64,000 bases of DNA, taken from positions 62,001 through 126,000 of the forward strand of contig NZ_JAHLPV010000003.1 of NCBI RefSeq assembly GCF_018918095.1, read 5' to 3'. Position numbers and translations under genes: made by a program. The notes below the pieces were generated by a model. It did not search any database, was not told the origin of the DNA, and saw nothing but the letters and a program-made list of their open reading frames with translations. Numbering within the stretch: position 1 is the stretch's first letter; every line of letters begins with the position of its first letter. Shown here piece after piece: positions 1 through 64,000 of the stretch. The DNA comes from Acetivibrio sp. MSJd-27. GTDB lineage: Bacteria; Bacillota; Clostridia; UMGS1840; HGM11507.

Positions 1-698
1 TTGTCCCCGTCGACGACATACATCTGGTCGCCGGATTCTCTCACCGGGTTTGAGGTAACCGTTTTGTTTGCCGCCAGGTTCGTCTTCGGAGCGGCACTGC
101 CGTATACCTTGTTCTTATTATCGCCGGTGTTTGCCTCATCCTTGGCGATGCTCTCATCCAGATAGACTTCCAGTTCCTCTATGTAGCCGACAACCGATTC
201 TTTCGACGGATCTCTCGCGTCCATTGTCATTTTCACCGTCAGTTTGACATAGCGCGCTTTGGTCTTTTCAAAGGTGATCGTTCCGCTGTAATGGGCATCC
301 ACCACATCGTCGGGACATACAAAATGGTTTTCATCCGCCTCGGCGACCTTTGTGAAGCTGCTCCCGTCGGAGGAAACCTCCAGCGTATAGCCGTGAAGCC
401 TTCTGCTCTTGTAGGAGTTGTACTCGTAAACCTTAACCATATTGATTTCTTTTTCTTCGCCGAGATCAACCATGGCATAGCTGTTTTTCCGCATAACGGT
501 AGCTTCTCCGCCGGTCGTAGCATGTGTATTCCCGTCGGTCAGAAATTCTGGATTACTGGCGCTTCCGCTGGCACTGCCTGTCTTGTTCAAAGCCAGGTTT
601 TCCGCTGCCAGCCCTGTGAGCGGCAAAACAGAAAGGCAGGACAGAATCAAGGCGATTGTGAGTAGGGCCGCCAACCCGTTCCTTTTTAACATTTTCAT
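1..698 (-). CDS. Secreted F5/8 type C (discoidin) domain protein, C-terminus beyond the window
   Basis: The frame is open from an ATG at 698 to the window edge, so only the first 232 or so residues are visible. AGGAGG lies just before the ATG. A signal peptide (MKMLKRNGLAALLTIALILS, then an AA-E cleavage site) precedes an F5/8C lectin-like module at about residues 33-180 (NLALNKTGSASG, MVDLGEEKEINMVKVYEYNS, ARYVKLTV, GYIEELEVY). A second module seems to start at about residue 210 (NLAANKTVTS). F5/8C modules usually bind sugars on the outside of the cell. The module closely resembles the first F5/8C of the next gene upstream, with the same VYE(Y/F)N and GYxEE motifs. It sits last of the four visible genes of the leftward transporter operon, 45 bp after its neighbour. 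Any catalytic or anchoring part is not visible. Confidence 0.85.
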   Translation of the reverse strand, partial: MKMLKRNGLAALLTIALILSCLSVLPLTGLAAENLALNKTGSASGSASNPEFLTDGNTHATTGGEATVMRKNSYAMVDLGEEKEINMVKVYEYNSYKSRRLHGYTLEVSSDGSSFTKVAEADENHFVCPDDVVDAHYSGTITFEKTKARYVKLTVKMTMDARDPSKESVVGYIEELEVYLDESIAKDEANTGDNKNKVYGSAAPKTNLAANKTVTSNPVRESGDQMYVVDGD

Positions 699-743
699 AA
701 AAACCTCCTGTTCTTGTGTATCTGTTTCTTGTAATATATTTTG

Positions 744-3491
744 TTATTGTGTAATTGTTACCGTGTTGGTTGCGCCGTCCCATTGGACGTCCGCGCCGAT
801 GTTTTCCGCCAGGAAACGCAGGGGAACCATTGTCCTGTCATTGTGCAGCATTGGAGCTACATCGCAGGTGATCACCTCGCTGTCCACATCGATCTCGTTG
901 TTCCCGATCGTCATAACAATGGTCTTATCGCCCTTGCTGGCAATAACCTGCTCCAGTTCCTCATTCCAGCTCACTTCCATCCCCAGCGCTTCGCAGATAG
1001 CGCGGAAAGGCACCAGAAGCCTGTCATTGACAAGAATTGGCTCCACATCCGTGACAAGCGGTTTCTGATTGATCAGAATGGTGTATTCTTCTTTTCCCGC
1101 GCCCGCTGTTCCGGAATGAAATATGCGGATCTCAAAAAATGCAGCGGCTTTGTTTTGCTCTGTCTTAGGCACCAGCTTCAGATATCTTGCCTGCACAGGC
1201 TGGAATTTTACCGTCTGGTTTCCGCCCGGTCCTCCCGCCGCCTCTGCAGCTTTCTGATAGGCCACGTCATCGTCAGAGATCAGGAGTTCGTAACTTTCAG
1301 GAAGACGATTGTAGTCCCAGTCGATTTCAATGGTATCAAAGGTTTTCTTTTCTTTCAGATCGATTTTGAACCACTGTTCCGCAGCGGTGTCCCCCTGCCA
1401 TTTCGTGGTCGTCGTATTGTCCAGCGCCAGCTGAGCGCTGTCAGAATTGGCGGATGCGGCCGCCTGCCCGCCCAGGGCCAAATTTTCCGCGTCACAATAT
1501 GCTTCCGCCTCTGTGACCGTCGTCCCGCCGGGAACAACAAATTTCAGATACCTTGCGTTTACAGCGGGAAAAGCGAATATGTCGCCAGTGAAGCTTCCGC
1601 TCACTGGCTGATACTGCTGGTTATCGGAAGAATAGAAAACGGTGTACTGCGCGGTGTCCGCTTTCAGAATCGTCCGGTTTACGTTTTTTTCCTCTCCCAG
1701 ATCCACCGTCAGCCACTGTTCCGCACCGGTGTCCGCTTTCCATGCGGTCTCCAGGCGCCCGTCGTTCAGAAACGCCGCGTTTTCCTGATTGGAGGAGACG
1801 TCCGCTTGACGGTTTCGCGCCAGGTTCATCTGATCCCGCATCACCTTCGCCGCACGGATGGCATTTCCCGCCTCAAAAATATACCAGGTCCAGTTTCTGC
1901 CTGTCTCCATATATTTTTTACTCATGTTGTACAGCTGCTCGTTTGTTCTCGCTTTATCTCCCATCATGGCAGAAATCACAGAGGTCGCCATCCAGGGGAA
2001 CTCCGTCTTGCCTACCCGGTAAACACGGTTCGGCTGTTCCGCGCTGAATTTGCTGTACAGATGGATTGCCCGCTCTGAATCGGTAGGCAGAATCTCATAA
2101 AGGATCGGGAAAACCTCGCTGACCGAATCGCCGTAAAAAACACTCCAGTCCACCAATCTGGTTTTCGTCGGGACAATATAATAAATATATTCATTCCGGT
2201 CTTTCAGCCACATACTCTCCAGCCCCTTGGTGCTCAGCTCCAGCTTCTCCTGATAATAGGCGGTTTTGGCCGGGTCCTTCCAGATATCCCGCTGAAGTTC
2301 CACCATATCGGAAAGGGAAGCGTTCACCTGGCAGTTGTCCTGCAGGTATTTTGTCCGATGCCCGTCCTGATTCTTGGCCTCAGCCAGCCCATCCTCCCGC
2401 AGGGTTGCGATGGAAGAATCAAAAATCAACTCGATATCCGCTTTCCGCTTGGTGATGAAGTCCAAATCCCCGGTCACTTCATAGAATTTGCGGATCATCA
2501 TCAAGAAAGTGGATCCCCTGGAGTCGGACGCGGAATACTCATCGGTGGAGCGGTAGTCATTGGGATCCACCGCATTCACTCTTCTGGTATAGATGGTACC
2601 GGTCAATCCGTATTTATCAGGCGTCCGGTTGATATGCCCGATATACCAGTCAATCCACTTTTTCACCGCGGCGATATTCTGTTCTTCCGGCACGTCCAGC
2701 AAGCCGATACATGCCAACGTGGCAAAATAAGGCTCTATGTTCCACTCGTCTTTTCCGGTGTCAGTATCCCTGGTGAGATTGGCCTTGTTCATGACGATAG
2801 CTCCGTCGGTATCCTCTCCGGGATTGTCGATCTGCTGCGCCCGGATCCAATCCGCTTCCTCCTTCATAATCTTGGAGTAGTCCACCATAGCATAACGGCT
2901 GGGTTCATCCTGTGTCTGCGCAGGTGCGGCCCCTTCGATCACCTTGCCCTGCTCCTGGGGCTTGGTGTCAAACATCTCGATTTCCTCCACATAGCCGATA
3001 CCCTTATTCTCATCCCCGCTGGGATCGATGGCGGCCACAACAGTGAAACGGAAAAACCGCGCGGTTACCTTCTCAAACTCTATTTTGGTATAGTAGTGCC
3101 CCGGCTTGATCACTGTCTCACAGAGCACATTGTCGGTTCCTTGCGTCTGAATTGTCTCCCAGCTGACACCGTCCTGAGACGCCTGTACTTTATAGCCCCG
3201 AAGACGCTGCACCTTATTTCCGTTGAACTCGTACACGTCGATCCGGTTGATTGACTGCTGTGCGCCGAAATCAAATTTTACCCAGGTGTTTTTCCGCACA
3301 GTCCAAGCCTCTCCCTGTTTGGAGACACTTTTGTTTCCGTCAATTAGAAACAGGTGATCGTTGGTTGCCCGAAGTGTCAAAGGGGTAAGCTCCGCCTTCG
3401 GAGCCAAATTTTCAAAACTGTCCTCCCCGAGAACCGGCAATGCACCCCATATCAGGCAGGCGCACAGCGCCAGGCAGATGATTCTTCTCAT
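744..3491 (-). CDS. Secreted six-hairpin glycosidase-like protein with three F5/8C modules and a Cu-amine-oxidase-N stalk
   Basis: This is a 915-residue protein. The frame is open further upstream, but the ATG at 3491 is preferred because it is followed by a signal peptide (MRRIICLALCACLIWGALPV) and preceded by GAGGAG. Order of parts: an F5/8C module (about 30-178), an alpha-helical region (about 200-545) resembling (alpha/alpha)6 'six-hairpin' glycosidases (YGLTGTIYTRR, RGSTFLMMIRKFYEVTGDLDF, DNCQVNASLSDMVEL), two more F5/8C modules (about 555-795), and two copy-amine-oxidase-N (PF07833-like) repeats with PFRAICEALG and PLRFLAENIG. The last domain is a non-catalytic surface stalk in other Clostridia. 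The protein probably binds and cleaves a glycan at the cell surface. The glycoside hydrolase family and catalytic acids were not identified, so specificity is open. It lies 14 bp after the permease gene, in the importer operon. Confidence 0.85.
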   Translation of the reverse strand: MRRIICLALCACLIWGALPVLGEDSFENLAPKAELTPLTLRATNDHLFLIDGNKSVSKQGEAWTVRKNTWVKFDFGAQQSINRIDVYEFNGNKVQRLRGYKVQASQDGVSWETIQTQGTDNVLCETVIKPGHYYTKIEFEKVTARFFRFTVVAAIDPSGDENKGIGYVEEIEMFDTKPQEQGKVIEGAAPAQTQDEPSRYAMVDYSKIMKEEADWIRAQQIDNPGEDTDGAIVMNKANLTRDTDTGKDEWNIEPYFATLACIGLLDVPEEQNIAAVKKWIDWYIGHINRTPDKYGLTGTIYTRRVNAVDPNDYRSTDEYSASDSRGSTFLMMIRKFYEVTGDLDFITKRKADIELIFDSSIATLREDGLAEAKNQDGHRTKYLQDNCQVNASLSDMVELQRDIWKDPAKTAYYQEKLELSTKGLESMWLKDRNEYIYYIVPTKTRLVDWSVFYGDSVSEVFPILYEILPTDSERAIHLYSKFSAEQPNRVYRVGKTEFPWMATSVISAMMGDKARTNEQLYNMSKKYMETGRNWTWYIFEAGNAIRAAKVMRDQMNLARNRQADVSSNQENAAFLNDGRLETAWKADTGAEQWLTVDLGEEKNVNRTILKADTAQYTVFYSSDNQQYQPVSGSFTGDIFAFPAVNARYLKFVVPGGTTVTEAEAYCDAENLALGGQAAASANSDSAQLALDNTTTTKWQGDTAAEQWFKIDLKEKKTFDTIEIDWDYNRLPESYELLISDDDVAYQKAAEAAGGPGGNQTVKFQPVQARYLKLVPKTEQNKAAAFFEIRIFHSGTAGAGKEEYTILINQKPLVTDVEPILVNDRLLVPFRAICEALGMEVSWNEELEQVIASKGDKTIVMTIGNNEIDVDSEVITCDVAPMLHNDRTMVPLRFLAENIGADVQWDGATNTVTITQ

Positions 3492-3505
3492 AACATTTCT
3501 CCTCT

Positions 3506-4387
3506 CTATCCTTTTACCGCGCCGATCATGACGCCCTTTACAAAATATTTCTGCAGGAAGGGATACAAAAGCAGGATCGGAACCGTCGCCACCATAATGG
3601 TCGCATACTGTATAGTCTGAGATATCTGCTCTTTTTCCGCCGCCGAGGAATCCATCAGCATATTGTCCATGCTGTTTGAGATCAGAATCTCCCGCAGGAA
3701 CAGCTGGAGCGGATACAAATCCCGGTCGGACAGGTAGATCATTGCGTTGAACCAGGAATTCCAATGCCCCACCGCATAATACAGCGTGATAACCGCAATG
3801 GAGGGCAGGGTAAGCGGAAAAATAATCTGAAACAGAATCACAAAATCGTTGGCTCCGTCAATCTTGGCCGCTTCCTCGATGCTGTCCGGCAAATTGAAGA
3901 ATGCGGTTTTCAGGATCATCAGGTTATAGGTGCTGATAACCGTAGGGATAATCAACGCCATTCTGGAATTCAGCAGACCCAAGCTTTTTATCAGCAGGTA
4001 GTTTGGAATCAGCCCACCGCTGAAAAACATGGTCACCACAATCATGGTGGTGATCGGCTTGCGCCACATGAAATTCTTTCTGGATATCACATACGCGCCG
4101 ATAGATGTCATAATGACATTGCAAGCGGTTCCCACAACGACATAGAACAGGGTATTCATATATCCCGTGTAAATATCTTTGTTGGAAAAGACCGCCTTGT
4201 ACGCGGCGAGGGAAAAACCAACCGGCTTATAGACAATTCCCGTATAGGCCGCGTATTCGTTCGCGTTGCTAAACGACACAAAAACAACATATAAAAAAGG
4301 ATACAGTGCAATCAGGGTAATCAGCGACAGCAACAGCACATTAAACACGTCGAAGAGCCTTGAAGGCACACTTTTCTTGATAGCCAT
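3506..4387 (-). CDS. ABC transporter permease, CUT1 carbohydrate family (YtcP/MalG type)
   Basis: This 293-residue inner-membrane protein has about six hydrophobic segments, beginning with NVLLLSLITLIALYPFLYVV. The EAA loop that contacts the ATPase is visible near the middle (EEAAKIDGANDFVILFQIIFPLTLPSIAV), and the C-terminus has the QKYFVKGVMIGAVKG ending typical of YtcP-type permeases. It should form a heterodimer with the permease encoded 16 bp upstream to import an oligosaccharide delivered by the lipoprotein at 5818-7464. No ATP-binding subunit is encoded nearby. CUT1 systems commonly borrow a shared MsmK/UgpC-type ATPase. GGGGGAATATT before the ATG supports the start. Confidence 0.95.
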   Translation of the reverse strand: MAIKKSVPSRLFDVFNVLLLSLITLIALYPFLYVVFVSFSNANEYAAYTGIVYKPVGFSLAAYKAVFSNKDIYTGYMNTLFYVVVGTACNVIMTSIGAYVISRKNFMWRKPITTMIVVTMFFSGGLIPNYLLIKSLGLLNSRMALIIPTVISTYNLMILKTAFFNLPDSIEEAAKIDGANDFVILFQIIFPLTLPSIAVITLYYAVGHWNSWFNAMIYLSDRDLYPLQLFLREILISNSMDNMLMDSSAAEKEQISQTIQYATIMVATVPILLLYPFLQKYFVKGVMIGAVKG

Positions 4388-4403
4388 AATATTCCCCCCA
4401 TTT

Positions 4404-5372
4404 CTACCACAAGCTGGATTCGCTGAATTTTCTGCTGAGTGTGTTTGCCGTCACGACAAGAATCAGGTTGATCACCGAGTTGAACAGTCCAACCGCCGTG
4501 CTGAAGGAATAGTCCGCATTGATCAGACCTCTCCGGTACACGAAGGAGGAGATCACATCGGCCGTCTCGTACACATTTTCATTGTAGAGAAGAATAACCT
4601 TCTCCGCCCCCTGGGACATGAACTTGCCGATATTGAGAATAAAGAGAACGATAATGGTCGGTGCGATGGAGGGCAGCGTCACATGCCAAAACTGCCGGAA
4701 ACGGTTCGCACCGTCGGTGTATGCCGCCTCATAAAGCGCCGGATCCACACCGGCGAGAGCCGCCAGATAAATGATGGAATCCCATCCGACGCTCTGCCAC
4801 AGGCTTGTGGTGACATAGATGGGCCGGAACCACTCCGGCTTCAAGAGAAAACTGACCCGTTCCCCCCCGAACATTGCGATAATGTCGTTGATCAGTCCCG
4901 ACTGGGAGGTGAATTCCACCACCATGCCGCAGACAACCACGACGGATATAAAATGCGGGAGATAGGTGATGGACTGCACGGTCTTTTTAAACCATTTTAC
5001 CCGCACCTCGTTCAAAAGTAAAGCCAAAATAATGGGAAAAGGAAATCCGAACAGGAGCTGGTAAAAACTCAGAAGCAAAGTGTTGCGGATCGTCCTCCAG
5101 GCATAAATGCTGGAGAAAAATTCCTTAAAATGCTTCAGCCCCACCCATTGGCTTCCGAAAATCCCCTTTGATACGTTGAAATCCTGGAAAGCCATTGTAA
5201 CGCCGTACATGGGAAGATAATGAAATACCACATAGTACGCTACAACGATGATCATCATATAAACGACGATATAGTTTTTGGAATAATCTTTTTTTATCTT
5301 GGACCAAAAACTGTCGTCTCTCACTAATAAACTGCTTCCCTTTTCTGTTGTCTTATTCTTATCTCGAAGCAT
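4404..5372 (-). CDS. ABC transporter permease, CUT1 carbohydrate family (LplB type)
   Basis: This 322-residue membrane protein has a charged N-terminus followed by hydrophobic segments (YIVVYMMIIVVAYYVVFHYLPMYG). It carries the LplB hallmarks: GVTMAFQDFN, the EAA loop (YEAAYTDGANRFRQFWHVTLPSIAPTIIV) and ENVYETADVISSFVYRRGL. It is the partner of the YtcP-type permease that follows 16 bp later, and the first gene of the leftward operon. The ribosome site is weak (AGAAAC), but no other start leaves a sensible N-terminus. A candidate sigma-A promoter (TTTACT, 17 bp, TAAAAT) lies about 70 bp upstream. The leader also contains an inverted repeat, TGTAG/CTACA. Confidence 0.95.
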   Translation of the reverse strand: MLRDKNKTTEKGSSLLVRDDSFWSKIKKDYSKNYIVVYMMIIVVAYYVVFHYLPMYGVTMAFQDFNVSKGIFGSQWVGLKHFKEFFSSIYAWRTIRNTLLLSFYQLLFGFPFPIILALLLNEVRVKWFKKTVQSITYLPHFISVVVVCGMVVEFTSQSGLINDIIAMFGGERVSFLLKPEWFRPIYVTTSLWQSVGWDSIIYLAALAGVDPALYEAAYTDGANRFRQFWHVTLPSIAPTIIVLFILNIGKFMSQGAEKVILLYNENVYETADVISSFVYRRGLINADYSFSTAVGLFNSVINLILVVTANTLSRKFSESSLW

Positions 5373-5439
5373 TGTTTCTGTTATGTAGCCGATTGATGCC
5401 TACATTCTCCTTTCTCTGTTTTGTCAGCGCCTTATCTAT

Positions 5440-5468
5440 ATTTTAATCTTGAGGATGTCAGAAGTAAA
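5440..5468 (-). promoter_or_regulatory. Candidate sigma-A promoter of the leftward importer operon
   Basis: On the minus strand, TTTACT (5468-5463) is separated by exactly 17 bp from TAAAAT (5445-5440). It is placed suitably upstream of the LplB-type gene. Both hexamers are imperfect, so a regulator may be needed. Confidence 0.4.
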
Positions 5469-5573
5469 TCTTCATTTTTTGGAATCCATATTAAAAATAT
5501 GAAATTTCCTCCCCTCCTTTCCGCTCCAGTGGATTGCTGCCAAATCACCATCACCGTTTTTTATTTTTTAATG

Positions 5574-5593
5574 ATTCATTTTGCAAAATGAAT
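5574..5593. promoter_or_regulatory. Perfect 20-bp palindrome, candidate operator of the importer locus
   Basis: ATTCATTTTGCAAAATGAAT reads the same on both strands without a mismatch. It lies between the divergent operons, 225 bp before the lipoprotein start and about 105 bp upstream of the leftward promoter. Full dyad symmetry is typical of a dimeric repressor or CcpA/LacI-like site. AraC proteins more often use direct repeats, so the binding protein is uncertain. Confidence 0.4.
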
Positions 5594-5817
5594 ATTTATT
5601 TTTTCGACGGTTCATGTTAAGATCTAAAATAAGAAATCTTGATCGAGATATTCATAAAAGCAGGCATGTTTTTCCATTTCTAAAAATAAAAATACATGTC
5701 TGTTTTCCGCATCATTTTTATCTGCCGGCGACGAAAGTAAAAATTTGAAGCGGAGGAAAACATAATATTAAATTCCGTTTTTCTCTGTTTACACAACCTT
5801 TAAAAAAGGGGGACACA

Positions 5818-7464
5818 ATGAGAAGACATTTATTTTTCAAGAAAGCATGTATTTTCACAGTCATTCTTTCCCTGGCCGTATTATCTTTCGGCGGCTGCAA
5901 AGGGGGGGACGATACGGCAGGCACCTTTGACGGTGACGTGAGCTTTCCTTTAAAAGAGCCCGTGACGCTTACCTACTGGGTTCCGTTGGGCGGATCGGTA
6001 GGCGTTATAGACGACTTTAGCCAGATGGGCATGTATAAGGAACTGGAAAAAAAGACAAATGTAAAAATTGAGTTTATTCATCCCATTGAAAGCCAGCTCT
6101 CTGAGCAGTTCAACATCATGATCGCCTCAGGTACATATCCGGACATTATCGACGGAATGAGTTATTACAGCGGCGGTCTGACCAAAGCTTACAACGACGG
6201 CATCATCGTCCGGCTCAATGACCTGATCGACCGCTACGCACCCAACTTAAAAAAAATATATGAAACCTATCCCGCTCTTCTTCCGTATGTACTGGACGAA
6301 AACGGGGATCACTTTGTTTTCCCGTCTCTGAAGGGCGGTGCGGTACTCCGCCAGGGGAATGGTCCCATCTTCCGGAAGGACTGGCTTGAAAAGCTGAACT
6401 TATCCGTTCCCGAAACCATTGACGACTGGACAAACACGCTGCGCGCATTCAAAAACAACATGAATGCCAAGCGGCCGCTGATCCTCACTACAAAGGATCT
6501 GAAAAAGGATATTCTCATAGGGGCTTTCGGCATCAAATACGATTTTTATGTGGACAACGGAAAAGTGAAATACGGTCCCTATGAGCAGAACTATAAAGAG
6601 TATTTGAAGCTTCTCAAGCAATGGTATGACGAAGGGCTGCTGGACAAAGAATTCGGTACCCTCAACACCAAAATGATTGATTCGAGCATCTTAAACAATG
6701 AGGGCGGCGCCTATATCGGTGTGCTTGGCAACGGACTACAGCGGTATCTAACCCTGACGACCGATCCCTCGTTTGCCCTGCAGCCGGTTCCTTATCCTGT
6801 TCTGCACAAGGGCGACAGCCAGACCATAGAAACCCTCGCCAGCATTGTGGGGAGCAAGAACTGTGCGATCACAACAGCCTGCAAAAATCCGGAGATCGCA
6901 GCGGCATGGCTCGACTATGCTTACAGCAAAGAGGGAAGCCTGATCTGCAACTTCGGCGTGGAGGGTGAAAGCTACACCATGGAGAACGGCTATCCGACCT
7001 TTACAAAGCTTTTAACCAACAATCCGGAGGGAAAACCCTTCTCAACCATGGGCAGAATGTACGCCAGAAGCTTCAGCGTGGGCCCCTTTGTTCTGGATAC
7101 CCGCTATGGAGAACAGTTCTTCTCCATGGATGTGCAGAAGGAAGCGGTCGATGTGTGGGGAAAATATGCCAAGGAGGCGGAGGAAGCCAGTCACGAGTAT
7201 CTTGGAACACTGAATCCCGATGAGATCAGCCAGACTACTTCAAAGATGAACCAGATTCAGACCTATGCGGACGAATATTTCATCAAATTTATCCTTGGAA
7301 ATGCTTCACTGGATGAATTCGACAGGTATCTGGCTGAGATGAAAAATATGAAGATGGATGAAATTCTCGCCGTATACCAACAGGCTTATGACCGATTTAT
7401 TCAGAAATATCCCAATTACAAAATCCCGTATGATACGGATATCAGCGAGATATATCGGAAATAA
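5818..7464 (+). CDS. Extracellular solute-binding lipoprotein of the CUT1 importer
   Basis: This 548-residue protein has a lipoprotein signal peptide ending in the lipobox-like LSFGGC (Cys about residue 27), so it should be tethered to the outer face of the membrane. The body is of the large LipO/YtcQ-type binding proteins used with LplB/YtcP permeases: LTYWVPLGG near the start, YPDIIDGMSYYSGG, VLPFVLDENGD-like strands, GPIFRKDWLEKLNL, and the C-terminal FIQKYPNYKIPYDTDISEIY. It binds an oligosaccharide and hands it to the two divergently encoded permeases. A GGGGG-type ribosome site lies 7 bp before the ATG. It is the first gene of a six-gene rightward series. Confidence 0.93.
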   Translation: MRRHLFFKKACIFTVILSLAVLSFGGCKGGDDTAGTFDGDVSFPLKEPVTLTYWVPLGGSVGVIDDFSQMGMYKELEKKTNVKIEFIHPIESQLSEQFNIMIASGTYPDIIDGMSYYSGGLTKAYNDGIIVRLNDLIDRYAPNLKKIYETYPALLPYVLDENGDHFVFPSLKGGAVLRQGNGPIFRKDWLEKLNLSVPETIDDWTNTLRAFKNNMNAKRPLILTTKDLKKDILIGAFGIKYDFYVDNGKVKYGPYEQNYKEYLKLLKQWYDEGLLDKEFGTLNTKMIDSSILNNEGGAYIGVLGNGLQRYLTLTTDPSFALQPVPYPVLHKGDSQTIETLASIVGSKNCAITTACKNPEIAAAWLDYAYSKEGSLICNFGVEGESYTMENGYPTFTKLLTNNPEGKPFSTMGRMYARSFSVGPFVLDTRYGEQFFSMDVQKEAVDVWGKYAKEAEEASHEYLGTLNPDEISQTTSKMNQIQTYADEYFIKFILGNASLDEFDRYLAEMKNMKMDEILAVYQQAYDRFIQKYPNYKIPYDTDISEIYRK

Positions 7465-7500
7465 TGGAAGGAAGTAGCGCATGGGAATGGGGGAAAGGGG

Positions 7501-9846
7501 ATGAAATTAAAAAGGGAAGGCTTGAAAAAACTGAAAAGGAATATTCAAAAGAAGAACAGTATACTGAACTATTTTCTGTTATCGTATATTGTTGTGTTTC
7601 TCATACCCGTTTTTATGAATGTCATGGTATATTTTCAGGTCATCCGCGTTGTCAGGAACGAGACGATTGAGAAAAACCAGGTGATATCAAACCAGCTGAA
7701 ATCAAAGGTGGAGCCTATGCTCATTCAGCTGGAAAAGATCCGAACCCGCATCAACGCCAACAATCTTTATATGGCGACGCCCATCCGGGACAAGGACTTT
7801 TCCGACAGCGAGAGGTATGATTACCTCCAGCTGGTGAGCCGGCTCAACGAGGTCATCGTTGACAACGATTTTATCGAAAGCATATACCTGTACCGGAATG
7901 ACACAAATCTTGCCATGGGGACAAACGGCGTTTTTACCGCCCCTGAGCTTTACCGGAATTATTTTTCCGATACAGATTTAAATTATGAACAGTGGATCCG
8001 GCTCTTCCGTGAAAAAAATCGGATCTACTCCCCCTATACCACCCGGACAGTCAACGGCATTCCCGAGGAAGACATCATGTGCGTCCTGCCCATGGAGACA
8101 GACATCAGCAACAGCCCGTGGTCCCATCTGGTCATCAACATTTATCAGAACCGTTTCGCCAGCAGCATTGATGGGATCGAAAACATTCACAAAAACAATA
8201 TTTTTATTCTGGATAAAAACAATAAGGTAATTCTTCTGTCCGGACGCAAGGACAGCATAGACATCAGCTATCAGATGCTGACGGATGAGAAAAAAACGCT
8301 CAATATGAAGGTGAACGGTGTGAACAGCATCGTCTCCTTCTGCCAGTCAGACACGAACGACTGGAAGTATGTGATGACGGAGGTGACCTCCTCCTATATG
8401 GAGCGTGTCGAGTACCTTCGGAATTTTCTGATCCTCTGCAGCCTGCTTTCCATATTGATAGGCATTTATTTCGTATATAAATTTTCCATGCGGAATTATA
8501 CAGAAATACGAAGCATTGCGGATTTGTTTCGCCCCGGTGAGGATGACAAGGTTCTTGAATCGGAAAATGAGCTGGCCTACATCAACAAAAGTATCCAGAA
8601 AACGCTGTCTCAAAACCAGAAAATCAATGAAATGCTCACCAAAATCAGCTCCGAGACCAAGGATCACTTTTTGATTGAGCTCCTGCGGGGCAAAAAGTAC
8701 GTGGGCTATTCCGATTCGGAATACGCCGACGAGGTGGCGCTTTATTTTACCAAAGACAATTACCTTGCAGCAGCTATCAATATCGAGAGCTTTGAACACA
8801 TTTATTTTGATAAATCAGAGTTGGAACTGAAAGCAAAATATAATGATGCGTTTTTTATTATATCCAACGTGTTCAATGACTTTCTGTACAGCTATACCAC
8901 AATGATAGACGGTATGATGGCCTGTATTATCAATGAGGAAGCAGACGGCGGCGATGACCTGGAAAGGGTTGAAACCATCTGCAACACTGTGCTAGAGACG
9001 CTGCGGAAGGACTTTAATATTTGGGTTACCATCTCGCTTGGCAATTTTCACAGGGGAGCCAACGCTATCAAACTGTCTTATGACGAGGCGGTTGCGGCTT
9101 TGAATTACAAACTGCTTCTCGGAAAAAACCGTTTGATCCGCTACTATTCCATCCACGACTGCGGCGGGACTTACACCTACACCATCGAAAATGAGCAGAT
9201 GCTGTTAAACTGCGCAGCAATCGGCGCCTATGCGGAGGCGGAGAGTATCATAAACGATATTTTTGGACGGACTTTTGGAACCCAGACCGTTTCGATTGAA
9301 ATTGCCAAATGCTTTGTCTTCGACATTGCCAACACGGTCTTAAAAATCATCGGACAATTGGATGAGGAAGGGAAAAAGATTCTCAAAATCGGTAAAAACG
9401 ATGTGATGAATCAAATTATCCATGCGGATACGATTGAAGAAATGAAAAAAAATACACTTGAAATACTTAAAGCAATCTGCGATTACAATGCGCTTTTGAT
9501 CAAAGATCAAACCGGAATCCTGGTTTCACAGGTTCAAAACTACATCAACCAAAACTTTAAGAACCAGGATTTGAACGTATCCGATATCGCAAACCAGTTT
9601 GAGCTGACCAGCGCTTATATTTCCAAGCTATTTAAGAATACAACATCTGTCAGCATTCTGGATTTCATTCATACAAAAAGAATCTCCTGTGCAAAGGAAC
9701 TGCTGGAACAGGGAAAAAGTATCGCTGAGACGGCAACGGAGGTTGGCTACAATAACAGCAACGCTTTTATCCGGGTATTCAAGCGTTATGAAAAGATTAC
9801 ACCCGGACAGTACAGCATGAAATATAAGCAAACATCTGAGAAATAA
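7501..9846 (+). CDS. Membrane-bound AraC-family transcriptional regulator with extracellular sensor domain
   Basis: This 781-residue protein has TM1 at about residues 22-47 (NYFLLSYIVVFLIPVFMNVM), an extracytoplasmic cache-like sensor at about 48-300, TM2 at about 305-326 (NFLILCSLLSILIGIYFVYKF), a linker with a GGDEF-like or YesN-like core, and a C-terminal AraC double helix-turn-helix at about 677-775 (LNVSDIANQFELTSAYISKLFK, IAETATEVGYNNSNAFIRVFKRYE). It probably senses a glycan, or the state of the binding protein, outside the cell and switches on this locus directly. It lies 36 bp after the lipoprotein gene and 16 bp before the first large surface protein, so it is co-transcribed with its presumed targets. 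GGGGGAAAGGGG precedes the ATG. Confidence 0.92.
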   Translation: MKLKREGLKKLKRNIQKKNSILNYFLLSYIVVFLIPVFMNVMVYFQVIRVVRNETIEKNQVISNQLKSKVEPMLIQLEKIRTRINANNLYMATPIRDKDFSDSERYDYLQLVSRLNEVIVDNDFIESIYLYRNDTNLAMGTNGVFTAPELYRNYFSDTDLNYEQWIRLFREKNRIYSPYTTRTVNGIPEEDIMCVLPMETDISNSPWSHLVINIYQNRFASSIDGIENIHKNNIFILDKNNKVILLSGRKDSIDISYQMLTDEKKTLNMKVNGVNSIVSFCQSDTNDWKYVMTEVTSSYMERVEYLRNFLILCSLLSILIGIYFVYKFSMRNYTEIRSIADLFRPGEDDKVLESENELAYINKSIQKTLSQNQKINEMLTKISSETKDHFLIELLRGKKYVGYSDSEYADEVALYFTKDNYLAAAINIESFEHIYFDKSELELKAKYNDAFFIISNVFNDFLYSYTTMIDGMMACIINEEADGGDDLERVETICNTVLETLRKDFNIWVTISLGNFHRGANAIKLSYDEAVAALNYKLLLGKNRLIRYYSIHDCGGTYTYTIENEQMLLNCAAIGAYAEAESIINDIFGRTFGTQTVSIEIAKCFVFDIANTVLKIIGQLDEEGKKILKIGKNDVMNQIIHADTIEEMKKNTLEILKAICDYNALLIKDQTGILVSQVQNYINQNFKNQDLNVSDIANQFELTSAYISKLFKNTTSVSILDFIHTKRISCAKELLEQGKSIAETATEVGYNNSNAFIRVFKRYEKITPGQYSMKYKQTSEK

Positions 9847-9862
9847 ACAAGGGAGGTATTTT

Positions 9863-12800
9863 ATGTTCAGAAAAACGATGACTATGCTGCTTTTAACCGC
9901 AGTCATCACCGGCAATATTCTCCTTCCAAACGAAACCGCCGCGCAGGCGGGTAATCTGGCAAACGATCAGAACGTCACCGTTACTGCGTCCAAGGCAGCC
10001 GCCGGAGACAGCAAATTTCTGTTTGATGGTGATTCCGCCCCCGCTTCCGGCAGCAATACATTCCAGTTTGGCGAGGCGGACGGAAAGTGTTGGATGGAAC
10101 TGGAATTTGCAGAAATGCTCCAGTTTAACCATATTGTCATTACACAGTATGCACAGGATCCGAAAATTAAAACGTTTCTCTTGGAGGCCTGTGACACGGA
10201 GGAGACGGTTGATGAGAACGGTGAAGCCGTTGAACTCAACTATTTTACACTGTTGGAAGGTACCGCAGACGGTAGCGGCCTCATCACCTGCCATTCGGAG
10301 TCTGTTATCAATGCGAAAAGGGTGAGACTGACCGTCCAATCCTATCAGAACGGAAAAAGCGGAAATGTGGCTCTGTCGGAATTCTGGATCGGCAGCAACG
10401 GTTCCGACCCTGCGGATCCCACACCTACTCAAAAGCCACAGGAGCCGGATACCCCGCAGGAAACCGCCCCTGTTATCGGAAATAACAGCAAGCTGCTGGA
10501 CGCGATGGGCGTTATGCCGATCAGCGACAGCTCCGCCTTTGACGGGAATGCGGCTGTGACCCGCGGCGCGTTCGCGGGTATTCTGACCCGTCTTGTCAAA
10601 GCGAATGCCGATTGGGCGGATTTCTCTGTGAAGCTGCGGGATGTAAAGGAAACCACTCCAAACTACAAAGAAATTCAATATGTGTTTTCCATGGGCTATA
10701 TGACGCCCAAAAGCCCCGGAAAATTTCAGCCTGATGCACCGATCACAACAGAGGAAGCAGCCTGTGCACTGCTGAAGGTTCTGGGTTACGGATACATGGC
10801 GGCGGATGACAGCCGTCTGCTTGGCACAAGCGGCGCTTCCGCCTTGCTTTCCGGCGTATCCTCTCTTTCCTCCGCACTAAACCAAAATACTTGCGCCAAG
10901 CTTCTGGTTAACGCTCTGGACGTTCCCCTGGTGGAATACAACTTTTCTGACGGATCCGCCTCGGTGAAGAATGGGGAAACTCTTTTGAAAAACGTGTGGC
11001 ACATGGCCTCCTCTGTCAATACCGTGACGGCAACCCACGTTTTGTCTCTGAGCGGGGACGCGGGTGAAGTGGGGGCAGGTGTCGTCCGAATGGGATCCAC
11101 CGACTTTAACTGCGGCGCTTACGATATGACACCCTATGTTGGATACCGGATAAAAATCTATTATGAATACACCAAGGATATGGATCGCCCCCTTCTTACC
11201 TGGTTTGAATCCAAAGCGCAGAAAACCGTGACGGTTTCCGGTGAGGATGTAGTCTCCGTCTCAAGACACGAGATTGTCATCCAAACGGAGAACGAGGCGA
11301 AGGATCAAAAATTCAAAATTCCTTCCGGCGCAGTGATCCTGTATAACAACAGAAGACTTGTGTCCTACACGGAGGACGTGTTCCGTCCTGAAAACGGACA
11401 AATCACGTTTGTCAGCAATGACGGAGACGGCTATGATCTGATCGTCATCCGTGAGGGGATCGACGTGATGATCTCCGGCGGAACCGAGGAAAAACTCCTC
11501 TTTGACAATGAGGAAAACATGTCCGGCCTGGATATCTCGGATCCGGATTCCTATCGGATCACAAAGAATGGGACTGACATAACACCTTTCGAAATTCAGC
11601 AGAGCGATGTGCTCACCATATTCCCAAACTACATAAAAAAGGTGGACAATCAGACACTGATCGGGGACGAGGCGGATTACTTTGAAATTCTGGTCTCCAC
11701 CCAATCTGTGAGCGGAACCATTGACTCTCTGGAGGAGGATAAGCTCTCCATCGGAGGCAGCAGCATTGAAATGACCGAAAAATACCGGAGAAAATATACC
11801 CATAAAATCGGCCAGTCTGGTACTTTCCACCTGAATATCTATGGAAAGATCGCCTCCAGCACCCTGACGGCAAGGGCGACGGACAGCATCGGATATGTCT
11901 ATGCCTTCCACTGTGAAAGCAGTGAGATTGATCCTTCTGTGTCGCTGAAAATTTATACCCAGAAAGGACACCTTGTCCTCCGTTTGGCAGACAAGGTATC
12001 CCTGAACGGCGATTCCAGAAAGACCGCAGGTGAGGCATTGTTTGAGGGAACACTCTTCCAGCCGGACAGCACCGGCACGCTGGCCTTCAAACCCCAGCTG
12101 ATTCAGTATTCCACCGATTCGGACGGGAACGTTTACAAGCTGGATACAGCGGTTCCCCGGGCGGAAAATCAGGATAAAACAGCAGGATTGGAACTCTCCG
12201 CGGAAAAACTGGGCCGAACCTTCCTGCGCAATGGTTATACCTTTAACAACGATTTTCTTGTCACCACGAATCCGGTAATTTTCAATGTTCCCCTCGACGC
12301 TTCGGAAACGGACGAGGGCCTGTTCCGGATCATGCGGGTCACCGAGCTTGCCACCAACGGGAACTATATCGTGGAGGCCTTCAACGCTTCCGACACTCTG
12401 CTGAGCTCCCTGCTGGTGATTTACCACAACGATACCTCCACAACACCGGACGTAAAAGCAAACACGGTGGTTATATCCAAAATTTCAGAGAAACTGGATA
12501 AGGACGGCGGGACAGCCACTTACATTGACTTCTATGAGAGGGGCATGCAGGACTCTCTGCCGGTCGCCCCGGAAAGATTAAACGCGTTCAAAGCACTGGA
12601 ACCCGGTATGGTGATCCAGTACCATAAGAATTTCAAAGGCGAACTGGACGGATTCAACCTTGTATTTGACTATAAAGATCCCCAGTCCACCAGCCTGAAC
12701 AACTCCTACTGGGCGCTTCAGGGCGTTTTCGGAACTGTCACCAAAAAACAGGGGGACACTTTCCTTCTCGCCACTCCCCTGCCCGGCGGCGGAGAGCTCA

Positions 12801-12979
12801 CAAAACCCTATCAGTTCCGCGGAACTCTGACACAGGTTTACGAGTTTAACTGCAAAACCGGAAAGCTGATCCAGTCGGATACCAGCGCAATCCCTGTGAT
12901 GGACGATTCCTGCATGGTATTTATCCGCTTCTATTTCGCCCAGAGCAGAGAGGTTGTCATCTACAAAAATTATCAATGA
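9863..12979 (+). CDS. Large secreted protein: F5/8C module plus SLH-type region plus S-layer-like scaffold
   Basis: This 1038-residue protein has a signal peptide (ending ETAAQAG) and an F5/8C module at about 30-175 (NLANDQNVTVTAS, WMELEFAEMLQFNHIVITQY, AKRVRLTVQSY). A Pro-rich linker (PADPTPTQKPQEPDTPQ) leads to two degenerate SLH repeats at about 215-330 (SSAFDGNAAVTRGAFAGILTRL, FQPDAPITTEEAACALLKVLGYGYMA). The remaining 700 or so residues match the scaffold of the SLH proteins at 39182-41902 and 53699-56476: a LLVNALDVPLVEYNF motif after the SLH region, YDLIVIREG, SGTIDSLEEDKLSIGG, IGYVYAF and KIYTQKGHLVL. It is therefore a paralogue of S-layer-like proteins with an added sugar-binding module. 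AGGGAGGT precedes the ATG. Confidence 0.85.
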   Translation: MFRKTMTMLLLTAVITGNILLPNETAAQAGNLANDQNVTVTASKAAAGDSKFLFDGDSAPASGSNTFQFGEADGKCWMELEFAEMLQFNHIVITQYAQDPKIKTFLLEACDTEETVDENGEAVELNYFTLLEGTADGSGLITCHSESVINAKRVRLTVQSYQNGKSGNVALSEFWIGSNGSDPADPTPTQKPQEPDTPQETAPVIGNNSKLLDAMGVMPISDSSAFDGNAAVTRGAFAGILTRLVKANADWADFSVKLRDVKETTPNYKEIQYVFSMGYMTPKSPGKFQPDAPITTEEAACALLKVLGYGYMAADDSRLLGTSGASALLSGVSSLSSALNQNTCAKLLVNALDVPLVEYNFSDGSASVKNGETLLKNVWHMASSVNTVTATHVLSLSGDAGEVGAGVVRMGSTDFNCGAYDMTPYVGYRIKIYYEYTKDMDRPLLTWFESKAQKTVTVSGEDVVSVSRHEIVIQTENEAKDQKFKIPSGAVILYNNRRLVSYTEDVFRPENGQITFVSNDGDGYDLIVIREGIDVMISGGTEEKLLFDNEENMSGLDISDPDSYRITKNGTDITPFEIQQSDVLTIFPNYIKKVDNQTLIGDEADYFEILVSTQSVSGTIDSLEEDKLSIGGSSIEMTEKYRRKYTHKIGQSGTFHLNIYGKIASSTLTARATDSIGYVYAFHCESSEIDPSVSLKIYTQKGHLVLRLADKVSLNGDSRKTAGEALFEGTLFQPDSTGTLAFKPQLIQYSTDSDGNVYKLDTAVPRAENQDKTAGLELSAEKLGRTFLRNGYTFNNDFLVTTNPVIFNVPLDASETDEGLFRIMRVTELATNGNYIVEAFNASDTLLSSLLVIYHNDTSTTPDVKANTVVISKISEKLDKDGGTATYIDFYERGMQDSLPVAPERLNAFKALEPGMVIQYHKNFKGELDGFNLVFDYKDPQSTSLNNSYWALQGVFGTVTKKQGDTFLLATPLPGGGELTKPYQFRGTLTQVYEFNCKTGKLIQSDTSAIPVMDDSCMVFIRFYFAQSREVVIYKNYQ

Positions 12980-13001
12980 TGAATTATAGGGAGGAACTAT
13001 T

Positions 13002-15218
13002 ATGAAATGTTATGAGAACCGAAGTGCTTTTTCGAAATCTCTGGCTTTCCTTCTGACATTTTTATTGTGCTTTCAACTTTTATGGATCCCTGCCGGTGCG
13101 GAGGCTACCAATATCGTATCCTCCGCGACAATCAGCGGCATCACCAATTCAAAAATGTATGACGGAACCAAAAATGTTGGTTCCAACGCTTCTACTACCA
13201 ACAGTTACAGAGTTGGGGGTAACGGTGTTTCCCGTGAGACGAAATTCGATTTAGGGAAATCCATGCTGCTCACCAGCGTCGTGTTTGCCGGTGCCAGATT
13301 TACATCGGTCACCGTGGTCGCGGCCGAGGACAACGCATACACAAAAGAAGTGGCGACAGCGTCCGTCACATGGGATGATTCAGCCACTGCTACACTTGCT
13401 GAGAAAACCATAGTATTTGCAGACGGTCCCGTTGAGGCACAGTATCTTAAAATTACAGCCGTTACAACAACAGGCCAATCCTATGCCTTTTACAATGAGG
13501 TGGAAATCTATGGACAGGAAAAAGCCTTAGATCCGGAAGTTATTGCTCTGTTCGGCGGCGGTACGGGAACCGAGGAAGATCCTTTTATTGTCTCCACCCC
13601 ACAGCAGTTTATGAACATGAGTGATGAAAGAGTTGCCGGCATGAGCTTCAAAGTGACCGCGGACATCACCCTGCCGGACGAGTACGAACCTTTTGCCTTC
13701 TCCGGCAAACTCGCGGGGGCCGACGCGTCGAATTTGAAAACCATCCGTGTTCATATCAATAAACCGGCGCAGAACGTTGGGGAAGAATTGGAAGTGATTC
13801 CGGAAAATGTTGGACTGTTCAGCGAAGCGTCCGGCGGCGTACAGATTTCCAATCTGCGGCTGACCGGATCGGTGACCGGAGGAAAATTTGTGGGCGGCTT
13901 TATCGGAAAGGCTCCCAGCGGAACCTCTTCCGGCGCAAAGCTGGAAAACTGTGTCAACGAGGCGGATGTCACCGGCTATGAGGCAGTTGGCGGATTTGCG
14001 GGGAGAATTTTTGACGGAACCCACAACATCACACTTAACAAGCTGATCAACAAGGGCTCTGTAAACGCGACGGTCAATGCAGGAGGAATCATAGCCACCT
14101 CCAAAGCCGCGATCACCAACTGTGCCAATCTGGGCGCCGTCACAGCCACAAACGTCGGAAACGGCACCGCGGGTATCGTCGGATGGAATTACGGCAATGT
14201 GTCATTCTGCTATAACAGCGGAGATATTAGAGGCACAGGCAATGTGGGCGGTATTGTGGGCTATCATTCCCAGACATCAAGAACGGTTGCATCCTGCTAT
14301 AACAACGGTGACATTGTCAACATAAGCGCAGACGGCACCGCCGGCGGAATTATCGGGGCTGTTCAAAGCGGAAAAACCGGTGTTTCCCTCAACAACAGCT
14401 ACAACACCGGAAAAATCGGAGACGCTCAAACCTTCCATCCGGTCTTCGGGTCCGGCGAGATCGCCATCACCGGCTGTCTGTATCTTTCCCCCAGTGCGCA
14501 GGACGATGCGGTTGACGGAACACTGCCCAAAACGCTGAGTGAGCTGGCATCCGCCGCCACAGATCTGGGCAGCGCCTTCACAGCCCCTGCCGGAACTTAC
14601 CAGTTTCCTGAAATATCTGCAAATCTAAACCGGTCGGATTACAAGGTATATACCGTGACCGTGACAGCCGGTGCAAATGGAACGGCGTCTCCTGCCGGCA
14701 CGAACTATGTCAAAGGAGGCACCACCTTTACGGTTTCGCTTCTGCCAAGTAATGCGTATCAGGTTGCAGAGCTGACCTTCAATGAAGTTCCTGTCCCGGG
14801 CGTTTCCGGCAGCTATACCACCAATCCCATCACTGGAGACGCTGTGATTGCCGTCACTTTTGAAGAAAAAACGGCTGCCCCTCCGGAGATCACAACCTAT
14901 GCCAATTCTTTTGTCTATGAGGAAGGGCAAACCGGAAGTGTAACCTTCGGAAAGGTAGTTGACGGAAACGGTTATACCGTTGAGGGTTATGGGATACTCT
15001 TCTCCATGACCGACAGCGATCCAACTCTGGAAAAGGGAGCTTTGCAGCTTGCCGCAAAAGAACCGCTCAGCGCAAACGGAAATTTCGGTGTAGAGCTTGT
15101 CGGCCAACTGCTCAGCGGAAAAACTTATTATACAAGAGCTTACGTTATCTATAAAAACACGGACTCCGGAGAAACCAAAACTGAATACGGAGACGTATCT
15201 GTCATTACATTAAACTGA
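13002..15218 (+). CDS. Secreted F5/8C and GLUG-repeat protein with a 112-residue C-terminal domain
   Basis: This 738-residue protein has a signal peptide ending about AGAEA, an F5/8C-like jelly-roll at about 35-170 (RETKFDLGKSMLLTSVVFAG, EAQYLKITAVTTTGQSYAFYNEVEIYG), and then a beta-helix region at about 185-500 beginning GTGTEEDPFIVSTPQQFMNM. That region contains repeats of the GLUG/peptidase-A26 kind (VGGFIGKAPSG, VGGFAGRIF, AGGIIATS, VGGIVGYHSQ, AGGIIGAVQS). A 'bacterial repeat' (VTVTAGANGTASPAGTNYVKGG) follows, then a 112-residue tail (PPEITTYANS to the end). That tail is shared with the 1046-aa protein at 30281-33421. GLUG proteins are usually adhesins. There is no SLH, LPXTG or stalk domain, so the tail may be the surface-attachment part. 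The gene lies 22 bp after its neighbour, with GGGAGG before the ATG. Confidence 0.85.
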   Translation: MKCYENRSAFSKSLAFLLTFLLCFQLLWIPAGAEATNIVSSATISGITNSKMYDGTKNVGSNASTTNSYRVGGNGVSRETKFDLGKSMLLTSVVFAGARFTSVTVVAAEDNAYTKEVATASVTWDDSATATLAEKTIVFADGPVEAQYLKITAVTTTGQSYAFYNEVEIYGQEKALDPEVIALFGGGTGTEEDPFIVSTPQQFMNMSDERVAGMSFKVTADITLPDEYEPFAFSGKLAGADASNLKTIRVHINKPAQNVGEELEVIPENVGLFSEASGGVQISNLRLTGSVTGGKFVGGFIGKAPSGTSSGAKLENCVNEADVTGYEAVGGFAGRIFDGTHNITLNKLINKGSVNATVNAGGIIATSKAAITNCANLGAVTATNVGNGTAGIVGWNYGNVSFCYNSGDIRGTGNVGGIVGYHSQTSRTVASCYNNGDIVNISADGTAGGIIGAVQSGKTGVSLNNSYNTGKIGDAQTFHPVFGSGEIAITGCLYLSPSAQDDAVDGTLPKTLSELASAATDLGSAFTAPAGTYQFPEISANLNRSDYKVYTVTVTAGANGTASPAGTNYVKGGTTFTVSLLPSNAYQVAELTFNEVPVPGVSGSYTTNPITGDAVIAVTFEEKTAAPPEITTYANSFVYEEGQTGSVTFGKVVDGNGYTVEGYGILFSMTDSDPTLEKGALQLAAKEPLSANGNFGVELVGQLLSGKTYYTRAYVIYKNTDSGETKTEYGDVSVITLN

Positions 15219-15262
15219 TTGCCTTTTTATCAGACTGACAAAAAAAGAAAGGAAGGGATCAC

Positions 15263-17962
15263 ATGGCTCCGTGCCAAACTTATCAGATACATCCGGCAAG
15301 ACGGCTGGCAGCCGTCCTGCTTGCAGGACTCCTCCTTCTCACCCTATGCCCTTCGGACTGCTTCCGGGTATCAGCGGAGGAGATTAACCTGGCGGCGGAC
15401 GCCGCTGTGATTGCCTCGGAAAGCTTCAGCTCCCCCTCTGCCATCAACGACGGAGAAAGAGCCCCGGCTTCCTATTCAGGCGGGATGGCGGCATTTTCAA
15501 GGACAGTGCCCGCTTCCATCGGATACTCCTTTTCGGACACAGTGACCATAGAAAAGGTGGTTGTGTACGAATACTCTACCAGAATTGGTGACTTCACCCT
15601 TGAAGCCGCTACGGATGAAGGTTTTACCGACATCACGGGCAGGTTATCCGACAGTGGGATTGCGGCCAGCAAAAACGGAAGCAGAACGCTGAACTTTGAT
15701 ACTCCCGTCTCCGCGAAATATCTGCGGCTGACGATAAACAGTGTAAAGTCGGCAGGCTCCGTTTTTATCAGTGAAATTGAGGTCTATGCGCCGACGGGCG
15801 AATCGCAGAAAGGCGTGAATGTGGCGGCGGACGCCAGAGTTTTATCCTCCAACGCATCGGGCGCCGCCAATATCAATGACGGCGCGAAGGGCGGGGACGT
15901 GTCCACATCATCCCAGACTACCTTTTTCAACGGAATCGGAGAGGATCGCTGGATCGGCTTTGACTTCGGCCAGGCAATCCCCCTTACCGGCATGACCGTT
16001 TATGAATACAGCAAAACATCAAGACCTATTGAAGGCTTCGTGATTGAAACAGCGGACGACGAAGCCTTTACCCTGAATGTGCAGGCTGCCGCGAACGTTA
16101 CGGACGGCGGCATAGGCGGGGAGGGCCGGGAGCTTTCCTTCTCTCCTTCGCTGACCGCGCGGTACATTCGCTTCCGCCCGACTTCCTATCAGAATCCATC
16201 CAATCCGGGCGTTATCTATTTTGCAGAAATTGAGGTGTTTTCCCCCTCCGCCCTGCCGCCCAAGCCGGACAACGAGCCAAACGATTCTGCCAATCTGGCA
16301 CGCCAGGGAAGCGCGATTTCCGGAAAGAGTTCCGCTCGTTTGGGCTACCTGAATGACGGAGAAAAATTCATCTCCAACAACCAGGAGAATTTCTCCTTGA
16401 ATTCTACCCTGAGCGATGCTCACTGGTTTGGCATCGATCTGGGCAGAAATATGTATTTCAACACAGTGGAGATTTATGAATACACCCAATCCCTTAAAAT
16501 ACAGAGCTTTGAAGTACAGTACTCCGAGGATGGAAACAGCTATAAAACCCTTGCAAGGATCGAGGAAAAAGGAACAGACCGCGGAAAAGCCGTGATTCAG
16601 TTTGACGCGGTCTATGCGCGGTATGTCCGGGTGATGCTTCGGAAGATAAGCGGAACCGTCTATCTGGACGAGATGGAGGTTTACTATAAAACAAAAAGAA
16701 ACGAAGGAAACCAAAACCTTGTCCCGGCTTCCGCCGTCTCCTCCGCAACCGGAGGGGACAGTGCGACACCGTCCGCCAACGCGCATGACAGAAACGGCGG
16801 TACAGTGTGGAAAACCAATGGTTCCGAGGCGGAACTGACTTTACACCTGCCGCAGGAAGCTCCATTGAACAGACTGGCTCTCACCCTCTTTCAGCCGGAA
16901 AATATAGGCGGCATTTCCGTCTTTGCCGGAACGTCCCCCTCTTCTCTGGAAGCTGTCTATCAGGACGATTTCCAACGGGAAGAAAAGCAGATTCTCTTCC
17001 AAACTCCCCGTTCTGTGAAAGAGATCAAAGTTCGTTTGGAGGGTCTTTCCGGAACCGCCGGCATTTGTGAGATAGAGGCTTATCTGGACGCATCCTCAGA
17101 CGCTGCGGAACAGTATATGTACACCGTCAGTGAAGCGGTAAACCGCTATGTGCGGCAGCAGCTGGCAGCCTCTTCACAGGCTGCTCTGCCCAACCTGAAC
17201 AGTTGTGTCTGGTATTCGGACAACAGTGCCGCCGCCGCGGTCAACGGTTATATGCTCGCCGTTCTGGATCCCCATGCGGGCGCTTCCGTGTCCGCCACGC
17301 TGTCTTTCGGGGAGGGCTGCACAAAACAGGTCACCATTCCGGTGGGAAATCTGGATTCCCAGTCTTTCTCCCCCGTTCTGACCGAGACAGGCACCCAGTA
17401 TCATTTTGCTGAGCTGGACAAATGCTCCTTTGCGGACATTCAAAACAACTGGGCTTATGACTATATCTATAAGCTGGCTTCCCTGAAGCTGATAAACGGC
17501 ATATCTCCCACAGCCTTTGAACCGGATCGCTGTATTACAAGAGCCGAGTTCGTGAAGCTGGTTGTGGATGCGCTTGACCTGTATGAGGCAGACGCTACCA
17601 GCAACTTTGCAGACGTGTTTGCCAGCAGCTGGAGCTATCCATATATCGCGTCGCTGGAATACCACGGCGCTTTGGGAGAGGAACTGAACGGTGATTTTCA
17701 TCCCGATTCGTTTATCACAAGGGAAGATATGGCTTTTATCGCTTACAATGCGGTGAATGCCGCCTCTCTGGAATTGAAAACCGGTGAGACTGCTGTTTAC
17801 AGCGATTATGATTCCATTTCCCCCTATGCAAGGGACGGAGTGGAATTCTTAAGCGCAGCCGGCCTTCTCAAAGGAAAAGGCAGCGGGCATTTTGCCCCCA
17901 AAGATTTTCTGACTAGAAGCGAAGCGGCAAAAATCATCTATCTGTTGTACAGCGCATATTAA
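15263..17962 (+). CDS. Surface protein with three F5/8C modules and C-terminal SLH repeats
   Basis: This 899-residue protein has a signal peptide (residues 1 to about 39, ending RVSAEE). F5/8C modules follow at about 40-175, 185-330 and 340-475. Each has the NLA start, a 'VxVYEYS' or 'VEIYEYT' strand and a 'xxYIRF / YLRLTI / YVRVML' strand. A further jelly-roll-like segment lies at about 490-620. SLH repeats occupy the last 180 or so residues (FADIQNNWAYDYIYKLASLKLINGI, FEPDRCITRAEFVKLVVDAL, HPDSFITREDMAFIAYNAV, FAPKDFLTRSEAAKIIYLLYSAY). SLH repeats bind pyruvylated cell-wall polymer, so this should display sugar-binding modules on the wall. No catalytic domain was recognised. GGAAGGG precedes the ATG. 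Confidence 0.88.
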   Translation: MAPCQTYQIHPARRLAAVLLAGLLLLTLCPSDCFRVSAEEINLAADAAVIASESFSSPSAINDGERAPASYSGGMAAFSRTVPASIGYSFSDTVTIEKVVVYEYSTRIGDFTLEAATDEGFTDITGRLSDSGIAASKNGSRTLNFDTPVSAKYLRLTINSVKSAGSVFISEIEVYAPTGESQKGVNVAADARVLSSNASGAANINDGAKGGDVSTSSQTTFFNGIGEDRWIGFDFGQAIPLTGMTVYEYSKTSRPIEGFVIETADDEAFTLNVQAAANVTDGGIGGEGRELSFSPSLTARYIRFRPTSYQNPSNPGVIYFAEIEVFSPSALPPKPDNEPNDSANLARQGSAISGKSSARLGYLNDGEKFISNNQENFSLNSTLSDAHWFGIDLGRNMYFNTVEIYEYTQSLKIQSFEVQYSEDGNSYKTLARIEEKGTDRGKAVIQFDAVYARYVRVMLRKISGTVYLDEMEVYYKTKRNEGNQNLVPASAVSSATGGDSATPSANAHDRNGGTVWKTNGSEAELTLHLPQEAPLNRLALTLFQPENIGGISVFAGTSPSSLEAVYQDDFQREEKQILFQTPRSVKEIKVRLEGLSGTAGICEIEAYLDASSDAAEQYMYTVSEAVNRYVRQQLAASSQAALPNLNSCVWYSDNSAAAAVNGYMLAVLDPHAGASVSATLSFGEGCTKQVTIPVGNLDSQSFSPVLTETGTQYHFAELDKCSFADIQNNWAYDYIYKLASLKLINGISPTAFEPDRCITRAEFVKLVVDALDLYEADATSNFADVFASSWSYPYIASLEYHGALGEELNGDFHPDSFITREDMAFIAYNAVNAASLELKTGETAVYSDYDSISPYARDGVEFLSAAGLLKGKGSGHFAPKDFLTRSEAAKIIYLLYSAY

Positions 17963-18179
17963 TTTTTGTTTTCTCCTATTTTTAGTATATACAGCCCCGG
18001 GAGTGTTGAAACCCCATTCATTTCCACCGCTCCCGCAGCTGCCTGTGCGATTTAGAGCACAGGAATAATCAAAGAAACCCCTTTTCAGGGGAACTCCTTT
18101 TTTCACTGTTTTTCCGGGCGCAGAAAAATCCTGCGCCCGAAAAAAACACCTATAAACCCCTTCAACAAGGAGGTAATTT
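17963..18179 (+). other. Intercistronic leader with three hairpins
   Basis: The 217-bp gap is much longer than the other gaps of this operon (16-44 bp). It contains stems CCTGTGC/GCACAGG (18042-18048 with 18057-18063), CCCC/GGGG (18078-18091) and CGGGCGCAG/CTGCGCCCG (18115-18139). The last is flanked by T upstream and A downstream on the plus strand, so it is not an intrinsic terminator in either direction. It could stabilise or attenuate the downstream message. No promoter with good hexamers was seen. Confidence 0.4.
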
Positions 18180-20912
18180 ATGAAGAATTCATTTCCTATG
18201 TATCTATGGAAAGGCACTGCGCTTGCCGCAGCATTTTTTTTACTCTTTTTCCAGATGGTCTTTCCTTTCGCAGCTGACTATGACAGTCACTGGGCAAAAG
18301 AGGACATTGAATATCTAATAGAAGAAAATATCGTGGAAGGCACCCCGGAAGGCGTTTTGCCGGAGCACTCACTGCTTCGTGCGGAATTGGCCAAACTCGT
18401 GAACCGCACAGCAGGATTCCAGGAAACGGCGGCGGATAACTTTCCCGACGTTTCTGACGAAGCCTGGTACGCGGGCGAGATGGCGATCGCAAAAAAAGCA
18501 GGTTACCTGCAGGGCGATCCAAACGGACACGGGAATCCCGAGGCCGCCGTCACCCGCTCTGAACTGATGACTGTCCTGGCCAGAGTTTACCGGCTGGACA
18601 CCTCGGATACAAGCCTTCCCTACTATAAGGATGAAGGTGAAATCCCCTTCTGGGCCCGCGGAGCAATTCAAGCTTTGGTGAAAAAAGGACTGGTCAATGG
18701 ATACGACGATGGCACGATCCGTCCGAACCAGCTAGTTACCCGGGCGGAATGCTTTTCCGTTCTGGCGCGGATGATGCGATCGGGGATAACCAAGGAAAAT
18801 CCGCCCGCCGAAACGGTTTCCCCATCACCTTCGCCTATCCCCGGCGTTTCGGGCGGTACAGTTCATACCGGATCCGGAAGTGCCGGAGGAAGCTCCGGTT
18901 CCTCTTCCTCCTCCAAACCTGCCAAGCCATCCGGGCTGTTCCTGTCAAAAGAGAACGGTAAGCTGATTGCTTCCTGGAATCCGGTTCCCCTCGCTTCCGG
19001 TTACTGTCTCAGCCTGTTCATAAACGGACAGGCGGTTCTCTCCGGCACAGCCGCAGATGAGCCCAGACTGGATGTGACCTCTTCTATAAACGCCGCGGAG
19101 GGAGGCGATATCATGTTCCAGGTTCAGACGCTCTCCTCGGGCAGGCGCTCTTCCTGGGCAGTCTCCCCCTCTTACCGCAAGCTGGAGACTCCCCTGATTT
19201 CTGTGTCGGAGGAAGGACTGTGCATCACCTCGGTTTCCGGTGCAGACAGCTATCATGTCAAAGCGCTGGGACAGAAAAATTTCGCCGGAGAATTTTCCCT
19301 TCCGGCGGATACCCTCTCCGTTTCCCCAGACGAATTAATGCAAATATTACAGCCCCCTGAAAGCGGATCTTACTCCTTGATGGTTCAGGCGGCAGCAGAC
19401 AGCACGGCATTCGATTCCAAGTGGTCACAGAGCGCTGAAATTGTGTTCAGCCGACCGGAAATGCCCGGCAACGTCACCGGACTTTCCGCTGTCCCAGGCG
19501 ACGGAGCGGTAACTCTCAGCTGGACCGAGCCGGAAAATGCGGAGGAGAAAGGCTTTGCAGGTGTCACCATTATGTGTGAGCCCGGCGGAAAAATCCTTTC
19601 TGCAGACAAGGGAACCATCTCATTCACCGTGGAAGGATTAATCAACGGAACGGAATACCACTTCACTGTGAAATCGGTTGGCCCATCAGGACTGCTCTCA
19701 AACGGCGTTTCCGTTTCAGCGGTTCCGGAAGTACCCGGGAAACCCTCCATCACCGGCGGAACCGTTACCTCCTACAGCAGTATCCCCCTGGCGGATCATG
19801 TGGATTTCCGCGAGCTGAACTTCACTTTAGACAGAGAGAACCAGTCGGTGAAATATGTATCCTTCGATCCCAACAGCGGCTATGTCCTCGTTCCGTTTCT
19901 GGCGCAGGATACTGTCCTTGGTGGGCAAACCGTCATAGAGATGGCGCGCGAACTGGAAAGCAGAGGCTATGAGGTTATCGCAGGCGTCAACGCAGACTTT
20001 TTCAATATGGACAGCGCCCTCTACGGCGTGCCTCAAGGTATGATGGTGATCGACGGCGAACTTATCTGCTCCCAGCTGGAGAGTGGCGTGGGCGTTCCCA
20101 CCCGCCACGGTCTGGGAATCACGGTGGACAACAAACTGGCGTTGACTCAGTTCAACCAGTCCTCCAACAACTGCGGCCCCAAGCTGATAAAACAGCTCCG
20201 CGTCGGCAGTACTGCCTATGACGTTGCAACCATCAACCGGCCAATGCAGTTCTCCAAGGGTTCCTTCTCCGGTATCTCTATGTTTACAAGGCACTATGCC
20301 GGAAATATCACGGCGGATATGCTGGGGGAAAACAGTTTGCTCTGCGAAGTGGACGGCGGCCGGCTGAATATCAACCAAACATCCAGTCTTCGCATCCTGC
20401 GTGCGCTCGAATCCTCCCGCGATTACGGCTCCCTGTCCGAAAGCCAGGTTATCCTTACCCTGAAGGACGTCCCGTCGGATATTCTGAACCACTTTCAAAG
20501 TCTGAAACAGGACGATGTTCTGACAATAAATCTTCAGATTGACGAAGCCGACAGCAATTTCAAAAACGTCAGAACCGTTCTTGGCTCCATGTACACGCCT
20601 CTGATCGGAGGCAATGTGAAGCAGTATGCACCCACGGTTGTCGCCGGAAAAAAAGACTGCCGGATCTCCTTTGGTATCCGCGCGGACGGCACTATGGTTC
20701 TGGCATACCTGGACGGCGATGACACCGCCTCCAGAGGCTTTAATATCACAGAGGAAGGAAATCTGATGAAGGATCTCGGCTGTACCGACGCCGTCAATTT
20801 TGACGCCGGGGGCTCGGCTTCCCTGATCCTTCGCAGAGACGGTGTGCTCACTGCCGAGGTCAGTTACGGAAGAAGGGTGGCAAATGCACTGTTTCTATGC
20901 CGGGCGAAATAA
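18180..20912 (+). CDS. SLH-anchored phosphodiester glycosidase (NAGPA/DUF2233 family) with FN3-like modules
   Basis: This 910-residue protein has a signal peptide (1 to about 33), three SLH repeats at about 34-205 (DSHWAKEDIEYLIEENIVEG, SLLRAELAKLVNRTAG, VTRSELMTVLARVY, LVTRAECFSVLARMM), and a Gly/Ser/Pro linker at about 208-250. Two or more FN3-like modules follow (PAKPSGLFLSKENGKLIASWNP, PGNVTGLSAVPGDGAVTLSWTE). A C-terminal phosphodiester glycosidase domain at about 545-905 has VIAGVNADFFNMDSALYGVPQGM, the internal LLCEVDGG and the family's 'DGGGSS'-like VNFDAGGSASLI. The family removes sugar-phosphate caps (as in the human uncovering enzyme) or acts on exopolysaccharide, so a substrate with phospho-linked sugars, such as a wall polymer or mannan, is possible. 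AAGGAGG precedes the ATG. It is followed by a bidirectional terminator. Confidence 0.9.
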   Translation: MKNSFPMYLWKGTALAAAFFLLFFQMVFPFAADYDSHWAKEDIEYLIEENIVEGTPEGVLPEHSLLRAELAKLVNRTAGFQETAADNFPDVSDEAWYAGEMAIAKKAGYLQGDPNGHGNPEAAVTRSELMTVLARVYRLDTSDTSLPYYKDEGEIPFWARGAIQALVKKGLVNGYDDGTIRPNQLVTRAECFSVLARMMRSGITKENPPAETVSPSPSPIPGVSGGTVHTGSGSAGGSSGSSSSSKPAKPSGLFLSKENGKLIASWNPVPLASGYCLSLFINGQAVLSGTAADEPRLDVTSSINAAEGGDIMFQVQTLSSGRRSSWAVSPSYRKLETPLISVSEEGLCITSVSGADSYHVKALGQKNFAGEFSLPADTLSVSPDELMQILQPPESGSYSLMVQAAADSTAFDSKWSQSAEIVFSRPEMPGNVTGLSAVPGDGAVTLSWTEPENAEEKGFAGVTIMCEPGGKILSADKGTISFTVEGLINGTEYHFTVKSVGPSGLLSNGVSVSAVPEVPGKPSITGGTVTSYSSIPLADHVDFRELNFTLDRENQSVKYVSFDPNSGYVLVPFLAQDTVLGGQTVIEMARELESRGYEVIAGVNADFFNMDSALYGVPQGMMVIDGELICSQLESGVGVPTRHGLGITVDNKLALTQFNQSSNNCGPKLIKQLRVGSTAYDVATINRPMQFSKGSFSGISMFTRHYAGNITADMLGENSLLCEVDGGRLNINQTSSLRILRALESSRDYGSLSESQVILTLKDVPSDILNHFQSLKQDDVLTINLQIDEADSNFKNVRTVLGSMYTPLIGGNVKQYAPTVVAGKKDCRISFGIRADGTMVLAYLDGDDTASRGFNITEEGNLMKDLGCTDAVNFDAGGSASLILRRDGVLTAEVSYGRRVANALFLCRAK

Positions 20913-20977
20913 GCATTCGGGAGTTGAACTGTAGGTGTGTTTGATTCCCGAAATAGAAAGCTACCACAAATCAATAG

Positions 20978-21016
20978 AAAAGCGGTATTCTTCTCATTGG
21001 AAGAATACCGCTTTTT
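20978..21016. terminator. Bidirectional intrinsic terminator between convergent genes
   Basis: A perfect 16-bp stem (20978-20993 with 21000-21015) with a 6-nt loop is flanked by A on the left and T on the right. It can stop the rightward glycan operon and the leftward RCC1-protein gene. Confidence 0.9.
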
Positions 21017-21037
21017 GTTTTATGGCGAATTTTCCCG

Positions 21038-23320
21038 CTAATGTAGGATGGAAATATATATCGTGTTCTCTGCTTCCGCCCATTGAACGTTCCCTCCCAA
21101 TTGTTCCGCTAAAAAGCGGACAGGAAGATAGATTCGATCGGACACCAGGCAGACAGAGACATCCATGGGAACCGCAGCCCCGTTCACCACTGCAGTACTG
21201 CTGTCCGCCTGCAGCCGGATCTCGCTGAAATCCGTCCGAATGACAGCGGTATTTGTTTTATCCTCCCAGAACACCTGGGCTTGCAAAGCTTCAAAAACCG
21301 CTCTTGCCGGAACCAGCGTTCGGTCATTCTCAATGATAGGCGCACTGTCCATCGGGATAAAACGCCCGTTTACCGAAAGCTTTATAATATCATTCGGTGA
21401 GAAAGACAGAATGCTGTCCCTGCCCAATATGACAAACTTCTCCCCTGTCCAGATTACGTCATAATAGCTATTGGCGGTGTCGCCCCACTCTGTCCTGCAG
21501 TCCCAATAATATCCATCTTTTGAAACATATATCGTCGCATCCAGCCCAACTGACATGAAAATATTTCCGTTATAAGCGCAGTTCTGCATCCAATTATCCC
21601 ATTTTTGTATAATTCGTTTCCACCTTATTCCGTCGTATGAATAGTACATATTGGTGTTTCCGCCGCTGGATATAATGAAACGATCCTTTAACCAGGATAC
21701 CTTCCCAGCTGTTGCAAAATATTGATTGTATTCGGCGGATTTCCAGTTTACCAGATCTTCGGAATAGAATACGCCATCCCAGCTGGTGACAACATAAACC
21801 GATCCATTGTAAGCGATCCCCTCCAGACGCATTGAATGTTCAAACGGAATCTCCGTCCAGCTTTTCCCGTCTGCCGACTGCATCATTGCACCGGAAAACA
21901 AGCCTCCAACCCCGCTTCCGACCGCAGCAAACCGTTTTCCGTCCCATATGACATCCTGCACTTCCCCCATCAAGGGCGCATCATACTCCACCCAACTTTT
22001 ACCGTCGGAGGAGGCCAGCACCTGCCCTTTTGTGTTGAAAACCACAAAAGTCTCACCATTGTATGCCAAACCGGTTACCGGCTCGTCAACAACCGTTTTC
22101 CATTGTTCGAGATCCGACGAAACTTTCAAGCCCTGCATCCCGGACGTGATATAAAGCCCTTTTTCGAAGATAATTTCATCCGTATTTCCGTTTTTGTGAT
22201 ACTGCCAGGATATCTCCGGATAGGAAAATTCCAAAAGATTAAATTCATGCGGTCTGACAACGACAGAAGGCTGTTTCTTTTTTTCGGGAATTTGCTGTGA
22301 CCTCTCAAGCTGTGTGAGATGCTTTCCGTCCCACTGCACGATTGTCCCGTCTTTTTTCAGTGCCAGGCAGCCGATTGCATTGTATGCAATGTCCATGGTT
22401 CCTGCCAACTCCCGAATTTTCACAAACGCTGCATGACCGTCAAGGACACAGCGCCAGACTTCATTTTGCTTATCCACCACTGTGATTTGACCGTTGTCCG
22501 CAACCACTTTCAGAATATTTTCCTCCATTTCCGGCGATATCAAACCAGTGAGGTCCAGTCCATTTCTCTCCAGCTCCATCCCCCAAACAGATAAATTTCC
22601 AGCCTTACTCCAAGCCGCGGCATAGCCGTCGCCAAGCGATATGAAATCAAACTTATCCATTCCCTCCGCCATCCGAGGCAGCCTGCTTCTGTAATCATCC
22701 TCCTGTTCTTCGATCGCTCTGCCCCAAATCCAAACGGTTCCATCCTCTTTCAGCGCCATCGAACTCTGCGCATTGGCGGAAATAGCAGTCACATTTTCAA
22801 GATAGTGAACCTGTACGGGGGAAGCGCATTGAAAAGGAAACAGGTTAATGCCCAGCTGGCCTTCTTTTCCGATTCCCCATGCCCAGACGGTTCCATCTTT
22901 CCGCAGAGCCAGCGTGTGACTGTCGGCGACCGATATATCCGAAATATCAGAAAGGTCATTTATTTGAACAGGCTCCCAGCAATCCTCATACGTTCCATTC
23001 CCCAGTGTGCCATAATAATTTTCTCCCCATGCCCAGACCGTACCATCCTCTTTCAGTGCAATGGAATAATGATTTCCAGCCTCCGCTTTTACCACATTCT
23101 CAAGATTACTTACCATAACGGGATTCTGCATCGGATCATTTCCGCCGTATCCAAGCTGTCCGTATGTGTTTTCTCCCCATGCCCAGACTGTCCCGTCACT
23201 GCTTACCGCAAGGCAGTGAGTTGCGCTCGCCGACACAGAGACATAGCCTTTCTCCTCTGCATAACCAGGAAACAATATCATACAAACACATATCACAATC
23301 CATATCGCTGTCTTTTTCAT
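21038..23320 (-). CDS. Secreted RCC1-repeat and BNR-like double propeller on a Cu-amine-oxidase-N stalk
   Basis: This 760-residue protein has a signal peptide (MKKTAIWIVICVCMILFPG). RCC1 repeats at about 25-330 have the signature DGTVWAWGENTYGQLGYG, SIALKEDGTVWAWGENYYGTLG, TLALRKDGTVWAWGIGKEGQLG and SMALKEDGTVWIWG. A second propeller-like region at about 365-640 has repeated 'S.DGKSW' strands (LASSDGKSWVEYDAP, QSADGKSWTEIPF, VYYSEDLVNWKS, YYSYDGIRWKR, YVSKDGYYWDC). Two Cu-amine-oxidase-N repeats end the protein (LVPARAVFEALQAQVFWED, YLPVRFLAEQLGGNVQWAE). Two stacked propellers suggest binding rather than catalysis; the ligand is unknown. It is a single-gene unit with a consensus-like promoter upstream. 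Confidence 0.88.
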   Translation of the reverse strand: MKKTAIWIVICVCMILFPGYAEEKGYVSVSASATHCLAVSSDGTVWAWGENTYGQLGYGGNDPMQNPVMVSNLENVVKAEAGNHYSIALKEDGTVWAWGENYYGTLGNGTYEDCWEPVQINDLSDISDISVADSHTLALRKDGTVWAWGIGKEGQLGINLFPFQCASPVQVHYLENVTAISANAQSSMALKEDGTVWIWGRAIEEQEDDYRSRLPRMAEGMDKFDFISLGDGYAAAWSKAGNLSVWGMELERNGLDLTGLISPEMEENILKVVADNGQITVVDKQNEVWRCVLDGHAAFVKIRELAGTMDIAYNAIGCLALKKDGTIVQWDGKHLTQLERSQQIPEKKKQPSVVVRPHEFNLLEFSYPEISWQYHKNGNTDEIIFEKGLYITSGMQGLKVSSDLEQWKTVVDEPVTGLAYNGETFVVFNTKGQVLASSDGKSWVEYDAPLMGEVQDVIWDGKRFAAVGSGVGGLFSGAMMQSADGKSWTEIPFEHSMRLEGIAYNGSVYVVTSWDGVFYSEDLVNWKSAEYNQYFATAGKVSWLKDRFIISSGGNTNMYYSYDGIRWKRIIQKWDNWMQNCAYNGNIFMSVGLDATIYVSKDGYYWDCRTEWGDTANSYYDVIWTGEKFVILGRDSILSFSPNDIIKLSVNGRFIPMDSAPIIENDRTLVPARAVFEALQAQVFWEDKTNTAVIRTDFSEIRLQADSSTAVVNGAAVPMDVSVCLVSDRIYLPVRFLAEQLGGNVQWAEAENTIYISILH

Positions 23321-23382
23321 TGAAATTCCCCTCTTTCTTTACAAAATGCCCCTATTGTTTTCTATCCGCTGTTTTCAGCTTC

Positions 23383-23411
23383 ATCATACTGAAATCTTGC
23401 TACATTGTCAA
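23383..23411 (-). promoter_or_regulatory. Sigma-A promoter of the RCC1-protein gene
   Basis: On the minus strand, TTGACA (23411-23406), 17 bp, TATGAT (23388-23383), about 63 bp before the start codon. A perfect -35 with a five-of-six -10. Confidence 0.75.
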
Positions 23412-23452
23412 TATTTTCTTACTATTTTCCTCTGTTCACCCCAAGAACTTCA

Positions 23453-23501
23453 ATAAAAAAAGAATGCCTTTGGAAAGCACATGTGCTTTCCAAAGGCATT
23501 C
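23453..23501 (-). terminator. Terminator with a 40-bp perfect palindrome after the ybjQ-type gene
   Basis: Positions 23462-23501 form a perfect 40-bp palindrome (centre CACATGTG). Read on the minus strand it is followed by a run of T (complement of the A run at 23453-23460). It ends the leftward F420-ligase-like/YbjQ unit and separates it from the promoter of the RCC1 gene. Confidence 0.85.
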
Positions 23502-23542
23502 CGAACAGGAAAATCAAATCTTTGTGTGAAGCGTCATCCACA

Positions 23543-23854
23543 CTACACAAATTTAACCGCCGTACCGTAAGCAATCACTTCCGCCGCACCCTGCATGACA
23601 GCCGAGGAGGCATAGCGGATATTCACAACCGCATCGGCCCCCATCGCTTCCGCTTCCTCAACCATCCTTTTGGTGGCCAGTTCCCGCGCGTCATTCATCA
23701 TCGCATTATAAGCCTTCAGCTCACCGCCGACAATTGTCTTAAAGCTCTGTGTGATATCGCGGCCGATATTTTTGGACTGGATGGTGCTTCCCTTAACCAG
23801 TCCCAGCATTTCAAAGCTCTTCCCCGAGATATAATCTGTGTTTACCAGTACCAT
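23543..23854 (-). CDS. YbjQ/UPF0145 family small protein
   Basis: This 103-residue protein has the family pattern: MVLVNTDYISGKSFEMLGLVKGSTIQ near the start, SKNIGRDITQSFKTIVGGELKAY, ELATKRMVEEAEAMGADAVVNIRY, and the closing VIAYGTAVK. YbjQ proteins form small oligomeric shells and are sometimes called heavy-metal-binding; the biochemical role is unsettled. The ATG at 23854 fits the family. The frame extends to a GTG at 23863, but that codon forms part of the ribosome site (GTGAGG). It follows the F420-ligase-like gene by 29 bp, so the two are probably co-transcribed. Confidence 0.88.
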   Translation of the reverse strand: MVLVNTDYISGKSFEMLGLVKGSTIQSKNIGRDITQSFKTIVGGELKAYNAMMNDARELATKRMVEEAEAMGADAVVNIRYASSAVMQGAAEVIAYGTAVKFV

Positions 23855-23883
23855 TATCCTCACCGTTCTTTCTAAAAAGTTGC

Positions 23884-25077
23884 TCAGTTGGTGTAGTTGT
23901 CAAAATATCCCTGGATATAGATGATTGGGGTTCCCTTATCACCGGAGCCGGAGGTCAGGTCACAGAGGGATCCGATCAGGTCGGTCAGCCGTCTGGGTGT
24001 TGTCCCCTGGGAGGCCATCTTGCCCTTCAGATCATCATCCTTTTTCTTGATATAATCGGAAATGGCATTTTTCAAAGCCTCTCCGCTCAGATCGGCAAAA
24101 TCGTTATCCGCCAGATATTTCAGCTTTACCTCGTTGGGCGTCCCTTCCAAACCGTCGGTATAGCCGGGGGAAACCACCGGATCCGCTAGTTCCCAAATCT
24201 TTCCGACCGGATCTTTGAAAGCGCCGTCGCCGTAAACCATCACTTCCACATGCTTTCCGGTTTTATCCAGCATCTGCTTCTGAACGTTTAACACAAAGTC
24301 TTTGCATTCCCTGGGGAACAGCTTGACCGTCTCCTCGGTTGCCTTGTTGGAACCCAGCAGGCCGTAGTTTTCATTGCAGCCGCTGCCGGAAACCGGACTG
24401 GTGAGAATATCATCCATGCCCAGCACCACTTCCGCACCCGCCGCTTTTAAAATGCGTTTGGTACGCTGGCGGGTATGAATATCACAGGTCAGCACATACT
24501 TGGTATACCGCAGAATGGTTTTGGGGTCATTGGCGAAAATTACTTCCACCTCAGCGCCCATTTCCCGAATCAAGGAGGTGTAGTATTCCACATAGTCCAC
24601 GCCGGTAAACGTATGCTTCTCATAGCCGAACAGCTCGCGGTACTGCTTTTCGGTCAGCACATCACTCCAGGGATTGATTCCCTTTTCGTCCAGCTTATCC
24701 AGATCCACTAGATGGTTTCCAACCTCGTCAGAGGGATAGGAAAGCATCAGAATCACTTTTTTGACGCCCTTTGCCATCCCTTTCAGGCAGATGGAAAAAC
24801 GATTTCTGCTCAGGATCGGAAAAAGAATCCCAATCGTATCGGAGCCGAATTTCTGTTTCACATCCTCCGCAATCTGGTCAATGGTTGCATAGTTGCCCTG
24901 GGCTCTTGCCACAACCGCTTCGGTGATGCCGATAACATCCCTGTCCTGTATTTCAAAATTGGATTCTTCGGACGCCTGCAAAACGGATTCCACAACGATG
25001 TCTGCCAAGTTGTCGCCCTGACGGATAATGGGAGCACGCACGCCCCTGCTGACTGTACCGACTGTTCTTGCCATCAT
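23884..25077 (-). CDS. Coenzyme F420-0:gamma-glutamyl ligase-like protein
   Basis: This 397-residue protein resembles the CofE-like proteins that are common in Clostridia lacking the rest of the F420 pathway. Visible pieces are PIIRQGDNLADIVVESVLQ, DVIGITEAVVARAQGNY, RNRFSICLKGMAKG, VMVYGDGAFKDPVGKIWELADPVVSPGYTDGLEGTPNEVKLKY and the C-terminal GDKGTPIIYIQGYFDNYTN. It is longer than archaeal CofE (about 250 residues). By analogy it would join an acidic amino acid to a carboxylate using a nucleoside triphosphate, but the true substrate is unknown. It is divergent from a LysR regulator, which probably controls it. Two adjacent ATGs (25077 and 25074) are possible; GAGGTG precedes both. Confidence 0.85.
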   Translation of the reverse strand: MMARTVGTVSRGVRAPIIRQGDNLADIVVESVLQASEESNFEIQDRDVIGITEAVVARAQGNYATIDQIAEDVKQKFGSDTIGILFPILSRNRFSICLKGMAKGVKKVILMLSYPSDEVGNHLVDLDKLDEKGINPWSDVLTEKQYRELFGYEKHTFTGVDYVEYYTSLIREMGAEVEVIFANDPKTILRYTKYVLTCDIHTRQRTKRILKAAGAEVVLGMDDILTSPVSGSGCNENYGLLGSNKATEETVKLFPRECKDFVLNVQKQMLDKTGKHVEVMVYGDGAFKDPVGKIWELADPVVSPGYTDGLEGTPNEVKLKYLADNDFADLSGEALKNAISDYIKKKDDDLKGKMASQGTTPRRLTDLIGSLCDLTSGSGDKGTPIIYIQGYFDNYTN

Positions 25078-25202
25078 TCACACCTCATATTTCTATTTTT
25101 CGTTCATTTCTGTTGTTGCATTCTCAGCGTTTTTATAGTATCATATTTTTATATATAAGTAAAGTTACTATTTCTTATAATTATCATAAGGTGTGATTAT
25201 AG
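25078..25202. promoter_or_regulatory. Divergent promoter region with candidate LysR-type operator
   Basis: The 125-bp gap holds an imperfect dyad CTTAT-N7-ATAAG (25174-25190), of the length used by LysR regulators, beside the LysR gene. It also holds a leftward promoter candidate TTTACT, 17 bp, TACTAT for the ligase-like gene. Placement of a dyad between a LysR gene and a divergent target is the usual arrangement. Confidence 0.45.
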
Positions 25203-26111
25203 ATGAATGTAAATTTGGAATACTATAAAATCTTCCGTTCCATCGTGCGGCAGGGTAGCTTTTCCGGCGCCGCCAAAGAGCTGTTTATCACTCAGCCGGC
25301 AGTGAGCCAGGCCGTAGGCCATCTGGAGATTCAGCTGAAAACCAAGCTGTTTACCCGAACAAAGAAAGGCGCGGTTCTCACCGGGGAGGGCAAAATTCTT
25401 TATGAACACATTTCGTCCGCTCTGCAATTGATCTCCGCCGGCGAGGAGAGGTTGGAGCGGATGAACAGCCTTCAGGACGGCGAGCTGAAAATCAGCTCGG
25501 GAGACACTATCTCACGGCATTACCTGCTGCCCCACCTGGAGCGCTTTCACACCTTGTATCCCGATATTAAAATCAAAGTGACAAACCGCACCAGCAATCA
25601 GGCTCTGGCTCTTCTGAAATCCGGGCTGGCGGACTTGGCGTTTGTTAACCTTCCTGTGTCAGAGGAAGGGATTGAGGTGATAGAGGTTCTTGAAGTGGAG
25701 GATATTTTTATTGCCGGACAGAGCTATTCGGCAAAAACACCGCTCACCCCGCTGGAATTATCCCGTATGCCTCTTATCATGCTGGAGGATATTTCCGTCT
25801 CCCGTCAGTATGTAAACCGCTGGTTTGAAGATCAAGGGATTCAGCTGGAACCGGAAATTGAGCTTGGCTCCCACGATCTGCTCATCGAATTCGCCAAAAT
25901 CGGGCTTGGCGTCTCCTGTGTCATAAGGGAATTTGCCCTTGAGTCTCTTCAAAGCGGGGAATTGGTTGAGATTCCTTTGACACGGAACGTCCCAAAGCGA
26001 CAGATTGGACTTTGCTTCTTAAAGGACGTGTCCCTCAGCATATGCGCCAGACGTTTTATTCAAATGCTGAATCTGGAGGCATTTCGGAATGAACATAAGG
26101 AATCCCGCTGA
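25203..26111 (+). CDS. LysR-family transcriptional regulator
   Basis: This 302-residue protein has the N-terminal winged helix-turn-helix (about 1-65: YYKIFRSIVRQGSFSGAAKELFITQPAVSQAVGHLEIQL, LFTRTKKGAVLTGEG). A periplasmic-binding-protein-like effector domain at about 90-295 starts LKISSGDTISRHYLLPHLERF and includes LLKSGLADLAFVNLP and FAKIGLGVSCVIREFALE. It is divergent from the F420-ligase-like gene and probably regulates it and itself. AAGGTG is a modest ribosome site before the ATG. The effector cannot be told from the sequence. Confidence 0.95.
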   Translation: MNVNLEYYKIFRSIVRQGSFSGAAKELFITQPAVSQAVGHLEIQLKTKLFTRTKKGAVLTGEGKILYEHISSALQLISAGEERLERMNSLQDGELKISSGDTISRHYLLPHLERFHTLYPDIKIKVTNRTSNQALALLKSGLADLAFVNLPVSEEGIEVIEVLEVEDIFIAGQSYSAKTPLTPLELSRMPLIMLEDISVSRQYVNRWFEDQGIQLEPEIELGSHDLLIEFAKIGLGVSCVIREFALESLQSGELVEIPLTRNVPKRQIGLCFLKDVSLSICARRFIQMLNLEAFRNEHKESR

Positions 26112-26132
26112 TCAAATTTCTGCGTTTTCCCC

Positions 26133-26161
26133 TTGTCAAACCGGCAAAAAAACGTTAGAAT
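26133..26161 (+). promoter_or_regulatory. Sigma-A promoter of recO
   Basis: TTGTCA (26133-26138), 17 bp, TAGAAT (26156-26161), about 30 bp before the recO start; each hexamer has five of six consensus bases. Confidence 0.6.
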
Positions 26162-26192
26162 AAAAGAATAGAATAACTGAGGAGAAGCTTTT

Positions 26193-26936
26193 ATGGAAGT
26201 TCGCGGCATCATTTTAAAACAAGTGGAATACAAGGAAAACGACAGGATATATACCATTGCCACCGACCGGCTTGGAAAAATCAGCTGTATCGCAAGAGGG
26301 GTGAAAACCCCCAACTCCAAGCTTGCCAAGGGGCTTGCGCTTTTCTGTTTTCTGGAGCTGGAGCTTTCCAAGCACAACGACATGTACATCATCACCTCCT
26401 CCCAAAAGGTGGTAGACTTCCGAAAAATCGCCACCGATCTGGAAAAATGCTCTTATGCCGGTTACTTTATGGCCCTGTCCAACGATCTGTTTCTGGAGGA
26501 AGAACCCTATCCGGAGCTGTTAAAGCTGCTGCTGAACACCTTCTATCTGCTGTCGGAAACCCAGAAGGATCCGGAGCTGATCAAAATCACCTTTGACCTG
26601 CGTTCCATCTTTCTCTCCGGCTTTGCCTTGATGCTGGACAGCTGTGAGGCCTGCGGCGGCGAGAAGGTTGAATGGATTGACTTGGATGAGGGCATAGGAT
26701 ACTGCGGCGGCTGCAATCCGGGCGGAACCACCTTGAAAATCTCCCCCGGAGCAGTGAAAACGCTGGAGCATATTCTGACGCAGGAGGATCAAAAGCTGTT
26801 CGCCTACAGCCTGAACAACGAACTGAAAAAGGAGCTTTCCCATCTGAGCGAGACGTATATCCGTCTCTGTATGCAGAAGGAATACTCCTCTTTAAAATAT
26901 CTGCGCAACATTCAGAAGGGGCTTGCAAAGGGATAA
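26193..26936 (+). CDS. recO: DNA repair protein RecO
   Basis: This 247-residue protein has the N-terminal OB fold (EVRGIILKQVEYKENDRIYTIATDRLGKISCIARGVK), the helical middle and the four-cysteine zinc site (C-E-A-C at about 151-154 and Y-C-G-G-C at about 169-173). RecO loads RecA on SSB-coated single strands together with RecR in recombinational repair. Length matches the family (about 250). GAGGAG precedes the ATG. Its usual partner era is not next to it here; instead a LysR gene lies upstream and a small hypothetical gene 55 bp downstream. Confidence 0.96.
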   Translation: MEVRGIILKQVEYKENDRIYTIATDRLGKISCIARGVKTPNSKLAKGLALFCFLELELSKHNDMYIITSSQKVVDFRKIATDLEKCSYAGYFMALSNDLFLEEEPYPELLKLLLNTFYLLSETQKDPELIKITFDLRSIFLSGFALMLDSCEACGGEKVEWIDLDEGIGYCGGCNPGGTTLKISPGAVKTLEHILTQEDQKLFAYSLNNELKKELSHLSETYIRLCMQKEYSSLKYLRNIQKGLAKG

Positions 26937-26991
26937 ATCAATCCTTTTCCCAAAGATTTTATCATCTATCAAAATACAGGAGGCAATCAGA

Positions 26992-27294
26992 ATGCTTTTA
27001 AAAGAAGTGAAAATGAATAAAAAATCTCTCATCTTAAAAGAACTTGAAAAGAAAGGCGGCCAGGATTACCACTTTTATGAATACGAACATCTGACCGTCG
27101 TAAAAGGCTTGGAGCCCAAACGAAAGAATAAAAAGGAAATGGGCATCCACATCAATATCAACTCCAAAAAACGGTACGGCGTGACCAAGGAGGAAATTCA
27201 GATGGTGATTGACGAGCTGTTTCCGAAGGGAAAAGCATATAAAATTGAAAAATCTTTTTTCATGAAAACCTGCGTTCATGTTTATGAGGTATAA
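26992..27294 (+). CDS. Small hypothetical protein (100 aa)
   Basis: This 100-residue basic protein was not recognised. The ATG at 26992 is preferred to an upstream in-frame start because AGGAGG lies 9 bp before it and the upstream codons overlap the end of recO's region without a ribosome site. The sequence has a charged helix (KKSLILKELEKKGG), a strand YHFYEYEHLTVVKGLEPKRKN, then GIHININSKKRYGVTKEEIQMVIDELFPKGKAYKIEKS. The mix of short strands and a helix suggests a compact alpha/beta fold. It is probably co-transcribed with recO. Confidence 0.75.
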   Translation: MLLKEVKMNKKSLILKELEKKGGQDYHFYEYEHLTVVKGLEPKRKNKKEMGIHININSKKRYGVTKEEIQMVIDELFPKGKAYKIEKSFFMKTCVHVYEV

Positions 27295-27320
27295 ATGATA
27301 CCTATTTTTTACTATACAGC

Positions 27321-27420
27321 GGGCGAATTCAATTCGCCCCTACGATGGATAATCCGGCGATGCCGTTGTAGGGAAGGGGTTCCATCCCCTCCCGCCGTAG
27401 GGGCGGATATCATCCGCCCG
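27321..27420. repeat. Intergenic repeat of GC-rich small palindromes
   Basis: Between convergent genes are GGGCGAATT-C-AATTCGCCC (27321-27339), an imperfect GGGG/CCCC stem near 27370-27393, and GGGCGGAT-ATC-ATCCGCCC (near 27401-27419), separated by 'CCCTACG' and 'CGTAGGGG' boxes. This is the form of the dispersed CGTAGGGGCGG...CCGCCCG repeats common in gut Clostridia. It may also act as a transcription stop for the flanking convergent genes. Confidence 0.6.
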
Positions 27421-27533
27421 CATTTCAGCGCATAGAACAGCGTGCAATGCGCATTGTTCTTTGCCCTTTGCGCTATTTCTTCCGTCCTCCGCACTTCCCC
27501 CCTTTTCTATCCGCTTACCAGACGAAACAGAAC

Positions 27534-28208
27534 TTAAGATTTTCTCTTTTCCCGTTCCATCAGGACAGCGGCATATGCAAGAAAACGCGGAGTTCTTTTT
27601 TCAATATCCGATTGAGATACTCCCTTATATATCACCATTTCGTCAAGGATCGTTTTTATCTCTGTATTTTCCGCTTCGCTCAATTCCGTGCAAGGCTCTG
27701 TGTCCGTGATGAAAAAACCGGATTTTTCTTCCGCGGTCACCCGAAAATTCACTTGCTTTCCGCTGGCAAGCGTTCTCTGAAACACACAGCATCGAATCAC
27801 GAAACCAAGCTTTTCAAACGGATAAGCAAGCGCTTCCTGCCATCGGATATCATTGTTTTCCGACCACGCCAAAAACTCCTTCCGGGAAGCTTTTTCAGGA
27901 AGCTTTTTTTCCGGAGTGGATAAAAGCTCCGGATAAATATTTAAAATGATCTGCGCTTTTACCATTTCCGCTCGCTTTTCACTCAGTTCAGAAGGTTCCG
28001 CCTGATATTCCGCTTTTAAATATGCGAATAGCTGAGAAATGCTTTTCTCACAAGGTTCCAACTCTTTTGCTATCTGCTCCGCTTTCTCATAAAAATCATT
28101 TTTTCCTTTGTCATCTGCTACAAAAACAGCGGTTGCTCCAGCTGTTTCGCGTCCAGGGCGGTATTTAAAACCATAATATTTCCGCTTTATCCAATCTTTT
28201 ATTGACAT
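27534..28208 (-). CDS. Hypothetical protein (224 aa)
   Basis: No family was recognised. The protein is soluble, with a basic N-terminus (MSIKDWIKRKYYGFKYRPGRET), a helical middle (NDFYEKAEQIAKELEPCEKSISQLFAYLKAEY) and a C-terminal alpha/beta part (ALAYPFEKLGFVIRCCVFQRTLASGKQVNFRVTAEEKSGFFITDTEP). It has no signal peptide or membrane segment. The ribosome site is weak (AAAGGA, 14 bp before the ATG). It is a lone gene between the repeat at 27.3-27.4 kb and the divergent PadR gene. Base use is like its neighbours. Confidence 0.65.
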   Translation of the reverse strand: MSIKDWIKRKYYGFKYRPGRETAGATAVFVADDKGKNDFYEKAEQIAKELEPCEKSISQLFAYLKAEYQAEPSELSEKRAEMVKAQIILNIYPELLSTPEKKLPEKASRKEFLAWSENNDIRWQEALAYPFEKLGFVIRCCVFQRTLASGKQVNFRVTAEEKSGFFITDTEPCTELSEAENTEIKTILDEMVIYKGVSQSDIEKRTPRFLAYAAVLMEREKRKS

Positions 28209-28351
28209 TTCAATTCATCGGTTCCTTTCATTTTTTCTTTTCCCTCATACAGAAGGACAAAGGATATCAGCAGACAGGAAAAGCGGAAAACATAGCTGCG
28301 GTTCGCCGTCTCAGCAGTCCAATCTATTTTGCTGTCAACTGTATACTCAGC

Positions 28352-28401
28352 TGTCATTCCGAGGTACGAGGAATCTCTTTTCTATATCGAACAAAGAGAT
28401 T
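28352..28401. repeat. Dispersed 'GTCATTCCGAG...GAGGAATCT' repeat with hairpin
   Basis: GTCATTCCGAGGTACGAGGA followed by ATCTC is the core of a widespread bacterial intergenic repeat (usual form GTCATTCCGAGCGNAGCGAGGAATCT). It is followed by a 9-bp inverted repeat AATCTCTTT/AAAGAGATT (28372-28380 with 28393-28401). Confidence 0.6.
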
Positions 28402-28473
28402 GTGAAAAATGCACTTTACACGTTGTTCCTTGTGTATATAATACCATACCTTTTCCAAAATCACAATTTCTTC

Positions 28474-28502
28474 TTGACAGGCAAAAAAAGCTGTGCTATA
28501 TT
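28474..28502 (+). promoter_or_regulatory. Sigma-A promoter of the PadR/SEDS operon
   Basis: A perfect TTGACA (28474-28479), 17 bp, TATATT (28497-28502), 41 bp before the PadR start codon. Confidence 0.75.
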
Positions 28503-28523
28503 ATACCTAGATATACAATGTAT
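28502..28523 (+). promoter_or_regulatory. Candidate PadR operator overlapping the transcription start
   Basis: Two adjacent dyads, TATAC-CTAG-ATATA (near-perfect) and ATACA-A-TGTAT (28513-28523, perfect arms), sit just after the -10 hexamer. Short A/T-rich dyads over the promoter are how PadR proteins usually repress their own genes. Confidence 0.5.
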
Positions 28524-28542
28524 TTTAATCGGAGGTATTGAT

Positions 28543-28881
28543 ATGGCTGTTGACAAGGAACTGCTGAAGGGCAGCACCACCATGCTTATCTTGCGCTTAC
28601 TGGAGACTGGAGACATGTACGGGTATCAGATGGTGAGGGAACTGGAACTGCGCTCAGAGGGCATTTTTACCCTAAAAGAGGGCACGCTTTATCCCATTCT
28701 GCACACGCTTGAAAACAATGGGACGATTGATGCTTACTGGGAGGACACTTCCTCGGCACGCAAGCGGAAATATTACCGCATCACATCCGCGGGCAAAAAA
28801 TTGCTCTGTGAAAAAAAGAAGGAATGGAACACCTATTCCGGCGCGGTGAGCAAGGTTCTGAAAAGGGGGAAAATTCTGTGA
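28543..28881 (+). CDS. PadR-family transcriptional regulator
   Basis: This 112-residue protein consists of the PadR winged helix domain (KELLKGSTTMLILRLLETGDMYGYQMVRELELRS, FTLKEGTLYPILHTLENNGTIDAYWE, RKRKYYRITSAGKKLL) without the long C-terminal helix of larger PadR proteins, so it is of the short subfamily-2 type. These dimers respond to envelope stress or small hydrophobic ligands and repress a downstream membrane gene. The start at 28543 is supported by GGAGG 7 bp upstream. Its stop codon overlaps the GTG start of the SEDS gene by 4 bp, so the two are translationally coupled. Confidence 0.95.
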   Translation: MAVDKELLKGSTTMLILRLLETGDMYGYQMVRELELRSEGIFTLKEGTLYPILHTLENNGTIDAYWEDTSSARKRKYYRITSAGKKLLCEKKKEWNTYSGAVSKVLKRGKIL

Positions 28882-30215
28882 ATGACGCCGTAAATCATTT
28901 TATACAGCAAGTTTTGGAACGGATTCAATACAAGAAAATCCGACAAAATATTTCCCTGGAAATACAGGATCATATAGAAGAAAGCAAAAATGCGCTCATG
29001 GAATCTGGAATGCCGGAGGAGGAAGCCTGCTCTAAGGCTGTGCAGCAGATGGGCGATCCCTGCTCGGTCGGTGACGCGCTGAACCGTGTTCACCGTCCGC
29101 GGTGTGCCCTGTCGTTATTCTTTCTCATCGGCATTTTGGCGGCGGCAGGAATCGTCATTCAGTTTTTTCACGGCCGCACCTTTCCCGATACCCTAAACTA
29201 TGTCAAACAAATCGTTTATTTTGTGCTGGGAGCCGGCTGTCTGTTCAGTCTCTACTTCTTCAATTACAGACTGCTGTACCGTCTCTCCCTTCCCGGTTTT
29301 CTCGCCGTCAATGCACTGTTTGCCATCCTGTTTCATTTGTGCGGCGACAGTACATATGGAAGGAGCTTTCTGCACGTTTCCGGCGTTACCTTCCAGCCAT
29401 CCCTTCTTCTTTTACTTTTTAATCTGGTGTTCTATGCAGGAATCGTGAAGCGTTTCTGCACAGGGAATGCAAAAGGGTTCGCGGTTGTAATCTGCCTTCC
29501 CTTGCTGCCGTTCTTTCTGATGCTGCAAATACCGAGTATGGCAGGAGCATTGCTGATGGCCGCCGGATTTTATGCCATTCTTGCTGTATGGATTACCTGT
29601 CCGGAATACAGAGGAAGCCGCAGAAAAACACTTTATTTTCTGATTGGAGGAGTCTTTCTGCTCTGCGCGGCCGCACTGCTGTTCTTCCTGACAGAGCCCT
29701 ACCGGCTGGAACGCCTCACCGCCTTCCTGCACCCGGAACAGGACATGGAGGGAGGCGGATGGGTCAACTATCAGATCCGCATGCTTCTCCAACAGTCAAA
29801 TTGGATCGGTGACAGCGGGAAGCTGACGGCTCCTATCGGCACAGGGGGAGCTGCTGTCCCTATGATTCCCGGCCTTTCAACAGATTTTGTTCTGGATTTT
29901 GTCATCGGAAGATTCGGCTGGCTGGCCGGTGCTGCCGTTATGGGAATTCTGCTGATCACGATTGTACAGCTGACCCGAACCTGCCTGAAAATCCGGGAAT
30001 CCTATGGCAGAGTTCTCAGCTTCAGTATCTGTGCCGTTTTCTCTTTACAGGTACTCATCAACCTGATGATATCTCTGAACCTCCTTCCCATCATAAGCAT
30101 TTCACTGCCCTTCCTCTCCTTTGGCGGAAGCAGCTATCTTGTCAATATGGCAATGCTGGGACTGCTTCTGGGGATTTACCGCAGGAAGGACGTCACGATG
30201 CTTGAGACAGCTTAG
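28878..30215 (+). CDS. SEDS-type (FtsW/RodA/SpoVE-like) membrane protein with N-terminal permease-prefix domain
   Basis: This 445-residue protein starts at a GTG overlapping the PadR stop (GTGA), with AAAGGGGGA upstream. Residues 1 to about 75 form a soluble permease-prefix/HAAS-like domain (VLERIQYKKIRQNISLEIQDHIEESKNALMESGMPEEEACSKAVQQMGDP). About ten hydrophobic segments follow. SEDS marks are seen in order: LHVSGVTFQPSLLLLLF, YRLERLTAFLHPEQDMEGGGW, APIGTGGA, LSTDFVLDFVIGRFGWLAG (with the putative catalytic Asp of the TDF motif) and ISISLPFLSFGGSSYLVNMAMLGLLLGI. Two common motifs are altered: FQPSE reads FQPSL and the QPDLG region reads QIPSM. It may be a divergent glycan polymerase or a regulated relative without normal activity. 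Confidence 0.85.
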   Translation: MNDAVNHFIQQVLERIQYKKIRQNISLEIQDHIEESKNALMESGMPEEEACSKAVQQMGDPCSVGDALNRVHRPRCALSLFFLIGILAAAGIVIQFFHGRTFPDTLNYVKQIVYFVLGAGCLFSLYFFNYRLLYRLSLPGFLAVNALFAILFHLCGDSTYGRSFLHVSGVTFQPSLLLLLFNLVFYAGIVKRFCTGNAKGFAVVICLPLLPFFLMLQIPSMAGALLMAAGFYAILAVWITCPEYRGSRRKTLYFLIGGVFLLCAAALLFFLTEPYRLERLTAFLHPEQDMEGGGWVNYQIRMLLQQSNWIGDSGKLTAPIGTGGAAVPMIPGLSTDFVLDFVIGRFGWLAGAAVMGILLITIVQLTRTCLKIRESYGRVLSFSICAVFSLQVLINLMISLNLLPIISISLPFLSFGGSSYLVNMAMLGLLLGIYRRKDVTMLETA

Positions 30216-30238
30216 ACGTATCCGTCAAAAATTGTGTG

Positions 30239-30273
30239 AAAAAGCACGGCATTTCAAAAATGCCGTGCTTTTT
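30239..30273. terminator. Bidirectional intrinsic terminator
   Basis: A perfect 16-bp stem (30239-30254 with 30258-30273) with a 3-nt loop, A-rich on the left and T-rich on the right, between the convergent SEDS gene and the 1046-aa lectin-like gene. Confidence 0.9.
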
Positions 30274-30280
30274 GCAATTA

Positions 30281-33200
30281 CTACTGCAAGCTGATTGTTT
30301 TAATCTCGCCGTATACTGTTTTTTCTGTTCCATCCGCTGCCTGGTAGATCACATAGGTTCTTGTATAGTAAGTGGTATTCAGCAGAAGATCACCTTTGAT
30401 CTCTATCCCGTAATGGCCGTTGGCGCTGAGCGCCTTTTCTGCCTTCAGCTTATAACAGTTCTCTTTTCCAATCTGAGGATCCGCACTGTCGGTTGCGGAA
30501 TAAACGATGCCGTATTCCTTCACGGTTGTCTTGCTTCCCTCTGCAACTGTTCCGAAGGTGACGCTGTTCGTCTTGTCATCAGGAACATAGGTTTTGTCAA
30601 AGGTATTGATCGTCGGCGGTGTCTCCGGAAGTTCCGCAAAGGTCACCTCCACGGTGGTATCCGCGTCAACCGTCACGGAGAAGTTCTCCTTGATCGGCTG
30701 TTCTACACTGTTCACGGTAATTTTACTGATTTCCCAGCCGTCCGCCGGAACTGCCGTGATAGTCTGCTGGCTGCCTTTGATGACAGAAGTAGTTCCAGAG
30801 GGAGTAACCGTTCCGTTTCCGGTGCTTGTCACCGTCAGATTTTTCTTTTCAATGGCATAGGATACTTTCACATTGTCGGCTTTAAAATTGTAACCTCCCC
30901 AATTGTAATGCGCCAGTATAAATACGCGAACATATTTTGTTCCAGCCGGAGCGGTTCTGGTATGTTCAAAATGAGACCAGGTATTTTTTTCGGGTGCGGG
31001 ATTTGTATCGCCTCTGAAAACGCCTCTACAGTTCACTCCATTCGCATCATTTTTCTGATGGTCGTTGTTCCATGTCCCGGCGCTTCCCCATGCCGTACCC
31101 GTCCAAAGCTGTTTATCCGCATTATAAAATGCGAAAGACATCCCTAAAACACCTGTTGTATTATAATCAAAAGAAAGGGTATACGCAGTTTTGGAATTGG
31201 TGTTATACTCCGGTGTTTCAATCAGATCGCTGCCCAGGAACAAGCCTTCATTCCCATCATTTTTATAGATATGAAGCACATTTCCCGCGTCGCCGTCCGC
31301 CGCTTTTCTCTCATCGTCCGTCAGAATGTCAAAATACTTGCTGTCGTCATAATACTGATTTGCTTCGATGGAGAACTGCGGCGTCCAGCCTACCAGATTG
31401 GTGTTTTTTGTACCTGCTGCAGTTCTCTCAAAGCCAGGGTTTTTCACATTTAAATAACCTACGGTATCTGTATCCGCCGGTTTTTCGTTTGGTACTTCCT
31501 TGATGGTTACCTGAATTGTGTCAGTGGTGACACCACCCAAGCCATCGTCCGCCGTGATGTTGAGGACAGCAGCCTTTGCTGCAATGTCTTCCGCACTCGG
31601 CAGATAGGTATAGGAAGAACCGGACACGGTTCCCTTATCTGCGCGGAAGGTCATGACGTCCTCATCCACATCCGTGAAATAGGTTGACAGATCCAGCTCG
31701 ATTCTTTCATCTGCCCAGATGGTTTTGCTTCCAATGGGTGATGGAACGGTAGGTGCGCTGTTTACATCCGGCGCTTTCGGTGTAACTGTCTGAATGATTC
31801 CCACAGAACCGTTGTTGGAGGAATCATAGGATACCAGTTTGATTTCATAAGCCTGATTGTTAGTCAAATCGCTGAGTGTGTATGCCGTGGTGCCTTTTTT
31901 CAGAATGGCGGTCATCACATTGTCCACATACAGCTTGGTCATGGTATAGTCCGCATCACTCGGTTCGGTGAAGCTAATGTCAATCTTTGCGTTCCCCGCT
32001 TTAATCTGTGGATCGGCAACATCGGAAGGCGCTGTGATATCAGCTGCCATCGGTGTTTCCGCAATGGTTACATCATCAACATGAATCAGGTAGTTATTTC
32101 TTGCGGAAGTGCCGTAGAAAGCGATTGCAACACTGACCGCATCCTTTGGAGCGGTATAATTCTCGGTGCTGAGAGTTGTATAGGTGGATTTTCCCCCGTC
32201 ATTCAGCACTTTGTTCGCCGCAATGCCATTCGGCATTCCATAGTGATCTCCCTCATTGGGATTCAGCCATTCCTGTGTTGCAAAGTCATACACATTTCCT
32301 TCTGCATTATAGAAGTTGACCGATGTCGGGATGCCCCGGCTTGCCTTATAGCTGTATGTAAACTGATACCGGTTGCCCGGGACAACGGTTATCTTATTTG
32401 AGATAACGCCCAAAGCATAGGTTGCACTGTTATCATGAATGTACAAGCTTTGATCGCCCTCGTCCGCTTTGATTTCATAGTACAGATCAGTGTCGTTTAA
32501 CGCAGCGCCTGCATTAACCGCATATGTCCATCCGGTGATTGTTCCGTTTTTCGCCGGAACGTCCGCCTCGAAGTCACCGTTTGTGACAGAAGCGCCTGAT
32601 ACTTCAATGTCCGGCTGAATATAGGACATTTTTACATTATCGACTGCGAAATCGTATTTAGGATTGCTACCCGCGACGAAAAAGATTTTCGCTTTGGTTG
32701 CTCCCACCGGCGCAGTTTTTGGAAGATTAACGGCTCCCCATTTTCCGGATTGAATCGGATATTCCTTTCCGTCGTTTTTCCACTCGTATATATTTCTAGC
32801 GCCGTCATTCCACTGTGCATTCAGAGGACAAACCGCGGAAGCCGAGGGCAGCGCCGTCCATGCACTATTCTTGTCATTATAGTACTGATTAGCATCATTG
32901 TAAAAAATGATCCCAGCCCACATACGAGCATTCCCTTTGAAATATAGATCCTGCCCGCCGCTTCCATCATATCCCGGCGCAATGTAATCAAAGTCGACTT
33001 CGTAATCCACTGAGGTTGATTTGCCAAAAGCCGGCAAATTGAGATATTCCGTAGCCAAAATAATCTGCCCATATCTGTAATCTCCTAAGCTGGTGTTTGT
33101 GTCACAATTATCATAAATATGAGCTACATTTGAGTTGTTCCCGGAACCGCCGTTTATTACCTGGTGAAACAGCTTGTCCCCAGCTACAGGATTTGTCTCT

Positions 33201-33421
33201 TTGCTATTGACATAGGCACGGTATTCCACATCCCATCCCGAAATAGGATCCGTATAGGTTTTCTGAGTAATGTCAACGGCCTTGCTCTGTTCAAAATCGC
33301 CGTTGGGAACTGTGATAGAAACCTTTTCCCCCGGCGCCGGTACCACCGCTGTAACACCAAATGCAGGGAACATTGTAAACAGCATTGCAACGATCGTGAT
33401 GAAGCCTATTGTTCTTTTCAT
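30281..33421 (-). CDS. Large secreted lectin-like protein with 'NGDFE' jelly-roll modules and the shared 112-residue C-terminal domain
   Basis: This is a 1046-residue protein. An ATG at 33421 after GGGAGG is chosen; an in-frame TTG two codons earlier is less likely. A signal peptide (KRTIGFITIVAMLFTMFPAFG) is followed by three carbohydrate-binding-like modules, each opening with 'xNGDFE' or 'xNPGFE' (about 37-280, 285-470 and 665-860). An FN3 module (about 475-565) and a cadherin-like module (WADERIELDLSTYFTDVDEDVMTF) lie between. A bacterial repeat (LTVTSTGNGTVTPSGTTSVIKG) and the 112-residue tail (PPTINTFDKT to the end) close it. The first module is strongly similar to that of the 776-aa protein at 41917-44247, and the tail to the protein at 13002-15218. 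No catalytic domain, SLH or LPXTG was seen. It may be an adhesin or a substrate-binding component. Confidence 0.87.
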   Translation of the reverse strand: MKRTIGFITIVAMLFTMFPAFGVTAVVPAPGEKVSITVPNGDFEQSKAVDITQKTYTDPISGWDVEYRAYVNSKETNPVAGDKLFHQVINGGSGNNSNVAHIYDNCDTNTSLGDYRYGQIILATEYLNLPAFGKSTSVDYEVDFDYIAPGYDGSGGQDLYFKGNARMWAGIIFYNDANQYYNDKNSAWTALPSASAVCPLNAQWNDGARNIYEWKNDGKEYPIQSGKWGAVNLPKTAPVGATKAKIFFVAGSNPKYDFAVDNVKMSYIQPDIEVSGASVTNGDFEADVPAKNGTITGWTYAVNAGAALNDTDLYYEIKADEGDQSLYIHDNSATYALGVISNKITVVPGNRYQFTYSYKASRGIPTSVNFYNAEGNVYDFATQEWLNPNEGDHYGMPNGIAANKVLNDGGKSTYTTLSTENYTAPKDAVSVAIAFYGTSARNNYLIHVDDVTIAETPMAADITAPSDVADPQIKAGNAKIDISFTEPSDADYTMTKLYVDNVMTAILKKGTTAYTLSDLTNNQAYEIKLVSYDSSNNGSVGIIQTVTPKAPDVNSAPTVPSPIGSKTIWADERIELDLSTYFTDVDEDVMTFRADKGTVSGSSYTYLPSAEDIAAKAAVLNITADDGLGGVTTDTIQVTIKEVPNEKPADTDTVGYLNVKNPGFERTAAGTKNTNLVGWTPQFSIEANQYYDDSKYFDILTDDERKAADGDAGNVLHIYKNDGNEGLFLGSDLIETPEYNTNSKTAYTLSFDYNTTGVLGMSFAFYNADKQLWTGTAWGSAGTWNNDHQKNDANGVNCRGVFRGDTNPAPEKNTWSHFEHTRTAPAGTKYVRVFILAHYNWGGYNFKADNVKVSYAIEKKNLTVTSTGNGTVTPSGTTSVIKGSQQTITAVPADGWEISKITVNSVEQPIKENFSVTVDADTTVEVTFAELPETPPTINTFDKTYVPDDKTNSVTFGTVAEGSKTTVKEYGIVYSATDSADPQIGKENCYKLKAEKALSANGHYGIEIKGDLLLNTTYYTRTYVIYQAADGTEKTVYGEIKTISLQ

Positions 33422-33978
33422 GAACAAACCTCCCTTTTCAAATCTTACATTTTTAAATTTTTTGATTGAAGCTTTGATTTTTAGACAGTTTGAACAATTT
33501 TACATCATTATTATACAACTTTTTTGACAAAATTTGAACTGTCATTTTCGCCTTTTTCTATGCAGTTTTTATTCTTTCTCGTTTCATTCTGCACAGCGGC
33601 AAACCAATCCTTCCAATCAGAATAAAGTATGCTTCATGCTGTCTCTTCTCCTGTCAGCTTCAGGCGGAATGTTTTTTTCTTATTGACCTCCGCCCTGCGA
33701 ACGGAACATCGCAAAGGCGTGGATGAAGCGCCTTTGTGGTATCTAGGATAAAATATAACTGCGGCACTGACAAGCAGTGCCCTTGCCCTCGTTGAATGAC
33801 GGGACAAGCCCTTATTGAACGAAATGAAGATGTCCCGCACCTTATAGGCGGCGGGATCCACTTCATTTTTCCGCGGCGTTATCATCCGCCGCGGAAAAAT
33901 TACATGACGGAGCTGCTGCTCCGGTTGTGCGCAAAGCTGTGCGTCTTCCTTTCTTCCGCAATATACGGCTATGCCTGT
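33422..33978. other. Intergenic region with a promoter candidate and a six-hairpin element
   Basis: The 557-bp gap has no convincing gene. Near the 1046-aa gene there is a minus-strand TATAAT (about 33518) with a poor -35 (TTCAAA, 17 bp). The left part also carries a long AT stretch with an inverted ACAGTT/AACTGT pair. The right half (33661-33923) is the hairpin element listed separately and lies downstream of the orphan binding-protein gene. Confidence 0.5.
33661..33923. repeat. Six consecutive hairpins, candidate structured element or dispersed repeat
   Basis: Inverted repeats in order: CAGGCGGA with TCCGCCCTG (33661-33697, one bulge); CAAAGGCG/CGCCTTTG (33712-33736); GGCACTG/CAGTGCC (33763-33781); AAATGAAG/CTTCATTT (33822-33868) enclosing TCCCGC/GCGGGA; a perfect 14-bp stem with an 8-nt loop (33865-33900); and CGGAGC/GCTCCG (33908-33923). 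The fourth and fifth share four bases and cannot both close fully. It is more GC-rich than its surroundings. Short open frames overlap here in more than one frame. That, with the palindromes, favours a structured element over a protein gene. Confidence 0.55.
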
Positions 33979-35550
33979 TTACTGCGCGGAATCGTATCTC
34001 TTCTGGGCGTCGTTATAGATCTTCACAATATCCTGGGCGCCCAGGTTGTTTGCTTTCTCCACCCACGCATTCCACGCTGCATCTCCAGTCTCCTGTCCCA
34101 GAACATACTTCGCAAAAAATTCCTGCGCCGCCGTTTTCAGCTTCACTTCTTTTCCGCTCAGCGCGTCCTTTTCCTCTGTCGTGAAGGCCAGGATCGGATC
34201 CTCCGGTTCGCTCATGTTCTCCTTGAGCACTTTATCCTGCGCTTCCTGTTCCTTCTCCGAGAAGTTGAAGTAGGTACTTCTCTTGTCAAACCGGCGGTAC
34301 ATTCCTTCCAGGAACATTCCGTATTTCTCTTCCAGTTCTCCGATCTCCACCTTCTTGCCCGCGTCAAACGCTGTGTACACTGCCATTCCCTTTTCGTCCA
34401 GCGTGTAGGTCTCCCCTTCCACACCCATCGTGATCAGCTCCGCTCCCGCAGGGCTCAGCAGAAAATCGTTCAGTTTCATGGACAGTTCCGTATTTTTGTT
34501 GTTTGCTATGGTCGAGGACGCGAATACTTTGGAAAGCTTTTTGATCGTCTGCTTCGGTCCGATCGGGTTGCCATACCGCAGATCGTATTCCGGATAGGTT
34601 CCCTTCGTCTGCTCCTTGAAGGTGTCCAGACGTCCGATCCAGTCAAAGGTCACAAACGCCTTATCCGGCTGGGTCATTTTGGACGTCCAAGCCGCTTCCG
34701 TCAGCGTCAGGAATTCCGGATCCAGAAGCCCTTCCTTATAAAGCTTCGCCATATAATCCAGCATATTCTTCATCTGCGGGTCGGTGTCGGAATATTTCCA
34801 TTCCTTCGCCGCCTCGTCATAGTATGGTTTGTATGCTATCAAACCCCAGCTGATGGACAGCTGGTTGAACAGGTTGTCCTTGTTCTTCGATGTGAAGGGC
34901 GCTACGCCCGGATACGCGCTCTTGAGTGTTTTCAGCGCCTGATAGAACTCATCCGGACTGTTCCACATCGGAATATTCAATTTGTCAAAAATGTCCTTCC
35001 GGTACAGAATCCCGTGATTGACGTCCCTCTGTACTTCGTACCAGGGCAGCCCGTACAGTTTTCCGTCGGACGCCTGATAGGATTTGAAGACCCAGTTGTT
35101 TTCCGGATCGTCCACGAAGATTTTCTTAAAGTTGGGCATCACGTCGATGTAGTCGTTCACCGGAGCGAACGCGCCCTGCACCCCCAAGTCATTGATCTCG
35201 TCCATGGTTGCAAAGGAGGATCCCATAATATCCGGGATATCCTTGGACGCAACCATCACCTTGCGTTTCTCCGCAATGGTGGAGCTGGGGAATACCATCA
35301 GCTGTACATTGATTCCTGTCACTTCCCGCAGTTTCTGCAGAACATAGCTGTCGTTCATGTTTTCCTTTGAGGAGCACACCAAAAACCGCAGTTCTGTGTT
35401 CTTGGTATCCAACGGAAGCTGCAGTCCGCCGGTGTCTCCCAGTTTTACATTGCTGTTTGTCCCGGTTGTGCTGTTATCGCTGCTGCCGCATCCTGCCAGG
35501 CAGGACGCCGCCATTACCGCTGCCAGTGCGGCTGCTATTATCTTTTTCAT
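33979..35550 (-). CDS. Extracellular solute-binding lipoprotein, orphan component of a sugar importer
   Basis: This 523-residue protein has a lipoprotein signal peptide ending ASCLAGC (Cys about residue 21), followed by a Ser/Thr/Asn-rich linker. The fold is that of the large LipO/YtcQ-type binding proteins: LRFLVCSSKENMND, VMVASKDIPDIMGSSF, WVFKSYQASDGKLYGLPWYEV, HGILYRKDIFDKLNIP and the C-terminal DIVKIYNDAQKRYDSAQ. It is distinct from, though of the same family as, the protein at 5818-7464. No permease genes are near, so it may use the permeases at 3506-5372 or another pair elsewhere. It is the last gene of a seven-gene leftward run, 17 bp after the GH20-type gene. Confidence 0.93.
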   Translation of the reverse strand: MKKIIAAALAAVMAASCLAGCGSSDNSTTGTNSNVKLGDTGGLQLPLDTKNTELRFLVCSSKENMNDSYVLQKLREVTGINVQLMVFPSSTIAEKRKVMVASKDIPDIMGSSFATMDEINDLGVQGAFAPVNDYIDVMPNFKKIFVDDPENNWVFKSYQASDGKLYGLPWYEVQRDVNHGILYRKDIFDKLNIPMWNSPDEFYQALKTLKSAYPGVAPFTSKNKDNLFNQLSISWGLIAYKPYYDEAAKEWKYSDTDPQMKNMLDYMAKLYKEGLLDPEFLTLTEAAWTSKMTQPDKAFVTFDWIGRLDTFKEQTKGTYPEYDLRYGNPIGPKQTIKKLSKVFASSTIANNKNTELSMKLNDFLLSPAGAELITMGVEGETYTLDEKGMAVYTAFDAGKKVEIGELEEKYGMFLEGMYRRFDKRSTYFNFSEKEQEAQDKVLKENMSEPEDPILAFTTEEKDALSGKEVKLKTAAQEFFAKYVLGQETGDAAWNAWVEKANNLGAQDIVKIYNDAQKRYDSAQ

Positions 35551-35567
35551 CGCTACATTCCTCCTTG

Positions 35568-37412
35568 TTAATATCCTCTTATCATGTAAGCGGAAGCCAT
35601 TCCCGCATAGAAATGGGAGATGCTGTGCTTTCCATTAAAAGGAAGTCTCTTTTCTTCCAATTCTTCCAGCCTTGCGGTCTCTCCGCTCAGATAAGCCTCC
35701 AAGCGGAGCTCCGCCGTCTTCAGACGGTTCACGGTAGCGCCGTAGCGCCCGTCAACCACCTCAAAACCAAAGGGACGGCAAGTCTGATGCCATATTTTAT
35801 AGTGCAGAAGCTTCAATGCTTCATAGTCCTGCCGGAGGGCCGGAAGCAGCTTGTCTTTCACTTCCCGGAGAATTTCTTTGCTGCCTGTCCTGTATCCGTC
35901 ATGCAGTTTCTGCGAAGCTTCTATCTTTCCGGCGGCGGCTCTGCAAACTGCCGCTGTATAAGCGAAGTATTCGCTGTAATAGCCTTCCTGCCCGGAAAGC
36001 TTCCGGTAGGTTTCCTCCAGTTCCCGGTAGTGGGAAACCAGCGCTTTTTCCTTGATATCATCATCCAGCAAGCCGCACAGGGGATCGCTGTAAATGATCT
36101 GCTTCACGGACAGGGTTCTTTCCCCCACCGGATACAGCGCCTTGCTCATAGCAAGGAAAGCCTTTCTATCCGCCTGAAACAGAATCTGGAGCTTCATGTT
36201 CAACGCTTCCATATCGATTTCTTTTTGATAGGAATGCTCGCCGTACAGCACGCATCCCACCAAACTGAACATCTGATCCGTCTCACAGCCGTCGTCTCCC
36301 CAGATGGTGGCGTAGACATCCCGAACGCCTTCCTCTTTGCACACCTTCAGACCTGCATTGGTCGCTTTGAAGGTGTGGTCATAATCCGGCAGGAAGCCGG
36401 TCCACTGCCAGATACCGCCCGCAAAAACCAGATTTTCCGTAATCTCTTTATGCTTCTCAATCATAAACCGGTAGGTTTCCTCGTCATGATGGTAGTAGTC
36501 CCAGTAAGTGAGCCGCACATTCTCCGGCAGCAGTTCCTTCACATAGGCTGGAATCTGAGTTTCCTTATCATAGTAATCCCCTGTCTTGGATCCCAGACGG
36601 AAATACATATCGCTCCATATCATGGGCTTTAAATGGTACTTGTCGGTGATTTGCTTCACCGCTTTGATATGAGCGCAGAAAATTTCCGTACCGTTTTTAT
36701 AGCCCTTCTGCTTTAGATAATTTCCGGTTCCCAAGCCCCAGGCCTCGTCCATTCCGATATGGATTTTACGGGTGGTGAAGCACTCGGAAACCGTACGGAT
36801 GATGTTATCCAGGAAAGCGTAGGTCTCTTCCTTTTCCGGCATAACAACGGTGTTCGTGTCGGATAACTTTGCACCCTCTGTCCATTTGATATACTGCTCA
36901 AAATGTCCCAGCGTCTGGATGCATGGAATCACCTCCACACCATACGTTAGACCGTATTGATCGATTTCTTTCAAATCGTTTTTGGAATATCTGCCCCGCA
37001 TGTATCCAAAGTATTCCAGACCATCCACCTCGAACACATCCTCCATATACAGCATCAGGGAATTGAGCCCCATCAGCGCCATATATTCGATGTATTCCTT
37101 AACCTTTTCCACCTTCATCACGCCTGCGCGGGACATATCCAGCATGACGCCCTTGGTGTCAAACTGCTCCTCCTGGCGGATCACGTCGTCTTTCTTGCCG
37201 GCAATCAGCTGCGCTGCCAGCAGAAGCGAGCGGTACAGCTCAGTATCGTTCTGATAGGTTACTTTGATTTCATTTCCGTTTTTTTCTGCTGCAAAACCGC
37301 TGCCCTGCTCAAAAACAATCCGGTTCAGTCCTTCTTCTATATGGAGTTTCTGCCACAGCCGCCGCAACCGCCGCTGTTTGTTCTCTTCTACCCCTTCAAA
37401 TTTTATTTCCAT
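35568..37412 (-). CDS. Intracellular GH20-type beta-N-acetylhexosaminidase
   Basis: This 614-residue protein has no signal peptide, so it should be cytoplasmic and act on imported oligosaccharides. The GH20 catalytic barrel is visible: FDTKGVMLDMSRAGVMKVEKVKEYIEYMALMGLNSLMLYMEDVFEV, GVEVIPCIQTLGHFEQY, and the family signature KIHIGMDEAWGLGTG, with the Asp-Glu catalytic pair at about residue 222. The N-terminal 90 residues form a small alpha/beta domain like the GH20b domain. GAGGTAAACA precedes the ATG. With the orphan binding protein after it and SLH proteins before it, it points to uptake of GlcNAc- or GalNAc-containing glycans, such as mucin or host glycans, or peptidoglycan. Confidence 0.85.
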   Translation of the reverse strand: MEIKFEGVEENKQRRLRRLWQKLHIEEGLNRIVFEQGSGFAAEKNGNEIKVTYQNDTELYRSLLLAAQLIAGKKDDVIRQEEQFDTKGVMLDMSRAGVMKVEKVKEYIEYMALMGLNSLMLYMEDVFEVDGLEYFGYMRGRYSKNDLKEIDQYGLTYGVEVIPCIQTLGHFEQYIKWTEGAKLSDTNTVVMPEKEETYAFLDNIIRTVSECFTTRKIHIGMDEAWGLGTGNYLKQKGYKNGTEIFCAHIKAVKQITDKYHLKPMIWSDMYFRLGSKTGDYYDKETQIPAYVKELLPENVRLTYWDYYHHDEETYRFMIEKHKEITENLVFAGGIWQWTGFLPDYDHTFKATNAGLKVCKEEGVRDVYATIWGDDGCETDQMFSLVGCVLYGEHSYQKEIDMEALNMKLQILFQADRKAFLAMSKALYPVGERTLSVKQIIYSDPLCGLLDDDIKEKALVSHYRELEETYRKLSGQEGYYSEYFAYTAAVCRAAAGKIEASQKLHDGYRTGSKEILREVKDKLLPALRQDYEALKLLHYKIWHQTCRPFGFEVVDGRYGATVNRLKTAELRLEAYLSGETARLEELEEKRLPFNGKHSISHFYAGMASAYMIRGY

Positions 37413-37435
37413 TGTTTACCTCTTCATGTTCTTCT

Positions 37436-39151
37436 TTAAAATGCGAATTTTGCAATCATCACTGCGGCTTCCGCACGGGTTGCCGTGTGATGCGGCTGGA
37501 ACGTGTTGTCCTCATAGCCGTTTACAATACCGGCTTTTGTCATCGCCCGGATAGCTTCTACAGCATAATCGCTGATGTCCGCTTTATCGGAAAAATCTTT
37601 TTCCGGATTGTTCTGTTCCAATGCCACATTAAGGTTTTCCGCTGCGCGGTATACCAATGCGGCGATATCCTGCCTGGTAACATTTTGTCCAACGCCAAAG
37701 CTGGTATCGCTGACTCCTTTTACAACCCCTTTGGAAACCGCGGAGGCAATATAGGGATAGAACCAATCCGCTTCACTGACGTCATCGAAGCTGCACTGTG
37801 CATTTTCATCCAGAATATCCAGAGATACCACCAGCATTTTCACAAATTCTTCTCTTGTGATACTGTCTTCCGGACGGAAGCGCTTGGATGGATCTTCCGC
37901 AATCACCTGATTGTCATATAATTTTTGGATGCTCTCTTTGGCCCATGCCACACTGTCCAGATCGTGAAAAACATTTCCGATATCGTTGGGCGTATTGGTC
38001 GGCATCGGGGTAGCCGTCGGACGGATCACGATATCGTCCGGACCGGGTCCCGGTCTGCTTCCGCTGCCGCTGCTGCCACCGTTACTGCCGCTTCCGCTGC
38101 CCAGACTGTCCGCATATTTGTTGATCTCATTCTGCAGATCCTTTGCGTCCTTGTAATCGTCTCTCTTGGACAGATAGGTAAACAGAGCGTCCTTGGATTT
38201 CACCTTAGCGGGGATCGTGATGGTGAAGTATTTGCCGTTGTATTCCTCAAACAGATCCCGCATGGCTTTTTTGGAGCCGGCCGCATTAAATTCCGCAAAG
38301 AACACCGCAGTCATCAGCTCATTATAAAAGTCGTCTGTATCGTCAAAGGTCTTTCCCTTCAGACTGTTGTAAATGCCGTCCAAAAGTCCCTTTTCCTTGG
38401 CCTGATCGTATGTTGTCAGATCAAAGCTCACATATAACCTGTAATCGGAAACGGCGCTGTCCATCTCGGAAACGGAGCTGGAGAGCTCGACCAACCCCTG
38501 CATCATCGCACCGCCGAAAAGAGCCTGCAGCTTCACAATCTCAGCATTATAATTTTCCGGATCGTAGGTGACGCTTTTGATTTGACGGAGCACATCGTTT
38601 TTCTTAGCGGAGAAGGAAGACGCACTGAAATCCGTCAAGTCAATTCCCAGACTGGATGCGTTTTCAGTAACAGCAGTCTCCACTGCGGAGTAATCATTTC
38701 CGGTGACCTGAGCATCGTTGACCGCCTTCAGAGCGTCCTTGATCTCCTGGGGCTGAACAAAGTCAAACTCTTTCATCACCGCTTGAGGCAGACTGACGGA
38801 GGAGAGCACCAGCTTATAGGTGCCCGTCTCCACGGCAGCGCTCAGCCGGATTGTGGCAGTGATGGATTTTGAGGAATCCAGCACGCCGGAATCCAGCGCT
38901 TTGATATGGGCGAGAAGATCCCCCTCCTTGCCGTCTAACATTTCCTGTGTGGTATCCTTGGTGACGATCATGTAGTTGACCGCATCCCCCTCCAAACCGT
39001 CCGGAAAGGTTGCGCTGAACTCAACCTTCTCTCCAATTGCCCGCACCGATACCTCGGGGAGCGCCTCGTCTGCGGCGAAAACCGGGCAGGCAAAGCATGC
39101 TGCCAGCATGGAGAGTATCAAAAGTATGGATACTGTCTTGTTTCGTTTCAT
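37436..39151 (-). CDS. Secreted protein with C-terminal SLH repeats
   Basis: This 571-residue protein has a signal peptide (MKRNKTVSILLILSMLAACFACPVFA). The N-terminal about 330 residues match no recognised family. A strand-rich part (PEVSVRAIGEKVEFSATFPDG, SITATIRLSAAVETGTYKLVLSS) comes first, then helical repeats of the kind found in surface stalks (EIKDALKAVNDAQVTGNDYSAVETAVTENASS). A Gly/Ser/Pro linker (about 345-395) leads to three SLH repeats (about 400-571: VAWAKESIQKLYDNQVI, FRPEDSITREEFVKMLV, VGQNVTRQDIAALVYR, FQPHHTATRAEAAVMIAKFAF). It should be attached to the cell wall. Spacing of 23-30 bp to its neighbours indicates operon transcription. Confidence 0.88.
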   Translation of the reverse strand: MKRNKTVSILLILSMLAACFACPVFAADEALPEVSVRAIGEKVEFSATFPDGLEGDAVNYMIVTKDTTQEMLDGKEGDLLAHIKALDSGVLDSSKSITATIRLSAAVETGTYKLVLSSVSLPQAVMKEFDFVQPQEIKDALKAVNDAQVTGNDYSAVETAVTENASSLGIDLTDFSASSFSAKKNDVLRQIKSVTYDPENYNAEIVKLQALFGGAMMQGLVELSSSVSEMDSAVSDYRLYVSFDLTTYDQAKEKGLLDGIYNSLKGKTFDDTDDFYNELMTAVFFAEFNAAGSKKAMRDLFEEYNGKYFTITIPAKVKSKDALFTYLSKRDDYKDAKDLQNEINKYADSLGSGSGSNGGSSGSGSRPGPGPDDIVIRPTATPMPTNTPNDIGNVFHDLDSVAWAKESIQKLYDNQVIAEDPSKRFRPEDSITREEFVKMLVVSLDILDENAQCSFDDVSEADWFYPYIASAVSKGVVKGVSDTSFGVGQNVTRQDIAALVYRAAENLNVALEQNNPEKDFSDKADISDYAVEAIRAMTKAGIVNGYEDNTFQPHHTATRAEAAVMIAKFAF

Positions 39152-39181
39152 TACCTCAACTCCTTTTTTGTCTGTTCCGGT

Positions 39182-41902
39182 TTATTCCTCATAAAATTTA
39201 TAGATAAAGACTTCCTGCATTGCAGCGTATCTGCTCTTCGCCACCAGATAGGTTGCCTTTTCTTCCCCGGCGGATTCGATATCTATGATGTCGTTGATTG
39301 TCCCAGTTCTGGCACGGAACTGACCTGGCTGTTTCTCTTCCACATAGACAAATTTCGATTTTTCAAAATTCCAAAAAACTTCCTTCAAAGCGGAATGATC
39401 TCCAGCAGGATTATGAATCCTCACCAGGCTAGTAGTGGTTCCCAGGCTAACTGCCCATCCTCTGACGATTCGAAGCATATCCGCATAGTTGCCGTTCTCC
39501 TGTCCCTGGATTTTTAATTCGCCGCTGGTTTCATTTCTTTTTTGAACGTCAAAGATCTGTTCTAACAGCTGCAATGTATTATCCTCCGGATTGATGGCAA
39601 CACGGCAGATATCACCCGGATGGATATCTTCATAGGTAAGTACTTTATTGTCAGCGGCCAGGAAGCTGTAATATCCAGAGCGTTCTGAGGTTGTCACTTC
39701 ATACTCGCTCTGATTCTTGGCGTTGAAGAAATACATTTTGTCCACGATATCTCCGTCATCCGAAGCAACCTGAGTCTTTTTCAAAAGAACGCTCCAGGCC
39801 ACGTCGTTGTCCATTTCCGCTTTGATATCGCCGAACAGCGCCACTGCCCCGATTTCGCCTTTGGAATTTACATTAAATGCCTTGATATCATAGGATCCGT
39901 TTGTCACGTCCGTATATGTCTTAACACCGTAAGATTCCGTTTTGGACAGATCGTTGGGGATACTAAAAATCACACTATTCTCGGTTAAAATAAATTTCCC
40001 CTCAAAGGATTTTGAATCGTTGCGGTAAGCCTGAGACGTCGCATCCATAACCATCGTAAGCTGATCATCCACATTCGCAGAATTTGGCAGAGTGGTGTCT
40101 ATGGCGGTTATGATTCCCGCTTCATTGATTTTTAAGCGAACCATCTGGGAGATATCCCCACCGGCGGAAACGTTTTTCGCATTCTGAAGAGCCTCAATGG
40201 CTTTCATGCCGGAAACACCTGTCTGTCCATCCAGCTCAATCTTGGATTTCACTTCATATACGTCCAGAATACCTTCCTGAGTATATAGCTTCAATGTAAC
40301 AGTTTCCAGCAAGTCCTCTGATTCCGCGCCAATCACATAAGCATATTGATACGCGGAAGTGGTTCCTTTTTTGATGCCGGTTACCTTTCCGTCTCTGTCC
40401 AGCAGAATAGTTGTATTGTTGCCAAGCACTAAATTCCCTATTTTATCCTGGTATTGCTTATACTCTTCTGAAATCTGATAAGTCTGACCGTTAATTGTCA
40501 CAGCTTCATCTGTGAGTGATTCAATGGTTCCGGAAACCTCATCGTTGGAAGCATAGAGCTTGCTGACTTTTACGCCCGAGGTGTTTTTGGACTGGTAAAC
40601 AGCGACCACATCCCATTCGTTGAGCACACTGATAGACATCTCGGTGTCAAACTTATAAAATTTATTATAATTCAGTGTATCTTCCTCGTCGAAGAGAACA
40701 TTCCGCGATGCCGAATATTTATCCACCAAGGTCGTGTTAACGGAAACATATTTATTTGCTACAACCGTTTTGAATTCATTTACCAAAATCAGGTCATACG
40801 CACTGTCGTTGTCTGTATCGATAAGTGTCATATCACCGGTTTTAATGAGCATATCCGCATCGGTATATTCCGGATAAGCCACCCCGTTATAGATAACATC
40901 CGCTCCTCTTAAAACCTTCGCCTTCAACTCTTTGTCTTTCTCCAGGGGATCCTTGTAGTAGGTCAATTCCCCACCGCCGAACGCTTCAATCTGATCCGCT
41001 TTCAGAACCAGTTCGTTTGTGCCTTTCGGATCTTTCATGAGAAAGAGGAGTTCATTGAGATCATCTTTGCTTTCCTTCGCATAGGCAATTACATTGTACC
41101 CAAACAGATCGATTGCGTTGGTCTCGCCTGTTTTGAGGATAACTTCCGTGCCGTTTTTCTGTCTGAGCCGGATCTGATCCTCCGCCAGAGAGCCGGTACC
41201 GGTCAGGGAAGTAAAATAGTTCTCAACAACTCTGCCTTTGTAAGTGATGATTCCCATGTACTCTTCCAGCACAGTACCTCTTTTCTCAAAGGAGATATCA
41301 TTGCCGCCAAAGGAGTTCTGCACATAGATCTGTACATCCGTCGCCGCATACAGTACATTGGCTACCACGCCTCTTGAGGCAGCCTCGGTGAAGGAAGTCC
41401 CGTTTGTCTTAGAGAGCAGACCCATGTCGTTTGCTATCGCAATATAGCCTCCGGGATATCCGCCCCTGCTTTTTGCAAGAGGACCGTATCCCAAAACTTC
41501 CACAATCACTTTCAAAGCCTGTTCCAGGGTTATATTGTCGTCCGGGCCGAAATTTTTGTCATCATAGCCGGACACGGCGCCGTTGGCTGCCAGTGCATTG
41601 ATAATGCCGCATGCCCAGTGTTCCGTACTTACATCCTCAAACACGGAAACGGTTTTGTCCAGTGATTCCTCATCGAATCCCAGAATGCGGATGATCATTG
41701 CCGAAAACTCCGCTCTGGTTATATTGGCATCGGGCTTAAAGGTGCCGTCACTGTATCCCTTCATAATTCCCAGTCCAGAGAGAGCCTCCACCGCCTGCTC
41801 ACAATTTGTCCCTTCAATATCTGAAAAGCTTGCCGCGAAGCAGACAGTATTTACCAGAATCATCAATACCAGAAGTATTGCTGTCTTTTTCCATCTCAAC
41901 AT
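39182..41902 (-). CDS. S-layer-like protein with N-terminal SLH repeats (906 aa)
   Basis: It has a signal peptide (MLRWKKTAILLVLMILVNTVCFA). SLH repeats at about 24-165 (FSDIEGTNCEQAVEALSGLGIMKG, FKPDANITRAEFSAMIIRIL, FGPDDNITLEQALKVIVEVLG, AASRGVVANVLYAATDVQIYVQ) precede a long extracellular scaffold. Motifs shared with the proteins at 9863-12979 and 53699-56476 are SAYDLILVNEF, SGTIESLTDEAVTINGQTYQISEEY, YQYAYVIGAES and LYTQEGILDVYEVKSKI. The repeating strand pattern suggests stacked beta domains as in S-layer subunits. No catalytic motif was seen. It sits between a lectin-like gene and an SLH gene in the seven-gene run. The start follows a GGAGGG ribosome site; the ORF is co-linear with its upstream neighbour at 14 bp. 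Confidence 0.87.
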   Translation of the reverse strand: MLRWKKTAILLVLMILVNTVCFAASFSDIEGTNCEQAVEALSGLGIMKGYSDGTFKPDANITRAEFSAMIIRILGFDEESLDKTVSVFEDVSTEHWACGIINALAANGAVSGYDDKNFGPDDNITLEQALKVIVEVLGYGPLAKSRGGYPGGYIAIANDMGLLSKTNGTSFTEAASRGVVANVLYAATDVQIYVQNSFGGNDISFEKRGTVLEEYMGIITYKGRVVENYFTSLTGTGSLAEDQIRLRQKNGTEVILKTGETNAIDLFGYNVIAYAKESKDDLNELLFLMKDPKGTNELVLKADQIEAFGGGELTYYKDPLEKDKELKAKVLRGADVIYNGVAYPEYTDADMLIKTGDMTLIDTDNDSAYDLILVNEFKTVVANKYVSVNTTLVDKYSASRNVLFDEEDTLNYNKFYKFDTEMSISVLNEWDVVAVYQSKNTSGVKVSKLYASNDEVSGTIESLTDEAVTINGQTYQISEEYKQYQDKIGNLVLGNNTTILLDRDGKVTGIKKGTTSAYQYAYVIGAESEDLLETVTLKLYTQEGILDVYEVKSKIELDGQTGVSGMKAIEALQNAKNVSAGGDISQMVRLKINEAGIITAIDTTLPNSANVDDQLTMVMDATSQAYRNDSKSFEGKFILTENSVIFSIPNDLSKTESYGVKTYTDVTNGSYDIKAFNVNSKGEIGAVALFGDIKAEMDNDVAWSVLLKKTQVASDDGDIVDKMYFFNAKNQSEYEVTTSERSGYYSFLAADNKVLTYEDIHPGDICRVAINPEDNTLQLLEQIFDVQKRNETSGELKIQGQENGNYADMLRIVRGWAVSLGTTTSLVRIHNPAGDHSALKEVFWNFEKSKFVYVEEKQPGQFRARTGTINDIIDIESAGEEKATYLVAKSRYAAMQEVFIYKFYEE

Positions 41903-41916
41903 TTTTCAGCCCTCCC

Positions 41917-44247
41917 TCAATATGTAATACTTGTAGGATTCACCATATTGTTCATCCCTATAAAGCTGTCCCATACAAAAATCTTGATGCTGCCGCCCTC
42001 CGACGGGATCTCCATCTGGACGTTGGCGTTGACCTTCTCGTTCATCACGGCGTCCGGATCGCGTCCTGCAAGGACGGCCGGCTTTGACTGGATGCTTTCC
42101 AGTGCGCCGTTCGCGTCATATTTTACCAGGATAAGACGGATTGTCACATCCTCGGTGGTATTGTTGTAGCAGTTTACATTTGCCTGAACAACATCCCCGG
42201 CAGAAAGCACAGACATGTCGGTCACCCGTTCTCCATCACATTCCAGATAGGGTTGAAGAACGGTTAAACCGGCAGGCACGGAGGAGCTCAGCTCTACCTT
42301 ATCAAAACAGCTGGTGCTGTTGTCCCCTGCTTCCACCGTGTTGAAGCAGATTCTCACATAGGCAGCACCCTCTGGAGCCAGATATTCTTTGCTCTTATCC
42401 GCCGTTTCGCCGGTTTTCACCGATTCAACGGAACCCTGTTCGGTAAGCACAGCCGCATCCGCGTTGACAAATTCACCGCGCTGGGTATCGTAAACCTGAC
42501 CAGTCGCGTTAAAGAACTTCAGGTCATAGGCCAAGGAGCTCTGAACGTTATACCGGAAGCTGAGGTTATAGGTCAGTCCGGAAATCACATCGATAGGCTC
42601 CGACCACATCCCGATCATTCTGCCGGGATCCTTGTCCACCAGCTTCAGAGAAAGATGACCGCTTAATTTATTGTCGTCGGACGCCATGTAGGCTATGGTT
42701 CCGTCGGTCTCTACCCCGTTGTAAACCGACCAGCCGGGAACCTCCATAGGCTCCTCGAAATCAGCATTCCGTATGGAAAGAGGCGCGAAGCCGGAAGCGT
42801 CGTCCCCATATTCGATCACAAGGTTGTCAAAGTAAGCGGAGGTTCCGCCCTGATTGACTACCTGGTAAAAAGACATCCGCACGTAGTCGTAATCCCCGGC
42901 GTTGCTGGCGTATTTCACAGGATAGTTATAAGTCTTCCAGTTGTTTGTCAGTTCCTGATAGGCAAACCGATAGTTGTCGGTCCCGGACAAAGCGTACTTG
43001 TCGCTGACACCCAGATATTGTCCACCGGTGAGTTCTCCTGTTTCTGAGTTGTATACAGCCGGAGCGATGCCGGTGGTTCCGCCGGTTCCCTTATTTGTCA
43101 GAACCTTATCATCGGAAGTCCCCGGGATTCCGTCCGCACCGTTCTGATAGAACTGCAGCACATATCTTCCCCGTGTTTTGCCATTCTCTGACCTGCCATC
43201 AAAGGTGACCTGAAAGGATTTCCCTGTTTTATCGCCCTCGGGGAGTAGGATGGGATCGGAATAAATATAAACACCTTTATTGGTTACATCTTTATGGATT
43301 CCCAAGGCCGCCGAACCATCCGCCGCTTTGTCATTGGAAAGGGTATAATACTCGTTCGCGTCAAAGCTGGTGTTGAAATAGGGGCTCCAGCCAGGGATCA
43401 CATGGGTATCTTCAAATTCGCTGTTGGTGATCTTGGCAGCCTGCTTGGGGGAATAGGTAAACCTTACATTGTCCACGGCGAAATCAAACTTGTTGTTGGC
43501 GTTGGCATTGAATAGAATTCTCGCCTTGGTAGCTCCTACAGGAGCGGTTTTCGGCTGCTGAATGGTTCCCCACTCTCCGGATTTGATCGCTACATCGCCG
43601 CCTGAAGCTTGATAGATCACCCGGCAGCCGTCGTTCCATTGGGAATTTAAAGGACGCTCGCCTGTGGGTACTGTTGTCCATGCACCATTCTTCTCATGAT
43701 AGAACTGGTTGGAATCATTATAGAAGATAACGCCGGCCCACATACGGGCAACGCCTTTCACAAACAAATCCTGACCATTGCTTTTATCATAGTCCGGTGC
43801 AATATAATCAAAAATCAGATTGTAATCGATTGACGCCGTTTCGCCCAAAGCCGGCAGCTCAATATAGTCCGACGCCATGATAATCTGGCCGTACCTATGA
43901 TTGCCCAGGGAGGTGTTGCCGTCACAGTTGTCATAGATGTGAGCAACGTTTGTGTCATTCCCGGTACCGTTTTTGGAATTGCCGTTTATGATTTGGTGAA
44001 ACAGCTTTTCACTGGGTTCGGGCGTCATATCCGATTTCGGCATGGAGCGGTACTCCACCTCCCAGCCCGGAATGGCATGCTCATACTTATATTGTGAAAT
44101 GTCCACTGCTGGACTCTGCTCAAAATCCCCGTTCAATATGGGGATTTCTACTGTACCGTCGTCAGCGGAAAGGCCGACGACAGGAGCAAATGCCGCTGCG
44201 CTTAAAATAACAGCACAGACCAGCAAGATGCTTAGTGTTCTCTTCAT
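41917..44247 (-). CDS. Secreted protein with three 'NGDFE/NSEFE' carbohydrate-binding-like modules
   Basis: This 776-residue protein has a signal peptide (MKRTLSILLVCAVILSAAAFAPVVG). Three jelly-roll-like modules open with PILNGDFEQSP (about 36), AKITNSEFEDTHVIPGWSPYF (about 270) and IRNADFEEPMEVPGWSVY (about 495). The first is close to the first module of the 1046-aa protein (VAHIYDNCDGNTSLGNHRYGQIIMAS, FDFAVDNVRFTY). The C-terminus has the strand-rich 'KIFVWDSFIGMNNMVNP' domain that ends many secreted Clostridial proteins, with no SLH or stalk domain. Binding of a glycan is the likely role. It follows the second AraC gene by 17 bp, placing it as the first effector of the operon. Confidence 0.87.
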   Translation of the reverse strand: MKRTLSILLVCAVILSAAAFAPVVGLSADDGTVEIPILNGDFEQSPAVDISQYKYEHAIPGWEVEYRSMPKSDMTPEPSEKLFHQIINGNSKNGTGNDTNVAHIYDNCDGNTSLGNHRYGQIIMASDYIELPALGETASIDYNLIFDYIAPDYDKSNGQDLFVKGVARMWAGVIFYNDSNQFYHEKNGAWTTVPTGERPLNSQWNDGCRVIYQASGGDVAIKSGEWGTIQQPKTAPVGATKARILFNANANNKFDFAVDNVRFTYSPKQAAKITNSEFEDTHVIPGWSPYFNTSFDANEYYTLSNDKAADGSAALGIHKDVTNKGVYIYSDPILLPEGDKTGKSFQVTFDGRSENGKTRGRYVLQFYQNGADGIPGTSDDKVLTNKGTGGTTGIAPAVYNSETGELTGGQYLGVSDKYALSGTDNYRFAYQELTNNWKTYNYPVKYASNAGDYDYVRMSFYQVVNQGGTSAYFDNLVIEYGDDASGFAPLSIRNADFEEPMEVPGWSVYNGVETDGTIAYMASDDNKLSGHLSLKLVDKDPGRMIGMWSEPIDVISGLTYNLSFRYNVQSSLAYDLKFFNATGQVYDTQRGEFVNADAAVLTEQGSVESVKTGETADKSKEYLAPEGAAYVRICFNTVEAGDNSTSCFDKVELSSSVPAGLTVLQPYLECDGERVTDMSVLSAGDVVQANVNCYNNTTEDVTIRLILVKYDANGALESIQSKPAVLAGRDPDAVMNEKVNANVQMEIPSEGGSIKIFVWDSFIGMNNMVNPTSITY

Positions 44248-44264
44248 AATACTCTCTCCTTACC

Positions 44265-45173
44265 TTAAATATATTTCATTTTTGCTTTGAACTCTGTGGG
44301 GGAGCAGCCTCTCACCCTTTTATAAAGACGGTAGAAGCAGCTCTGATCGGAAATGCCAACCTTGTAGGATACCTCTGATACGCTGTAACGGTTTGTGAGC
44401 ATTAATTTCTCTGCCTCCGTCACCCGCACATAGTCGATATACTCTTTATAATTTTTGCCGGTGACCTGTTTGAATATTTTGGAGAAATAGTGATAACTCA
44501 CATTACATTCCTCGGCCAGCCTTTGCAGGGTAATATCCCTGCTGTAATTTTCCTCAATATATTTTAAGGATTTTTCCACCTGCCTGACGTGCTCTTGCTT
44601 ATAGTTCTCCGGCATAACGGCCACGCATTTTTCACGAATCAGGAGAGCGATCATTTGATAGATATATCCTTTGATAAACAGATCGTAAGCGCTCTTCCCA
44701 GCCATGTATTCATGATACATTCCGGCCAATACGGAACTTAAGTCAACTTTTTTCTTTTCATTCCGAATAATTTTGTAGTTGTATTTTGAACCAAACGTAC
44801 CCAGAAAGGATTTGATATATTTGGTTTCCAGAACATTGGCATTGGCCATGCTGATCAGGCTGGAGTCGAAATACAATACAAATGCCACGCTGTCCAGCTC
44901 CTCTTTCTTATCCGTCGAATGCACGGTATGACCACCCAGAAAAGCGATATCCCCTTCCTGTAGGGTATATTTCTCACCGTTAATGGAAACCAGAATGCTC
45001 TCCTTCACAACATAAATCAATTCCATGTATTCATGCCAGTGCGGAAGAGAAAACAGCTTTTTGTCTCCAACTCCCTGCAAGGCAATACGGAAAGGGAACA
45101 GAGGGTTTTCATTGAACAGGGCATTCTCTTTTTCAACCAACACGCTTCCCTCTTTCATTGTCTTTTTACGCAT
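44265..45173 (-). CDS. AraC-family transcriptional regulator, second of a tandem pair
   Basis: This 302-residue protein has an N-terminal cupin effector domain (about 35-115: SLPHWHEYMELIYVVKESILVSINGEKYTLQEGDIAFLGGHTVHS). The C-terminal AraC double helix-turn-helix (about 205-300) reads DITLQRLAEECNVSYHYFSKIFKQVTGKNYKEYI and SVSEVSYKVGISDQSCFYRLYKRVRGCSPTEF. It is a soluble cytoplasmic regulator, unlike the membrane-bound AraC at 7501-9846. The ATG at 45173 overlaps the stop of the first AraC gene by 8 bp; an in-frame ATG at 45158 is an alternative, without a clear ribosome site in either case. The helix-turn-helix is nearly identical to that of its neighbour, so the pair came from duplication. 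Confidence 0.93.
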   Translation of the reverse strand: MRKKTMKEGSVLVEKENALFNENPLFPFRIALQGVGDKKLFSLPHWHEYMELIYVVKESILVSINGEKYTLQEGDIAFLGGHTVHSTDKKEELDSVAFVLYFDSSLISMANANVLETKYIKSFLGTFGSKYNYKIIRNEKKKVDLSSVLAGMYHEYMAGKSAYDLFIKGYIYQMIALLIREKCVAVMPENYKQEHVRQVEKSLKYIEENYSRDITLQRLAEECNVSYHYFSKIFKQVTGKNYKEYIDYVRVTEAEKLMLTNRYSVSEVSYKVGISDQSCFYRLYKRVRGCSPTEFKAKMKYI

Positions 45174-46044
45174 TTTTCATCTTTGCTTTGAATTCAGTCG
45201 GTGAGCAGCCTCTCACCCGCTTATACAGCCTGTAAAAGCAGCTTTGGTCCGGAATGCCCACTTTATACGAAATTTCAGAAATGCTGTAATTATCCTCCAA
45301 CATCAGCTTTTCCGCTTCGTTTACCCGCACAAAATCAATATACTCCTTATAATTTTTCCCCGTTACTTTTTTGAATATCTTGGAAAAATAGTGGTAACTG
45401 ATGTTGCACTCCTCCGCCAGCTTATGCAGCGAGATGTCCCCGCTGTAATGCTCCTCTATGTATTTAAGCGACTTCTCCACCTGCTGGATATGTTCTTCCT
45501 TGAATTCCTCCGGAATCATTTTGATGCAATTTTCCCGGATCAAACAGGCGATCATCTGATATAGATAGCCTTTGATCACCAATTCATAGGCTTCCTGTTT
45601 GCCGAAAAACTCTCGGTAGATACCGCTTAGAATATCGTACAATTCGGTATTTCTGTTTTCATTGCGGATAATGTGGTAATTATATTTGGATCCAAATGCG
45701 CTCAGAAAAGATTTGATGTATTTGCTTTCCAGCACATTGGAATTGATGCTGGATACCAGAGTGGAATCAAAGAACAGTACGAAAGAAATTCCAAGCTGTC
45801 CTTCCGGTTTATAGGACGAATGAACCGTATGCTCTCCCAAAAAGGCGATGTCTCCCTCATTGAGAAGAATCTCCTCCCCGTTTACCCCAATCTGGATGCT
45901 GCCTTTCGTGACATAGATAAGTTCCATGTATTCATGCCAGTGGGGAAGTGAAAAAATTTTCTGATTTTCAAGCCCTTGCCAGGTGATGCGAAAGGGAAAC
46001 AGCGGATTTTTATTCAGCAGAGCGCTTTCTTTTTGACCTTCCAT
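45166..46044 (-). CDS. AraC-family transcriptional regulator, first of a tandem pair
   Basis: This 292-residue protein has the same layout as its downstream copy: a cupin domain (SLPHWHEYMELIYVTKGSIQIGVNGEEILLNEGDIAFLGEHTVHS) and a C-terminal double helix-turn-helix (DISLHKLAEECNISYHYFSKIFKKVTGKNYKEYI, SISEISYKVGIPDQSCFYRLYKRVRGCSPTEF). The ATG at 46044 is preferred to an in-frame GTG at 46056 because GAGGTG lies 9 bp before it and would overlap the GTG. The differences between the copies fall mainly in the sugar-sensing part, so they may answer to different ligands while recognising the same DNA site. Confidence 0.93.
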   Translation of the reverse strand: MEGQKESALLNKNPLFPFRITWQGLENQKIFSLPHWHEYMELIYVTKGSIQIGVNGEEILLNEGDIAFLGEHTVHSSYKPEGQLGISFVLFFDSTLVSSINSNVLESKYIKSFLSAFGSKYNYHIIRNENRNTELYDILSGIYREFFGKQEAYELVIKGYLYQMIACLIRENCIKMIPEEFKEEHIQQVEKSLKYIEEHYSGDISLHKLAEECNISYHYFSKIFKKVTGKNYKEYIDFVRVNEAEKLMLEDNYSISEISYKVGIPDQSCFYRLYKRVRGCSPTEFKAKMKNA

Positions 46045-46073
46045 ATACTTACTCACCTCTGTCTGTTAAGTGT

Positions 46074-46105
46074 GCAAAGGACATACCAGAAAGTATGTCC
46101 TTTGC
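46074..46105 (-). terminator. Hairpin after the 824-aa propeller gene
   Basis: A perfect 13-bp stem (46074-46086 with 46093-46105) with a 6-nt loop. The minus-strand sequence after it lacks a long T run, so termination may be partial and allow read-through into the AraC operon. No other promoter was seen before the AraC genes. Confidence 0.6.
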
Positions 46106-46113
46106 CATAATGC

Positions 46114-48588
46114 TTATTGTAATTTGGCGATATATTCGTCAATCTTGTCTTTGTCTTTGGTTTCGTCCAGCATGGTGTCACCGATAACAATCAAGCCGGA
46201 GTCGGTTCCGAGTTCTTTCCAGAATACCTGTTTATCCAGCGCTTCGGCAACGGCACGCAAAGGAAGGAGTGTTCTGTCATTCTGTGTGAATGCCGCAGTA
46301 TCCAGAGAAATTTCGGTTCCATTTTTCACCATCTTGGATTCGCCTAGAACAATGGTAATGGTTGTGCTGTCCTTGGTGATGGTCACTTTCTGTTCCGCTT
46401 CATTCCAGTCCACTTTCGCGCCGAAGGATTCTGAGATAAACCGAACCGGGACAACCGTTCTGTCATTCACAGTGGTCGCAGGTACATCCAAAGCGGTCTC
46501 GGTACCTTTTACCAATGTTTTCTGACTGTTAAGCATCAGGACAACATTATTATCCGCTGTATTGGAGGATGGAATTTTAATGCGGTATGCATAATCCACA
46601 TCAAAGTAATACAGGTAACCATCCTTGCCTAAATCAAAATGACTGGGTTTCGCTCCGTTCAGGGGCACATCCTTCGTTTCCATCGTCTCCGGATCCATCA
46701 CGACCAGTGTATCTCTGGGTACGCAGTAGAGCATGCCGTTTTCATCAAAATGCATGTCATAGGGATCCCATCTGTTGGAATACCGGTTCCAGTCATATCC
46801 CTTTACATCTTTTTCCTTCTTCACTTCCAGAGTAGCTGGATCCATTGCAAAAATCAATCCATCCGATGTGCACCAGAGCAGTCCGTCAGGACCAAAGACC
46901 AGATCACCTGCCATTTTCATGGCGCCTTTCACCTCTTTGAACTGCGGAACAACCTCTGTCAGCAATTTACCGGTTGCCACATCCATTTTAAAGATTTTTG
47001 CGGACGGTTCCAGCGTATCATTGTCTCCGCCCAATCCGCCAAATATGGTAGAGGAGCCGTAAAGGATTCCGTCTTTATAGGTCAGGCCGGAAATACTCTG
47101 ATTTTTTATGATATTCTTGTAGCATTCCGCTTTTCCGGTTTTTTTGTCATAGAGCACAACCGCGCCCTCTTTTTTACCATAGTCTGCGATGGTAGACATT
47201 GCAATCTTATCACCGCAGTCAACAATTCTCATCGGTCTGGATTGTCCCTGGCTTGCTACTTCAAACAATTGCTTCGGATTTTCATTCTTTTTGATTTCTT
47301 TTGCCGGATCAAATTCGCTCATAGAACAACTCGGATACGATCCAAAATAAATTTTTCCATCTATTTCAGCAATCGCCGTAGACTGTCCCATTTCAAATGA
47401 AGTTACCTCTTCCAGTGTGCTTGGATTTATCTGAACCGCTTTCGGTCCCATTAACCCAGAATACATTACATTGCCGTTTTCCAAAGCTTTTAGACCAACC
47501 AGTTTTGTCCCGACAGCGTCCAGTTTGTTTTGGAACAGAATTCTCTTGCCCGTTTTAAAGTCGATCAAGGAAATGTCTCCGCCATATGTAACATGCGCAA
47601 ATGTTTTATTCGGGAAATCCGGGTTGTTCTTCAGTTCAACAACGCTGCCGCCACGGAAGCCGGTGCCGAAACTCCATCCGAGAGGAGTTATTTTTCCGGT
47701 AGCCAGTTCATAGCTTACAACACCGTTCTTTGTTGAAACATAGGAATAACCGTCAATTTCATGGGTGGCAAACGGACCATGTGCCGCCGGAATAATCTGC
47801 TCTTCAAATTTGCCGGTCTTGGTATCAAAAATAGCGAACTCATTGCCGCTGCTTTCAGTCTCGCACCAGATAAGGATTTTATCGCCAGCAACCGTGCATG
47901 CATAATAGGATTTCAACGCAGAACTCAGCTTTGGTCCGGGAATGATCGTTTTCTTCATGGTCTTTGCATCAATTTTAAAGAATTTTGTGCCGATGACCGC
48001 ACCGCCGCCATAGAGATATCCGTCATGGTATGCCAGAGCACGGATATATTTTTCACCCGGCAGCTGGTTCCCCAGATCCATCATTTTCTGTGCCTTGGGA
48101 TCCCATTTCACGATTTTTGCATTGGGATATGTACTCATAAACACATTATCCTGGTCGTCGATGGCAATCTGGCAAATTGCAGTTTCCGTGGAGACTTTTC
48201 CTAAATCTTTTACTTCCTTTGTCTCCGGGGAATACATGTAAAGGTTTACACCTACGAAACCGGCAAAATAGACATTGCCCTTTGAATCCGTCTGATGTGT
48301 CCAGAATGTTCTTCCAACCGGAATATCAAAGCTTCTTAAAAGTGTGCCGCTTTCCAAGTCAAACACATTAAACTTTGCCGGATCCCCGGAAGCCGTTGTA
48401 CAAAGGATTGGTTTCCCATCCTCCATGCTGCAGATACTGTTTAACAACGTAGTTGCTTTGATTGGCTGCGTCAGCTTTTCCGGCTGACTGAACTCGTATG
48501 TGCTCAGCGTGCTGTCCGCCGCCGAAACCATAGCGAAGGACGCCAGAACCATAACACAGGCCAATAAAATGGAAACTGTCTTCTTCAT
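46114..48588 (-). CDS. Secreted beta-propeller protein on a Cu-amine-oxidase-N stalk (824 aa)
   Basis: The ATG at 48588 is chosen because it has AGGAGG and a signal peptide (MKKTVSILLACVMVLASFAMVSA); the frame is open further upstream. Residues about 40-650 form a long propeller with repeated strands: NVFDLESGTLL, GNVYFAGFVGVNLYMYSPETKEVKDLG, NVFMSTYPNAKIVKWDP, GYLYGGG, KIYFGSYPSCSMSEFDPAKE, GLLWCTSDGLIFAMDP. Two Cu-amine-oxidase-N repeats follow (VVPVRFISESFGAKVDWNE, LLPLRAVAEALDKQVFWKE). It is a paralogue of the protein at 50923-53526, sharing the YPNA motif and the DP(A/S)K pattern. Oligosaccharide lyases and quinoprotein-like sensors can have such folds, but no active site was identified. 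It may bind or sense a glycan on the wall. Confidence 0.88.
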   Translation of the reverse strand: MKKTVSILLACVMVLASFAMVSAADSTLSTYEFSQPEKLTQPIKATTLLNSICSMEDGKPILCTTASGDPAKFNVFDLESGTLLRSFDIPVGRTFWTHQTDSKGNVYFAGFVGVNLYMYSPETKEVKDLGKVSTETAICQIAIDDQDNVFMSTYPNAKIVKWDPKAQKMMDLGNQLPGEKYIRALAYHDGYLYGGGAVIGTKFFKIDAKTMKKTIIPGPKLSSALKSYYACTVAGDKILIWCETESSGNEFAIFDTKTGKFEEQIIPAAHGPFATHEIDGYSYVSTKNGVVSYELATGKITPLGWSFGTGFRGGSVVELKNNPDFPNKTFAHVTYGGDISLIDFKTGKRILFQNKLDAVGTKLVGLKALENGNVMYSGLMGPKAVQINPSTLEEVTSFEMGQSTAIAEIDGKIYFGSYPSCSMSEFDPAKEIKKNENPKQLFEVASQGQSRPMRIVDCGDKIAMSTIADYGKKEGAVVLYDKKTGKAECYKNIIKNQSISGLTYKDGILYGSSTIFGGLGGDNDTLEPSAKIFKMDVATGKLLTEVVPQFKEVKGAMKMAGDLVFGPDGLLWCTSDGLIFAMDPATLEVKKEKDVKGYDWNRYSNRWDPYDMHFDENGMLYCVPRDTLVVMDPETMETKDVPLNGAKPSHFDLGKDGYLYYFDVDYAYRIKIPSSNTADNNVVLMLNSQKTLVKGTETALDVPATTVNDRTVVPVRFISESFGAKVDWNEAEQKVTITKDSTTITIVLGESKMVKNGTEISLDTAAFTQNDRTLLPLRAVAEALDKQVFWKELGTDSGLIVIGDTMLDETKDKDKIDEYIAKLQ

Positions 48589-49312
48589 GATAATTTTCCT
48601 CCTTGTCATTTCACACATTTATAATATAAATTTTGTGTACAAGATAGCTAAGAGACAAAAGAGTCCTCCTCTTTTGCAACCGGCAGAATGAAGTACAGTC
48701 TTCTTCTGAATCTCCCCATTCCGGAATAGCATTGCTTATCAAACTGCATTTTTTATAAAAATTGAATTTGCAAGAGGAACTGTCTCTTTTTCAAATACTG
48801 CCTTTTTATAATTATCCAATTCTTCTTTCCTGTACCATCAATATAACAAATATTGCGGTATAAATGAAGTGAATTTTTTGCCAAGCGTACTGCATTTTTT
48901 GTTAAAATATTTTTCAGAAATTTCCTTTTGTATCTCAAGAAGGACAAATCCTGCATATTTCATTTTCCATTTTTCGACAAAAACAATTTGTTTGATCTGT
49001 TTTTTATTAGCGCTGAGCGGGATTGATTCGTATCAAAGAATTTATTTGAGTCGTTTTCTAATTTTATAAAATTGCATTTTTTGAAAATCATTTCTTTCAT
49101 ATTTCTATTTTTTGTTTTTTCTTCTTTTTTCAAAATTGCCACTTTAAATGAATCCAACTTTTTCAAATAAATTTTGATTTTTTTCCAAAATTGGCGAATG
49201 AATCTTTTTTTCATTCTGCAATTTTTGATTTTTTAATATTTCATACCCTATTCCGGAAATCCTTTTTTTCGTTTCCCGTCCCCAGTATCTTAATTGCCCG
49301 TCTCGATACGAT
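48589..49312. other. AT-rich intergenic region without a recognised gene
   Basis: The 724-bp stretch is far richer in A and T than its neighbours. It holds three TGCATTTTTT boxes (near 48744, 48889 and 49074), and its open frames are made of Lys, Asn, Phe and Ile codons, so they are not credible genes. Its left end should carry the promoter of the propeller gene, but no hexamers with standard spacing stood out. No tRNA-like or known riboswitch pattern was seen. Confidence 0.5.
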
Positions 49313-50626
49313 TTAAAACATATCCTTCAGATATTCTTTGTTCTTCTCAAACATAGCGTCTGTCATCTCTTTGATCTCTGCCAGCCCGAGAACCGCCGAG
49401 GTGAGCGGATCGTGATAAATCGCCTGGTATATCAGATCCTTATTTCCGCTCAGCGCGCCTTCCACCGCCATCTCCTCACACATCGCGTTGACATTGTTAA
49501 GAACGGCAAGCTGAGGCGGCAGTTTCCCCACCTTTGTGGGAACCAGTCCGCGTTTGGACGCCACCACCGGAATCTCCACACAGCAGCCATAGGGCAGGTT
49601 ATCAATCAATCCGAAATTACGGACGTTTCCATTGAATTCAAATATCCGGTTATCACCAAAAACGGCATTAAATATGTGGGAGGCGTACTCATCTCCACGG
49701 GCAAAGTCCACCGGCTGTTCAAACCATTCATCCATGTCTTTCTTCCAGGTATCCTCCCGCTCGAGATAAGTTTTTAGAATATAAGCATGTTCCCCTGAAT
49801 TCCATCCTGTACTCCCGATGCAGTATTTCTCAATCAGATCCTTGCGTTTGCGGAACCACGGGTTATACTCGCTGTCATGTCCACTGGATTCTGTCACATA
49901 ATATCCCAGATGCTTAAACACCTCATTGCGTACTTTCTCTTCCCTGTAAACCTCCTCTCTTTCTTCCACCGCTTTCCGAATCAATGGATAGGCGTCTTTT
50001 CCATTCCATTTGTATTCCAGATAGTGCGCCTGATGATTGATCCCGGCACAGAGATAAGTGATTTCCTCTATCGGCGCTCCAATCCATCTTGCAAGCATAC
50101 CTGCCGTTTTCTGTACGCTGTGGCAAAGGCCGGTTATCTGCAGGCTGGTCTCGCTCTGCATCGCACGGCACAGCATAGCCATCGGATTGGTATAGTTCAG
50201 TACAATAGCATTCGGCGCATACTTTTCAATATCACGGCAGATATCCAACATAACCGGAATGGTGCGCAGAGCTCTAAAAATTCCTGCCGGTCCCCGGGTA
50301 TCTCCTACATTGATGTCAACTCCATACTCCATGGGAATCTCCACATCATACCGCCATACATGAACACCGCCTGCAAGAATTGTAATCAGAACGCCGTCCG
50401 CACCTTCCAAGGCTTTCGCCCTGTCCGCCGTAGCTTCCACCTTCACATCGCAGTTTTTCTCCGCCACCAGGCGTTTTACAGCCCTTTCTATATAAGAGAG
50501 CCTGTCCGGATCGATATCCATCAGAGATATGGTACAATCCTGAAACGCGTCAAAGGTCAGAAGATCCCTGACAAGATTTCTGGTAAATCCAAAACTTCCT
50601 GCACCAATAAAAGCAATTTTTTTCAT
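49313..50626 (-). CDS. GH4 family glycosidase, probable alpha-galactosidase (MelA type)
   Basis: This 437-residue cytoplasmic enzyme is of the NAD- and metal-dependent GH4 family. Visible marks are the Rossmann start [37 protein letters not shown], the metal-binding GLCHSVQ (Cys-His), [19 protein letters not shown] with the NH motif, and the C-terminal [18 protein letters not shown]. The CHSVQ and GINHQAHYL patterns favour alpha-galactosidase or alpha-galacturonidase over 6-phospho-alpha-glucosidase. Oxidation at C3, elimination and readdition of water is the known GH4 mechanism. The ATG at 50626 after GGAGC is chosen because the Rossmann fold begins there, although the frame is open further. 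It lies between two propeller-protein genes with its own promoter region. Confidence 0.9.
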
Positions 50627-50870
50627 TTTTATGCTCCATTCTGCTATTTTTACAAAAGCTTTTCTACTATGATTCAGCGATTGGACGGCGCCGCCGTCCG
50701 CTTCCAAAAAAGGAAGCACTGCCATATAAGAAGCGGGAAACAGCCCGCTTTTGCTTTTATTTTAATCTTCTCCTGCAAAAAAAGCAATCCATCATTCTAT
50801 CATCCATATGGATGATTATTTCATAAATGAGATGGGTTATCCATGGACAGAATATTTTATCAAAACAAAA
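50627..50870 (-). promoter_or_regulatory. Leader and promoter region of the GH4 gene with palindrome and hairpins
   Basis: An 18-bp perfect palindrome (50799-50816, ATCATCCATATGGATGAT) partly overlaps a minus-strand -10 candidate (TAGAAT) with no good -35, as expected for a regulated promoter. The transcribed leader would hold three hairpins: AAGCGGG/CCCGCTT (50731-50750), CTTCC/GGAAG (about 50701-50715) and GGACGGCG-C-CGCCGTCC (50683-50699). Confidence 0.45.
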
Positions 50871-50905
50871 AGTCGTCATGGAATCGTTAAAATTCCATGA
50901 CGACT
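50871..50905 (-). terminator. Intrinsic terminator of the 867-aa propeller gene
   Basis: A perfect 14-bp stem (50871-50884 with 50892-50905) with a 7-nt loop, followed on the minus strand by TTTTTGTTTT. Confidence 0.85.
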
Positions 50906-50922
50906 GCTTATTCTTGTGATAT

Positions 50923-53526
50923 TTAATTGAATTTATTTACGATCTCTTCAATAATCGCCTTATCATCCTCTGCATTGAGCGCCTCTCCGTCACTTATCAC
51001 AATAAGTCCCTGATCAACGCCTGTCTCCTGCCAGAAAATTGTCTTTCCTAAACCGCTTTCGACAAAGGCACGAAGCGGAAGCAAGGTACGGTCATTCTCA
51101 TCCGTAAAGGCAGCCACATCAATGGAAATATCCTGCCCATTGACGGTAATCTTTTTCTCGCCAATCACCGTTTTGATTTCCTTGTCGCCGAGTTTTACGG
51201 TAACGGTTTCCGTTGCTTCGTCATAGCCCACTTCCGCACCGAAGCTTTCTGCGATAAAGCGAACCGGGACTACTGTTCTTCCCTCAATTGTTGTAGCTTT
51301 CACCGCTCCGGAGGCATCAATCGGCTTCGCTTCTCCTTTTACCAGTGCTTCCGTTTTGCCAAGCATCAATGCAACGGATTTCGCAAGGACGGTATCCGCT
51401 GATTTTGCATCGTGGGACAGCACAATCTTGGATACGCTTACAATATCGGGATCTACAAAATAGAGATTTCCGTTTTCCACAATATCCAATGTATTCGTTC
51501 CTTTGTTATACAGTTCTTTTGTTTCCTTGGTGTCCATATCAACGGCAGTAATCCGGTTGCCGATGTTTGTATACAGAAGTCCGTCCTGACCAACCGCAAG
51601 GTTATAGACAAGCGCTCTCGTCTTTGTTAAGGTCAATTCAGAGTTTCCGATCGAAACTTCTTTGTTGATTTTCAATGTGGCCGGATCAACAAAAAGAAGG
51701 GTTTTCTGTGTTGCTACCATCAATTCTCCATTGGGAGCGAATTTTGCTTCCCCTGCATAGTACTGCGTCTTTTTGTCAGTTGTCAGCTTAATATCTACTT
51801 CTTTTTCCACTTTTCCGGTTGCATAATCCATCACAAAAAGCTTTGCCGGTGCGTCAATCGGATCAATTCCCAGACCGCCGTAAACATAGGTGGAACCATA
51901 GATTTTTCCGTCTTTGACCGCCACGCCGCCTACGCTCTGGTTTTTGATTGGTTCTGCCACCACCCGGGTTTTCCCGGTTTCCTTATTGTAAAATCCAATG
52001 GCGCCCCCAAGTCTGCCGTAGTCCGGCATAGAAGCCCAGATAACGTCCTCGCCGCCGTCCACCACGACAAGACCTCTGTCCTGATGCTGTTCTTCCATGT
52101 TCGCAACATATTTGGGGTTCTCATTTGTTTTCACCGCTTTGCTGGGATCATATACCTGCAGTCTTGCCTTTCCATACATGCCGCAGTAATATAAGCCGTC
52201 AATTTCCCGAATACCCTCAATCTGAAGGGAGGGGAATTCCAATTTATTTTTATCTGTTTTCGTATCGAAAACAATCGCCTTTGACCCCATATATGCACTG
52301 ACAAGCAATTCATCGTTGATACCTGCTTTCAGAGTCCGTATCTGTGTCGTATTGGCAGGAAGTACATCTTTTATCAATTCAACACTGTTTTTTTCCAGAT
52401 TAATGATAACAATTCCCTCTGTGCCCCCGCCGGCAACGATAGATTTTCCCGGATATTTGGTCTGATCCTTTAAAGTTACAACTTTAGGACTAACCAAATA
52501 CTGGCCGGTACCCATTTTAATTTCAGGGAACTCTTTTATCTCTTTTGTAGCTGGATTGTAAGAATACAAATGGGATTCCTTTGCACCGGCGGGGATGTTA
52601 TGGAAATAAACAACATCTCCGTCAAAATCCGTGAAGTGCAAGTGCAGTGTTTTGGGAATATAGTCAACCCATTCTTCCTTTTCCATGTCAAACACACACA
52701 GATAGTATGCGTTTACAGAACCTGCAATTTTACATCTTGCAAACAGATATTTGCCGGCTGTTGAAATCGCATAGAAATTGTTGACGTCACTTTCCGTGAA
52801 TGTTCCGTCCAGTGCGGGATTTTTCATTTCGGTTGTCTTTTTTGTTTTCACATCGTATTTCACAAAATTCGCGACCGGATCTCCCATGCTGCCCATAAAT
52901 ATTTTGTCATTATAGACGCCCATGGAACGGACATACTTTCCGACGACCATGTTGGAACCGACTGCCTCAAGCTTATCCGTCGCTGCATTGTATTTTACCA
53001 GCATAGCATTCGGATATGTACCAAAGTAGTAGTTGCCCTCCGAATCGAAGACGCCTTGCGTCATGACGGCGCTTTCTTCAAATACCGCCCCGTACCCCTT
53101 CAATTCATCCGTTTTTGGATTATAGCGGTAGAAATTACAGTAGGCCTGCGTTGCGATATTGATAATACCATCCGGCCCCATATCAACCGCATAGCTGACT
53201 TTTGCCGGCAAATCTTTGCCGTCTACAACATTGGTAAGCTCATGCTGAACCGTCACCTTCGCCTGATCCACATTATATGCAAAAAAGATAGCTGGAGGAC
53301 CTGAAGTGACCGCATACACGATCGTCTCACCGTTTTCATCCACCTGGGTTGTACTGCCTAAAATCTGGACGTCACTGATCGGCTTTCCAAGTTTGACCGG
53401 CTCGCTGGCTGTCAAAGAATTTAATTTCTCAGACTGGAAGCCCTCCGCTGAACCGAGTACCGCAAAGCACTGCATACACAGGCAAACCACAAGAAGTACG
53501 CTCAGTAGCATTTTTGTCTTTCTCAT
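50923..53526 (-). CDS. Secreted beta-propeller protein on a Cu-amine-oxidase-N stalk (867 aa)
   Basis: It has a signal peptide (MRKTKMLLSVLLVVCLCMQCFA, ending about GSAEG). A propeller of repeated strands spans about 40-680: GIINIATQAYCNFYRYNPKTDELKGYG, GNYYFGTYPNAMLVKYNAATD, KIFMGSMGDPVANFVKYD, GLYYCGMYGKARLQVYDPSK, GKIYGSTYVYGG, NLYFVDPDIV. Two Cu-amine-oxidase-N repeats end it (VVPVRFIAESFGAEVGYDE, LLPLRAFVESGLGKTIFWQE). It is a paralogue of the 824-aa protein, with the same YPNA motif and a similar stalk. AGGAGA precedes the ATG. The promoter has an extended -10 (TGC TATAAT). A role in glycan binding, sensing or lysis is possible, but nothing in the sequence fixes it. Confidence 0.88.
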   Translation of the reverse strand: MRKTKMLLSVLLVVCLCMQCFAVLGSAEGFQSEKLNSLTASEPVKLGKPISDVQILGSTTQVDENGETIVYAVTSGPPAIFFAYNVDQAKVTVQHELTNVVDGKDLPAKVSYAVDMGPDGIINIATQAYCNFYRYNPKTDELKGYGAVFEESAVMTQGVFDSEGNYYFGTYPNAMLVKYNAATDKLEAVGSNMVVGKYVRSMGVYNDKIFMGSMGDPVANFVKYDVKTKKTTEMKNPALDGTFTESDVNNFYAISTAGKYLFARCKIAGSVNAYYLCVFDMEKEEWVDYIPKTLHLHFTDFDGDVVYFHNIPAGAKESHLYSYNPATKEIKEFPEIKMGTGQYLVSPKVVTLKDQTKYPGKSIVAGGGTEGIVIINLEKNSVELIKDVLPANTTQIRTLKAGINDELLVSAYMGSKAIVFDTKTDKNKLEFPSLQIEGIREIDGLYYCGMYGKARLQVYDPSKAVKTNENPKYVANMEEQHQDRGLVVVDGGEDVIWASMPDYGRLGGAIGFYNKETGKTRVVAEPIKNQSVGGVAVKDGKIYGSTYVYGGLGIDPIDAPAKLFVMDYATGKVEKEVDIKLTTDKKTQYYAGEAKFAPNGELMVATQKTLLFVDPATLKINKEVSIGNSELTLTKTRALVYNLAVGQDGLLYTNIGNRITAVDMDTKETKELYNKGTNTLDIVENGNLYFVDPDIVSVSKIVLSHDAKSADTVLAKSVALMLGKTEALVKGEAKPIDASGAVKATTIEGRTVVPVRFIAESFGAEVGYDEATETVTVKLGDKEIKTVIGEKKITVNGQDISIDVAAFTDENDRTLLPLRAFVESGLGKTIFWQETGVDQGLIVISDGEALNAEDDKAIIEEIVNKFN

Positions 53527-53559
53527 CTTGATTTCTCCTTTTATTTTATTGGTACTTTT

Positions 53560-53568
53560 ATTATAGCA
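53560..53568 (-). promoter_or_regulatory. Extended -10 promoter of the 867-aa propeller gene
   Basis: On the minus strand TGC-TATAAT, a perfect extended -10, lies 33 bp before the start codon. No standard -35 is at 17 bp (TTGCAA is at 20 bp), which fits reliance on the TG extension or an activator. Confidence 0.55.
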
Positions 53569-53653
53569 TCTTTGTATATAGATTCTTGCAAAATATTTTT
53601 CACTTTTTGTACTTTTTGATAATTTTACGCCGATGAATAAAAAAGAGATGACA

Positions 53654-53683
53654 AAAAGGACCGGCGTTTTCGCCGGTCCTTTT
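53654..53683 (-). terminator. Strong intrinsic terminator of the S-layer-like gene
   Basis: A perfect 13-bp stem (53654-53666 with 53671-53683) with a 4-nt loop, followed on the minus strand by TTTTT. It lies 15 bp after the stop codon. Confidence 0.92.
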
Positions 53684-53698
53684 CTAAATCATTTCTGA

Positions 53699-56476
53699 TT
53701 AATAATTACCGTCTGTAACAACAATCGCAATGATAGGTTTGTTTTCATACTTCATAACGATTAATTTGTCAGTGTTCGGATATTCGCTGCCGTTCTTCGG
53801 ATCAGCTTTATCAGTGTTGATATCGTTGAATGCGGAATCACCATTGATAGATCTGATATCACCGGAAGCGTTCAGAGTTACTTTAACAGTCGGAACAGTG
53901 CCGGCCAGAGTAACAACTGCATAATCGTCACCGTCTCTGTCGGAAGGATCGATGTAGTATACGTTGCTGCCGGTTACATTGTAAACATAATCGGAGTATA
54001 CGAACTTGTCATCATCCTGATTGTCAACATCGCCGTTTGTGATAGCTTTTTTGCCGAGAATTTGAGCAGCTGTGAATACAACAGATACGCCGGAAGCTTC
54101 GCCGTTGGAATTAGCACTGTACTGAACGACATCACCTTTTGTGAAATCTGTGAAGCTGGAATCGCCAGAGTTGTTCTGAATTCTTGCATCATCCGGAACA
54201 ACAATCTCTACGATTTCATAGTTTACATAGCCTTTCAGCAATGTAGCCGGATCACCGTTGGAATCGTTCTTCGTACCAACACTTGTTACGAACATAGCAG
54301 CGGAATCAGGGCTTGCAATCGCTTTGATATCAACACCCAAAGCTGCGATGATGTTGTTGTTGGTAGAGTCGTATACGATTGTCTTGATGGTGTAATCTTC
54401 ATCAGCAGTCAAGCCGGAAGCACTTACAACAGACAGATCATCTTTCTTAGCAGATGCGATATCTACATCAGAGTTGAACAGATTCAAACCTTCTGTAACG
54501 AAGTAGCTGCCGATTCTTCCATCAGCTTTGTAAGTTAAGTCTTTGGTAGGTGTAGCGGACAGATAGCTGCTGTTCATAACAGAGAAGTCTGTGATCAACT
54601 GAGAAATCTGACCGGAAGAATTGGTTTTGTAACCAACCAGAGTCTTAGCCATAGCTTCAATTGTGCTGTAAGCTACTTTGTTGGAATCGGTACCAGCATA
54701 GTCGATTTCTTTCTGGCTAGCATCGTTGATTCTGATCTTGTTAGCCAGTTCAACAACAGAGAATTCACCTTTCTGGTTCATGATGCTTGCTTTGTAGGTG
54801 TAAGAATTGAATTCTTCTTTCGCTTCCAAACCGATGATGAAAGCAAAGTCACCCAGAGTTCCGCCGTCAACAGCGGTCTTATACAGAATGTTGCCAGCCA
54901 TATCTACGATGAATGCGCCTTCATCGCCGACTTTTACATATGTGTCATCGTTGCCTGCAACTTTGTATTCTGCATCACCAATCTTGAAGTAAGCAATTCC
55001 GTTGCTGTCAGATCTTTCAGAAATTGTACCGCTTATAACATTGTTGGTAACAATGATATCATAGAATGTGTCGGAACCGTCTTCGGAAGTAGCAACGTTC
55101 ACTACGTCATCTTTCTTGATGTCGGCCAGTGCAATTGCTTTACCGTCTTTATCTTTGATAGAGAAAGTAATGGTATCATCATCCGGATCCAGTTTCAGCC
55201 TGGAACTGCTGTATGTTTTCAGTGCGCTTGTGTTTGCCAGAATAGTGTTAGTTCTTTCATTTGCAGAATCAACAACAAAGGAATCGTATTTTTCAACAAT
55301 TGCCATATCATACTTGTTGTCGTTGCCGTTTTCAATCAGTTTGATGGATGTGAAATCAGCATTGTCATCTGTGAACAGAGCTTCAAATGCAGGCTCATCC
55401 ATTTCACCTGTGCTCAGGTTTTCATATGCAGCAAAGCTGCTATCCAGTTTAACTTTCAGTGCTTTGTCATCGTTGCTGTCATTTTTGTAGTAGGACAATT
55501 CATTGTTATGAAAATCAACACTGTCTACCTGTTTTTTGGTAAGGGTCAGAGTTTTGTTTCTTCCGGCTTTCGGAGCGATTGCTTTCAGAATCAAGTCGGA
55601 ATCATCGTTCATATCGATGTAAGCAACGCAGGAATATCCTCTCATGGAAGCAACGTCAACACTTTCACCATAAGTCAAATTAGCTGCGGAGCCGTAACCA
55701 ATGTCGCTGTCATCCCATTTGCTGTCTTCTTTTGTGATCTTGAAGGAAACCTGATCTGCCTGATCTTTGTTGAAGTACAGTTTTTCAACAGTACCTTCCA
55801 CTTTAGCGATTTTCAGTTTGCTGTACAGCAGAGATGTGCTGTCATCAACCTGGAATTCATCGCCGTTGCTACCGCCGATAGTTTTCTGAACCATCATCGG
55901 AACGTCCAAAGAATTGTAAACCAGTCTTGCAACAACTGCTCTGGATGCTTTGTCACCGATTTTGCCGGAAGCACCAACTGTGATGCCGTCAGCGTTTGCC
56001 TGAGCCAGGTAAGATGTTGGATAAGCATCTGCTACGTTTCTGAATTTAACGCCGTAGCCCAGTGCGCATTCGATCATTTTAACAGCCTGTTCGTACAGAA
56101 CTTCATCGTCAGGACCGAAGTTTCCGTCGCCGTAACCTAGGATGATCCCCTGCTGGTTAGCGATCTGAACATAACCGGAAGCCCAGTGATCAGCCGGAAC
56201 GTCTGTGAAAATAGTGTTAACGGAAGCGCCTTTTGCAGCATCTTCCATGCCCAGAGCTCTCACGATTACAGCAGCAAATTCTGCTCTTGTAATTGTTTTG
56301 TCGGGGCCGAATGTGCCGTCTTCATAGCCAACTAACAGGCCTAAAGAAGACATTACCTGCACAGCTTCGTTGTAGCTGGCATCTTCAGAGACATCAGAGA
56401 AGCTTGCGAAAGCAACTGAACTCAGTGCCATTGCCAGTACGATAACTAAAGCTGTAACTTTTTTGAGGTTTTTCAT
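53699..56476 (-). CDS. S-layer-like protein with N-terminal SLH repeats, possible main S-layer subunit (925 aa)
   Basis: An ATG at 56476 after AGGGAGGA is chosen; an in-frame TTG two codons upstream is less likely. It has a signal peptide (KVTALVIVLAMALSSVAFA). SLH repeats at about 24-180 (FSDVSEDASYNEAVQVMSSLGLLVG, FGPDKTITRAEFAAVIVRALG, FGPDDEVLYEQAVKMIECALG, ASRAVVARLVYNSLDVPMMVQ) precede a Ser/Asp/Thr-rich extracellular scaffold of about 740 residues. That scaffold shares NKYDMAIVEKYD, SGTISERSDSNGIAYFKIG and DFAFIIGLEAKE patterns with the proteins at 9863-12979 and 39182-41902. It is very acidic with few Cys, like S-layer proteins. A perfect consensus promoter, a 130-nt leader and a strong terminator suggest high expression as a single gene. 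Confidence 0.9.
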   Translation of the reverse strand: MKNLKKVTALVIVLAMALSSVAFASFSDVSEDASYNEAVQVMSSLGLLVGYEDGTFGPDKTITRAEFAAVIVRALGMEDAAKGASVNTIFTDVPADHWASGYVQIANQQGIILGYGDGNFGPDDEVLYEQAVKMIECALGYGVKFRNVADAYPTSYLAQANADGITVGASGKIGDKASRAVVARLVYNSLDVPMMVQKTIGGSNGDEFQVDDSTSLLYSKLKIAKVEGTVEKLYFNKDQADQVSFKITKEDSKWDDSDIGYGSAANLTYGESVDVASMRGYSCVAYIDMNDDSDLILKAIAPKAGRNKTLTLTKKQVDSVDFHNNELSYYKNDSNDDKALKVKLDSSFAAYENLSTGEMDEPAFEALFTDDNADFTSIKLIENGNDNKYDMAIVEKYDSFVVDSANERTNTILANTSALKTYSSSRLKLDPDDDTITFSIKDKDGKAIALADIKKDDVVNVATSEDGSDTFYDIIVTNNVISGTISERSDSNGIAYFKIGDAEYKVAGNDDTYVKVGDEGAFIVDMAGNILYKTAVDGGTLGDFAFIIGLEAKEEFNSYTYKASIMNQKGEFSVVELANKIRINDASQKEIDYAGTDSNKVAYSTIEAMAKTLVGYKTNSSGQISQLITDFSVMNSSYLSATPTKDLTYKADGRIGSYFVTEGLNLFNSDVDIASAKKDDLSVVSASGLTADEDYTIKTIVYDSTNNNIIAALGVDIKAIASPDSAAMFVTSVGTKNDSNGDPATLLKGYVNYEIVEIVVPDDARIQNNSGDSSFTDFTKGDVVQYSANSNGEASGVSVVFTAAQILGKKAITNGDVDNQDDDKFVYSDYVYNVTGSNVYYIDPSDRDGDDYAVVTLAGTVPTVKVTLNASGDIRSINGDSAFNDINTDKADPKNGSEYPNTDKLIVMKYENKPIIAIVVTDGNY

Positions 56477-56613
56477 ACTCAAATTCCTCCCTTATAAAAT
56501 TAATTTTTCATTTTCGAAAGAGTTTCTTTATAGGTCACATACACCTCTTTCTACCATGTATGCTTCCTTCAAAATGGATCGCCGCCAAAAGGTGGGACCC
56601 AATCTTTGACTTG

Positions 56614-56642
56614 ATTATAACAAAGGTTTCTTAGGGTGTCAA
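56614..56642 (-). promoter_or_regulatory. Perfect consensus sigma-A promoter of the S-layer-like gene
   Basis: On the minus strand TTGACA (56642-56637), 17 bp, TATAAT (56619-56614). Transcription would start about 130 nt before the ATG. The long leader may stabilise the mRNA, as known for S-layer transcripts. Confidence 0.9.
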
Positions 56643-56685
56643 TCATTGTAACATAACTGTAATGATACTGTATCTTTTTTGTCTT

Positions 56686-58290
56686 TTACCCTTGATTCTG
56701 TAACGATGCGGCAACAAAGTCGCGGAACAGCGGGTGGGGCCTCTCCGGTCTGGACTTGAATTCGGGATGGAATTGTACGCCCACAAACCAAGGATGATCA
56801 CCCAGTTCAACAATTTCAACCAAACTGCCGTTGGGGGATTTTCCCGCCAGAATCAGCCCTTTGCTTTCTAAGGTTTCACGGAACGCATTGTTGAATTCAT
56901 AACGGTGTCTGTGCCGTTCCGAAATTTCAATTGTATGGTAAGCGTCAAACGCTTTTGTTCCTTCTTTCAATACACAAGGGTATTTGCCCAGCCGCATTGT
57001 TCCTCCCAAATCGCTGATCTCGTACTGTTCCTGCATCAGGTCGATAACCGGGAAATCTGTCTTGGGATTCAGCTCTTTGGAGTGAGCACCCTTTAAGCCG
57101 GCTACATTCCTGGCAAACTCTACAACCGCCAGCTGCATACCCAGGCAGATACCAAAGAAAGGCACCTTGTGTTCCCTGGCATATTTGACCGCTGTAATCT
57201 TGCCTTCAATACCTCTGTCCCCGAACCCGCCGGGAACCAGAATGCCATCCGCGTCTGAGAGCATCTCGTCCGCTTTCTCCTCTGTCAGATACTCGGAATT
57301 GATCCATTTGATTTCGACAGCGGTGCCGTTGTAATATCCGGCATGTTTTAAGGCCTCTGCTATACTGATATAGGCGTCATGCAGATCGACATATTTGCCA
57401 ACCAGAGCAATCTTTGTGCGCTTTTCGAGATTCTTGATCCGTTCCACCAAGCTTTGCAAATCCGAGAGGTCAATCTCACCGGGAGAAAGGTTCAATCGTT
57501 CCAGAACAACCTTGGAGATGTTCTGTTTCTCCAGCATCAGCGGAACCTCATACAATACATGAGCATCCAAATTCTCAATGACACACTCGCTTTTCATATT
57601 GCAGAAAAGTCCAAGTTTGTCCTTCAGTTCCTTTGACAGAGGGATTTCCGAGCGACAGACAATCATGTCTGGCTGAATTCCCAAGCCCAGGAGTTCTTTC
57701 ACGCTGTGCTGTGAGGGCTTTGATTTCTGTTCGCCGGAGGAAGCCAGATAGGGAACCAATGTCACATGAATGAACATACAGTTCTCGCGACCGACCTCGC
57801 AGGCCACCTGCCGAATCGCCTCGATAAAAGGCAAGCTTTCGATATCGCCGACTGTGCCGCCGATCTCGGTGATCACAATCTCTGTGTTTGTCTCTTTTGC
57901 AACTCTGTAAATATTGTGCTTGATTTCATTTGTTATATGCGGAATCACCTGAACGGTACCGCCGAGATAATCGCCCCGGCGTTCCTTGTTCAAAACGGAC
58001 CAGTAAACGCGGCCAGCGGTCACATTGGAAAACTGGTTCAGATTCTCGTCAATGAATCGTTCGTAATGCCCCAAATCCAAATCCGTCTCAGCACCATCTT
58101 CGGTTACAAAGACTTCCCCGTGCTGATAGGGACTCATTGTCCCCGGATCCACATTGATGTACGGATCGAATTTCTGGGTTGTTACGTGATAGCCTCTCAA
58201 TTTCAGAAGTTTGCCGAGGGACGCCGCCGTGATGCCCTTTCCTAAACCGGAAACAACACCGCCGGTTACAAAAATATATTTTACTGCCAT
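56686..58290 (-). CDS. pyrG: CTP synthase
   Basis: This 534-residue enzyme makes CTP from UTP with ATP and glutamine, the last step of pyrimidine nucleotide synthesis. The N-terminal synthetase domain begins [29 protein letters not shown] and includes [40 protein letters not shown]. The C-terminal glutamine amidotransferase has [30 protein letters not shown] (nucleophile Cys at about 380) and VGVQFHPEF. The ATG at 58290 is preferred because the protein family starts here and GGGGAGG lies upstream, although the frame stays open. Length matches the family (about 535). A perfect consensus promoter is just upstream. Confidence 0.98.
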
Positions 58291-58328
58291 TTCTCGACAT
58301 ACCTCCCCTTCATTCAGCATATGTTTTG

Positions 58329-58357
58329 ATTATATTGTAAATTAGGTGTTTTGTCAA
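58329..58357 (-). promoter_or_regulatory. Perfect consensus sigma-A promoter of pyrG
   Basis: On the minus strand TTGACA (58357-58352), 17 bp, TATAAT (58334-58329), about 40 bp before the pyrG start. No attenuator-like hairpin is seen between it and the start codon. Confidence 0.88.
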
Positions 58358-58385
58358 GTGATTTGTTCATTCCTTCACAGAATTT

Positions 58386-60086
58386 TCACATTGAGAAAAA
58401 ACACAAATTTTCGAAACCATTATACATCAACTCAGGAGAAAGATCAACAACAATTCCATTTTTTCTGTCGAATGCAAACAGTTTTTTTTCATCCTCAAAA
58501 CAGAACAATTCAAAGTCCACGATTTTCTTTCTTTCCTTTGGTTTGTATACGCTGAGCCAGGGGAAATACTTCAAAACAGCCTCCTCATTATCCAGCAGTT
58601 CGAAAAAAGCTTTCGACGCCTGTTTGGACTTAAAGTTGGCAAAGCAGCCGGGAAGCGGCCCTCTGTTTTTTTGGACGTAATCATACTTCAAATGTTCCAA
58701 AAAATCATCGCTTTTTTTCAGCTCTAACATCCGGTAAATCCTTCCTATCAGCGCAAACTGTTCTTTGAAGGACAGTCTCCCCTCCCCCTTCAAAGCTTGT
58801 CCCAGCGCGTCAAAGAATGCGGACGGTCGGATTTCATTTTCGTCGAACACATAGTTCAGTGCCGTCACAAAGCTGCGTGAATTGTGATATATCTCCACAG
58901 CTTCCTCCATATCCTTGAGGCGCATGAGCTCCGGAAAGGAGATACTGTCGTTTTTCAGCACCTCATAGGGAGGCTCTTTTCGATATATATAATGAAAGAG
59001 GTCTGCCTCTCTTCTGATTTTCGATCCATACAGCATCTTTAAAAAGCCCAGCTGCAGAATATCGGGCTTCAGCCGGTATATTTCATCAAAGCTATTATAA
59101 AAGGATTGCAGGTCTTCCTTCGGCAAGCCGGCGATCAGATCGAGATGCAGCCGCATTTTGCACTGCTTCAGCAACCCCACATTGTGCTTGAGCTTTTCAA
59201 GGGAATTTGTCCGGCAAATCAGACGGGAAGTCTCCGAATTGGTGGTCTGCACGCCCGCCTCAAACTGGATGATTCCGGCCGGTGCTGTCTTCAACAATTC
59301 CAGCGTCTCCTCGTCAAACAGATCCGCCCCTACCTCAAAATGAAAACAGGTTTCCCTGCTGTTTTCTATAATATATTGAAAGATTTCATAAGCACGCTTC
59401 CTGTCATAATTAAAAGTGCGGTCCACCAGCTTTACCTTTCGGATCTTCTTATCAATAAACAGCTGAAGCTCCCTTTTGATCCGATCCATAGGCAGAGCCC
59501 GCACGCCTTCGGACAAGGAGGAAATGCAGAAGGAACAGTGAAAGGGACAACCTCTTGTCGTCTCATAATACACCGCGCGGTTCTGCAAACCTGCCAGCTC
59601 ATTCTCCCCATAAACAAAAGGGATGTCCTCCAGCGGAACATTACCGGCAAGCCCATTGTCAAACGCCGGCGTCATGATGCCCTTGATTGTTTCTGGCGGC
59701 ATTCCCTGCAGATACTGAGAAAGAGGAAGTTCGCCTTCCCCTTTTATGATGAAATCTGCCGCATATTCCGAAAATACATCCCGTTCCCGAAAGGATACCT
59801 CCGGCCCTCCGATAAAAAGAGTTTTTTCAGGAGCCAGAGCCTTGATATCAAAGCTCAGCTGCTTTACAAGCTGGGCATTCCATATGTAACAGGAAAGTCC
59901 AACGATATCGCCGTCAGCTTTCATGATACGATCCAGTATGGTGAAATAGGGATCGTTGATGGTACATTCTACACAGCAGGGCGCGGCAAATCCTTGTTTC
60001 ACCAGATAACTTTTCAGGCTTCGGACCGAGAGGGAGGTATGGGAATATTTCGCATTTACAGCGGCTAATGTCAATTGTTTTTTCAT
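58386..60086 (-). CDS. B12-binding domain radical SAM protein (DUF4080 type)
   Basis: This 566-residue cytoplasmic protein has an N-terminal cobalamin-binding Rossmann domain (about 1-135: LTLAAVNAKYSHTSLSVRSLKSYL, DGDIVGLSCYIWNAQLV, LFIGGPEVSF). The radical SAM barrel carries the [4Fe-4S] motif in YYETTRGCPFHCSFCISSL (Cys at about 176, 180, 183) and a C-terminal domain of the DUF4080 kind (KNRGPLPGCFANFKSK). Such enzymes are often methyltransferases; the substrate is unknown. The ATG at 60086 overlaps the dgkA stop by 4 bp (ATGA), so the two are coupled. It is the last gene of the yqfC-to-dgkA series. Confidence 0.92.
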   Translation of the reverse strand: MKKQLTLAAVNAKYSHTSLSVRSLKSYLVKQGFAAPCCVECTINDPYFTILDRIMKADGDIVGLSCYIWNAQLVKQLSFDIKALAPEKTLFIGGPEVSFRERDVFSEYAADFIIKGEGELPLSQYLQGMPPETIKGIMTPAFDNGLAGNVPLEDIPFVYGENELAGLQNRAVYYETTRGCPFHCSFCISSLSEGVRALPMDRIKRELQLFIDKKIRKVKLVDRTFNYDRKRAYEIFQYIIENSRETCFHFEVGADLFDEETLELLKTAPAGIIQFEAGVQTTNSETSRLICRTNSLEKLKHNVGLLKQCKMRLHLDLIAGLPKEDLQSFYNSFDEIYRLKPDILQLGFLKMLYGSKIRREADLFHYIYRKEPPYEVLKNDSISFPELMRLKDMEEAVEIYHNSRSFVTALNYVFDENEIRPSAFFDALGQALKGEGRLSFKEQFALIGRIYRMLELKKSDDFLEHLKYDYVQKNRGPLPGCFANFKSKQASKAFFELLDNEEAVLKYFPWLSVYKPKERKKIVDFELFCFEDEKKLFAFDRKNGIVVDLSPELMYNGFENLCFFSM

Positions 60087-60454
60087 AGAGACAGCCACCC
60101 CATCCATTCCAAAAAAGGCGGCAGGAAGACCATCACTCCGATAACCGCCGCAACGATTGCACAGATCAGGACGGCTCCCGCGGCAATATCCTTTGTCTTT
60201 TTCACTTTTTCATTATATTCTCCGCAGATGAGATCCAGCGTATTCTCAATTGCCGTGTTAAAAATTTCTGCGCCCATTACCAAGGCAATTGCCAGAAGCA
60301 CTGCCGCAGTCTGAGACACAGGCAGTTTGAAAAACAGCCCTGCGCCGATCGCCAGTACTGCCGCCAGCGTATGTATCTTGAAATTCCGTTCCTCAAAAAA
60401 ACATTGCCGCACTCCTGCCCAGGCATAGCGGAAGCTTTGAAACAGCTTATGCAT
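60083..60454 (-). CDS. dgkA: Diacylglycerol kinase family (undecaprenol kinase type)
   Basis: This 123-residue integral membrane protein has three hydrophobic segments (HTLAAVLAIGAGLFFKL, AAVLLAIALVMGAEIFNTAIENTLDL, AGAVLICAIVAAVIGVMVFLPPF). The family motifs are present: EERNFKIH near the start, EIFNTAIENTLDL with the catalytic Glu and KDIAAGAVL. In Gram-positive bacteria it phosphorylates undecaprenol to feed cell-wall synthesis. Length is typical (about 120-130). The gene sits after ybeY as in Bacillus, 69 bp downstream. Confidence 0.95.
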   Translation of the reverse strand: MHKLFQSFRYAWAGVRQCFFEERNFKIHTLAAVLAIGAGLFFKLPVSQTAAVLLAIALVMGAEIFNTAIENTLDLICGEYNEKVKKTKDIAAGAVLICAIVAAVIGVMVFLPPFLEWMGWLSL

Positions 60455-60523
60455 TTAATCACTCCATTCCGCTGTGCAGTATACACAGCGCATTTTTTCG
60501 CTTTTGTTTCATCATGAGAGCCC

Positions 60524-61024
60524 CTACCCCATCCTGGTGATATCCAATTGATTTAAAAGGGCTTCCTCCTTTTGCCGCATGTCCTGTTTTAATTCCTCCG
60601 TCACATGATCATACCCCAGCAAATGATACATGGAGTGTGCAGTCAGATACGCCAACTCCCGTTTTTTGCTGTGGCCGTATTCCAATGCCTGCCGATTGAG
60701 AACATCGTTGCAGATCACGATATCTCCCAGATAAACGGTATCCGTCTCCGGATCCATATCGGCAGGACCAATCTCCTGCGACAGACAGTAAGAGGAGTCG
60801 AACTCCAGCGCGGGAAAGGACAGCACATCGGTTGCACGGTCCACCCCTCTTTGTTCCTGATTGATCGACCGTATCTCCTCCTCGCCTACCACAGATACAC
60901 TGACATAACAGGCATACGGAAAGTTCTCCTTCGTGACAACAGCCGTTATAACGCTCTTTATGGTTTGGTTCTCCTCCTGGTTCAGCCGGTTTTCAAAATC
61001 ATCAATTTCTATGATATACTTCAT
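60524..61024 (-). CDS. ybeY: Endoribonuclease YbeY (16S rRNA maturation)
   Basis: This 166-residue protein has the zinc motif H-x3-H-x5-H in AHSMYHLLGYDH and the family elements RGVDRATDVLSFP and YLGDIVICNDVLNRQALEYGHSKKRELAYL. It is required for 16S rRNA 3'-end processing and ribosome quality control. It overlaps the phoH stop by 4 bp (ATGA), which is the usual coupling of these two genes. Length is typical. Confidence 0.97.
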   Translation of the reverse strand: MKYIIEIDDFENRLNQEENQTIKSVITAVVTKENFPYACYVSVSVVGEEEIRSINQEQRGVDRATDVLSFPALEFDSSYCLSQEIGPADMDPETDTVYLGDIVICNDVLNRQALEYGHSKKRELAYLTAHSMYHLLGYDHVTEELKQDMRQKEEALLNQLDITRMG

Positions 61025-62016
61025 CTTTTTTCCTGCCTGTCATGTTTTTTGATTTGCTGCTCCTGATCAAACCGATCATATGCCCGAATGATCTTCTGGA
61101 TCAAGGGATGGCGCACTACGTCCCGGTCCGTCAGATATTGAATGCCAATATCATCTATATTTTTCAGAATTCGTATCGCGTCCTTTAAACCGGATTTTTT
61201 TCCTGCGGGCAAATCAATCTGTGTGATGTCTCCCGTGATCACCACTTTGGAATGAAAACCGATTCTCGTTAAAAACATTTTCATTTGCTCTTTGGTGGTA
61301 TTCTGTGCCTCGTCCAGAATAATAAAGCTGTCATCCAACGTGCGTCCCCTCATGTACGCAAGAGGTGCAACCTCAATCATCCCCTTTTCCTGATAAGCTT
61401 GAAAGCTTTCCGCCCCCAGCATTTCAAACAGGGCGTCATACAGTGGGCGCAGATAAGGATCCACCTTTGTCTGCAAATCTCCGGGCAGAAATCCCAGGCT
61501 TTCTCCGGCTTCCACAGCCGGTCTGGTCAGAATAATACGGCTGACTTCCTTTTTTCGGAAGCTGGACACCGCCATCGCTACCGCCAGATAGGTTTTCCCT
61601 GTACCGGCAGGTCCAATGCCAAACGTGACCGTGTTGTCTGCAATCATCCCTGTATACTGTTTCTGCCCGAATGTTTTCGGTTTGATGGGTTTCCCCTTCA
61701 CGGTTACACAGACACAGTCTCCCGTCAGTTCCGTGTATGACTTCTCCTCCTCGTTTTCCACCATAGAAGAAATATAATTAATATTCTGTTCCGTTATAGG
61801 CTCCCCCTGCTCCGCCAGCTGCAGCAGCTGTGAGATAACCTTGGAAGCATTCTCCACATTGTCCGGCGCTCCGGAAACCCGAATTTCATTATCCCTGTTG
61901 AGGACAGAAACCTGATACTTCTTTTCCACTGCTTTCACATTGCCGTCAAACGCGCCGAACAGATTCGCCACCGCCTCCAGATTGGACGCCGCAATGACTC
62001 TTTCACTCATCCGCAT
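61021..62016 (-). CDS. phoH: PhoH-family ATPase (KH domain, RNA-linked)
   Basis: This 331-residue protein has an N-terminal KH-like part (about 15-70: EAVANLFGAFDGNVKAVEKKYQVSVLNRDNEIRVSG). The ATPase domain has Walker A GPAGTGKT at about residue 134 and Walker B FIILDEAQN at about 233, and SKVVITGDITQIDLP. The ATG at 62016 is chosen because AGGAGG lies 7 bp before it; an in-frame ATG at 62010 is less well placed. It overlaps yqfD at its start and ybeY at its end, so it belongs to a coupled ribosome/sporulation operon. Confidence 0.96.
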   Translation of the reverse strand: MRMSERVIAASNLEAVANLFGAFDGNVKAVEKKYQVSVLNRDNEIRVSGAPDNVENASKVISQLLQLAEQGEPITEQNINYISSMVENEEEKSYTELTGDCVCVTVKGKPIKPKTFGQKQYTGMIADNTVTFGIGPAGTGKTYLAVAMAVSSFRKKEVSRIILTRPAVEAGESLGFLPGDLQTKVDPYLRPLYDALFEMLGAESFQAYQEKGMIEVAPLAYMRGRTLDDSFIILDEAQNTTKEQMKMFLTRIGFHSKVVITGDITQIDLPAGKKSGLKDAIRILKNIDDIGIQYLTDRDVVRHPLIQKIIRAYDRFDQEQQIKKHDRQEKR

Positions 62017-63205
62017 GTTCTTCCTCCTGTATCTGCATCTCTTTTGTAAAATCCAGCGCTTCCCCAATTTCCTCCTCGCATTCCGCAAGCAGACGGGTAG
62101 CCAGTTCCCCTGCCTCGTTATAGCTGTGCTCAAAAGTTACGGAAAGCACTTTCTCCCTGTCGTATGTCTTGTATAAATTTTCAGTCAGCATTTCCTCCGC
62201 CTGCTTTTTAACCTCTTCTTCCCCGCGCTCTTTCCGGTGCAGGGTATATTCACTGTATCGATTGGTCTCCCAAGTTACAAAGCCGAATATCTTCCGTTCC
62301 GTCTGGGTGTCATAATTATAATAGGGCACCTGATCGGAAAAAGAAAGACGGATGGGATAGTCAAAAAAGCGAATATATCTTTTAGTATGTACATTCTGCG
62401 TATATTCTTTCTCATATTCAAACATTTTGTTCGTCACAGTTTCTTCATACCAGGTTTTTCCCACCACGCTGCCCATCGCGTGCAGATAGCGGGTATCCGC
62501 CTTCTCACTGGTCACGATTCCAGAGATCAAAACCTGTCCCTGTGCCACTACATCGCCGATTTGAACGGCCGCGTCTCCGTTTTCAATCGTCATATTTTTT
62601 ATAACCGCATCCTTTGTGGCAACGATGTGACAAGGGATTTCTTTGGGCACAATAACAGGTGCAGGACGACGCTCCTTGACTTCAATAATCACCTTTGTCC
62701 CTTCTTCGGTAATTCCAACCCAACTGATATTGTCCAGATCAGTTATCAGCTTGTTGGATACCTTATCCCTATCTATATTACCTCGAAACACGCCTTTTTT
62801 CAAGTTTATTTCATTTAATTTTTCAAGGATAACCTCTTTCTCCACCGTGGTGTTTCCAATCACCTCAATGTCCAGAACCAAAGAGGACAGGAAGGCAATC
62901 AGCACAACAGCCAGGAGCACGCTGAGAATAAAAAATTTACGTGCAAAAGCCTTCTTCCGCCATCGAAAATATCCGTATTTTCCGCACAGTGATACTTTCG
63001 TTTTCGTTTTATACGCCAAATGACGCAGTCTTTTAAATCCCTTCCTGCTGACTTTCAAGCGCATCGTCGTCTCTGACAAACGTTTCAAATCCCACAGATA
63101 AATGTCCTCATTGATGGCCATATTCAGAAAGCGTTCCAGATGAATGCCCTCCAAATACAGAACCACATATCCCTGAAAAAAATCTACAATTCTGGTGAAC
63201 AGCAT
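62003..63205 (-). CDS. yqfD: Sporulation protein YqfD
   Basis: This 400-residue protein has the N-terminal region of the family (LFTRIVDFFQGYVVLYLEGIHLERFLNM, RKGFKRLRHLAYKTKTKVSLCGKYGYFRWRKK). One hydrophobic segment follows at about 93-112 (FFILSVLLAVVLIAFLSSLVL), then an extracytoplasmic part (IEVIGNTTVEKEVILEKLNEINLKKGVFRGNID) and an acidic C-terminus. In Bacillus it is made in the mother cell under sigma-E and is needed for full sporulation. Its stop overlaps the phoH start. It follows yqfC by 15 bp. Confidence 0.93.
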   Translation of the reverse strand: MLFTRIVDFFQGYVVLYLEGIHLERFLNMAINEDIYLWDLKRLSETTMRLKVSRKGFKRLRHLAYKTKTKVSLCGKYGYFRWRKKAFARKFFILSVLLAVVLIAFLSSLVLDIEVIGNTTVEKEVILEKLNEINLKKGVFRGNIDRDKVSNKLITDLDNISWVGITEEGTKVIIEVKERRPAPVIVPKEIPCHIVATKDAVIKNMTIENGDAAVQIGDVVAQGQVLISGIVTSEKADTRYLHAMGSVVGKTWYEETVTNKMFEYEKEYTQNVHTKRYIRFFDYPIRLSFSDQVPYYNYDTQTERKIFGFVTWETNRYSEYTLHRKERGEEEVKKQAEEMLTENLYKTYDREKVLSVTFEHSYNEAGELATRLLAECEEEIGEALDFTKEMQIQEEEHADE

Positions 63206-63220
63206 AATGTCATCCTCCGC

Positions 63221-63526
63221 TTAGTTTAACTCAATCCCTGAAATTTTGCCGTTGACAGTGATATCCTCATCATTGATATTTTTGATATTCAGGTTTTCGC
63301 CCCATATTTTAATCATAAAATCCTTAGTGTTCAGCCGGATAATTTTTGTGTCATATTCAATAATCCCTTTGAAATTCTGAATACTTAACTCTTTGTTTCC
63401 CAGAAGAGTGGTTTTGGACAGATCGCTTAATTCGACTGGCAGCTCCAGTGCCTGTGTCATAATTTCACGCAGACTGGGTTTGGGCTCTTTCTCTTTTCCT
63501 TTTTGGATCTCTTTTTTTCTCGCCAT
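63221..63526 (-). CDS. yqfC: Sporulation protein YqfC
   Basis: This 101-residue protein has a charged N-terminus (MARKKEIQKGKEKEPKPSLREIM) and the YqfC/YabP-like strand repeats (ELPVELSDLSKTTLLGNKELSIQNFKGIIEYDTKIIRLNTKDFMIKIWGENLNIKNINDEDITVNGKISGIEL). It is expressed in the mother cell of Bacillus and is always next to yqfD. AGAGG is 8 bp before the ATG. The likely sigma-E promoter upstream supports the same control here. Confidence 0.92.
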   Translation of the reverse strand: MARKKEIQKGKEKEPKPSLREIMTQALELPVELSDLSKTTLLGNKELSIQNFKGIIEYDTKIIRLNTKDFMIKIWGENLNIKNINDEDITVNGKISGIELN

Positions 63527-63559
63527 ATGGATAACCTCTTTTCTTCCCTGTCATGTTAC

Positions 63560-63588
63560 ATACTATGCTTTCTAATCCATGAATATTT
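63560..63588 (-). promoter_or_regulatory. Possible sigma-E (sporulation) promoter of yqfC
   Basis: On the minus strand AAATATT (63588-63582), 14 bp, CATAGTAT (63567-63560) fits the sigma-E pattern (KMATATT, N14-15, CATANNNT). It lies 34 bp before the yqfC start. The AATATT core is also placed as a -35 for the divergent ylbJ gene, with a weaker -10 (AATAAGCT, 63603-63610). Confidence 0.55.
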
Positions 63589-63657
63589 CACCTATTCGCC
63601 GGAATAAGCTTTAGAGTATAAAACAAGAGATTTTCTGAGCGAAAGGATGAATGGGTT

Positions 63658-64000
63658 ATGACAATTTTTCTGCTTCTATCATTTTTTTTGTTTATTCTTT
63701 TTCCCGTTTCCAGCGCAGAGGGAGCCAAGGAGGCTCTTATTCTCTGCGGCAGCTCGGTGATAGGTTCCCTCTTCCCGTTTATGGTGGTTTCAAAAATGCT
63801 GACAAACGCGAATGTCATCCGTCCGGGAAACAAATTGACCGAAAAAATCGGAAATTTTTTTCACATTTCATCCTATGGGGTGCTGGCTTTGAGCCTGGGA
63901 ATGGTATGCGGCTATCCTATGGGGGCAAAAACAGCGGCGGACCTGTGTGCAAACCGGAAAATCTCCAAAGGGGAAGCAAGCTTCCTCCTTGCATTCTGCA
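63658..64000 (+). CDS. ylbJ: Sporulation integral membrane protein YlbJ, C-terminus beyond the window
   Basis: About 114 residues are visible. The open frame runs from an ATG at 63658 (after AAAGGA) to the window edge. It has an initial hydrophobic segment (MTIFLLLSFFLFILFPVSSA), a second around LILCGSSVIGSLFPFMVVSKML, and the conserved GMVCGYPMGAKTAADLC of the YlbJ/nucleoside-recognition family, after which the gene continues. YlbJ is a mother-cell membrane protein under sigma-E in Bacillus, and the arrangement divergent from yqfC agrees with that. Confidence 0.85.
   Translation, partial: MTIFLLLSFFLFILFPVSSAEGAKEALILCGSSVIGSLFPFMVVSKMLTNANVIRPGNKLTEKIGNFFHISSYGVLALSLGMVCGYPMGAKTAADLCANRKISKGEASFLLAFC

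Follow-up and report, generated by a model that had tools for sequence, protein, structure and literature searches.

The SLH domain (PF00395) has an alpha-helical fold. Like the domain described here, hereafter the tail, it is a terminal module found on many different exported heads of the same genome; the two differ in that they show no sequence match and that the tail is predicted to be a beta-sandwich. CuAO-N (PF07833), which has been reported as frequent in wall hydrolases (PMC4137172), occupies the same end of homologous heads as the tail in at least five head families, yet it too has no sequence match to the tail, and the two are found together in one protein (G003_242463). In Bacteroidota, the Ig-like C-terminal domain of T9SS substrates (RgpB CTD) is an export signal (PMC4804311). 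The CTD, like the tail, closes a wide range of cargo proteins with a beta-sandwich of Ig-like type, which for the tail is a prediction, whereas the C-terminal position of the tail is not obligate and the tail has no NCBIfam match.

The motifs GI-YS, G-F/Y and YYxRxY and a predicted all-beta fold are common to the tail and to FN3-like repeats (YYxRAY...YG) of the Bacteroidota type and of other surface proteins, which match PF00041 weakly at best. These repeats, however, are mid-protein or tandem modules and precede SLH triplets in 5 of 11 Bacillota examples, whereas the tail is C-terminal in 69 of 74 close copies and never accompanied by SLH. In 22 of 23 own-genome proteins, the element next to the tail belongs to the InlB B-repeat (PF18998) or is closely related to it; it is a neighbour and not the tail itself. 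Our literature search found no paper describing the tail; a gut phage-display paper mentions B-repeats only in other proteins (PMC10076258).

Results

Two window proteins end in the same domain

The window, the whole stretch of 64,000 nucleotides that was analysed, encodes two otherwise different proteins (proteins 1 and 2, Table 1) that a preliminary description had reported to share a 112-residue C-terminal domain. The coordinates of this domain were correct, and pairwise alignment of the two tails gave 49% identity with small compensating gaps. Both motifs quoted for the tail were present as claimed, and the proteins end in ITLN and ISLQ, each followed by the stop codon. The preceding repeat, also said to be common to both, is the Flg_new_2/InlB B-repeat, with protein 2 scoring above the Pfam cut-off and protein 1 slightly below it (cut-off 23.6 bits). 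When repeat and tail were aligned together, proteins 1 and 2 were 39.9% identical over 188 aa (E=6e-35), and their likeness is therefore not due to chance.

The heads were assigned with varying strength. In protein 1 the F5/8C match (E=3e-4) is below the Pfam cut-off, and the GLUG assignment comes from a paralogue, G000:C3:53604 (53% over 753 aa), in which Glug is found. Protein 2, which starts at the ATG at 33421 with a TTG two codons upstream, gave CBM_4_9 (E=2e-4, below cut-off) and Flg_new_2 (E=2e-8) in Pfam. As the preliminary description had stated, SLH and CuAO-N matches are absent from both proteins, and direct reading shows no LPXTG motif at the end of either. Among the other window proteins, six carry SLH and four carry CuAO-N; the protein at 41917-44247 carries neither.

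The gene of protein 1 lies between two SLH-protein genes on the same strand, one ending 22 bases before it (9863-12979) and one beginning 44 bases after it (15263-17962). Given these short gaps, it is probably co-transcribed with the genes of its anchored neighbours. This context fits either a tail that anchors protein 1 beside its neighbours or a released companion.

Table 1. Positions of the tail, its neighbouring elements and the proteins used for comparison. Positions given as numbers only refer to the window; G000 is the genome to which the window belongs and G003 a relative of the same family.
Feature	Position or locus	Strand	Content and evidence
Gene of protein 1, 738 aa	13002..15218	+	ORF and translation; signal peptide, F5/8C-like domain, GLUG-type repeats, B-repeat, tail
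Gene of protein 2, 1046 aa from ATG	30281..33421	-	Signal peptide, CBM-like and other beta domains, B-repeat, tail
Tail of protein 1, residues 627-738	14880..15215	+	Predicted divergent FN3/Ig-like sandwich; profile comparison, AF2
Tail of protein 2, last 112 residues	30284..30619	-	Translation; one of the 24 genome copies
B-repeat (Flg_new_2, InlB-type), immediately 5' of protein 1 tail	14649..14870	+	PF18998 23.0 bits; custom B-repeat profile E=1.7e-30
B-repeat of protein 2	30632..30841	-	PF18998 40.7 bits
B-repeat and tail cassette of protein 2	30284..30901	-	84% identical to end of G000:C5:96096, head unrelated
Comparison protein without tail	41917..44247	-	Head homologous to protein 2 (47% over 374 aa), other ending
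Comparison protein with CuAO-N at end	50923..53526	-	Head 52% identical over 617 aa to G003_C46, which has the tail
Comparison protein	18180..20912	+	SLH x3, FN3, phosphodiester glycosidase; domain matches
Window CuAO-N proteins	46114-48618, 50923-53526, 21038-23320
Non-C-terminal tail copy	G000:C3:53604		Phosphodiester glycosidase after the tail
Non-C-terminal tail copy	G000:C29:15962		DUF4886 after the tail
Non-C-terminal tail copy	G000:C7:83707		Cassette immediately after signal peptide, i.e. mature N-terminus
Non-C-terminal tail copies	Two G003 proteins		SASA esterase further downstream
FN3-like modules upstream of C-terminal SLH triplets	L177, L182, L184, L185, L187		Other classes of the phylum
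Head families with tail or CuAO-N			Propeller-like; F5/8C-SASA; heparinase-like; G000:C4:25565 type; G000:C4:37112 type
Giant open frames of G329	C1:110571 (L104), C1:750618 (L098), C2:1299059 (L101), C2:2074988 (L100)

The tail is a predicted FN3/Ig-like domain

By sequence, the tail matched nothing in Pfam, NCBIfam or the PDB, and none of 22 tails matched fn3 (PF00041) even at E up to 10. A search with a six-row tail alignment retrieved three related loci, all FN3-like. Comparison of the tail family with Bacteroidota-type FN3-like repeats by hhalign gave P=5e-11 over about 75 aligned columns; because the comparison set had been fetched with motifs of the tail family, the comparison was also run with the fetching motif masked and gave P=2e-5, against P>0.07 for reversed and shuffled controls. 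One of the comparison repeats matches Pfam fn3 weakly (E=0.002). Tandem FN3-like repeats of the Bacteroidota type were also seen on a contig labelled Alphaproteobacteria (L090), which is possibly misbinned.

Structure prediction had been proposed as a check on the domain, and AlphaFold2 returned an all-beta domain of 7-8 strands. From the two window tails alone the model reached pLDDT 70 and pTM 0.65, and with 11 rows pLDDT 84 and pTM 0.79, these rows including presumed FN3-like relatives, so that the second model cannot count as independent evidence of homology. Foldseek against the PDB returned Ig/FN3 domains weakly, none with E below 1e-3. In a quick tree, 28 of 30 mid-protein FN3-like rows fell beyond one branch (SH-aLRT about 90), a weak separation given long branches and few columns.

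An exchange within one protein type points the same way. G000:C3:53604 and the window protein at 18180-20912, a NAGPA protein, have the glycosidase part and linker in common (65% identical over 282 aa), and the tail of the former occupies the FN3 slot of the latter. We therefore predict that the tail is a divergent fibronectin-type-III/Ig-like beta-sandwich. The preliminary description had named a known FN3-like module with no anchoring role as one of the results that would speak against its proposal, and the profile comparison and predicted fold bring the tail close to this.

Tail copies are mostly, not strictly, C-terminal

The two copies first noticed are part of a larger set: the tail occurs 24 times in the window's own genome and 25 times in one relative of the same family, while a second relative has one copy. 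In a sample of the class Clostridia it was found in only 9 of 391 genomes, and its distribution is therefore lineage-restricted and patchy. Family f53 carries it in 8 of 14 genomes, on host ORFs that sometimes exceed 6,500 aa, and other Clostridia families carry it sparsely. One 5.3-Mb Clostridia genome (G329) has four open frames of about 6,600-7,300 codons, each terminated by a tail. The phages, plasmids and viral contigs searched gave no tail match, hence there is no obvious carriage by mobile elements in those sets.

Some copies look degraded. One (L036, G000:C4:82810-83133) has an in-frame TAG inside the domain, and the gene looks decayed or the assembly is in error. Two ORFs of about 35-40 codons (L069, G000:C1:199292-199384; L071, G000:C9:26231-26326) match the tail over its last third only and are probable gene remnants, one of them directly downstream of an intact tail gene.

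Counting close relatives only, and including two short ORF fragments, 69 of 74 copies are C-terminal, in at least four families; they end at most 37 residues from the stop, and most at most 10. The other five have about 260-460 residues beyond the domain, and four of these are truly internal, ahead of catalytic domains. A further 13 more distant FN3-like hits, from other classes of the phylum, were never C-terminal, and an SLH triplet ends 5 of the 11 proteins with such distant modules. Thus, the description of the tail as strictly C-terminal does not hold (5 of 74 close copies depart from it, one of them in the slot of a Pfam-recognised FN3), and the profile search that was to decide the matter found the domain at the end in 69 of 74 cases, elsewhere in the remainder, and mid-protein in distant relatives.

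The tail and its B-repeat are exchanged between heads

Of 23 own-genome proteins tested, 22 have a B-repeat ahead of the tail; in G003 far fewer tails have one, and many lack a detectable one. In f53 proteins the region before the tail ends in LTAVYV-like repeats, List_Bact-like by eye, which the custom B-repeat profile missed. Over its last 207 residues, protein 2 shares 84% identity with the end of G000:C5:96096, and the DNA is 87.5% identical over 554 nt. Judging from such comparisons, the B-repeat and tail move as a cassette between unrelated heads.

Heads also exchange the tail for other endings. At least five head families include one protein with the tail and a second with CuAO-N (Table 1), and GLUG heads are found with N-terminal SLH as well. 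Many exported proteins of the own genome have CuAO-N at or near the C-terminus, and elsewhere the same heads carry the FN3-like tail in its stead. The protein at 41917-44247 ends in a different beta-rich tail that Pfam does not match and that may represent another uncatalogued tail family. Many tail hosts have carbohydrate-related heads (SASA, heparinase-like, chondroitinase B, F5/8C, CBM_4_9); LRR, propeller-like and giant proteins, for which no common substrate is evident, carry the tail too. That the tail is FN3/Ig-like and also modular we consider highly probable.

The tail excludes SLH and nearly excludes CuAO-N

Signal-peptide-like starts were called by a simple heuristic in 819 kb (27% of the genome). 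Of the proteins so marked, 28 have SLH, 21 have CuAO-N, 17 have the tail and 44 lack all three; two more CuAO-N ORFs without a predicted signal bring the CuAO-N total to 23. No protein of this sample combines two of the three modules. For the tail, zero overlap with SLH and CuAO-N has a hypergeometric p=1.4e-5, for which paralogy makes the assumption of independence generous. SLH was absent from all 23 own-genome tail hosts by Pfam and from all 62 hosts by a custom SLH profile, three giant f53 proteins being covered over their last 6,500-6,600 residues. Thus, of the proposed exclusions, that of SLH was borne out, and that of the CuAO-N stalk was breached in 1 of 62 hosts, G003_242463.

Read directly, the tail ends (ITLN, ISLQ etc.) lack an LPXTG motif followed by a hydrophobic stretch and a basic tail, which rules out a covalent sortase tail. 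The own genome has one sortase gene (G000:C9:57145-57660) and seven carrier relatives have none; tail carriers are SLH-rich and almost sortase-free.

Discussion

What is the function of the tail? It is a lineage-specific, uncatalogued and exchangeable FN3-like terminal module, neither a new fold nor a proven anchor. Our leading guess, circumstantially favoured and close to an even chance, is that it serves as a putative non-covalent surface-retention module. Signal-peptide-like starts suggest that the proteins would be exported by Sec; each would then carry a terminal beta-sandwich of predicted fold, usually behind a B-repeat, and this tail may keep the protein attached, through non-covalent contacts, to the cell envelope or to some other protein of the surface, a job like that of SLH. 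The terminal position, the exclusion of SLH, the exchange with CuAO-N and SLH and the near absence of sortase all argue for retention. The tail is terminal and exclusive of other anchors in that 69 of 74 copies are C-terminal, one is at the mature N-terminus and none overlaps with SLH. The copy at the opposite end, right after the signal peptide, counts in favour of retention, and the 4 of 74 close copies that lie before catalytic domains count against it. The fold itself is no anchor, since homologous FN3-like modules lie mid-protein and coexist with SLH. More tentatively, at perhaps one chance in three, an FN3-like module may have been recruited in one branch of the Clostridia as a third non-covalent retention tail alongside SLH and CuAO-N, in which case a single cell would display what it exports by at least three terminal modules that are interchangeable and almost mutually exclusive.

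The main rival is a structural end-cap or spacer on released proteins: a ligand-free FN3-like module that ends or stabilises a beta-helix/B-repeat rod of secreted proteins and is terminal since it was duplicated as a cassette in that arrangement. This would do better with homology and internal copies. Profile comparison relates the tail to FN3-like modules, the tail replaces FN3 in the NAGPA protein, internal copies exist, and wider relatives are tandem, mid-protein modules. It does worse with exclusion. A spacer at a free end has nothing to space, the terminal bias is strong across several families, and at the same end SLH is excluded and CuAO-N exchanged. Alternatively, the same heads could exist in a bound and a released version, with exclusion as the outcome and the tail as the mark of release. 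We regard an end-cap as rather unlikely.

CBMs are typically terminal accessory modules, and the many carbohydrate-related heads would suit a CBM-like tail that binds an external polysaccharide or host glycan and brings these heads to a common substrate. We consider this improbable: the tail is also present on LRR, propeller-like and giant proteins without an evident common substrate, it matches no CBM family, and the exclusion of SLH is left unexplained, whereas CBMs and SLH commonly coexist. Clostridia are taken as monoderm, which counts against a signal for sorting or export that must be C-terminal and is recognised by dedicated machinery, as in T9SS substrates. Although 69 of 74 copies are C-terminal and Bacteroidota offer a parallel in an Ig-like C-terminal domain that directs export (PMC4804311), such a signal is very improbable and was set aside on account of the five non-C-terminal copies, one right after the signal peptide, no NCBIfam model scoring above its cut-off; obligate tail signals, sortase-like or T9SS-like, are thus disfavoured.

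About two dozen exported proteins of this genome end in a domain unnamed in current family libraries. If the tail is only an end-cap, giving it a name would still annotate many proteins and would put on record that an FN3-like fold can be unusually biased in position. Since endings have been swapped naturally on the same heads, retention can be tested directly. If the tail does retain proteins at the surface, it would be a new display module and would go some way towards explaining the display of proteins without SLH in Clostridia that are poor in sortases.
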